Both the position numbers and the translations under genes were made by a program. Positions 1-32,448 of a stretch of 32,448 nt of DNA are shown here, one piece after another. A model generated the notes under the pieces. That model saw only the letters and a program-made list of their open reading frames with translations. It was not told the DNA's origin and ran no database searches. This DNA comes from Peptococcaceae bacterium (GTDB lineage Bacteria; Bacillota; Peptococcia; Peptococcales; Peptococcaceae): contig JAFYPD010000015.1 of the NCBI GenBank assembly GCA_017547685.1, forward strand, positions 1 to 32,448. Direction: 5' to 3'. How positions within the stretch are numbered: position 1 is the stretch's first letter; each line of letters opens with the position of its first letter.

Positions 1-3000
1 GTTTTGGTCTGTACTGTAAATGCTGTGTTTGTGAAAGTTGCTGTGTATACGGTTTTACCGTTACCAGTACAGGTTGCATCGGTTGTTTCGCTTGTTACTT
101 CTGCTTCCTCACTTACTACACGGCCTTCTTCACCTTCTGTACATTTTGTACATACCATTGTTGCTATACAGATTACATTTCCTTCCGCATCTTTGCCCCA
201 TTCATAGCTTGCTTTGCCATAACTGTGACCTGCTGCTTCCAGGACTTTTTCTGCTTTCTGTACTTCAAACGCTTCATTTGTAAAGGTTGCTGTGTATTCT
301 ACTTTGCCTGCTGCATTACAGCCTGCTGCTGTAGTTTTACTTGTAATCACTGCTTTTTCGCTTACTACATGGTTTGCATCATTTGCACATACCATCGTTG
401 CGATACATTCGCTGTTATCTTCATTCCATGCATATTCTGGTTCACCATATGCATGGCCAGTTGCAGGCAGAATTCTTGAGCTTACTTTTGTACCAAATAC
501 ATCTGGATATTCATAGAACACAGCTGTATAAACCGTCTGCCCCGGATTGCTACAAGTAGCTTTTGTTTTTACATCTTCTGTAACAAGAGTGGTTTCCTGT
601 TGTGTATGCCCTTCAACAGAGTCATTACAGGTTGTACGTACACAATGTCGTTCTGCAGTACATAAGGTATAATCTTCACTAAATGTGTAGGTCACAGTAC
701 CATATTCATGTCCTAAAGCAGAAATTGGCTCTGTTTTTGTAACATTGTCACAACAGTTGCGTGTACATGTATACTGTTTTTCCCCAGCCTCTAAACAGGT
801 AGCCACTTTAATAATTGTTTCTTTACCCCAGGAGTGACCTAATGCCTGAATAACACCGCCACCCTCTGTATAATCGCAACGGCTGCAATATGCACCAGCA
901 TGAGTACCTTCCTCCAGACAGGTAGCTGCTGTACCGCCTTCATATACAAGATCATGCCCCAGAGCTGTTAATACTACATCTTTAGTCTGTTTTGCAAATG
1001 CTGTGTTAACAAATTCTTCAGATATATATGTTGCCGCACCATTTGTTAAACATTGAGCTTCATCTGTTACATTAACAATTACAGCAACAGTCTCTGTTTC
1101 TACATGATTTTCTATACCTGCATTACAGGTTGTACGAGTACAACTTCTAGTTGCTGTACATGTAATATTTTCTTTATCTGTTTCATCCCAGATATAACTT
1201 GTTTCACCATATAAGTGACCAATAGCATCAATTTCTACAGTGTGTTTCTGGTTTTCAAAGGCTTCACTGAATACTGCCAGATAAACCTTCTGACCACTTT
1301 CAACACAAGTTGCTGCTTTTGATTCACTTTCATCTTCATAGATTAATGCGTTTTCTGTCACAACATTGCCTGTTGTTTCCGCATCACATTTTTCGCAGGC
1401 TTTATTTGCGATACAGGTAACAGTGCCATCTTCAGCCACATTCCAGTCATACTCAGCTTCACCATATACATGACCGGAAGCAGTAATGGTTACCTCTTTT
1501 GTCTGGTCAGCAAATGCTGTGTTTTCAAATACTGCTTTGTATACAGTTTTGCCATTCTCCGTACAGCTTGCATCAGTTGTTTCACTTGTGGATTTTACAG
1601 TTTCTGTTTCAACATGAGCTGCATTATTGGCACAAACTCTTGTTGCAGTACATTCGCTGTTGTCCTCACTCCATACGTAGCTTACTCCACCATATGCATG
1701 ACCTGTCTGACCAATTGCTACTTCTTTTGTCTGTTCAGCAAATGCTGTGTTTTTAAATGTTGCTTTGTATACAGTTTTGCCATCCTCTGTACAGGTTGCA
1801 TTTATAACATTGATTGTTATAGTTGCATTTTCTGTATCAGCATGAGTACAAGTTGTACGTACGCAGTTTCTGGACGCTGTACAACTGTCATAATTCGCAC
1901 TCCAAATATAACTGATTTCTGCATTCGTATAATCATGATTTAATGCAGGAACTGTTTTTTCTGTTGTCTGTGCTTCAAAGTCCTTGTCAGTAAATACTGC
2001 ATTGTAGACAATTTTACCTGCGTTTGTACAGTCTGCTGCTTCTGATTTTTCAGTATCAACAACCACTTCACCTGTTTCACTTACGGTATGTCCTGATACA
2101 GTAGTTGCACATGCAATACATTCTTTTACAGCTGTACAGCTTGCAACTTCACCTATTGTATCCCAGATATATTCTGGTGCACCATAGTTATGACCTGTTT
2201 CTGGGATTTCAACCGTTTTGCTCTGGTCGACAAAACCATAATCTGTAAAGTCCGCATAGAAGACAACTTTACCTTTTTCTGTACAGGTTGCATCTGTTTT
2301 AGATTTTTCATCTGCAGTTACAGTCTGTGTTTCCACATGGTTACTGTCATGGTTACAAACTCTCGTTGCAGTACAAGTAGCATAATCTTCGCTCCATTTA
2401 TACTCAACTGCAGTGTAATCATGGTTATATGCTGTTACGGTTACTTCTGTTTTATCTCCTGTAGCCCATTCCACATTAAAGGTTGCTGTATATACAGTTT
2501 TGCCAGCAGTTGTACAGGTGGCAGACACAGATGCATCTTTATCAATAGTAACTGCACCTGTTGCAGTTAACTTATAACCTTCCGTAGCAGAATCACAAAC
2601 TTTACATGTTTTGCTTGCGGTACAGGTTACTGCATCTGGATTTTCTGTGTTCCAGTCATAAGTTACTTCACCATACTGATGACCTTCACTTTTAATGGTT
2701 ACTTCTTTTGTCTGGTCAACAAATTTTTCATTTGTAAAGTCTGCTGTATAAGTGGTTAAACCATCTGCTGTACAGCTTACTTTGGTTGTTTCTTCGATTT
2801 CTGCAGTAACGGTTTCTGTATCCTTTGCATCACAGTTTTCCCGGTTACAGGTCCATGTTGCAGTACAGGAGCTGTTATCTGCAGCCCACTCATAAGTCAC
2901 ATTATAATCATGATCCAGAGCATCAATATCTACTTTTTTTGTATCGCTGCCTAATCCTGTATTTTTAAAAGTAGCTGTATAAGTTGCTTCCCCTTTTTCG

Positions 3001-3825
3001 ATACAGTCTGGTTCTACCGTAACCACATAAGATGTTGTTACAGTTTCAGTTTCTACATGATTATCATCTTTTGTACAAGTTCTGCTTGCTGTACAGGTTG
3101 TTTTATCATCACTCCAGCTGTAAGTTGGATTTCCAAAAGCATGACCTGCTGCATCCAGAATTTCTGTTACACTCTGCGCGGTAAATAGATTATTCTCAAA
3201 TGTAGCAGTATAAGTGATTTCCCCTTCTTCTGTACAGGTTGCATCTTTTGTTGCAATTGTAATGCTTCCAGCTTCGGTAACAATGTCGCCACAGTGGCAA
3301 ATCGCTGTTGCATTACATGCTGTATAACCTTCCCATTCGTAAGTCACGTTGTAGTTATGACCTGCCGCTGTGATTTCTACTGTTTTTGTCTGTGTTGTTA
3401 CCCAGTTTACATCACTGTTGAATGTAGCGGTATAAACAGTAGAACCTGCAGCATTACAGGTTGCATTGACTGTTTCCGATGTTACAGTTGCTGTTACTGT
3501 TTCCACATGACTTGCATCATTCGCACAAGTTCTGCTTGCCGTACAGCTATTGTTGTCTTCACTCCAGGTATAAACGGCATCACCGTAATTATGACCCTTT
3601 GCTGGAATTGTTTCTTCTTTTGTCTGAGTTGTTAAACCTTCTGCTGTAAAAGCAGCAGTATAAACGATTTTACCAGCATTATCACAAGTTGCAGCTTTTG
3701 TGCTGCTTGTGATAGTTGCATCTTGATTATCTACATGACTAGCATCATTTGCACAGGTGCGTGTTGCTGTACATGCTGTATAATCAGTCCATGTATAAGT
3801 TGCAGTTCCCCATGCGTGGCCTAAT
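1..3825 (-). repeat. Array of about 17 degenerate GH-x-Y / cysteine modules in the surface protein
   Basis: Translated on the minus strand, this region repeats a module of roughly 60-75 residues. Each opens with GH (sometimes NH or DH) plus a Y/F-containing G-rich start, then an aromatic strand ending in W, then CTA-x-R-x-C, a histidine-valine stretch ending in a Thr/Glu-rich strand, then a further CT..G and a YTATF-type strand ending in QTK. I count about fifteen long modules and two or three short ones (around 840-1000) lacking the W strand. Copies have diverged at the DNA level, so this looks like an old expansion. The last module is cut by the window edge. The paired cysteines in each module suggest disulfides or metal sites, which is inference. 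Confidence 0.85.
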
Positions 3826-6800
3826 GCAGGAATTAGTTCATCCTCAATGGTACGCGAACAATCCAAACAAATCCAATCACCGGTGTGACCCGGTTCTTCG
3901 CAAGTTGCCTCTTTCTCTGCTACAGCACCTTCCTCCGTAGATGCTTTCTTGTTAGTATGCTGACAGGTCACCCATTCACTGTCACCATCTCCGTCAGCAT
4001 CTTTATAATCGAAACTTTTCGCTGTTGCAATCCCGGCAGTTTCTGTGTAACTTCCATCTTCATTCAACAATTTTGCAGAAGTAATCGGGATTTCTGTATA
4101 ACCAGTTCCTTGAACCAACTGATATGTTTTCGTTTCCTGACCAGATTTAATATTTGCTGTAGCCCCATTTTTACCGACAATAGCGGCTCCGCCTGCTGTA
4201 GTATAAATCCCACCGTTAGAAGCATCTAAAGTACCAGCTGCTACAATTTTCGCATCTACTAAATCAGCTGCTGTACGAGTATAAGCCTGACCTGGTGCAT
4301 ACTGAACAGGAATAAATGTTTTATTACCTGGGCCACAGTAATTGCCCCATTCATCCGCATCGTAAATATACACATTATATCCATTGCCTAAAGTACAGTT
4401 TGCACCTTTTTCCACATTAATCTCGGAACCAGGCAGCATTGCAATATCCTGATTCATAATTACTGTAGAACCACCGTGAATATTTACAGTGATATTACTG
4501 TTAATTGGCAGTTCATAGTCTTTCGAATTAATAGAAGATGTTCCCACCTTCATATCAATCGGAGACATTGCCATTTTTCCATATAATTCTACTAACAGAC
4601 GGTCTGTTGTTTCGGCATAATCTTTCACAACATAACCTTCCGTCAAATTAAACATAGTTCCACTGGTACCAATAAATCCAACAGCAGAACCAAATGCAGA
4701 GCTAGACATATAAATAGTTGTATAGCTATATTCCGTAGCACCGGAGTACAGTGTCATGGGAACTTCAATATTTTGCACATAATACTGACTTAATGCAAAT
4801 ACGCCATTATCCATATCCGTACTTTGAGTACCACCACGGAAATCAGTAATCTGGAACATTTCATAAACAGATGCTCCGCTGTTTGCTGTTATGCTACCAG
4901 AATCGGTAATGTAACCATATGCATATAGTGCACCACCATTGTTTACAACAATACTACTGTCGCCCTGCATTCGTATAAAGCTGACTGGCCCTGTTGGAGC
5001 ACCACCATCCAGCTTACTCCCTGCTGCATATTTATGTTTTGCGGATAAACTCAGTGCGCCATTAACAGTTAATGTTGCACCATCTTCTAGAGTTAATGTA
5101 CGATATGCGCTTGGTGTAGCATACGTACCTGTACTGCAAGAAGCCGTAGTATACAAAGTATTTACATCATCAAATGGAATCAATAATGTTACGCCAGAAG
5201 GGATTGTATAATCCCCTGCTGGTAATGTTGCATTATTCAGCAACACCACATATTTTTCGCTCGACGAGCTGGCATAATCCATGGCTTCAGCCATTGTATC
5301 AAATAAATGTGTAGTACCTACTTCATAATAAGTAACTGTTGTTGCTAATAAACCTGCAATCCCATCAGCATCTTTGTAGGTTTTAGTTGCTACTCCCCCC
5401 ACACCGAACCATGGTGTACCGCCATCTTTAGCAAATACTGCTTTCACAGTCATATCTGCTGCCGGGATTAACGTATAAGATGCTTCTTTAGATAAAATTC
5501 TATCATCAGCTGCATCTACCCAGCCTAAGAATGTAACTCCGCTTGCAGGCGTTGCAACAAGAGTCGCGCCAGTAGAGGTATTAAGTTCTTTTACTTCATT
5601 AACTACAACAGCTGCATCATCAACTGTAATACTCCCTAATGTATTGTCATATTCAAATGTCACATTAGCGCTTGCAGCTGCAACTGCACAACTGAAATTA
5701 TTCATTACAAGTTCATTCTCTGTGCTATTCTTTGCAGTTGTAATTGTTACAGTAAACGTTGCATTTGCAGCTAACACTTTAGAAAAACTACCGGAGGTTC
5801 CTGAATATACAACACCATCAATCATTAACTGATTAACAGAAGTAGCTGTCCAGTCAAACGATATAGTTGCTGTTGCATCAGAATCATTTGTTATTGTAAT
5901 AGTTGCAGTTTTGGCAGAAGCACCAAGTCCAATAAACCCACTACTACCTTTAGCTGTAACAGTTACTGCTCCACTAGACATGCTGTTATCTGATGCTCCA
6001 GAAACGGTAACAGTTACACCTTCAACAGGAGTATGTGTACCGCTTGCAGCAAAGAAACTAACAGAGAAGAGCTCCTGCATAGTATCATAAAACTGACCGA
6101 ATATCTGTGCATTCTCAGTTTCGTTAATCAGCTCAAGTTCTTCCGCTGTTAATTTAACGACTAAAGGTTCTAAAGCGGCTAAATCTGCATCTATTGCATC
6201 AAGAGTAGAGCCGTCCATTGCAATAATCACATTTTGCAATTCTTTTTTAGACATATCCGGCGTTATGCCATATCTTGATAAGAAATCCTCAACAGCTTTC
6301 TCCACTTCATAGTACGCTTCGCTCAGTTCTTCCGGCTGTTCTTTTGCCTCTAATGCGGCTTTGAACGCGGAGATTGCTGTACTGTTTTCGGCCCAGGCTG
6401 CTGCATCTTCTTCGCTCAGCAATGCTGCCTGTGCTTCTACTTCTGCAATGGCTGCCAGGGCTGCCTGTACGGTATCCTGATCCATTACTTCTACTGCTGC
6501 CTGGATTTCTTCAGCAGTCGGGTTTGCGTTCCCAACATAAGTTGTAAACAGGGCTGCTGCTGCATCCTGCACCTGTGCCAGGGTTACAGTTTCTTCTGGC
6601 TGTTCCAGTGCTGCAGCGGCTTCTTCTAATGCTGCTTTGAAATCTGCTAAAATTGCATACTGTTCTTCAAAGGCTGCATAGTCTTCTTCGCTCAGCTGAG
6701 CTGCCTGTTCGTCCAGGTTTTCCATGTCTGCCAGAATTGTCTGAACGGTTGGGGCATCTAATGCTGCTACTGCTGCTTTGATGCTTTCTTCGTCAATCAG

Positions 6801-7337
6801 TTCTGCCAGTGCTGCTTCCAGTTCTTCTGGTGCAGGGTTTTCCAGCATCAGGCATGCTGCTAAAATTGCATCTGCCTGTGCGGTTACTGCTTCCAGTGTT
6901 ACTGGTTCTGCAGGCTGTTCTTCTTCGGTTTCGCCTTCGCCATCGGCTTTGCCGTCACCATTTCCGGTTTCGCCTTCGCCATTAGCTGTGCCATCACCGT
7001 TTCCGGTTTCGCTTTCACTATCGGTTGTGCCGTCACCTTCAGTGGTTGCGTCACTATTTTCAGTGCTGCCACCTTCAGTGGTTGCATCACTGGTTTCAGT
7101 GCTGTCACCTTCGGTGGTTGCATCACCGGTTTCGGTACTGTCACCACTTGCGATTCCTCTCCCCCCCTCGGTTGCGGAATCTGCTGCACTATCCGATGTG
7201 CTCACGACTGTTTCTATGCTGTGGTCGTGCCCTTCATGGCTGTCGGTTTCCGCAAAGGCCTGTACCGGCACAATGGTAAACAGCATGAAAAACAGCAGCA
7301 TATACGAAACATATCGTCTTGCCTGTTTTGTAAACAT
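1..7337 (-). CDS. Giant secreted repeat-rich surface protein, C-terminus beyond window
   Basis: One frame stays open from ATG 7337 to the left edge, about 2445 codons; I read it through and found no stop. A strong GAGGAGG site precedes the ATG. Residues 1-29 are a signal peptide (basic start, hydrophobic core, cleavage after AFA). Residues 30-148 are an acidic Thr/Gly/Glu linker with short tandem repeats. Residues about 149-430 are Ala/Glu/Gln-rich and probably helical bundles. From about 432 come beta-rich domains, including an InlB-B/Listeria-Bacteroides-like stretch (GWVDAADD ... DMTVKAVF), then a beta-solenoid-like part to about residue 1120. The rest is an array of about 65-residue GH-x-Y modules. 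No SLH domain or sortase motif is visible in the part present, so the anchor may lie beyond the window. It follows the glycan locus by 134 bp. Function unknown; adhesin or envelope-coat protein is plausible. Confidence is high for the gene, low for role. Confidence 0.9.
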   Translation of the reverse strand, partial: MFTKQARRYVSYMLLFFMLFTIVPVQAFAETDSHEGHDHSIETVVSTSDSAADSATEGGRGIASGDSTETGDATTEGDSTETSDATTEGGSTENSDATTEGDGTTDSESETGNGDGTANGEGETGNGDGKADGEGETEEEQPAEPVTLEAVTAQADAILAACLMLENPAPEELEAALAELIDEESIKAAVAALDAPTVQTILADMENLDEQAAQLSEEDYAAFEEQYAILADFKAALEEAAAALEQPEETVTLAQVQDAAAALFTTYVGNANPTAEEIQAAVEVMDQDTVQAALAAIAEVEAQAALLSEEDAAAWAENSTAISAFKAALEAKEQPEELSEAYYEVEKAVEDFLSRYGITPDMSKKELQNVIIAMDGSTLDAIDADLAALEPLVVKLTAEELELINETENAQIFGQFYDTMQELFSVSFFAASGTHTPVEGVTVTVSGASDNSMSSGAVTVTAKGSSGFIGLGASAKTATITITNDSDATATISFDWTATSVNQLMIDGVVYSGTSGSFSKVLAANATFTVTITTAKNSTENELVMNNFSCAVAAASANVTFEYDNTLGSITVDDAAVVVNEVKELNTSTGATLVATPASGVTFLGWVDAADDRILSKEASYTLIPAADMTVKAVFAKDGGTPWFGVGGVATKTYKDADGIAGLLATTVTYYEVGTTHLFDTMAEAMDYASSSSEKYVVLLNNATLPAGDYTIPSGVTLLIPFDDVNTLYTTASCSTGTYATPSAYRTLTLEDGATLTVNGALSLSAKHKYAAGSKLDGGAPTGPVSFIRMQGDSSIVVNNGGALYAYGYITDSGSITANSGASVYEMFQITDFRGGTQSTDMDNGVFALSQYYVQNIEVPMTLYSGATEYSYTTIYMSSSAFGSAVGFIGTSGTMFNLTEGYVVKDYAETTDRLLVELYGKMAMSPIDMKVGTSSINSKDYELPINSNITVNIHGGSTVIMNQDIAMLPGSEINVEKGANCTLGNGYNVYIYDADEWGNYCGPGNKTFIPVQYAPGQAYTRTAADLVDAKIVAAGTLDASNGGIYTTAGGAAIVGKNGATANIKSGQETKTYQLVQGTGYTEIPITSAKLLNEDGSYTETAGIATAKSFDYKDADGDGDSEWVTCQHTNKKASTEEGAVAEKEATCEEPGHTGDWICLDCSRTIEDELIPALGHAWGTATYTWTDYTACTATRTCANDASHVDNQDATITSSTKAATCDNAGKIVYTAAFTAEGLTTQTKEETIPAKGHNYGDAVYTWSEDNNSCTASRTCANDASHVETVTATVTSETVNATCNAAGSTVYTATFNSDVNWVTTQTKTVEITAAGHNYNVTYEWEGYTACNATAICHCGDIVTEAGSITIATKDATCTEEGEITYTATFENNLFTAQSVTEILDAAGHAFGNPTYSWSDDKTTCTASRTCTKDDNHVETETVTTSYVVTVEPDCIEKGEATYTATFKNTGLGSDTKKVDIDALDHDYNVTYEWAADNSSCTATWTCNRENCDAKDTETVTAEIEETTKVSCTADGLTTYTADFTNEKFVDQTKEVTIKSEGHQYGEVTYDWNTENPDAVTCTASKTCKVCDSATEGYKLTATGAVTIDKDASVSATCTTAGKTVYTATFNVEWATGDKTEVTVTAYNHDYTAVEYKWSEDYATCTATRVCNHDSNHVETQTVTADEKSKTDATCTEKGKVVFYADFTDYGFVDQSKTVEIPETGHNYGAPEYIWDTIGEVASCTAVKECIACATTVSGHTVSETGEVVVDTEKSEAADCTNAGKIVYNAVFTDKDFEAQTTEKTVPALNHDYTNAEISYIWSANYDSCTASRNCVRTTCTHADTENATITINVINATCTEDGKTVYKATFKNTAFAEQTKEVAIGQTGHAYGGVSYVWSEDNSECTATRVCANNAAHVETETVKSTSETTDASCTENGKTVYKAVFENTAFADQTKEVTITASGHVYGEAEYDWNVAEDGTVTCIANKACEKCDAETTGNVVTENALIYEDESESKAATCVESGQKVYLAVFSEAFENQKHTVEIDAIGHLYGETSYIWDETDKENITCTATRSCTRTTCNAGIENHVETETVAVIVNVTDEAQCLTNGAATYISEEFVNTAFAKQTKDVVLTALGHDLVYEGGTAATCLEEGTHAGAYCSRCDYTEGGGVIQALGHSWGKETIIKVATCLEAGEKQYTCTRNCCDNVTKTEPISALGHEYGTVTYTFSEDYTLCTAERHCVRTTCNDSVEGHTQQETTLVTEDVKTKATCSNPGQTVYTAVFYEYPDVFGTKVSSRILPATGHAYGEPEYAWNEDNSECIATMVCANDANHVVSEKAVITSKTTAAGCNAAGKVEYTATFTNEAFEVQKAEKVLEAAGHSYGKASYEWGKDAEGNVICIATMVCTKCTEGEEGRVVSEEAEVTSETTDATCTGNGKTVYTATFTNTAFTVQTK
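6933..7142 (-). repeat. Short tandem repeats coding an acidic Thr/Gly linker
   Basis: In the surface protein, residues 66-101 are three tandem 12-residue units of type DSTETSDATTEG (36-bp DNA repeats), and residues 110-135 are two 13-residue units of type ETGNGDGTANGEG (39-bp repeats). Units differ by a few bases. Both unit lengths are multiples of three, so copy-number change would lengthen or shorten the linker without breaking the frame. It lies between the signal peptide and the helical domain. Confidence 0.85.
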
Positions 7338-7471
7338 TCCAACGCCTCCTCAAATCACAAGCTATTCGTACTATATCTGTATAAGTGTTTGTTGAATTTA
7401 TCACATCCAGTTCCTGAATTGTATAACGAGAGAGCGGTATAAAACCATTCTTTTGCTGTTAATTCAAGTTT
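7338..7471 (-). promoter_or_regulatory. Intergenic region in front of the surface protein; only weak promoter candidates
   Basis: This 134-bp gap lies between the GT2 gene stop and the surface-protein start. It holds the strong GAGGAGG ribosome site at about 7344-7350. Possible -10 elements on the minus strand are TATAGT near 7363 and TAAATT near 7395, but neither has a good -35 at normal spacing. I see no convincing hairpin terminator for the upstream glycan operon, so the surface protein could be read through from it or have its own weak promoter. Confidence 0.25.
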
Positions 7472-8527
7472 TCATGGTTTTAGTTTTGATACAACCCTCT
7501 CGATTGTTGCTTTCAGACCGTTTTCCTGTACATGCTGCAAAATACGTCGAACAACATATGTCTGCCTTGATTTTACCCTGCCATGTTGTTGAATATACAA
7601 ATACTCTTTCCACTCACTCTGGCTATAAAAATACGAAGCTGGATACTGTTCTAAACCAAGTAATTTAAAATAATTGTTCCCCATCTCAGAAGCAAGTTTA
7701 TCTTTTGAATCATCTTTCAATGTGTGCAAATTCCAAAGCAGAAAATGCAGTGACCAGTTCACAAAGCTTTGTTCAACTGCTTCATACTGATTACGTTTTT
7801 TCAGTTCCTGCTGAATAGCATGGGTTGCTTTCCAGCAGCAATCCCAAGACTTTTCCCTTGTAACAGATAACGCTGCCTTATTACTTACGCGATGATGTGC
7901 CAATATTTCATCAACAATTGTAATTCTAGCTGCCTGTACACTTGCCATATATACAAAAAATGCATCATTTGTGGTACGTAGTCCCTGAAACTGCAACCCT
8001 GTGTTTTCTATAAAGTCACGTCTATACAATTTATCCCATGACCAGCCATTAAAAATCTGAAAAATATGCGGGTAAATTTCCGATGACTTAAACGGAATCT
8101 GTTTCGGTAAATACTGTTTTTTTATCGTCCACGGAATCGGTTCATACTTCTGGATCTGAGTGTCATACCGGTCTGAGCGAAACACACAAATATCCGCATT
8201 ATCTTTTTCACATTGCAGATATGCCTTTTCCAGCATGTCCGGCTCAAAAAAATCATCGGAATCAAGAATAGAAAGATATTCTCCACGAGCAATTTTCATC
8301 CCTATATTGCGTGCCGTGCCAGCACCCGCATTTTTCTGCTGCAATACAATTATTTGATTATCTTTACCTTCATATTCCTGTAGAATATTATAAGAATCAT
8401 CTGTTGAACCATCATCCACACAGATAATTTCAATATCCCGCAATGTCTGGTTAATGATACTATCTAGACACTGCGGTAAATACTGGGCAACGTTATAAAC
8501 AGGAATAATCACTGAAACTTTTTTCAT
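7472..8527 (-). CDS. Family 2 glycosyltransferase (GT-A fold)
   Basis: The 351-residue product starts with MKKVSVIIPVYN, a classic GT2 opening, followed by CLDSIINQT (about residues 20-28), VDDGSTD (about 37-43), the AGTARNIG strand (about 70-77) and LDSDDFF (about 91-97), whose DxD-type acidic pair binds metal and the nucleotide sugar. The C-terminal part is typical of capsule and teichoic acid transferases and has no clear membrane segment. It begins 3 bp after the carboxyethylornithine synthase gene and is the last gene of the glycan operon. Donor and acceptor sugars cannot be told from sequence; in context it would add a sugar to the exported acidic glycan or its linkage unit. Confidence is high for family, low for substrate. 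Confidence 0.93.
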   Translation of the reverse strand: MKKVSVIIPVYNVAQYLPQCLDSIINQTLRDIEIICVDDGSTDDSYNILQEYEGKDNQIIVLQQKNAGAGTARNIGMKIARGEYLSILDSDDFFEPDMLEKAYLQCEKDNADICVFRSDRYDTQIQKYEPIPWTIKKQYLPKQIPFKSSEIYPHIFQIFNGWSWDKLYRRDFIENTGLQFQGLRTTNDAFFVYMASVQAARITIVDEILAHHRVSNKAALSVTREKSWDCCWKATHAIQQELKKRNQYEAVEQSFVNWSLHFLLWNLHTLKDDSKDKLASEMGNNYFKLLGLEQYPASYFYSQSEWKEYLYIQQHGRVKSRQTYVVRRILQHVQENGLKATIERVVSKLKP

Positions 8528-8530
8528 TTA

Positions 8531-9499
8531 CTAAATTAAACCCCTATTACTACGAAACTCCGTAATTCTTTCATCAATAATAGTTCCATCTTCGATTACC
8601 ATTGCAGCACTCATCATTTCATCCCACTCACCTGTAATCAACGGATCAATTAATGGGGTGATTTTCTGACTTAAAATGTTAGTTACAGTGTGCGGATACA
8701 TGGCAGGCGTATTATCTACTGCATAATGAATAACATTATCAACTACATAAACCGGATTATCAATTGTTGTTGCTTTACTGGTTTCAATTTCTAAATTCGG
8801 ATCGCAGCTTACATCGATAATCATTGTCCCTTTTTTCATTTTTTTCAGGTCGGAACGATAAATTAAACGATCCTTACGGCTGGTATCCCATAAAACACAG
8901 TTTACAATCACATCGTAGTTATACATATTCTTTTTGAATAATTCTTCATGTTTATGTGGATAAACCTCTACATCAGCCCCCAAACCATTCAAAAAGCGAA
9001 TTGCACCTTTTGCAGTCTGTCCATTCCCAATAACTGCTACTTTTGTTTCATATGGCATTTTCCCGCAGTATTGATACGCCTGTAAAATAGCCGCTTCGCC
9101 TGCTATCTCTCTGTTGCGCCACAGTAAATAACGCCCATATTCATATAACTCTTCCCAGGCTACGACTGTATGATGATGCTTTAACACGGATGTAGTAAAA
9201 TCCAGATTTTGTACTGCATGTGCCCAGCCGAACAGAATTTTATTATCATCAATTAATTCCAGATAATCGGCATCACCCAGTTTTACATCTACAATAATAT
9301 CCTGTTTTAAAGCTTCTTCTCGGGATACTATCTTAGCACCCATTTTAGCATACTCGCTATCGTCAATACCTAATACATGCCCATAGCCTTCTTCAATATA
9401 ACAGGCTCCTATATGTTCTATCTGCATCATATCTTTCGGCAGCAGAGCACGTCGTTTTTCATTATTTTTATGACTTACAACAAAGCCAACCGTTTTCAT
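8531..9499 (-). CDS. ceo: N5-(carboxyethyl)ornithine synthase homologue (AlaDH/PNT family)
   Basis: Family members reductively condense pyruvate with the side-chain amine of ornithine (or lysine) using NADPH, giving N5-(1-carboxyethyl)ornithine. The product matches this subfamily of the alanine dehydrogenase/PNT superfamily over its length: MKTVGFVVSHKNNEKRRALLP at the start, IEEGYGHVLGIDDSEY, GWAHAVQN (about 92-98), WRNREIAGEAA (about 127-137), a Rossmann loop GNGQTAKGA (about 158-166), then VNCVLWDTSRKDR and IDVSCDPNLEIETSKATT. Length is 322 residues, close to the 310-320 expected. I chose ATG 9499; a TTG at 9520 would add seven residues that overlap the upstream stop and have no family counterpart. 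Its place between an ATP-grasp ligase and a GT2, in a uronic acid locus, suggests its product is a glycan substituent rather than a free metabolite. Lysine instead of ornithine as substrate is equally possible. Confidence 0.85.
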   Translation of the reverse strand: MKTVGFVVSHKNNEKRRALLPKDMMQIEHIGACYIEEGYGHVLGIDDSEYAKMGAKIVSREEALKQDIIVDVKLGDADYLELIDDNKILFGWAHAVQNLDFTTSVLKHHHTVVAWEELYEYGRYLLWRNREIAGEAAILQAYQYCGKMPYETKVAVIGNGQTAKGAIRFLNGLGADVEVYPHKHEELFKKNMYNYDVIVNCVLWDTSRKDRLIYRSDLKKMKKGTMIIDVSCDPNLEIETSKATTIDNPVYVVDNVIHYAVDNTPAMYPHTVTNILSQKITPLIDPLITGEWDEMMSAAMVIEDGTIIDERITEFRSNRGLI

Positions 9500-9516
9500 G
9501 TAAATCTCATCTTCTT

Positions 9517-10407
9517 TCAAATTGTTAAGTTCACTAAATTGCCAAACATTATGTCTGTTTCTTTCAATCTGTTTGCGTCCAGCCCGGCAGCTGGCGTAAA
9601 TGTCAATTCTCCGAATATTGGTTTATTATTTACGATATAAAAATCCACTCGCACAAACGGAAATGGCTCAGATAAATCTTCCGCTGAGCGAAGCAATTCC
9701 TGCAAACAGTCCGGTTTTCCAAAGGAAGGAACGCCTACTGCGTTGATACTGTCGGGATTAATTCTTTGAAACTCCCAATTCGAATTAAAAAAATAAAACT
9801 TTCGGTCTGTAATTTTATTGTCACACACTAGAATATAAAGAGCTTTTCCATGAAAGCAGTAAACCTTATAATCTGCAATCGGTGTATGATCTGCATTTTC
9901 CAGATATTTCTCACAAATTATTTTCTTTTCAATATGTTTATAATTGAGTTCTGCTTTTTTCTTCCAGAAATCTTCTTCATACCACTTTTTAATTTGATTT
10001 AGCACTGCAGTTTTATTCAAAGCAGTCTTATCAGAACAGATAATATTGTAACCACAACCATGATTACACTTTAAAACAAACTGATTGGGAAGTTTCTCCC
10101 AGTCAATTTGCGAAGGACTATCCCATACATCATACAAGTTATTTAACAAATCTTCATGATGCTTTTCTATCACATAGTCACGTACCTTATATTTGTCTGC
10201 ACACATTGTTATCAGTGAATTATTATTGTAATCATTCAATTTTAACCACATTATTTTTTCATTTAACGTGCGAGGTTCTTTTAAATTTAAAACCCTGTGA
10301 AATTTTTGCAAATATAAAATATGCGTCGCCAAAACAGGCGAATACCCAGAGATAACCTCAATAAACTTCCCATAGCCCTTTTTTAATAAATCCCTTGCAG
10401 TTACCAT
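9517..10407 (-). CDS. TupA-like ATP-grasp ligase, copy 1 (short form)
   Basis: A 296-residue protein of the TupA-like ATP-grasp family, named for the teichuronopeptide gene of alkaliphilic Bacillus. Recognisable blocks are RTLNEKIMWLKL (46-57), CADKYKVRDYV (69-79), LPNQFVLKCNHGCGYN (106-121, nucleotide-binding lysine and loop), ADYKVYCFHGK (178-188), FPFVRVDFY (249-257) and FGELTFTPAAG (265-275, metal-binding acidic end). ATP-grasp enzymes form an amide via an acyl-phosphate, so the expected role is coupling an amino acid to a carboxyl group such as glucuronate. It lacks the roughly 55-residue N-terminal extension of copies 2 and 3. ATG 10407 has no good ribosome site of its own; a small frame with a strong site ends across it, suggesting translational coupling. 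Substrate is unknown. Confidence 0.88.
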   Translation of the reverse strand: MVTARDLLKKGYGKFIEVISGYSPVLATHILYLQKFHRVLNLKEPRTLNEKIMWLKLNDYNNNSLITMCADKYKVRDYVIEKHHEDLLNNLYDVWDSPSQIDWEKLPNQFVLKCNHGCGYNIICSDKTALNKTAVLNQIKKWYEEDFWKKKAELNYKHIEKKIICEKYLENADHTPIADYKVYCFHGKALYILVCDNKITDRKFYFFNSNWEFQRINPDSINAVGVPSFGKPDCLQELLRSAEDLSEPFPFVRVDFYIVNNKPIFGELTFTPAAGLDANRLKETDIMFGNLVNLTI

Positions 10408-10475
10408 TTCCGATTGTACCGTCTTTTCTTCTGTTCCAGATTATTATGCTTAATTGCAAGTCCAACTTTCTGCAT
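10401..10475 (-). pseudogene. 24-codon frame resembling the N-terminus of the CeoS homologue
   Basis: Directly downstream of a strong AAGGAGA site (about 10481-10487) lies ATG 10475 and a frame of 24 codons ending in TAA at 10401-10403. Its start, MQKVGLAIKHNNLEQKKRR, lines up with the start of the CeoS homologue in this window, MKTVGFVVSHKNNEKRR: M, VG, a hydrophobic triad, H, N and the K-R-R motif agree when two or three residues are gapped. Downstream resemblance stops at KRR. The stop overlaps the ligase start as ATGGTAA, so it could be a remnant of a second ceo gene that now serves as a translation-coupling leader for the ligase. A chance match is possible because the segment is short. 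Confidence 0.5.
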
Positions 10476-10493
10476 ACAAATCTCCTTACAGTT

Positions 10494-11573
10494 TTAAATT
10501 TCCACATTTGCCTTAGGGAGCGTCAAATATTCCCCAAATCGATTATCCCACTCTTCAAAGTATGTGTTAAAACCGCCTCCCGGAGAAAATGTTAATTCGC
10601 CCACATATATTTTTCCATCTACCTCATAAAAATCAACTCTAACAAGAGGAAATGGCACTGCTAATTTTTCAGCAATTTCCAACATTTTATAAAAAGAACT
10701 TGTTTTCTTAAAGTTTTCTGTAGTTACAAAACTATTAGGGGAAGGCTGTATACAATTTCCATCCAAATCATAATTGATATATTTTGTTTTTGTTTTTCTA
10801 TCTTTACAAACTAAAAAATGTTTGCAAATCCCATTATAACAATAGAACTTATAATCAATTATTTCCCCAGAAGATGGTTCTAACAATTCTTCAGCTATGA
10901 TACGCGGAGGAATATCTTTGCTATCCCATTCAAAACTTTGATAGTAATAATTGTTCCATGGTTGTAACCAATTACTAAGCATTGCCTTGGTTTTATGAAT
11001 GTCTAAAGATTTTTTGTTTTTTACAAGAATATTCTGCAAATCCCCCCAACCCCAGGTAGACTTGATTGCAAAACTATTCGGCAATTTATCAAAATCGATA
11101 TCATTTACATTGTCCCATACTCCGTATAAAGGTACAACGTACTCATCCCCTACAATTTCACGTATATACTCTTTAACAGAAAACTTATCGACACATTTCG
11201 TCATTAATGGATCGTGATAATAAATTCTCATCCATTGCATCTTTTCATTTAAACTTTTCGGATGATCTAAATTAGGAAATCTTCCAATAACAGAATAATA
11301 CATTTGTTCAACGACCCATCGACGGATTGGAAGACCGTCTTGCTTCTCTAATAGATAGTTATAAATACGCTTGTTATAAAGGTACTCTTGGGTCACAGGA
11401 TAAATAACATCCATTTGTTTTTTTGTATTTACATTTTTCTCAGTATTTTCTGTATTATCCAGCATATATGGTATCTGGTTATCAACTTCACTTGCAACTT
11501 TATATAATTTACCTATATACATTTTAGCTTTAGCAGAATTTTGTAATATTTTTTTAACCTGTTTTTTTATCAA
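10494..11573 (-). CDS. TupA-like ATP-grasp ligase, copy 2 (long form)
   Basis: A 359-residue member of the same family. After a basic, variable N-terminal extension of about 100 residues come HPKSLNEKMQWMRI (104-117), CVDKFSVKEYI (127-137), LPNSFAIKSTWGWG (ATP-binding strand, about 164-177), IIDYKFYCYNG, VPFPLVRVDFYEVDGK and YVGELTFSPGGGF. The start is TTG 11573, chosen for the ideal GAGGAGG site eight bases upstream; no ATG is near. It sits 18 bp after copy 3. Compared with copy 1 the nucleotide-binding loop reads STWGWG in place of CNHGCG, so the copies differ near the active site and probably in substrate. The gene is visibly richer in A/T than the neighbouring division genes, in keeping with a transferred surface-polymer locus. 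Expected activity is ATP-dependent amide formation on a uronic acid or a growing peptide branch. Confidence 0.88.
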   Translation of the reverse strand: MIKKQVKKILQNSAKAKMYIGKLYKVASEVDNQIPYMLDNTENTEKNVNTKKQMDVIYPVTQEYLYNKRIYNYLLEKQDGLPIRRWVVEQMYYSVIGRFPNLDHPKSLNEKMQWMRIYYHDPLMTKCVDKFSVKEYIREIVGDEYVVPLYGVWDNVNDIDFDKLPNSFAIKSTWGWGDLQNILVKNKKSLDIHKTKAMLSNWLQPWNNYYYQSFEWDSKDIPPRIIAEELLEPSSGEIIDYKFYCYNGICKHFLVCKDRKTKTKYINYDLDGNCIQPSPNSFVTTENFKKTSSFYKMLEIAEKLAVPFPLVRVDFYEVDGKIYVGELTFSPGGGFNTYFEEWDNRFGEYLTLPKANVEI

Positions 11574-11591
11574 AGTAACTGCCTCCTCTTT

Positions 11592-12665
11592 TTAAATATT
11601 TGCAGTTGGTAAAGTTATTAAATCTCCCAATTTATAATCCCACTCCAGTGGTTCAAACGTTTCATAACCACCACCAGGATAAAATGTCAATTCTCCAACA
11701 TATACTTTCTTTTGATCACTAGATTCATAAAAATCCACTCTAACAAAAGGAAAAGGTTCGCATAGTTTTTGAGCCAGCTCAACCATTAAATCAAAGTTTT
11801 TAGGTTTCTTAATTTCATAACTTGTATTTGGATATTTACGTGTAAACGGTAACAAATTCCAGTCAAGATCATAGAAATTTACACACATTTGTTTATCTCT
11901 ATCAGCAACAATAAACAACATCTCAACCTTCCCATTAAAGCACATAAATTTGTAATCCAACAACGCACCACCATCCAGTGCATCTATATATTCTTCAGCA
12001 AGTATTCTTGGTTTAACATTTTTGTATGCACTACAATAAGATGAACACAATGTATTTCTAGGTAATAACCACGAGCTCATTATTGTTTTTAAATTATCTA
12101 TATCTAACTGTTCTTTATCTTCCACTACAACAATATGACGGCCATCACTTTGAACCGTTGACTTCAAAACGAATTTTTGCGGAAGCGCAGAAAAATCAAT
12201 TTGATTTTCATCATCCCAAACACCATAAAGGGGCACTGTATAACCATCCCCCAAGACTTCTTTAACATATTGTTTGAACTCGGCCTTATCAACACAACGA
12301 GCTTCCTTAGAATCATAGTAATTCAATTTTAACCATTGAAGTTTCTGATTAAATGTTTTTGGATTGTCCAAATCCAAATAATACTTACAATTATTGTAAA
12401 AAATCCGCTTTAATTCTCTTGACCTTTCTTCTTTTGTCAAAAATTTCGAATTCAAATAATCGATTGAATGGCCACTATAGGTTACTTTATCTGACACCAA
12501 TACCCCCATTTTCTTATTTTTAGGACTTAATGAAACGGGATCAGGCGATGAATTATCAGGGAAAGATGCATTATATAGTCGATAAATAATCTTTCGACAT
12601 CTACTTGATTTCTGTATTATTTTCTTAACTGTTTTTTTCAATATTTCTTTCATATTATTTTTCAT
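11592..12665 (-). CDS. TupA-like ATP-grasp ligase, copy 3 (long form)
   Basis: A 357-residue family member and the first of three tandem ligase genes. A basic N-terminal extension (many Lys/Arg in residues 1-30) and a linker are followed by NPKTFNQKLQWLKL, CVDKAEFKQYV, LPQKFVLKSTVQSDGRHIV (nucleotide-binding strand and loop), LLDYKFMCFNGK, EPFPFVRVDFY and YVGELTFYPGGGY. The catalytic framework is complete, so it is probably active. ATG 12665 has GGAGG at good spacing. It begins 52 bp after ugd and ends 18 bp before copy 2; the C-termini of copies 2 and 3 share the GD/GE-x-LTLP-x-AN ending, so these two are closest to each other, while copy 1 is more distant. Amino acid and sugar acid substrates are unknown. 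Confidence 0.88.
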   Translation of the reverse strand: MKNNMKEILKKTVKKIIQKSSRCRKIIYRLYNASFPDNSSPDPVSLSPKNKKMGVLVSDKVTYSGHSIDYLNSKFLTKEERSRELKRIFYNNCKYYLDLDNPKTFNQKLQWLKLNYYDSKEARCVDKAEFKQYVKEVLGDGYTVPLYGVWDDENQIDFSALPQKFVLKSTVQSDGRHIVVVEDKEQLDIDNLKTIMSSWLLPRNTLCSSYCSAYKNVKPRILAEEYIDALDGGALLDYKFMCFNGKVEMLFIVADRDKQMCVNFYDLDWNLLPFTRKYPNTSYEIKKPKNFDLMVELAQKLCEPFPFVRVDFYESSDQKKVYVGELTFYPGGGYETFEPLEWDYKLGDLITLPTANI

Positions 12666-12717
12666 TATTTTTCCTCCTGTTTTTTAAACAACTTATCCTT
12701 TTGACATATTGCCATTG

Positions 12718-14019
12718 TTAACGCCCAATCGATTCATATATGACTCCTAGTTCTTTCATTTTCTCTGTTTCAAAGCAATTACGCCCATCTAAGATAATCG
12801 CTTTTTTCATCGTTTGAAATACTTGTAAGTCTAATGCTTTCACGTCCGCCCATTCAGTAAAGATAAAGCAGAGATCTGCATCATTTAATGCTTCTTCTGG
12901 TGTGGCATAGTATACAATATTGTTTGTATTACAATCGGCTTTCTCCATAACTTTCTGAAAATTCTCTACCCCTACTGCATCCCATGCATGGATAGTAGCT
13001 CCTTCATCTAACAATATTGGTACATTTACTAGAGATGGAGCTTCACGCAAATCATCTGTGTCTGGTTTGAAGGTTAGCCCTAGTACTGCTACGGTTAATC
13101 CATCAAAACTTTCGTAATATTTTCTTGCTTTCTTCAATAGTTTTATTTTTTGTAATTCATTTACTTCAATGGCTGCTTTGACAGTTTTTATCTCATAATC
13201 ATGAAAGTTTGCCAGCCAGTGCAATGCTTTTGTATCCTTTGGAAAACAGCTGCCGCCATATCCTATCCCTGCATTTAAAAACTGATTCCCAATACGAGGA
13301 TCCAAACCCATACCAGCAGTTACATCCTGAATATCTGCTCCCACCAGTTCACACAAATTAGCAATTTCATTTACATACGAAATTTTCAAAGCCAGAAAAT
13401 CGTTGGATGCGTATTTGATCATTTCTGCAGAGCGCCGGTTTGTCACCAGTATTGGCGATTCAAAACCTGCATACACTTCTTTTAATACTGCTTCTGCATG
13501 TTCACTTTCCACACCCAGCACAATGCGGCTGGCATACAGTGTATCGCTCACGGCTGTCCCCTGCGCCAGAAATTCCGGATTACTGGCCACTTCCAGAGTC
13601 ACATCATGCACTTTTTCTTTCTGCAGGATAGCCTCTACCTTGTCATTGGTACCGATTGGCACGGTAGATTTTACTACTACAATGCAGTTTTTTTCCGCAC
13701 TCTGTGCAATCTGTTTTGCTGATTCATATACATAAGTCAGATTCGCAGATCCGTCTTTTTTCTCCGGCGTGCCTACCCCAATAAAAATAACCTCAGCATC
13801 TTTATACGCATTCTGATAATCCGTTGTATAGGTTAAACGCTCCGCATGTTGCTGCATTAAATCTTCTAAATCTTTTTCATAAATAGGGCTTTTTCCGCTC
13901 TGCAGCATCTTTATTTTAGTTTCATTCAAATCTACACAGGTTACGGTATGCCCTTTATGCGCCAGGCAAACAGCTGTCACCAGCCCCACATAGCCTGTCC
14001 CTGCAACGGCTATTTTCAT
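12718..14019 (-). CDS. ugd: UDP-glucose 6-dehydrogenase
   Basis: The enzyme oxidises UDP-glucose twice with NAD to UDP-glucuronate in the cytoplasm. The 433-residue product has the N-terminal Rossmann motif GTGYVG (7-12), the GVGTPEKKDG loop (81-90), KSTVPIGT (117-124), NPEFLAQGTAV (147-157), and the catalytic block GYGGSCFPKD with the nucleophilic cysteine at about 258. The C-terminal UDP-binding domain contains VLGLTFKPDTDDLREAPS. Length is normal. It lies 8 bp after the ABC ATPase gene and just before the three ATP-grasp ligases, which points to glucuronate as the carboxyl-bearing sugar of the polymer made here. A UDP-N-acetylmannosamine dehydrogenase is the main alternative in this family, but the motif set fits Ugd better. 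Confidence 0.95.
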   Translation of the reverse strand: MKIAVAGTGYVGLVTAVCLAHKGHTVTCVDLNETKIKMLQSGKSPIYEKDLEDLMQQHAERLTYTTDYQNAYKDAEVIFIGVGTPEKKDGSANLTYVYESAKQIAQSAEKNCIVVVKSTVPIGTNDKVEAILQKEKVHDVTLEVASNPEFLAQGTAVSDTLYASRIVLGVESEHAEAVLKEVYAGFESPILVTNRRSAEMIKYASNDFLALKISYVNEIANLCELVGADIQDVTAGMGLDPRIGNQFLNAGIGYGGSCFPKDTKALHWLANFHDYEIKTVKAAIEVNELQKIKLLKKARKYYESFDGLTVAVLGLTFKPDTDDLREAPSLVNVPILLDEGATIHAWDAVGVENFQKVMEKADCNTNNIVYYATPEEALNDADLCFIFTEWADVKALDLQVFQTMKKAIILDGRNCFETEKMKELGVIYESIGR

Positions 14020-14027
14020 TGCAATCC

Positions 14028-14756
14028 CTACTTTTTCATATATTTCTCGTACATATCACACATGGTTTTCGTGTCCCCGATGCCACGCATTTCACCTTTT
14101 TCCAGCCATACAACCTGCGTACACAATTCTCGCACCTGGCTTAAAGAATGAGATACCAGTATCGTAGTAGTACCGCCGCTCATCATCTCGCGCATACGCG
14201 CTTCACTTTTTCTGCGAAATGCCATATCACCAACCGAAAGCACCTCATCTAAAACCAGAATATCCGGGTTTACACGGCTGGCAATAGAAAACGCAAGTTT
14301 GCTGCGCATACCGCTGGAAAGCTTTTTATACATGACATCCTCAAACTCTTTTAGTTCTGAGAATTCAATTATTTTTTCATATTCATCTTTCACAAAGTCC
14401 CGCGTATACCCCAGTAATGCACCACGCAGGTAAACATTTTCTTTTACCGTTAAATCACCGTCAAAACCGGCACCTAATTCTAACAAAGCCGCAACAGAGC
14501 CATTTGCTTTGATACTCCCTTTTGTAGGAGGCATAATACCTGCCAGCACTTTTAAAATAGTAGATTTGCCGGAACCATTGCTGCCGACAATCCCTAACAT
14601 TTCTCCTTTGTTTACATGAAAACTTACATCACGCAATGCCCATAATTCTTTTTTTACAAGCTGGCCTTTTGCTTTTTTTATTAAATATTCTTTCAGACCA
14701 ATATCTTTGAAGTCTCCCAAAACATATCTAACGGAAACATTGTTTACATTTATCAT
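14028..14756 (-). CDS. ABC exporter ATPase for surface polysaccharide (Wzt/TagH type)
   Basis: ATP-binding subunit of a polysaccharide or teichoic acid exporter. In 242 residues it shows Walker A GSNGSGKST, the Q-loop region ELGAGFDGDLTVKENVY typical of polysaccharide exporters, the signature LSSGMRSKLAFS, Walker B ILVLDE, and switch histidine VSHS. It ends right after the nucleotide-binding domain and so lacks the carbohydrate-binding C-terminal domain of O9a-type Wzt; it resembles the short KpsT/TagH form. ATG 14756 follows GGAGC. It lies 11 bp downstream of its permease and 8 bp upstream of ugd. Export of a glycan assembled in the cytoplasm is expected. Confidence 0.94.
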   Translation of the reverse strand: MINVNNVSVRYVLGDFKDIGLKEYLIKKAKGQLVKKELWALRDVSFHVNKGEMLGIVGSNGSGKSTILKVLAGIMPPTKGSIKANGSVAALLELGAGFDGDLTVKENVYLRGALLGYTRDFVKDEYEKIIEFSELKEFEDVMYKKLSSGMRSKLAFSIASRVNPDILVLDEVLSVGDMAFRRKSEARMREMMSGGTTTILVSHSLSQVRELCTQVVWLEKGEMRGIGDTKTMCDMYEKYMKK

Positions 14757-14767
14757 TACGTCAGCTC

Positions 14768-15550
14768 CTATACGTAATACAGGAATTTATAATTATATTT
14801 TTTGTACATCCAACAGCCGATAGCGAATAAAAGCACAGATACTGCCAGCATTGCACCATGAAACCATAATGCCGGTATCACACCGTCAATTACCACACTG
14901 CGGAAATAGGTTACATAATAATACAGCGGGTTCAGATAAAAAATCCATCGCTGGCCAGGCTCCAGTATATCCACCGTATAAAAAATCGGGGTAGCGTACA
15001 TCAAAGCCAGTGTAAATACACTGTACAAATACTGAATATCTTTAAAAAAAACAAACAGTGCTGAAAGAATCAAGCCAATACCGCAAATGAAAACAAACAT
15101 ACATGCAACTGGATATAACAGCGTAATAAACTTCCAGGTAATCGGCAATTTATAAGCAATTACAAATACAAAATATACAACCAGCGTTAAAAAGAAATTA
15201 ATACTGCTGGAAGCAACACGCGAAAATAAAAACATATATTTCGGCACTTTTACTTTAGAGAAAATATATGCATTAGACATTAACGAATTCATCGCGCCAT
15301 TGGTGGCATCATTGTAGTATTGATAAATCAGCCATCCAGAAAATAGATAAATCGTATAGTACTCCTGGGTGCGGCCAAAGAAATTTCCAAATATAAAATT
15401 CATCACTAACATTGTCAGCAATGGAGCCAGCATACTCCACAGCACACCTAGAAAACTGCGTTTATATTTCTTTTTGAAATCCCGTTTTACTAACTCAGCA
15501 AATACGAATTTATAACGCTTATATAATTTAACTAAATTCAAGTTTTTCAC
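14768..15550 (-). CDS. ABC-2 polysaccharide exporter permease (Wzm/TagG type)
   Basis: A 260-residue membrane protein with the ABC-2 export fold. The cytoplasmic amphipathic start contains LVKRDFKKKYKRSFLGVLWS, a hallmark of TagG/KpsM/Wzm permeases, followed by about six hydrophobic segments, for example LAPLLTMLVMNFIFGNFF, FFLTLVVYFVFVIAY and MLAVSVLLFAIGCWM. The conserved NPLYYYVTYFRS motif is present before the last segment. The start is GTG 15550, with an AAGG site overlapping the stop region of the upstream gene. With the ATPase next to it, it should move the finished or undecaprenyl-linked glycan across the membrane. Confidence 0.93.
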   Translation of the reverse strand: MKNLNLVKLYKRYKFVFAELVKRDFKKKYKRSFLGVLWSMLAPLLTMLVMNFIFGNFFGRTQEYYTIYLFSGWLIYQYYNDATNGAMNSLMSNAYIFSKVKVPKYMFLFSRVASSSINFFLTLVVYFVFVIAYKLPITWKFITLLYPVACMFVFICGIGLILSALFVFFKDIQYLYSVFTLALMYATPIFYTVDILEPGQRWIFYLNPLYYYVTYFRSVVIDGVIPALWFHGAMLAVSVLLFAIGCWMYKKYNYKFLYYV

Positions 15551-15558
15551 TTACCTTT

Positions 15559-16449
15559 TTATTTCAGTTTTTTTAACACATATCTCGCACACCGGCTTAC
15601 CATGCTGCGCCGTTTTGTGCCGGGCGGCAATACCATATTCACCAGTTTCATGCGCTGCAGGCCGCCTTTGCTGCCATCCATGTTTGCAAAGTGTACGCGG
15701 CTGAGTTCACAGCTTTTTATGTTACCCTGTTGTTTCATGTGCGTGTACCAGATACCGAATAACCGCTCTGCCAGATAGCCGTCTACACGCATGGCAGCTT
15801 TATTGCCATTATATTTATTCCAGCTATTGCGATGGTCAAATTCCTCTAACAACGGAAACAGCCAGTTACAATACGCATGGAAATGCTCATGTCTCATGAT
15901 ATACATATTTTTTAAATACAGCCGGGTATTGCTCAGATATTGTTCCACTGCATTTTTATAATCCGGATGCAGTTCTTTCACCAGATTGGCCGCCAGCTGC
16001 AAATCTTCCATATAGTGATGCGGTGCACGGCTGTAGTTTTCCCACACCGTTTCATACATATTTTCTGCTGCCGGCACAATGATGTCGTACTGGCTGATCA
16101 ACTGTTCCATCTGCTCTGGTGCACAATTCATACGCCGCAAGGTTACATCATCAGGAAAATCGTAAATCATATATGGGTGTTTCTCTGTATGAAAGCTGAA
16201 ATACCGTCGATAATGATAAAATCCGTAATAATCCGCCTGTTCGTTCTTCCACACCCAATACTGGCCGGTTAATTCACAGTAGGAATTATTTTTTGCGGAA
16301 ATATTATCTCCGGCATCATCGTGCAGAAATCCGTCCAGAGGGCTGTGCAAAGCTGTGCCAATCTGCAATGGTTTCAATAAAGGATGTTCTGGCACATATG
16401 TCTGTTTATGCGTTGCTACATATATTCTGATATCTGCCAAACTGTCCAC
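15559..16449 (-). CDS. DUF4422 glycosyltransferase-like protein
   Basis: First gene of the glycan operon; 296 residues. The N-terminal DIRIYVATHK and the central NSYCELTGQYWVWKN and YYGFYHYRRYF blocks are the signature of DUF4422 proteins, which occur in capsule and exopolysaccharide loci and are thought to transfer sugars. No signal peptide or clear membrane span is present; the C-terminus is basic, which may help membrane contact. The start is uncertain: GTG 16449 has AAGGG only one base away, whereas TTG 16440, three codons in, has the same site at a better 9-base distance. The gene ends 8 bp before the permease. Donor sugar unknown. Confidence 0.85.
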   Translation of the reverse strand: MDSLADIRIYVATHKQTYVPEHPLLKPLQIGTALHSPLDGFLHDDAGDNISAKNNSYCELTGQYWVWKNEQADYYGFYHYRRYFSFHTEKHPYMIYDFPDDVTLRRMNCAPEQMEQLISQYDIIVPAAENMYETVWENYSRAPHHYMEDLQLAANLVKELHPDYKNAVEQYLSNTRLYLKNMYIMRHEHFHAYCNWLFPLLEEFDHRNSWNKYNGNKAAMRVDGYLAERLFGIWYTHMKQQGNIKSCELSRVHFANMDGSKGGLQRMKLVNMVLPPGTKRRSMVSRCARYVLKKLK

Positions 16450-16497
16450 ACCCTTTTATCCGATAAAGCATCTTTTTGCATCATTCCAGAAATAAAA

Positions 16498-16526
16498 TCT
16501 ATAATCCATTCTTTTCTGTTTTACAA
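16498..16526 (-). promoter_or_regulatory. Putative promoter of the glycan operon
   Basis: On the minus strand TTGTAA (16521-16526) and TATAGA (16498-16503) are 17 bp apart, giving a leader of about 40-50 nt before the DUF4422 start. A second possible pair further upstream is TTGGAA and TAAACT near 16555-16585, also 17 bp apart. Both match the vegetative consensus at only 4 of 6 positions in each element. Confidence 0.4.
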
Positions 16527-16615
16527 TTTGCGGATTTTAGATATTAGTTTTAGTTTATCACAATTTATCCGTATTTCCAATATGTTTTTGTATTTACGGA
16601 ATCTATAAGCAAAAT

Positions 16616-16663
16616 AAAAAGACTGCCGCTATATCAGAATTGACATAGACGGCAGTCTTTTTT
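16616..16663 (-). terminator. Strong intrinsic terminator, works in both directions by shape
   Basis: The arms AAAGACTGCCG (about 16618-16629) and CGGCAGTCTTT (about 16649-16660) form an 11-bp or longer stem with a loop of about 19 nt, flanked by A-runs on the left and T-runs on the right. On the minus strand it closes the transporter/DUF1540 unit and separates it from the glycan operon. Confidence 0.9.
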
Positions 16664-16692
16664 ATGCATTTCTTATTCTGTTTTGTTACCGC

Positions 16693-16857
16693 TTATTTCA
16701 GTACGAAGGACTGGCAGTCGGTGCACTGTTTTTCGGTTGGATTTGCTTCGTGGGTGCCTACCTGAATTTCACGCAGGGAGCAGTAGTTCTGGCCCTGTGC
16801 GTGGTGTCTGCACTGCTGCACGGTACATTTGATACTCTGGTTAATCTGACCTGTCAT
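16693..16857 (-). CDS. Small DUF1540 cysteine-rich protein (54 residues)
   Basis: ATG 16857 has a perfect AGGAGG site eight bases upstream and the frame runs 54 codons to TAA. The product begins MTGQINQSIKCTVQQCRHHA, then has NYCSLREIQVG and ends CTDCQSFVLK. The pattern C11-x4-C16 ... C26 ... C45-x2-C48 followed by SF fits DUF1540, a short family common in anaerobic Bacillota, usually thought to bind metal through its cysteines. Function is not known. It follows the AEC transporter by 95 bp and is followed at once by a strong terminator. It was too short to stand out as a gene by length alone, but the ribosome site and motif make it convincing. Confidence 0.88.
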   Translation of the reverse strand: MTGQINQSIKCTVQQCRHHAQGQNYCSLREIQVGTHEANPTEKQCTDCQSFVLK

Positions 16858-16952
16858 GGTTTTCTACCTCCTGAATTTTTAATTTGGTGATACAGGCATT
16901 AGTATGGACAGGTTGCAATGTTTTATACGCATGATAAAAAAGTCTGAATTTT

Positions 16953-17948
16953 TTAAATCAGATTGAGTTCCCGCAGTGCAGCAATAAACACAAACAGGGT
17001 AAAACAGGAAATAACGGATGTGATGACCACAATCTGCCCGGCCAGATGATAATCGGCGTTTTCATTCTGCGCCATAATATAGCCGGAGATAGCCGCCGGG
17101 GAGGCATACATGGTTAAGAGTGATGCCAGTGCCTGGCCTCGGAATCCCAATAATACGGCAGGCGGTAGAAAAATCAGCGGCACAATCAGCACTTTGCCCA
17201 GCACGGTTGCAGTTAAACACGGTACATTGGTGTTTTCCAGCTTTAAGTCCAGGTCAGCACCCAGAATCATAAGGGCAATGGGAATGGTGGTATCACCTAA
17301 ATCACCCAGAGTTTTATTTAAAAAGTCCGGAAACTGAATGCCGCTTACCACATACAGCATCCCCAGAGCGGTTGCTGTAATCAGCGGGTTTTTGGCAATG
17401 CCCATCGCCATTTTGGCAGGATCATGCCGGTTTTCGCCGTTAAAGCGTTCAAACAGATACACAGCCAGCAGGTTAAACATTGGCACAATAATGGCAATCA
17501 GCATGGTGATAGTGGCAATACTCTCGCCAGCATAGATATTTCCAACGATTGGAATGCCCAGAATCACATAGTTGCTGCGGTAAATTCCCTGAATCACCAC
17601 GCTCTGCTGTTCGGGTCTGGCCACAAATTTCGGTACAAGTTTCACCAGAACCATAAATAACAGCAGAATCGTTATGACCGCATAGGCTATCAGATGCCAT
17701 TCAAAGGACTGGCGGAAATCGGTTTCCCGCACGTTGTTGAACAGCATAACGGGCAGCAGACATTTGAAGCACAGCCGGTTCAGGTCACGAATCATGCGGC
17801 GCGGCAGAATGCCGATTTGCTGCAGGAAAGCACCCAGCATAATGGTAAGAAATACCGGCAGCATAACGTTTAAGGATAATAAGATGGATTGCACTAGAAT
17901 CACTTCTCTTAGGTCGAAATTTATAATAAAGAGAAGTCTGTTATTCAT
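16953..17948 (-). CDS. AEC-family transporter (auxin efflux carrier / malate permease type)
   Basis: A 331-residue, strongly hydrophobic protein with about ten membrane segments in two halves, such as LLSLNVMLPVFLTIMLGAFL near the start and LIVPLIFLPPAVLLGF later. The central PIVGNIYAGES and C-terminal LLTMYASPAAISGYIMAQ blocks are typical of AEC carriers (Pfam Mem_trans), which include malate permeases; the substrate is often an organic acid. ATG 17948 has a good AGGAGAGG site five bases upstream and is used here. The first 18 residues are unusual for the family; GTG 17894 with AAGAGAAG eight bases upstream is a plausible alternative. The ATG lies inside the 3' arm of a long-range helix described separately, so expression may be controlled by RNA structure. 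It is downstream of ileS by 185 bp. Confidence 0.88.
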   Translation of the reverse strand: MNNRLLFIINFDLREVILVQSILLSLNVMLPVFLTIMLGAFLQQIGILPRRMIRDLNRLCFKCLLPVMLFNNVRETDFRQSFEWHLIAYAVITILLLFMVLVKLVPKFVARPEQQSVVIQGIYRSNYVILGIPIVGNIYAGESIATITMLIAIIVPMFNLLAVYLFERFNGENRHDPAKMAMGIAKNPLITATALGMLYVVSGIQFPDFLNKTLGDLGDTTIPIALMILGADLDLKLENTNVPCLTATVLGKVLIVPLIFLPPAVLLGFRGQALASLLTMYASPAAISGYIMAQNENADYHLAGQIVVITSVISCFTLFVFIAALRELNLI

Positions 17949-18086
17949 TACCTCTCCTGCTGCGCTCTGGACCGAACACAGAATTTATTTCCCTCGGCCG
18001 GACTCTTTATAGAGTCCACCTCGGCGAAAACAAATTCTGCTTCTGTCCATCCCGATGCAGAATTCGTGTAATGATAACAGACTTCT
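17932..18086 (-). ncRNA. Candidate cis-regulatory RNA that buries the AEC start codon
   Basis: Arms at 18068-18086 and 17932-17951 are complementary over 19-20 nt with a single bulged base and enclose 116 nt. On the minus-strand RNA the 3' arm contains the AUG at 17948-17946 and touches the ribosome site. Inside are a perfect apical hairpin (18000-18006 with 18011-18017, loop of four) and two mutually exclusive helices: 18057-18066 with 18031-18040, or 18032-18039 with 17979-17986. The first of these has a G-U pair that only works on the minus strand. Alternative pairing plus start-codon occlusion looks like a riboswitch or attenuator-type leader. It matches no riboswitch class I know. A small inverted-repeat mobile element is the main alternative. 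Confidence 0.5.
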
Positions 18087-18104
18087 TATGGATGTTTCAG
18101 TTAT

Positions 18105-18132
18105 TCTAATTAAAATATTCTCTAATTAAAAT
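18105..18132. repeat. Short AT-rich direct repeat after ileS
   Basis: The 12-mer TCTAATTAAAAT occurs at 18105-18116 and again at 18121-18132, immediately after the ileS stop. On the minus strand the second-reached copy contains TAGAAT/TTTTAA-like promoter elements at 17-bp spacing, which might start the transporter leader; the match is weak. Confidence 0.45.
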
Positions 18133-18133
18133 C

Positions 18134-20914
18134 TTATTCAGCTTTGCTGGCCATAACGGCTGCGCAGCGTGGGCACAGGCCGTTTTCATCCAGTTCTTCG
18201 GAGTGAATCCAGCAGCGTTCGCATGCTGTGCCGGCAGCTGGAGCGATTTCTACAGCCAGACCTTTTACGTCTTCACTCACATATGCGTCAGCAGGTGCTT
18301 CGCTCATAGGTTTTACAGTTACCTGAGAAACGATGAAGATGGTTGCCAGCTGGTCTGCCATCTGCTGCAGCAGTTCCATGGTTTCGCCTTCCGCATACAG
18401 AATTACCTGGGCGTCTAATGCTTTCCCGATTTCTTTGCTTGCACGTTTTTCTTCCAGTTTTTTGGTTACTTCACCGCGAACCGCCAGGATGTTATCCCAT
18501 TTTGCTTCCAGCGCTTCGTTGATGGCATCGGCATTGACTACAGGCCAGCCGCTCAGCTGGATGCTCAGTTCTTTATCTTCTTTCGGCAGGTATTTCCATA
18601 CTTCTTCAGATGTGAAGGACAGAATCGGGGTCAGTACCTGTGCCAGTGCCACGCAGATTTCGTACAGCGCTGTCTGGCAGGAACGGCGGGCTTTGCTGCC
18701 TGCTTCTTCACAGTACAGACGGTCTTTCACGATATCTACATAGTAAGCACTTAAGTCCACGTTGCAGAAATTGTGTACTGCATGATAAACCACATGGAAT
18801 TCGCAGTCTTCGTAGCCTTTGTTCACTTTTTCCAGCAGTTTATGCAGTTTGAGCATAATCCACTGATCCAGTTCTTCCATGTCTGCTAATGCAACAGCAT
18901 CTGTTTTATAGTTAAAGTCGCTGATATTGCCCAGCAGGTAGCGGAAGGTGTTGCGGATTTTACGGTATGCTTCACTGACCTGTTTCAGGATGCCCTGAGA
19001 TACTGCAATATCGTTGCGGTAGTCGGCGGAGGATACCCACAGGCGCAGAATATCTGCACCCATATCTTTCACAACATCCAGCGGGTCAACACCGTTGCCC
19101 AGAGATTTACTCATTTTGCGGCCCTGTTCGTCTACCAGGAAACCGTGGGTTAATACTGCTTTGTATGGTGCAACACCGTCTACTGCAACGGATGTTAACA
19201 GCGAGGAGTTGAACCAGCCACGATGCTGGTCGGAACCTTCCAGATAGAAGTCGGCCGGAGACTGCAGCTCATCACGCACTTTCAGCACACCTTTATGGCT
19301 GGAGCCGGAATCGAACCATACGTCCATAATATCGGTTTCTTTGCGGAAATGAGCAGCACCGCATTTTGGACAAACCAGACCTTCCGGAATCAGTTCTTCA
19401 GCCGATTTTGCGAACCAGATATCGGTACCATGGTCACGCACCAGTTCCTGCAGATGGGTAATGGTGGCATCGTTTACGATTGGCTCGTTACATTCGGTAC
19501 AATAGAAAATCGGAATCGGCACACCCCAGGTTCTCTGACGGGAAATACACCAGTCGCCACGGTCAGCAACCATGTTGTAAATACGGTCATGGCCCCAGGA
19601 CGGGAAGAATTTTACTTTATCGATTTCATCCAGCGCATTCTGACGGAACCCGTCTACCGATGCGAACCACTGCTCGGTTGCGCGGAACAGGGTTGGATTT
19701 TTACATCTCCAGCAGTGTGGATACTGGTGTTTAATGAATTTCAGTTTTAACAGATAGTTGTTTGCTTCCAGCCACTGACAGATTGCTTTGTTGGCATCAT
19801 CGGTGGACAGGCCTGCAAACTGACCTGCTTCTGCTGTTAATTTGCCCTGGTTGTCCAGCGGAGAGATCACAGGCAGATTATATTTTTTCGCTACGATAAA
19901 GTCGTCAGCACCATGACCAGGCGCAGTGTGTACACAACCGCTGCCGGCTTCCAGTGTTACGTGCTCACCTGTGATAACCAGAGATTCACGGTCCAGGAAC
20001 GGATGCTGACAAACCATTCTTTCCAGCTCCTGACCTTTCCACTGACCCAGTACCTGTGGTTCAATTTCAATGCCGCAGTCAGCCATAAAACTGTCGCGCA
20101 TTTCTTTTGCCACAACATACTTTTCATCGCCGAACTGTAACAGCTGATAGTCATATTCCGGATGAATGGAGATTGCCACATTGCCGGGCAGTGTCCAAGG
20201 GGTGGTTGTCCAGATTACTACGTAAGCGTTATCGATTGCAAATAAGCCTTTGGCATCTTTTACCGGGAATTTTACATAGATAGATGGAGATTTCTTTTCT
20301 GCGTATTCAATTTCTGCTTCTGCCAGTGCAGTTTCGCAGTCCGGGCACCAGTGAACCGGTTTCAGTCCTTTGTAGATATAGCCTTTTTTCGCCATATCGC
20401 CGAATACGCCAATCTGTTCCGCTTCGAATTTAGGGTCCAGGGTAACATATGGATGATCCCAGTCGCCGCGTACACCTAAACGGCGGAACTGTTTTTTCTG
20501 ATTTTCTACGGCATCCAGCGCGAAACCTGCACAGGCCTGACGGAATGCCACTTTATCCACGCCGTGATGGTCTAAGCCCAGCGCTTTGATTGCTTTCAGT
20601 TCGATTGGCAGACCGTGGGTATCCCAGCCTGGCACGTACGGTGCATCATAGCCGGTCATACTGCGATGTTTAATAATAATATCTTTTAATACTTTGTTTA
20701 ATGCATGACCTAAGTGAATATCTCCGTTGGCATATGGAGGGCCGTCATGCAGAATGAATTTCGGATGTCCCGCATTTTTTTCTGCCACTTTGTTATAAAT
20801 GTCGTTGCTGTCCCAGAATTCCAGCATTTCCGGTTCCTTTTTCGGCAGGTTGCCGCGCATCGGGAACTCAGTCTGAGGCAGATTCAGGGTTTTGCCATAA
20901 TCTACTTTTTCCAC
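18134..20914 (-). CDS. ileS: Isoleucyl-tRNA synthetase
   Basis: Charges tRNA-Ile in the cytoplasm and edits mischarged valine. The product is about 926 residues. Class I signatures are seen: the HIGH-type motif GDIHLGHALNK near residue 65, editing-domain motifs WTTTPWTLPGN and HTAPGHGADDF, the GSDQHRGWF block, and KMSKS near residue 601. The C-terminus has a zinc finger, CERCWIHSEE ... CPRC, as in bacterial-type IleRS. I start at GTG 20914, nine bases after GAGGTG, which gives the usual start MEKVDYGKTLNLP; the longer GTG 20926 overlaps that site. It lies 24 bp after divIVA, so there is no room for a T-box directly in front, unlike many Bacillota ileS genes. Confidence 0.97.
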   Translation of the reverse strand: MEKVDYGKTLNLPQTEFPMRGNLPKKEPEMLEFWDSNDIYNKVAEKNAGHPKFILHDGPPYANGDIHLGHALNKVLKDIIIKHRSMTGYDAPYVPGWDTHGLPIELKAIKALGLDHHGVDKVAFRQACAGFALDAVENQKKQFRRLGVRGDWDHPYVTLDPKFEAEQIGVFGDMAKKGYIYKGLKPVHWCPDCETALAEAEIEYAEKKSPSIYVKFPVKDAKGLFAIDNAYVVIWTTTPWTLPGNVAISIHPEYDYQLLQFGDEKYVVAKEMRDSFMADCGIEIEPQVLGQWKGQELERMVCQHPFLDRESLVITGEHVTLEAGSGCVHTAPGHGADDFIVAKKYNLPVISPLDNQGKLTAEAGQFAGLSTDDANKAICQWLEANNYLLKLKFIKHQYPHCWRCKNPTLFRATEQWFASVDGFRQNALDEIDKVKFFPSWGHDRIYNMVADRGDWCISRQRTWGVPIPIFYCTECNEPIVNDATITHLQELVRDHGTDIWFAKSAEELIPEGLVCPKCGAAHFRKETDIMDVWFDSGSSHKGVLKVRDELQSPADFYLEGSDQHRGWFNSSLLTSVAVDGVAPYKAVLTHGFLVDEQGRKMSKSLGNGVDPLDVVKDMGADILRLWVSSADYRNDIAVSQGILKQVSEAYRKIRNTFRYLLGNISDFNYKTDAVALADMEELDQWIMLKLHKLLEKVNKGYEDCEFHVVYHAVHNFCNVDLSAYYVDIVKDRLYCEEAGSKARRSCQTALYEICVALAQVLTPILSFTSEEVWKYLPKEDKELSIQLSGWPVVNADAINEALEAKWDNILAVRGEVTKKLEEKRASKEIGKALDAQVILYAEGETMELLQQMADQLATIFIVSQVTVKPMSEAPADAYVSEDVKGLAVEIAPAAGTACERCWIHSEELDENGLCPRCAAVMASKAE

Positions 20915-20938
20915 GTTTCTGTTCACCTCAAAAAAAAT

Positions 20939-21529
20939 TTAGTTGGTTGTTTCCATGATTTCTTTTAGTTTTACATTGATTTTTGTTTCTTCATTTTCAG
21001 ACAGACTTGGTTCTGCCGCTTTTTCAGCCGGCGCTGCAATGGCTTCTGCCTGTTTCAGATAGCTTGCCACCTCTTCTGTATTGATACCGGCTTCTTCTTT
21101 GTCCAGCATGGCAATCTGATTCTGAAAATATTCTTTCAATGTTTCTTTTGCATCATTGTAGCGATTTGCCAGCATGGTATAATCGTCCAGAACTTTGTTG
21201 TATTTTGCTTCTGTGCCGCCAATGATACGCTGTGCTTCCGCTTCCGCTTCTGCAACAATAGCTGCCGCTCTGGTCTCTGCATCTTTAATCAGCTGGTCAG
21301 CAAACCGCTGTGCAGACACCAGGGTATTGTTCAGGGAAATTTCTTTTTCCCGGTAGCTGTTCATGTTTTCGCTGTAGTTACTCAGCTGCGTTTTCAGAAC
21401 ATCCAGTTCGCGCTGCATTTTTTCGAAGTCCACGATAATCTCATCCAGAAACTGGTCTACTTCTTCCGCATCGTAACCACGCATGGCTTTTTTAAATTCC
21501 TTATTGTGAATGTCCATTGGTTTCAGCAT
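20939..21529 (-). CDS. divIVA: DivIVA-family cell division / polarity protein
   Basis: A 196-residue coiled-coil protein. The N-terminal MLKPMDIHNKEFKKAMRGYD and EEVDQFLDEII are the DivIVA membrane-binding and dimerisation domain; the rest is heptad-rich (Glu/Ala/Gln) with a long central coil and an acidic tail. Such proteins bind negatively curved membrane at poles and septa and recruit partners. I start at ATG 21529, which has GAGGAGG upstream; an in-frame ATG at 21565 adds twelve residues that contain the ribosome site itself. The gene lies between ylmH and ileS, as in many Bacillota. Confidence 0.95.
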   Translation of the reverse strand: MLKPMDIHNKEFKKAMRGYDAEEVDQFLDEIIVDFEKMQRELDVLKTQLSNYSENMNSYREKEISLNNTLVSAQRFADQLIKDAETRAAAIVAEAEAEAQRIIGGTEAKYNKVLDDYTMLANRYNDAKETLKEYFQNQIAMLDKEEAGINTEEVASYLKQAEAIAAPAEKAAEPSLSENEETKINVKLKEIMETTN

Positions 21530-21577
21530 TGGATAAGCCTCCTCTATTGCAATTCTGTATTTCATACTACTGCAAAA

Positions 21578-22342
21578 TTAAATATACTTCAAGATACATA
21601 CCTTCAATTTTCCTTTGCGGGTTTCACCGGACTGCTCACCGATGCGGAGCCGCCCTTTGCCCCGGCAGGAAATCAGGTCATCCTGCTGACAAAGATAATC
21701 GTTCTCTGTCACTTCACTATGGTTTACTTTCACCCGCCCGCTCTGAATCAGCTCCATCGTTTTGGTGCGTGACAGATTCAGCCCATGAGCCAGCAAGGTA
21801 TCCAGCCGCATAGAAGAAACCATAATATGTAGTTCTTTGATATTCTGTTCCGGCGGCTGAAAATCTTCTAAGGAAGTTTCCACCGCGGTCAGCGGAACAT
21901 GCTTTACGCGCAGCTCATTCTGCAGCAGATAATCGGCCACCTCTTCCTCTGCAAACAAGTCAAATCCTGTTTCCCGCACCAGTAAATCACCGAATTTTTC
22001 GCGTCGCAGTCCCAGACCCATAACAGCGCCAAGAAAATCACGATGGTTGACAGACACATAGTCCAGCCTGCCCTGAAACTGAAACAGGCGAATCCCTGCC
22101 ATCTCACAGGCAGGCTCTGTATATTCAGGGAACAGCACCAGCCGTTTCCGCTCGGCACCATCGTAGCCACCGCAAAACAGATAGCGCTGAAATTTGCAGG
22201 AACGTAAATATTCTTCCGCCACTAACTGCAGCCGCGGCTCCAGAAAGTCAGTGATTTCTTCCTGATAGCGCCGTTCCACCCGTTCCAGCCGGTCTTCCAG
22301 CCGGCTGATAAATTGTTTTTCCTCTATGGAGAGCGTCAGCAT
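21578..22342 (-). CDS. ylmH: YlmH-type S4-domain RNA-binding protein
   Basis: A 254-residue protein encoded in the division cluster. The middle has the family block QFQGRLDYVSVNHRDFLGAVMGLGLRREKFGDL. The C-terminal S4 RNA-binding domain spans about residues 180-240, with MRLDTLLAHGLNLSRTK and LIQSGRVKVNH. The family is linked to ribosome-associated quality control and to cell division. ATG 22342 follows AGGAGG. It is 12 bp downstream of yggT and about 48 bp upstream of divIVA. Confidence 0.93.
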   Translation of the reverse strand: MLTLSIEEKQFISRLEDRLERVERRYQEEITDFLEPRLQLVAEEYLRSCKFQRYLFCGGYDGAERKRLVLFPEYTEPACEMAGIRLFQFQGRLDYVSVNHRDFLGAVMGLGLRREKFGDLLVRETGFDLFAEEEVADYLLQNELRVKHVPLTAVETSLEDFQPPEQNIKELHIMVSSMRLDTLLAHGLNLSRTKTMELIQSGRVKVNHSEVTENDYLCQQDDLISCRGKGRLRIGEQSGETRKGKLKVCILKYI

Positions 22343-22354
22343 TCCAACCTCCTG

Positions 22355-22630
22355 TTAAAATAAAATTGCTATCATTCTCATCAGGACGGTATATACAACC
22401 TCAATCAGAACCAGCGCAACAATCGGGGTAAAATCCAGCGGATAACGCAGCGCATCCGGCATGAATCTGCTGCATGGCGCCATTACCAAGTCTGTTATTT
22501 CATAAACATAGCGTAGAATGGAATTGTATGGATTGTGCGGAATAAACGATAAAAAGCACCGAATCACAATCAGCAGATTCATCACAGAAACTGCCGTTTT
22601 CAAAAACAAAGCCAGTAAGCTGTAAATCAT
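22355..22630 (-). CDS. YggT-family small membrane protein
   Basis: A 91-residue protein with two hydrophobic segments, LALFLKTAVSVMNLLIVIRCF and FTPIVALVLIEVVYTVLMRM, joined by a loop with PHNPYNSILRYVYEITD, the YggT signature. The family (YlmG in Bacillus) is part of the ylm division cluster and may help chromosome or envelope organisation; its biochemical role is not known. The start overlaps the proC stop by 4 bp (ATGA), so translation is coupled. Confidence 0.92.
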   Translation of the reverse strand: MIYSLLALFLKTAVSVMNLLIVIRCFLSFIPHNPYNSILRYVYEITDLVMAPCSRFMPDALRYPLDFTPIVALVLIEVVYTVLMRMIAILF

Positions 22631-23442
22631 TTCTTTTCACCAAGCTCCTTTGAACGAAGATATGCCTGCTGTACCGCTTCTATCATAGCACTGCGGACAC
22701 CTTTCGCTTCCATCACACGCAGCCCGCAGATGGTGGTACCGGCAGGGCTGGTCACCTGATCTTTCAGCACCCCCGGATGTTCTCCTGTTTCCAGCAGCAT
22801 CATAGCAGAACCAGCCATGGTTTGCGCTGCCAGCTGATAAGCGGTTGCCCTCGGCAAACCGGCCAGAACAGCACCGTCCGCCATTGCTTCCAGAATCTGA
22901 TACATATAGGCCGGACCACTGCCGCTCACAGCACATACGGCATCCATGTATGTTTCCTCAATGAAAATGGTCTGCCCGACGCTGTTAAAAATGTCAAGCA
23001 CAACCTGTTTCTGTTCTTCCGTTGTGTGTGTGCCAGCGGAAACGCCTGTCATTCCCCAGCCGATTTTGGCCGGTGTATTCGGCATCACCCGGAAAATTGC
23101 CGCATCGCCAAGCTGTGCCTGCAAGGTATCCATGGTAACGCCAGCCATAATAGAAACAACAGCCTGATTTATCTGCGGCTTCACAGCCAGCTGACTGCAA
23201 ACTGTGCCAAAGTGCTGCGGTTTAACTGCTACAATGATATATTGTGCTTCTGCAACAACCTGATTATTGTCAGCGGCAATCTGAATGCCCAGGCTCTGCT
23301 GCAGCTCCTGCAGTTTTTCCATACTGCAGTCCGACATAATAATATCCATGCCGCTGCAAAGCCCCCGTTTTATCATACCGCCGGCAATGGCTGAAGCCAT
23401 AGCCCCTGCACCGATAAACCCAAACCGGTAAACTGTCTGCAT
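22627..23442 (-). CDS. proC: Pyrroline-5-carboxylate reductase
   Basis: Last step of proline synthesis: reduces pyrroline-5-carboxylate with NAD(P)H. The 271-residue product has the Rossmann motif GFIGAGAMASAIAGGM (8-23), AVKPQHF, the MPNTPAKIG block with conserved Asn/Pro, AVSGSGPAYMYQILEAMADG, and the C-terminal DQVTSPAGTTICGLRVME signature. Length is normal. It starts at the ATG that overlaps the sepF stop (TAATG) and ends overlapping yggT. Presence of proC in the ylm cluster is common in Bacillota and does not by itself imply a division role. Confidence 0.96.
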   Translation of the reverse strand: MQTVYRFGFIGAGAMASAIAGGMIKRGLCSGMDIIMSDCSMEKLQELQQSLGIQIAADNNQVVAEAQYIIVAVKPQHFGTVCSQLAVKPQINQAVVSIMAGVTMDTLQAQLGDAAIFRVMPNTPAKIGWGMTGVSAGTHTTEEQKQVVLDIFNSVGQTIFIEETYMDAVCAVSGSGPAYMYQILEAMADGAVLAGLPRATAYQLAAQTMAGSAMMLLETGEHPGVLKDQVTSPAGTTICGLRVMEAKGVRSAMIEAVQQAYLRSKELGEKK

Positions 23443-23966
23443 TAGAAATCACCTCGGCGGTTATACTGGGTAATCCATGCAAAAATTTCTTCATCGGTAT
23501 CAGCCAGGTCATGTTTTAATTCGCTTGCAATGTCAATATTCTGCGGTGCAGCCAGAATAATCCCCTGGCTCACTTTCTGAATGGTACCGTCGATGGCATA
23601 CACTACGCCGCCCACAAAATCAATAATTTTAGCTGCAATGTCAGTATCACAGGATTCAATATTGATGACCACTGCCTTGTGTTCCAGCAGATTATCGGCA
23701 ATTCCCTGTGATTCTTCAAAACGAACCGGTTCCACCAGCACAACACGGGCATTTTCACCACTGTCATGACGACTGCCGGTATACTCACGATTTGGATTGG
23801 TAAAGGAAACAACATTGTTGATTCTCGCTACAGGTTTTGGTTCACTTTTTACCGGCATAGCTGCTTTCTGCGCCGACTGTACCGGTTTCTCCACTACCTC
23901 TTCCTCTTCGATTTCTTCCCGTTCCACGAAACCTAAAACGTCTACAACCTTATCCAGAAATCCCAT
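23442..23966 (-). CDS. sepF: SepF, FtsZ-associated cell division protein
   Basis: A 174-residue protein that anchors FtsZ filaments to the membrane and shapes the septum. The start MGFLDKVVDVLGF is the amphipathic membrane-targeting helix, then comes an acidic linker, and from about residue 85 the SepF core: VLVEPVRFEESQGIADNL, HKAVVINIESCDTDIAAKIIDFVGGVVYAI and KVSQGIILAAP. I start at ATG 23966, eight bases after GGAG; the upstream ATG 23972 is too close to that site. It is 15 bp downstream of yggS and overlaps proC by one base. Confidence 0.95.
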   Translation of the reverse strand: MGFLDKVVDVLGFVEREEIEEEEVVEKPVQSAQKAAMPVKSEPKPVARINNVVSFTNPNREYTGSRHDSGENARVVLVEPVRFEESQGIADNLLEHKAVVINIESCDTDIAAKIIDFVGGVVYAIDGTIQKVSQGIILAAPQNIDIASELKHDLADTDEEIFAWITQYNRRGDF

Positions 23967-23981
23967 TTTCATCTCTCCTTC

Positions 23982-24671
23982 TTACGCAAACATGCTTCTG
24001 CCAACACGAATCATGTTGGCCCCTTCTTCTACTGCCACCTGATAATCGTGGCTCATACCCATCGATAATACTTCCATGTCAATCCCGGGAATCTGTTTTT
24101 CTTTGATTTCCTGGAACAGCTGATACATTTCCCGGAAAATCGGACGAACCTGCTCCGTGTCTTCAAAGAACGGCGCGATGTTCATCAGCCCTCTCACATG
24201 AATACCCGGCATTTTGCTTACCAGTTCCAGAAACGGCAGCACTTCTTCTCTGGCCAGCCCGAATTTGCTTTCCTCGTCAGCAATATTTACCTGCACCAGG
24301 CAGTCCATCGGATGGCCCAGCGCCTGCATGCGCTGATTCAGCTCTTTCGCCAGCGATTCACTTTCCAGCGAATGCACCAGCGCAACTTTATCTGCAATAT
24401 ATTTTACTTTATTGCTCTGCAGATGGCCGATAATATGCCAGGTGGCACCAGGATTGACAGCATCGTATTTATCCATCAGTTCCTGCACTCTGTTCTCGCC
24501 CAGAATCGTCTGTCCGGCTGCCAGCACTTCGTTCAGCTGTTCCGGTGTTCTTGTTTTCGTAACAGCTACAATGGTAACCGGCTGCTCCGGATTTGGACTT
24601 TTCTTTCTGGCTTCCTCCACATTTTTTCGGATTTCTGCAATGTTTTCTGCAATGCTCATGTTCAAGCTCAT
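23982..24671 (-). CDS. YggS/YlmE-type PLP-binding protein (PLP homeostasis)
   Basis: A 229-residue TIM-barrel protein of the PLPBP/YggS family, which buffers pyridoxal phosphate and affects amino and keto acid pools. The PLP lysine is in TIVAVTKTRTPEQL (about residue 38). Other family blocks are LGENRVQELMDKY, WHIIGHLQSNKVKYI, VHSLESESLAKEL, MNIAPFFED and LSMGMSHDYQVAVEEGANMIRVGRSMF. The start is not certain: ATG 24671 abuts AAGGG, TTG 24665 and ATG 24659 are in frame at better distances. It lies 5 bp after the HlyD-like gene. Confidence 0.94.
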   Translation of the reverse strand: MSLNMSIAENIAEIRKNVEEARKKSPNPEQPVTIVAVTKTRTPEQLNEVLAAGQTILGENRVQELMDKYDAVNPGATWHIIGHLQSNKVKYIADKVALVHSLESESLAKELNQRMQALGHPMDCLVQVNIADEESKFGLAREEVLPFLELVSKMPGIHVRGLMNIAPFFEDTEQVRPIFREMYQLFQEIKEKQIPGIDMEVLSMGMSHDYQVAVEEGANMIRVGRSMFA

Positions 24672-24676
24672 CCCTT

Positions 24677-25606
24677 TTAGAATTTTATATTTTCACCTTC
24701 GCGCACCAGATGCGGCGTTGTTACAATCATATCGCCATCTTCCAGCCCGCTCTCAATAATCACTTTCCCGTTTTTCTCCCAGGTTTGTCCTACTGTAACA
24801 GCCTCCCAGAATACAAACCCTTTCTGCAGATAGTACACACCGGTCTGCCCGTCTTTTTCCACCAGGACATCCGGCGACACTGCCACCGCTTTCTGCTGAT
24901 CATACGGAAACTCTATTTTATAAATTCTCTGCTGAAAGACGGTTTCCTTCACGCTGCCAAGCTTTAATTTCAGATAGCGGAAGCCATCAGCCGTGTCTAA
25001 TACTTCAGTAACCGTCGCCTGCATCTGCTCGTTGATATCGGCAAGGCGCACCGGAATTTTCTGGTTTGCCTCCAGCCCGGCGGTATAAGTACTGCGTGCA
25101 ACCGTAACATAAAGATATACATCATCAAAGGTGTTGATTACTTTTGCACGTCCTTCACCAGCTGCCGCATCAGCAATGGTTTTTTTCTGCCCGTTCTGCT
25201 GCTCTGCATAACTGCTTTCCAGATTAGTGCTGCAAATGGTATTCAAATCACTGGTGGATTCCAGCCCATCCAGCTGATACGACACACGTCCGGCAAAGTT
25301 GGTATACGAATAAGCTTCGCCCACTTTAAACACCGCATTGCCTTTGCGAACCCGTTCCCCCTCCTGCACGACAGGCTCAACCGTTCCGTCGGCCTGTGCA
25401 ATCACCAGTGATTCAGAACCGCGCAGTAAGCCGTAACCGGTTTCCACTTGCTCCAGTACAGTGGATTTTACCTCTTCCGTTTGCACCATTGCACTGCGAA
25501 TCTGGTTGCTCGCCAGCGTGAAAACCAGCCAGACAACAATGACCAGCAGAAGAATTTTTACAATATGATCTTTTCGATAAAACCTTCTTGTTTTCTTTGT
25601 TGCCAT
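24677..25606 (-). CDS. HlyD-like membrane-anchored adaptor protein of the ylm cluster
   Basis: A 309-residue protein with one N-terminal membrane span (about residues 15-33, ILLLVIVVWLVFTLA) and a large extracytoplasmic part. The block VIAQADGTVEPVVQEGERVRKGNAVFKV is a lipoyl/barrel-sandwich motif as in HlyD-type adaptors, and the C-terminal VYYLQKGFVFWEAVTVGQTWEKNGKVIIESGLEDGD resembles the membrane-proximal domain. It lacks the long helical hairpin. No export ATPase or permease is next to it, so it is probably not a simple efflux adaptor; comparable genes sit at this position in other Bacillota division clusters. ATG 25606 follows GGAGAAG. Role unknown, perhaps envelope-related. Confidence 0.8.
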   Translation of the reverse strand: MATKKTRRFYRKDHIVKILLLVIVVWLVFTLASNQIRSAMVQTEEVKSTVLEQVETGYGLLRGSESLVIAQADGTVEPVVQEGERVRKGNAVFKVGEAYSYTNFAGRVSYQLDGLESTSDLNTICSTNLESSYAEQQNGQKKTIADAAAGEGRAKVINTFDDVYLYVTVARSTYTAGLEANQKIPVRLADINEQMQATVTEVLDTADGFRYLKLKLGSVKETVFQQRIYKIEFPYDQQKAVAVSPDVLVEKDGQTGVYYLQKGFVFWEAVTVGQTWEKNGKVIIESGLEDGDMIVTTPHLVREGENIKF

Positions 25607-25635
25607 TTTCTTCTCCTGCGCCTAAATTGACTTCT

Positions 25636-25658
25636 ATTATACAACATTTTTGTGTCAA
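25636..25658 (-). promoter_or_regulatory. Promoter-like elements before the division operon, unusual spacing
   Basis: On the minus strand a perfect TATAAT (25636-25641) lies 30 bp upstream of the HlyD-like start, and a perfect TTGACA (25653-25658) lies only 11 bp further up. At the normal 17-bp spacing the -35 would be the poor TGTTCA. The 6-mer ATTGAC/GTCAAT forms a dyad at 25626-25631 and 25654-25659 around the -10, so the TTGACA match may be half of an operator. Confidence 0.5.
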
Positions 25659-25776
25659 TGAACACCTCTAAACCGGATTTTTTTTGCATTTTGAAAAAAT
25701 TTCTAAAATCTTTTTTCCTCACTGTAAAAAAATTTCGCAGAATTTATTTTATCTTAAAAGCAGACGGAAATCTCAG

Positions 25777-25944
25777 CAGACAGACGGTCAGCACAGTATA
25801 TGAACGCCTTCTGTTTACGCCGAACATCGACGAAGTCTGTTCAGTCTGAAACGGACAACTTTGTTGTCCGGTGAAAGTGAACAGGCAAGGAAATGTCCTG
25901 CATTAAACAGGAAAGTGAATATATCTGTCCTGACCGTCTGTCTG
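25777..25944. ncRNA. Candidate structured RNA with 6S-like rod architecture
   Basis: Nested helices fill this stretch: 25777-25796 with 25925-25944 (20 bp, one mismatch), 25811-25817 with 25904-25910, 25837-25843 with 25878-25884, and 25852-25859 with 25863-25870 (perfect, 3-nt loop). Between the second and third helices is a symmetrical 19/19-nt internal bubble, with a possible small hairpin on one side. A long closing stem, large central bubble and apical stem is the layout of 6S RNA. No protein frame explains it. The strand is unclear; on the minus strand TATTAT (25947-25952) would start a transcript at the base of the stem, but its -35 is poor. A REP/MITE-like palindrome is the alternative. 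Confidence 0.5.
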
Positions 25945-25984
25945 AAATAATATTACGTCAGCTTTGTTTTGTTGTTTTCGAATT

Positions 25985-26016
25985 CAAAAAACGCCGCAGA
26001 AAAATTTCTGCGACGT
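25985..26016 (-). terminator. Intrinsic terminator after pgpA
   Basis: On the minus strand ACGTCGCAGAA pairs with TTCTGCGGCGT (25991-26015) with a very short AT loop, followed by a run of six T. It lies 24 bp past the pgpA stop and closes the ftsK-side gene group. Confidence 0.85.
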
Positions 26017-26039
26017 TCTGAATCATAGATATTTTTATT

Positions 26040-26480
26040 TTAGAAAAAGAAATAAATCGGCACCGCTAAAATCAACCGGCTGATGATACCTGCCAGCACA
26101 TCGTCGGCCATAATGCCCAGACCGCCGTTTAAATCCTGAATTCTGCCGATTGGTCCAATCTTGCTGATATCAAACAGGCGGAACAGCAGGAATGCAACCG
26201 GTGTCAGCACCAGCGGCACACTCCACATGGCAATCCACATGCCAATCCATTCGTCGTACACAATTTCTGATGCGTCGTGTACACCCAGCGTTTTCTCACC
26301 GCTGTCGCAGATATAAATACCTGCTGCACCGGCAAGCACAATAAACCACAGCGGCATGCCGCCGAAGAAACTCCAGACAAGCCCAATCAGCAGTGCTGCA
26401 GCAGACCCCCAGGTGCCGGGCGCCGGATGAAGCAGCCCGGAACCGCAGCCGCGGGCTAAAAATAACATTGTTTTTTCCAT
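26040..26480 (-). CDS. pgpA: Phosphatidylglycerophosphatase A
   Basis: Removes phosphate from phosphatidylglycerophosphate to give phosphatidylglycerol, the step after PgsA. The 146-residue membrane protein has PAPGTWGSAAALL, the motif HDASEIVYDEWIGM with conserved acidic residues, LLFRLFDISKIGPIG, and GGLGIMADDVLAG, all typical of PgpA. Several hydrophobic segments are present. It starts at ATG 26480, 18 bp after pgsA, so consecutive pathway enzymes are co-transcribed. Confidence 0.93.
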   Translation of the reverse strand: MEKTMLFLARGCGSGLLHPAPGTWGSAAALLIGLVWSFFGGMPLWFIVLAGAAGIYICDSGEKTLGVHDASEIVYDEWIGMWIAMWSVPLVLTPVAFLLFRLFDISKIGPIGRIQDLNGGLGIMADDVLAGIISRLILAVPIYFFF

Positions 26481-26498
26481 GTCAGCTTCACCCTATCC

Positions 26499-27038
26499 TT
26501 AGTTCCAGGTAATCTGTTTATTCAGCTTCAGCACATAATCCAGACCGGAGTACACAGTCAGAATCACAGCCACATACATCAGCCATAAGCCGACATTCAG
26601 ACCGCACAGCGCCACAATCTGCGGTTTCAGCATCAGCAGCATCAGTGCAATCATCTGGCATACCGTTTTCACTTTACCCCAGATGTTCGCGGCAACCACA
26701 ATGTTTTCAGAGGCTGCTACAGAACGCAGACCGGTAATCAGATACTCACGGAAAATAATCAGAATTGCAATCCATGCAGCCAGATCGCCCAGTTCCACCA
26801 GACAGATCATGGCAGCGGCAGTCAGCACTTTATCTGCCAGCGGGTCCATCAGCTTGCCGAAATTGGTAATCATATTATATTTGCGGGCAATCTGGCCATC
26901 CAGCATATCCGTCAAAGAAGCCAGCGCAAAAATAACCGCAGCTGCAATGCGGGACATATCAGTGTTCATCATCAGCGCAATCATAAACAGCGGAACCATG
27001 CACATACGGGCAATGGTCAATTTATTTGGCAGATTCAT
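26499..27038 (-). CDS. pgsA: CDP-diacylglycerol-glycerol-3-phosphate 3-phosphatidyltransferase
   Basis: Membrane enzyme that makes phosphatidylglycerophosphate from CDP-diacylglycerol and glycerol-3-phosphate. In 179 residues it carries MNLPNKLTIARM at the start and the CDP-alcohol transferase motif D-G-x2-A-R-x8-G-x3-D-x3-D as DGQIARKYNMITNFGKLMDP. Four to five membrane segments follow. The start overlaps the rimO stop by 4 bp (ATGA). pgpA follows. Confidence 0.96.
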   Translation of the reverse strand: MNLPNKLTIARMCMVPLFMIALMMNTDMSRIAAAVIFALASLTDMLDGQIARKYNMITNFGKLMDPLADKVLTAAAMICLVELGDLAAWIAILIIFREYLITGLRSVAASENIVVAANIWGKVKTVCQMIALMLLMLKPQIVALCGLNVGLWLMYVAVILTVYSGLDYVLKLNKQITWN

Positions 27039-28375
27039 TCTACAATCTCTCCTACAAAGTCATATTCATCCAGTCCAGTAATCTCTACCGTGAGGTAATC
27101 CCCAGGCTGATAGTCGTGGTCTTCTGCTTCAAACACCAGAATCCACGGGTCAACATCCGGCGCTTCGCCCTGGCTGCGGCATAACAGCAGTCCCGGAATA
27201 TCGGGGCTCAATTCATCCACTTTCACCAGACGACGCTGGCCGATTGCCTGTTCATGTTTGCGGTACATGGTATCGTACTGTAAATCCATCAGATTTTCCG
27301 CACGTTTTTCTTTTTCATCCTCTTCCAGATGACCATCCATACGGTCAGCAGGTGTGCCTTCCTCTCTGGAATACGGGAATGCCCCTACACAGTCCAGCTG
27401 CATCTCTTCCAGGAAATTCAGCAGATTATGATACTGTTCCTCTGTTTCGCCCGGGAAGCCCACAATAAAGGTGGAACGCAGGGTAATACCCGGAATCCGC
27501 TCCCGCAGTTTATAAATTAACAATTTGATTTCTTCGGAGGTGATTTTCCGGTTCATCCGTTTCAGCACTTCATCATCGGCGTGCTGCAGCGGGATATCTA
27601 AATATTTGCAGATTTTTTCCTCACTGGCGATATAATCAATCATTTCATCGTCAAAATTATTCGGATACGCATACAGCAGACGAATCCAGCGAACAGAAGG
27701 AATAGCTGCCAGTTCTTTTAACAAATCAACCAGCGCAAAGCGGCCGTATAAATCTTTTCCATAGTAGCTGGTATCCTGCGCAACCATAATCAGTTCGGTC
27801 ACACCCTGTTCGGCAAGCAGTACAGCCTCTTCTTTAATCTGTTCAATGGTTTTACTGCGGTACGGCCCCTGCATTTCCGGAATCACACAATATGTGCAGT
27901 TGTTATCGCAGCCTTCCGAAATACGCAGGTACGCATAATGTGCCGGCGTAGTTACAAGACGCGGAGCATTATCCTGTCTGCTTTCTTCTGTCCAGTTGGT
28001 ATGCACCACAATTTCCTGCTGACTGGCATGATTGCGAATAATCTCTACAATCCGGCGATAGTCGTTGGTGCCTACAAAAATATCTACTTCCGGTAATTCT
28101 GCAGCCAGTTCCTGTGCATATTTCTGCACCAGGCAGCCCACAGCCACCAACAGTTTACATACACCCTGCTTTTTCCACTGGGCCATCTCCAGAATCGCAT
28201 TGATGGATTCTTCTTTTGCGGCGTTTACAAAGCCGCATGTATTAATCATAATAATTTCTGCTTCGTCATACTGCTCAGTCAATTCGTAGCCCTGCTCCTG
28301 AAACAGACCCATCATGGTTTCGCTGTGCACCAGATTTTTGGCACACCCAAGCGACAAAACACTAACTTTTTGCAA
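27035..28375 (-). CDS. rimO: Ribosomal protein S12 methylthiotransferase RimO
   Basis: Radical SAM enzyme that methylthiolates an aspartate of ribosomal protein S12. The product has the N-terminal methylthiotransferase domain (VSVLSLGCAKNLVHSE, INTCGFVNAAKEESI, VGCLVQKY), the radical SAM cluster motif EGCDNNCTYCVIP near residue 150, and a C-terminal TRAM domain. VHSE and the S12-type insertions fit RimO rather than MiaB. I start at TTG 28375, seven bases after AAGG; the longer GTG 28411 would overlap the rodZ terminator and adds residues not usual in the family. Length of 446 fits. Confidence 0.95.
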   Translation of the reverse strand: MQKVSVLSLGCAKNLVHSETMMGLFQEQGYELTEQYDEAEIIMINTCGFVNAAKEESINAILEMAQWKKQGVCKLLVAVGCLVQKYAQELAAELPEVDIFVGTNDYRRIVEIIRNHASQQEIVVHTNWTEESRQDNAPRLVTTPAHYAYLRISEGCDNNCTYCVIPEMQGPYRSKTIEQIKEEAVLLAEQGVTELIMVAQDTSYYGKDLYGRFALVDLLKELAAIPSVRWIRLLYAYPNNFDDEMIDYIASEEKICKYLDIPLQHADDEVLKRMNRKITSEEIKLLIYKLRERIPGITLRSTFIVGFPGETEEQYHNLLNFLEEMQLDCVGAFPYSREEGTPADRMDGHLEEDEKEKRAENLMDLQYDTMYRKHEQAIGQRRLVKVDELSPDIPGLLLCRSQGEAPDVDPWILVFEAEDHDYQPGDYLTVEITGLDEYDFVGEIVE

Positions 28376-28410
28376 TGTACAACCTTCTTTCTCTTTTCCT
28401 GCAGACTTCA

Positions 28411-28447
28411 CAAAAAACAGGGGTCGTTTCCTGCCGGTGACCCCTGT
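28411..28447 (-). terminator. Intrinsic terminator after rodZ
   Basis: Minus-strand arms ACAGGGGTC (28439-28447) and GACCCCTGT (28417-28425) pair perfectly over 9 bp with a 13-nt loop, followed by six T. It lies 5 bp beyond the rodZ stop and just in front of rimO. Confidence 0.9.
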
Positions 28448-28452
28448 GTATG

Positions 28453-29277
28453 TTATTGTCCTGTTGTTACATACTCTTCTACGTGAAACGATTTCTTCAC
28501 AACCTGCCCCTGGTTCCCCATAGTGCCTAAATCCTGACCGTTCAGGGTTACTTTCACCACACCGGCATTGCCTAAATTCAGCTGAATGTTCTGTGTGGCC
28601 TTGATATCCTGTATCTGCCCTTCAGACATTGTGGTCTCTGTTTTCTGGCCGTCAACGGTGATCTGCATCCAACACTGGTCTGTCGCATTCGGATTGACAT
28701 TTAAAATTTCCAGCCGCATTTCCAGCCCGTCATAAACAGGTACTTCCGGTTCTGGCGGTGCAACCGGCTCTTCCGGAACCTCCGGTTCTCCTTCTGCCTG
28801 GTTTTCACCCTGCTGCTCCTGCTGAACCTGATTGCCCTGCTGCGCGTCATCAGCCATCTGTTTACTGTAGATTCCCTGCACCGCAAACAGCAGTAAAACA
28901 GCAGCCAGACTGAGAATGATAATCAGCTTGGCATTTTTATTCAGCGGTGTCTCTTCAAAACTGTCAGAAGACTTTTTGCGGCGCGGTGTGGCTGCTGTTT
29001 TCCGCGGCGCTTCTTTCTGCTCCTCAACAGGCACTTCCGGTTCTTTGGCCTTTGACTTCATGATTTCCACAACTTCCGGGTTATCTTTGATGCCCAGATA
29101 TTTCAGATAAGCGGTGGCAAAACCTCTGGCATATACATCGCCAGGCAGTATATCAAAATTTTCATCTTCCAGCGCCTTTAAATATTTCGAGCGAATTTTC
29201 GTTGCTTCTACAACTTCATCCAGCGAAATTCCCTGTTCTTCTCTTGTCTTTCTCAGGATTTCTCCGATTCCCTGCAA
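28453..29277 (-). CDS. rodZ: RodZ-like protein: HTH, one membrane span, DUF4115
   Basis: A 274-residue shape and division factor linked to MreB. The cytoplasmic N-terminus is a HTH_25 domain (IGEILRKTREEQGISLDEVVEATKIR ... LPGDVYARGF), then a basic linker (RRKKSS), one membrane span at about residue 120-140 (LIIILSLAAVLLLFAVQG), a Gln/Glu/Pro-rich spacer, and a C-terminal DUF4115 beta domain. I start at TTG 29277, seven bases after GGAGG; GTG 29286 overlaps that site. It lies between ftsK and rimO. Confidence 0.92.
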   Translation of the reverse strand: MQGIGEILRKTREEQGISLDEVVEATKIRSKYLKALEDENFDILPGDVYARGFATAYLKYLGIKDNPEVVEIMKSKAKEPEVPVEEQKEAPRKTAATPRRKKSSDSFEETPLNKNAKLIIILSLAAVLLLFAVQGIYSKQMADDAQQGNQVQQEQQGENQAEGEPEVPEEPVAPPEPEVPVYDGLEMRLEILNVNPNATDQCWMQITVDGQKTETTMSEGQIQDIKATQNIQLNLGNAGVVKVTLNGQDLGTMGNQGQVVKKSFHVEEYVTTGQ

Positions 29278-29318
29278 ATCTGTCACCTCCAGATTTATTC
29301 CATACTTCTTCTGAGTTT

Positions 29319-29347
29319 AGTATACACAAGAAGCAGAATTCTCGCAA
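29319..29347 (-). promoter_or_regulatory. Promoter of rodZ
   Basis: TTGCGA (29342-29347) and TATACT (29319-29324) on the minus strand are exactly 17 bp apart, with the rodZ start about 42 bp downstream. The 120-bp gap between ftsK and rodZ is otherwise AT-rich, with no clear terminator for ftsK. Confidence 0.6.
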
Positions 29348-29406
29348 GGTAATTGTAAAACATTAATCATTTTGTAATTATTACTTCACATTTTACAGCG
29401 TATCGC

Positions 29407-32271
29407 TTATAATTCCCCGTTTTCTAACATTTCATTGTAACGGGCCATGGTAACTTTAATCTGGCGAGGTTTGCTGCCCTCATACGGGCCTACCAGCCCC
29501 CGCTGCTCCATCTGGTCTACAATGCGGGCAGCTCTGGTATATCCAACCCGGAACCGGCGCTGCAGCAGCGAAATAGATGCCTGACCGTTTTCAATAAACA
29601 GTTTGGTTGCTTCCGGAATCAGTTCATCCCATTCTTCTTCCTGCTCGCCAGCTGTTTCCGTATCCACCGAAGCGGTTACAATCTCTTCGTTGTACACCGG
29701 CTGTGCCTGTGTTTTCACCGCCTCCGTGATGCGGTCAATTTCTCTGTCAGATACATAGACACCCTGCACCCGCTGCGGTTTCGGCATACCGGTCGGATAG
29801 AACAGCATATCGCCGCGACCCAGCAGTTTTTCTGCACCGCCCATATCCAGAATGGTGCGGGAGTCGGTCTGGGAAGATACTGCAAATGCAATGCGCGACG
29901 GCATATTTGCCTTAATGATACCGGTGATAACATCAACCGAAGGACGCTGTGTGGCAACCACCAGATGTATTCCGGCTGCACGGGCCAGCTGTGCCAGCCG
30001 GCAGATGGCATCCTCCACATCAGCAGGGGCAACCATCATCAGGTCAGCCAGCTCGTCAATCAGCACCACAATGTAGGGCATAATTTCAATGGCCGCTTTT
30101 TCCTCTTCCGTCTGTGCAGCGGCAATCCGTTCTTCCGATAGTTTATTAAACCGCGGCATATCTTTCACACCGGCACCGGCAAACACCTCATAGCGCCGAT
30201 CCATCTCATGCACCGCCCAGCGCAGGGCCGCTGCCGCTTTTTTGGCATCCGTCACAACCGGAGAGATTAAATGCGGGATGCCGTTGTAATTGCCCAGCTC
30301 TACCTTTTTGGGATCCACCATTACAAATTTTACTTCATCCGGTGTTGCTTTATACAAAATACTGTTAATTAATGTGTTGATACATACCGATTTCCCCGAA
30401 CCGGTAGAACCCGCAATCAGCAGGTGGGGCATTTTTGCCAGGTCGGCAACAATTGCCTGCCCGCTAATATCTTTGCCCAGCGCCACAGTCAGTTTAGACT
30501 TGCTGTTCTGGAACGCATCGCTCTCAATTAATTCCCGAAGACCAACCATGGTGGTGGACTTGTTCGGAATCTCAATGCCGACCGCCGCTTTGCCCGGAAT
30601 CGGCGCTTCAATACGCACACCGGCAACTGCCATACTCAGTGCAATGTCGTCAGACAGATTCACAATTTTGCTGACTTTTACACCGGCAGCCGGCTGAAAT
30701 TCATACTGGGTGATTGCCGGGCCGCAGCTGACATCCGCAATTTTCCCTTTTACGCCGAAATCGTTCAGGGTTTTCTCCAGCCGTTCCACATTCCTCATAA
30801 TTTCACTGCGGTTTTGTCCGCCGCCGCTGTGTTCATTCACATCCAGCAAATCAATAGACGGCATCTGATACCCCTGTACTTTTGATTCTTCCGGGAACAG
30901 TTCTTCTGCTTCTGTAGCCTTATCCGGGATTTCTTCCCGCTTCGCCGCTTTTTCCGGTTCTCTGCGAACAGGTTCTTTCACAGGTTCCTGTTTGCCTGCC
31001 GGCTCCGCTTTTTTCACCGGCTCCATTGTTTTAATGCGCACAGATGTGGCTGGTTCCTGCGGTTCCAGATGTGCTGTATCCTCTGTATTACGCTTCGTTA
31101 CAGTATAATTTACCTGGCGTTTGTCCAGCAGCTGCTGAAATTCATCTACCGAATCAGAAATAAAATAGGAATCTTCCTTCAGCGGCTCACGCGGACTTAA
31201 CCCGACCCGCGGTTCCTGTTCATCCAGTGCTTTATGAATCTCCACCAGACTGTTCAGAATCACCGGCTTTTCTTTCGGAATGACTACATACTCAGAACCA
31301 GTATATCGAGGACGTGCTCCCGGCTGCTCCTCCGGTTCTGCCTGACCAGCAAAAAAACTTTTCAGTTTACTGAATTTACTTTCTTTTTTCGGCACTGCTG
31401 CTTCTTCCGCAGTACGCTGTCTCGAAATCATCGGTTGTGTCAGTACAGCCTTTTCTCGAATAGTGTCTTTCTGCATCAATTCTTTTTTTACCGGTTCCTG
31501 TTGTGCTGGTTCACTGACAGCAAACGTTTTTTTATGTTTGCCGGATTGGTTCACCGGTTCTTCCTCTTCTTCGTCCTCTTCCTCAATGAAAATAAAGTGA
31601 AACAGCGTTTCCTTTATCTGCAGCAGACCATTGCGCACAGCTGCAAAGAAATCCTCTCCGCGGCTCAGCACTGCGCCCTGCGCTACCAGCACCACTGCAA
31701 TAACAGCTGCACAAAACAGCACAATATAAGTGCCCGCCGTACCGAGCAGTTTCTGCAGAATCATACTGAACACCGCACCGATAACCCCGCCGCCGGTGCC
31801 ATGCAGCCCCAGCAGTAGATTATCTTTCACATCCACATAAGTCACGTTCATATGCAGCACCGTCAGTACGGCACAGGCAGCCGTCACACCGCCAGTTATC
31901 TGCATCGCAGACAGTTTTTTCCCCGACAGCAGACTCAGCCCTGCCAGGCAGAATAAAAACGGAAACAGTACAATTCCTTTTCCCATCAGCCCCTGCATCA
32001 GCAGATAAATCAGACCGCCCAGAAAGCCCATTTCCGCCTGCAGGTCTTTTAATGCCATACCGCTGGCGTCCGGTGCATGAAAAATCAGCCAGCCGCTGTA
32101 AATGGTCAGCGCCAGAAGCCCGATGCCTGTCAGCACACTGGTAATCTGCAGCCCTGTTTTCTTTGCACTCTTTTTCGCGGGCTGTTTTTTGGCTGTCTGC
32201 CTCGTCGATTTTTTATTCTCCTGTTCCTGTTCTTCTATTGTTACCTGCTTTGTATTCTTTGTCCTGCCCAT
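29407..32271 (-). CDS. ftsK: FtsK/SpoIIIE DNA translocase
   Basis: Septum-located motor that pumps chromosomal DNA at division. The 954-residue protein has four or five N-terminal membrane segments (residues about 30-215), an acidic stretch EEEDEEEEEP, a long Pro/Glu/Lys linker to about residue 480, the alpha/beta motor with Walker A GSTGSGKSVC near residue 620 and Walker B VVLIDELADLMM, and a C-terminal winged-helix gamma domain (LLQRRFRVGYTRAARIVDQME) that reads orienting DNA sites. I start at ATG 32271, six bases after GGGGTG; the in-frame ATG 32295 has no site. All motifs are intact. Confidence 0.96.
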   Translation of the reverse strand: MGRTKNTKQVTIEEQEQENKKSTRQTAKKQPAKKSAKKTGLQITSVLTGIGLLALTIYSGWLIFHAPDASGMALKDLQAEMGFLGGLIYLLMQGLMGKGIVLFPFLFCLAGLSLLSGKKLSAMQITGGVTAACAVLTVLHMNVTYVDVKDNLLLGLHGTGGGVIGAVFSMILQKLLGTAGTYIVLFCAAVIAVVLVAQGAVLSRGEDFFAAVRNGLLQIKETLFHFIFIEEEDEEEEEPVNQSGKHKKTFAVSEPAQQEPVKKELMQKDTIREKAVLTQPMISRQRTAEEAAVPKKESKFSKLKSFFAGQAEPEEQPGARPRYTGSEYVVIPKEKPVILNSLVEIHKALDEQEPRVGLSPREPLKEDSYFISDSVDEFQQLLDKRQVNYTVTKRNTEDTAHLEPQEPATSVRIKTMEPVKKAEPAGKQEPVKEPVRREPEKAAKREEIPDKATEAEELFPEESKVQGYQMPSIDLLDVNEHSGGGQNRSEIMRNVERLEKTLNDFGVKGKIADVSCGPAITQYEFQPAAGVKVSKIVNLSDDIALSMAVAGVRIEAPIPGKAAVGIEIPNKSTTMVGLRELIESDAFQNSKSKLTVALGKDISGQAIVADLAKMPHLLIAGSTGSGKSVCINTLINSILYKATPDEVKFVMVDPKKVELGNYNGIPHLISPVVTDAKKAAAALRWAVHEMDRRYEVFAGAGVKDMPRFNKLSEERIAAAQTEEEKAAIEIMPYIVVLIDELADLMMVAPADVEDAICRLAQLARAAGIHLVVATQRPSVDVITGIIKANMPSRIAFAVSSQTDSRTILDMGGAEKLLGRGDMLFYPTGMPKPQRVQGVYVSDREIDRITEAVKTQAQPVYNEEIVTASVDTETAGEQEEEWDELIPEATKLFIENGQASISLLQRRFRVGYTRAARIVDQMEQRGLVGPYEGSKPRQIKVTMARYNEMLENGEL

Positions 32272-32310
32272 GTTTTTCACCCCAGACAAAATCATATTTC
32301 CAGAAATTTA

Positions 32311-32319
32311 ATTATACCA
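32311..32319 (-). promoter_or_regulatory. Extended -10 promoter of ftsK
   Basis: TGG-TATAAT on the minus strand (TATAAT at 32311-32316, TG at 32318-32319) forms an extended -10 element; the -35 position is only a T-run. It would give a leader of about 33 nt before ATG 32271. The remaining 130 bases to the window edge are AT-rich; I see no gene there. Confidence 0.6.
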
Positions 32320-32448
32320 TTTTCATCGCCCGAAAAAAAGGAAAAATGAATCAAATGTTCTAAAATAAATTCTACGCCCCATTTCAAAATCTGCATACGT
32401 TATTACGTGTTTTCGTGTCCGACATGTATTTTGGTTGTCAATAATAAA

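Follow-up and report, generated by a model that had tools for sequence, protein, structure and literature searches.

What kind of surface glycan is made by a run of genes in which a homologue of N5-(carboxyethyl)ornithine synthase (CeoS) stands among ATP-grasp ligases, a UDP-glucose dehydrogenase, and a polysaccharide exporter? We asked this of a 32,448-nucleotide stretch of Peptococcaceae DNA (here called the window; GenBank assembly GCA_017547685.1, contig JAFYPD010000015.1). The carrier of the run is a gut-type bacterium. A reading made earlier from the DNA letters alone (the original prediction) had seen ugd, three TupA-like ligases, the CeoS homologue, a GT2 glycosyltransferase, a DUF4422 protein, and an ABC exporter in a single run. 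Our analysis confirmed this arrangement: nine genes, all on the minus strand, occupy positions 7472 to 16449, follow one another in the order 16449 to 7472, and lie at intergenic distances of -4 to 86 nt. The features are as follows.

16450-16952, no strand: 503-nt gap ahead of the run, the expected promoter location (promoter scan)
15559-16449, minus: DUF4422 protein, likely a GT111 (WbbM N-terminal)-type glycosyltransferase, first gene of the run (PF14393, E 3e-72)
14768-15550, minus: ABC-2 polysaccharide exporter permease, Wzm/TagG-like (PF01061, ABC2_membrane, E 6e-18; NF050109, 71 bits, below cut-off)
14028-14756, minus: ABC exporter ATPase, TagH/Wzt-like, 242 amino acids, without a C-terminal extension (PF00005; NF010066, 201 bits against a cut-off of 320)
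12718-14019, minus: UDP-glucose 6-dehydrogenase, Ugd/TuaD-like, source of UDP-glucuronate (PF03721/PF00984/PF03720)
11592-12665, minus: TupA-like ATP-grasp amidoligase 1 (PF14305, 200 bits, cut-off 25)
10494-11573, minus: TupA-like ATP-grasp amidoligase 2 (PF14305, 173 bits, cut-off 25)
9517-10407, minus: TupA-like ATP-grasp amidoligase 3, likely the ligase for the CeoS product (PF14305, 159 bits, cut-off 25)
8531-9520, minus: CeoS-like opine synthase, AlaDH/PNT family (PF01262, 95 bits; PF05222)
7472-8527, minus: GT2 glycosyltransferase, final gene of the run (PF00535, 136 bits)

The dehydrogenase scored 440.6 bits with TIGR03026, over its cut-off, and 499 bits with the TuaD model, below the cut-off of 700. 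The permease and ATPase together make up the gene pair of an ABC-dependent polysaccharide exporter, with scores below the equivalog cut-offs. Scanning of the gap ahead of the run revealed 44 promoter-like sites, compared to 37.5 ± 5.9 in shuffles, none of them above chance. In two congeners, this chromosomal site is occupied by a rhamnose cassette.

We consider it probable that this run makes an ABC-exported wall or capsule glycan in which uronate is amidated by an opine-type amino acid, an activity and a structure that we infer. Ugd would supply UDP-glucuronate, and glycosyltransferases (the DUF4422 protein, the GT2, and perhaps enzymes encoded elsewhere) would place the glucuronate in the chain. 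CeoS would reductively couple pyruvate with ornithine or lysine at the side-chain amine, yielding N5-(1-carboxyethyl)-ornithine or N6-(1-carboxyethyl)-lysine. Amidoligase 3 would then use ATP to activate the C6 carboxylate of the uronate and amidate it with the free alpha-amine of the CeoS product, a reaction for which Cj1438C offers a precedent. Through amidoligases 1 and 2, the uronate or the side chain may gain one or two further amines, and the ABC pair would export the glycan.

Has such a system been described? The original prediction knew of no Bacillota system with these parts, and our search of an open-access collection of papers likewise found none. The same collection yielded no description of CeoS in glycan clusters and no paper naming genes for the synthesis and attachment of carboxyethyl-lysine amides. 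Chemical work on Gram-negative O-antigens has found these amides on uronic acids.

Identity of the CeoS-like enzyme

The CeoS open reading frame is listed with a TTG start at 9520, which gives it an overlap of 4 nt with the amidoligase 3 frame. Because its homologues begin with MKTVGF, the true start is likelier the ATG at 9499. No Pfam or NCBIfam model names the protein, and the NCBIfam matches, to alanine dehydrogenase and transhydrogenase models, all fell below cut-off; the name CeoS is thus one that we infer. The window protein is 32% identical to the Lactococcus protein annotated as N(5)-(carboxyethyl)ornithine synthase, which sits on a long branch, and the NTP motif region is common to both. 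Residues R23, K80, H101, and D240 are invariant in 43 homologues and match, in the alignment, residues known to be catalytic in alanine dehydrogenase. The window protein has the catalytic Lys, His, and Asp together with the arginine that binds the keto acid (Arg15 in the Lactococcus enzyme). Within the family, the gene was found in 1 of 13 genomes, that of the window, and no CeoS relative was found on viral contigs.

Could an AlaDH/PNT-family enzyme with these features make a different amine, such as alanine, formed from ammonia and pyruvate, or a compound of the saccharopine type, formed from another keto acid, for the ligases to attach? The retention of R23, K80, H101, and D240 would suit this explanation, as would the AlphaFold model (pLDDT 94.2), which comes closest in fold to alanine dehydrogenase (Z 33.9 over 315 residues) and then to saccharopine dehydrogenase (Z 26.8). 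However, all CeoS-like proteins, Lactococcus CeoS included, split from alanine dehydrogenase and PntA with support of 100/99 in a tree with long branches. In addition, the C-terminal motif Y.VD[HN]TP, present in the window protein as YAVDNTP, occurs in 69 of 71 CeoS-clade proteins versus 0 of 24 alanine dehydrogenase hits. A true alanine dehydrogenase is also present separately within the class, and alanine is available to any cell anyway. We regard a different amine as unlikely, and a carboxyethyl amino acid as the product that these data favor.

Conservation of the CeoS/ATP-grasp pair

Is the neighborhood of CeoS and TupA-like genes conserved, without which the original prediction would fall? 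It is, and the prediction is supported: in a genome-contig sample of CeoS loci selected by short peptide patterns, a TupA-like gene lies directly beside CeoS in 20 of 66 CeoS-clade loci, from Clostridia, Bacilli, Bacteroidales, and Lentisphaeria (14 of 38 loci after collapse at 75% identity). All 21 CeoS/TupA-like pairs, the window's included, are on the same strand, with a 4-nt overlap in 7 of them. If genes were placed at random within these loci, 4.1 adjacent pairs would be expected in 23, compared to the 20 observed, and none of 100,000 shuffles reached that number. Since PF14305 is scarce (18 of 398 Bacillota genomes, ∼4.5%), the adjacency is far above its prevalence (binomial, 2.6e-12). 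The pairing is scattered on the CeoS tree, where well-supported branches force at least 11 gains or losses. A Ugd-family gene was found within 10 kb in 9 of 21 loci with the pair versus 2 of 45 without it (Fisher, 3e-4), and an Oscillibacter MAG (L049) has a near-identical set of GT2, CeoS, TupA-like gene, UDP-sugar dehydrogenase, ABC permease, and ATPase. Other ATP-grasp families take the same place beside CeoS: PF14397 in L044, L047, and L081, a RimK-like gene in L216, and an ATP-grasp gene in a capsule cluster on an Escherichia coli plasmid, where ugd and an epimerase gene are also present. The recurrence of the pairing, like the gene content and order, the folds, and the conserved catalytic positions, is established by computation.

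Other counts weigh against the proposed reading. No TupA-like gene is adjacent in 46 of the 66 CeoS-clade loci, and because the copies in Planococcus and Listeria stand alone, the enzyme family as such is not tied to glycans. PF14305 is usually found without CeoS: none of 15 independently sampled TupA-like loci contains it, and in the 398-genome Bacillota sample, where CeoS genomes are too few (n = 5) to be informative alone, PF14305 is present in 1 of the 5.

The two steps could also run in reverse order. The TupA-like ligase could first load ornithine or lysine on the uronate, after which CeoS would alkylate the side-chain amine with pyruvate on the glycan or a lipid-linked intermediate. The same genes and neighborhood are compatible with this order, which needs no free opine intermediate. 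However, the enzyme modeled here is a compact alanine dehydrogenase fold with no added domain that could grip a glycan. The Lactococcus enzyme named CeoS uses free amino acids as substrates, and some CeoS-clade proteins are encoded at a distance from any glycan genes; it is thus simpler to assume that the product is made free, and we judge the reversed order rather improbable. It is very improbable that polyglucuronate receives ordinary amino acids or short peptides from the three ligases, with CeoS as a metabolic passenger gene: Ugd and TupA-like genes do recall the teichuronopeptide of Bacillus halodurans (PMC8153356), and CeoS is found alone in Planococcus and Listeria, but the run has no polyglutamate synthesis gene, and CeoS is found next to TupA-like genes, at times with a 4-nt overlap, in three phyla, which argues against a passenger.

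Returning to a CeoS product that is made free and then ligated, we lean, somewhat beyond even chances, toward the view that a CeoS-type synthase and an adjacent ATP-grasp enzyme form a mobile two-gene module. It would have been rebuilt with mutually unrelated ligases (PF14305, PF14397, and RimK-like) in Bacillota, Bacteroidota, Lentisphaerota, and E. coli plasmids and would place N-(1-carboxyethyl)-ornithine or -lysine on surface glycans. To our knowledge, no clear purpose has so far been evident for the CeoS family, which is known from lactococci. If true, the module would be the main biological role of the family and the first genetic basis for carboxyethyl-lysine glycans. The conserved pair predicts from genome sequence that many gut Clostridia and Bacteroidales have such a glycan group, and its recurrence in unrelated bacteria suggests that a whole class of glycans decorated in this way may be overlooked. 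Zwitterionic or anionic amino acid decorations are the kind of feature read by immune lectins and phages.

The ligases, the polymer, and known systems

Do all three ligases serve CeoS? They are the only PF14305 genes in the window genome, and K113, E166, D179, K181, R253, D255, and E267 are invariant in 27 PF14305 sequences, all three included. Amidoligase 3, the one whose fold was modeled, has an ATP-grasp fold (AlphaFold pLDDT 95.1; Z 13.7 to D-Ala ligases); the PDB contains no structure of the TupA-like family. In the ligase tree, it groups with the CeoS-adjacent ligases of L039, L049, L073, and L072 (support, 100/100) and is the sole one of the three in the clade most often beside CeoS. 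Amidoligases 1 and 2 share another clade that is not tied to CeoS. Thus, the proposal that the ATP-grasp enzymes attach the CeoS product narrows, by clade, to amidoligase 3 as the likely ligase; the ligase tree rules out that all three serve CeoS, and amidoligases 1 and 2 probably act on another amine. A further protein, P0001, was considered as TupA-like; profile comparison did not support this, and P0001 is RimK-like.

LpxC was found in none of the 13 genomes searched in the family, and 4 of 14 controls were positive. Because the family is without LpxC, an O-antigen is ruled out, and the product would be a wall or capsule glycan. The polymer need not be pure glucuronate: two UDP-galactopyranose mutase (glf) genes lie elsewhere in the genome, and for the DUF4422 domain, which is linked to GT111, the fold of a UDP-galactofuranose transferase has been described (PMC12269835). 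With the alpha-amine taken up in an amide, the CeoS product would retain two carboxylates and a secondary amine. By this predicted chemistry, the side group would be zwitterionic, as had been suggested of the glycan, with a net negative charge.

The capsule of Campylobacter jejuni is ABC-exported, as is predicted here. In its HS:2 and HS:19 capsules, glucuronate is amidated at C6 by the TupA-like ATP-grasp domain at the C terminus of Cj1438 (Cj1438C) (PMC11800379), which is the linkage that we predict. In C. jejuni, PLP enzymes and a phosphatase supply the amine, serinol-P or ethanolamine-P, whereas no gene of the run encodes such an enzyme, and a CeoS-like gene takes the place of amine supply. 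The C. jejuni ligase is fused to a GT2; those of the window are separate and three in number. The B. halodurans teichuronopeptide (TupA) likewise combines a PF14305 gene with glucuronate in a Gram-positive wall polymer. It carries polyglutamate, whereas the run has CeoS and an ABC exporter instead, and membership in that system is ruled out by the lack of a polyglutamate synthase family among the run genes. The Lactococcus lactis synthase, although of the same enzyme family, is a stand-alone metabolic gene outside glycan loci. In the E. coli plasmid capsule cluster (NZ_AP027746 and NZ_JCAPTY010000003; L027 and L224), a CeoS-type gene overlaps an ATP-grasp gene in the company of a UDP-sugar dehydrogenase and an epimerase, but the ligase is RimK-like rather than TupA-like and polymerization is of the Wzx/Wzy type. 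The closest chemical counterpart comes from Providencia rustigianii O14, compared by glycan rather than genes. Its polymer is a Gram-negative LPS O-antigen, unlike that of the LpxC-less window genome, yet in it the alpha-amine of N6-(1-carboxyethyl)-lysine forms an amide with galacturonate (PMC10609480), the same linkage to uronate as the one predicted here.

The nine-gene run and its chromosomal site

Nine genes on one strand of the window, running from 16449 down to 7472 with intergenic distances of -4 to 86 nt, encode in order of transcription the following proteins:

DUF4422 protein
ABC-2 permease
ABC ATPase
Ugd
11592-12665, minus strand, ligase 1, PF14305 TupA-like ATP-grasp protein
10494-11573, minus strand, ligase 2, PF14305 TupA-like ATP-grasp protein
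9517-10407, minus strand, ligase 3, PF14305 TupA-like ATP-grasp protein
8531-9520, minus strand, CeoS-like protein (AlaDH/PNT family), with a TTG at 9520 as the listed start; in homologues the first residue is that of the ATG at 9499
GT2 glycosyltransferase

To the right, 503 nt separate the run from a PF03547 membrane transporter gene, ileS, and further housekeeping genes. To the left lies the gene for a very large secreted-type protein (3-7337, minus strand, at least 2,445 aa), truncated by the window's end. This protein has many repeats of ∼60 residues with paired cysteines and "GHxYG" turns and no Pfam match whatsoever, and a relative occupies the equivalent site in congener G008 (locus L211).

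No PF14305 proteins other than these three ligases are encoded in the genome. The GC content of the ligase genes (0.31 to 0.34, versus 0.49 for ileS and 0.51 for an ftsK-like gene) suggests that they were acquired from elsewhere. Across the ligase and CeoS genes together (8531-12665), GC is markedly low (0.31 to 0.37, versus 0.49 to 0.51 for housekeeping genes), hinting at a recent transfer.

In congeners G008 and G005, the interval adjoining the transporter and ileS instead holds an ABC exporter, a dTDP-rhamnose cassette, and GT2 genes:

L211, 1759-9337, rhamnose-cassette interval adjacent to ileS
L212, 1198-8836, rhamnose-cassette interval adjacent to ileS

This interval contains no glycan genes in congener G010. 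On the basis of these differences, the site looks like a variable glycan locus of the genus, with a different cassette in the window's species. Among the 13 Peptococcaceae genomes searched, a CeoS gene was found only in the window's own. LpxC was absent from all 13, and the product is therefore a wall or capsule polymer. DUF4422 falls within what has been described as a UDP-Galf transferase fold (PMC12269835), and elsewhere the genome carries two genes for UDP-galactopyranose mutase and two of the WecA/TagO type. The polymer could therefore be a glucuronate-galactofuranose heteropolymer.

The CeoS-like protein

Pfam and NCBIfam assign this protein to the AlaDH/PNT superfamily only. It shares 32% identity with a plasmid-encoded Lactococcus protein annotated as N(5)-(carboxyethyl)ornithine synthase (CeoS). 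In a tree with Escherichia coli PntA added as a reference, alanine dehydrogenases and PntA split from all CeoS-like proteins, the Lactococcus CeoS among the latter (support 100/99); the program warns of meeting long branches, and the inner order is unsure. The motif Y.VD[HN]TP occurred in 69 of 71 CeoS-clade members versus 0 of 24 alanine dehydrogenase matches. Residues R23, K80, H101, and D240, aligned with the substrate and catalytic residues of alanine dehydrogenase, were invariant (43 homologues). The best structural match of the AlphaFold model (pLDDT 94.2) was alanine dehydrogenase (Z 33.9), and it also matched saccharopine dehydrogenase (Z 26.8), which couples a keto acid with the side-chain amine of lysine. 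Tree, motif, invariant residues, and fold matches together fit a putative opine synthase using a basic amino acid.

Neighborhood of CeoS and TupA-like genes

A single scan of genome contigs returned 80 loci, 66 of the CeoS clade; candidates were picked via two short peptide patterns, and the counts are no unbiased census. The original prediction, a glucuronate polymer amidated with an opine-type amino acid, named absence of ceo/tupA-like neighborhood conservation as a refutation. That conservation is present, with a TupA-like gene directly adjoining CeoS in 20/66 CeoS-clade loci (14/38 after collapse at 75% identity), and the prediction gains weight. An ATPgrasp_ST (PF14397-type) gene directly adjoined CeoS in 10/66, and one or the other type lay within two genes in 27/66 (20/38 collapsed at 75% identity). 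In the 23 loci that contain a TupA-like gene, placement at random would yield 4.1 adjacent pairs against the 20 observed (0/100,000 shuffles). Alanine dehydrogenase loci, which are short, contained no TupA-like gene (0/24). With the window's pair counted, there were 21 adjacent pairs, and in every one both genes shared a strand; the ligase gene came first in 17, and the two genes had a 4-nt overlap in 7. Since PF14305 is present in only 18/398 Bacillota genomes, chance co-occurrence with CeoS is unlikely (binomial, 2.6e-12 for all loci and 2.5e-10 for the collapsed set). In the same 398-genome sample, just one of five genomes with a CeoS-clade gene had PF14305.

The pairing is scattered over the CeoS tree, forcing at least 11 gains or losses. 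An Oscillibacter MAG (L049) comes near to the window's set, with genes for a GT2, a CeoS, a ligase, a UDP-sugar dehydrogenase, a permease, and an ATPase. CeoS-clade genes stand alone in Planococcus, Listeria, and Erysipelotrichaceae. The Listeria placement is conserved: in several species (L084, L088, L089, and L093), CeoS comes directly after two genes, one large and the other of the 4Fe-4S/radical-SAM type (PF13353 in L084); these two probably encode an anaerobic ribonucleotide reductase and its activase. CeoS was absent from all 15 TupA-like loci sampled without regard to it; PF14305 enzymes therefore use other amines as well.

The ligases and known uronate amides

All three ligases retain K113, E166, D179, K181, R253, D255, and E267, invariant across 27 relatives. 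The model of ligase 3 (pLDDT 95.1) has the ATP-grasp fold seen in D-Ala ligases, RimK, and LysX (Z up to 13.7). A sequence search of the PDB found no TupA-like protein. A functional precedent is Campylobacter jejuni Cj1438, whose TupA-like C-terminal domain forms the serinol-P or ethanolamine-P amide at the glucuronate C6 carboxylate (PMC11800379). In the ligase tree, ligase 3 grouped with the CeoS-adjoining ligases of L039, L049, L072, and L073 (100/100), and ligases 1 and 2 fell in a separate group (98/98) with the ligase pairs of L046 and L048; ligases of CeoS loci only were sampled, and exclusivity of the ligase 3 group to CeoS is beyond the tree's reach. From this grouping, ligase 3 is the putative enzyme for the CeoS product. 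The likeliest mechanism is that CeoS would produce carboxyethyl-ornithine or -lysine, which ligase 3 would join to a uronate.

Other ligase genes also precede CeoS: PF14397 in L044, L047, and L081, and RimK-like in L216, two E. coli plasmids, and, weakly, L071. The CeoS-type gene and its RimK-like neighbor in L216 (8661-10699), and the similar-looking pair in L215 (8282-10409), sit outside any evident glycan locus. In L043 (8845-10972), a PGA_cap (polyglutamate capsule) family gene is followed by CeoS, with an ATP-grasp gene two genes off, perhaps for another conjugate. The wider possibility is a recurrent opine-synthase/amidoligase module. On the E. coli plasmids, the CeoS-type and RimK-like genes overlap inside a capsule cluster with UDP-sugar dehydrogenase and epimerase genes. 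By gene content, this cluster would parallel the galacturonate-carboxyethyl-lysine linkage of Providencia rustigianii O14 (PMC10609480). Amidated uronate surface glycans are known already, and the glycan predicted for the window's locus would be a variation on them.
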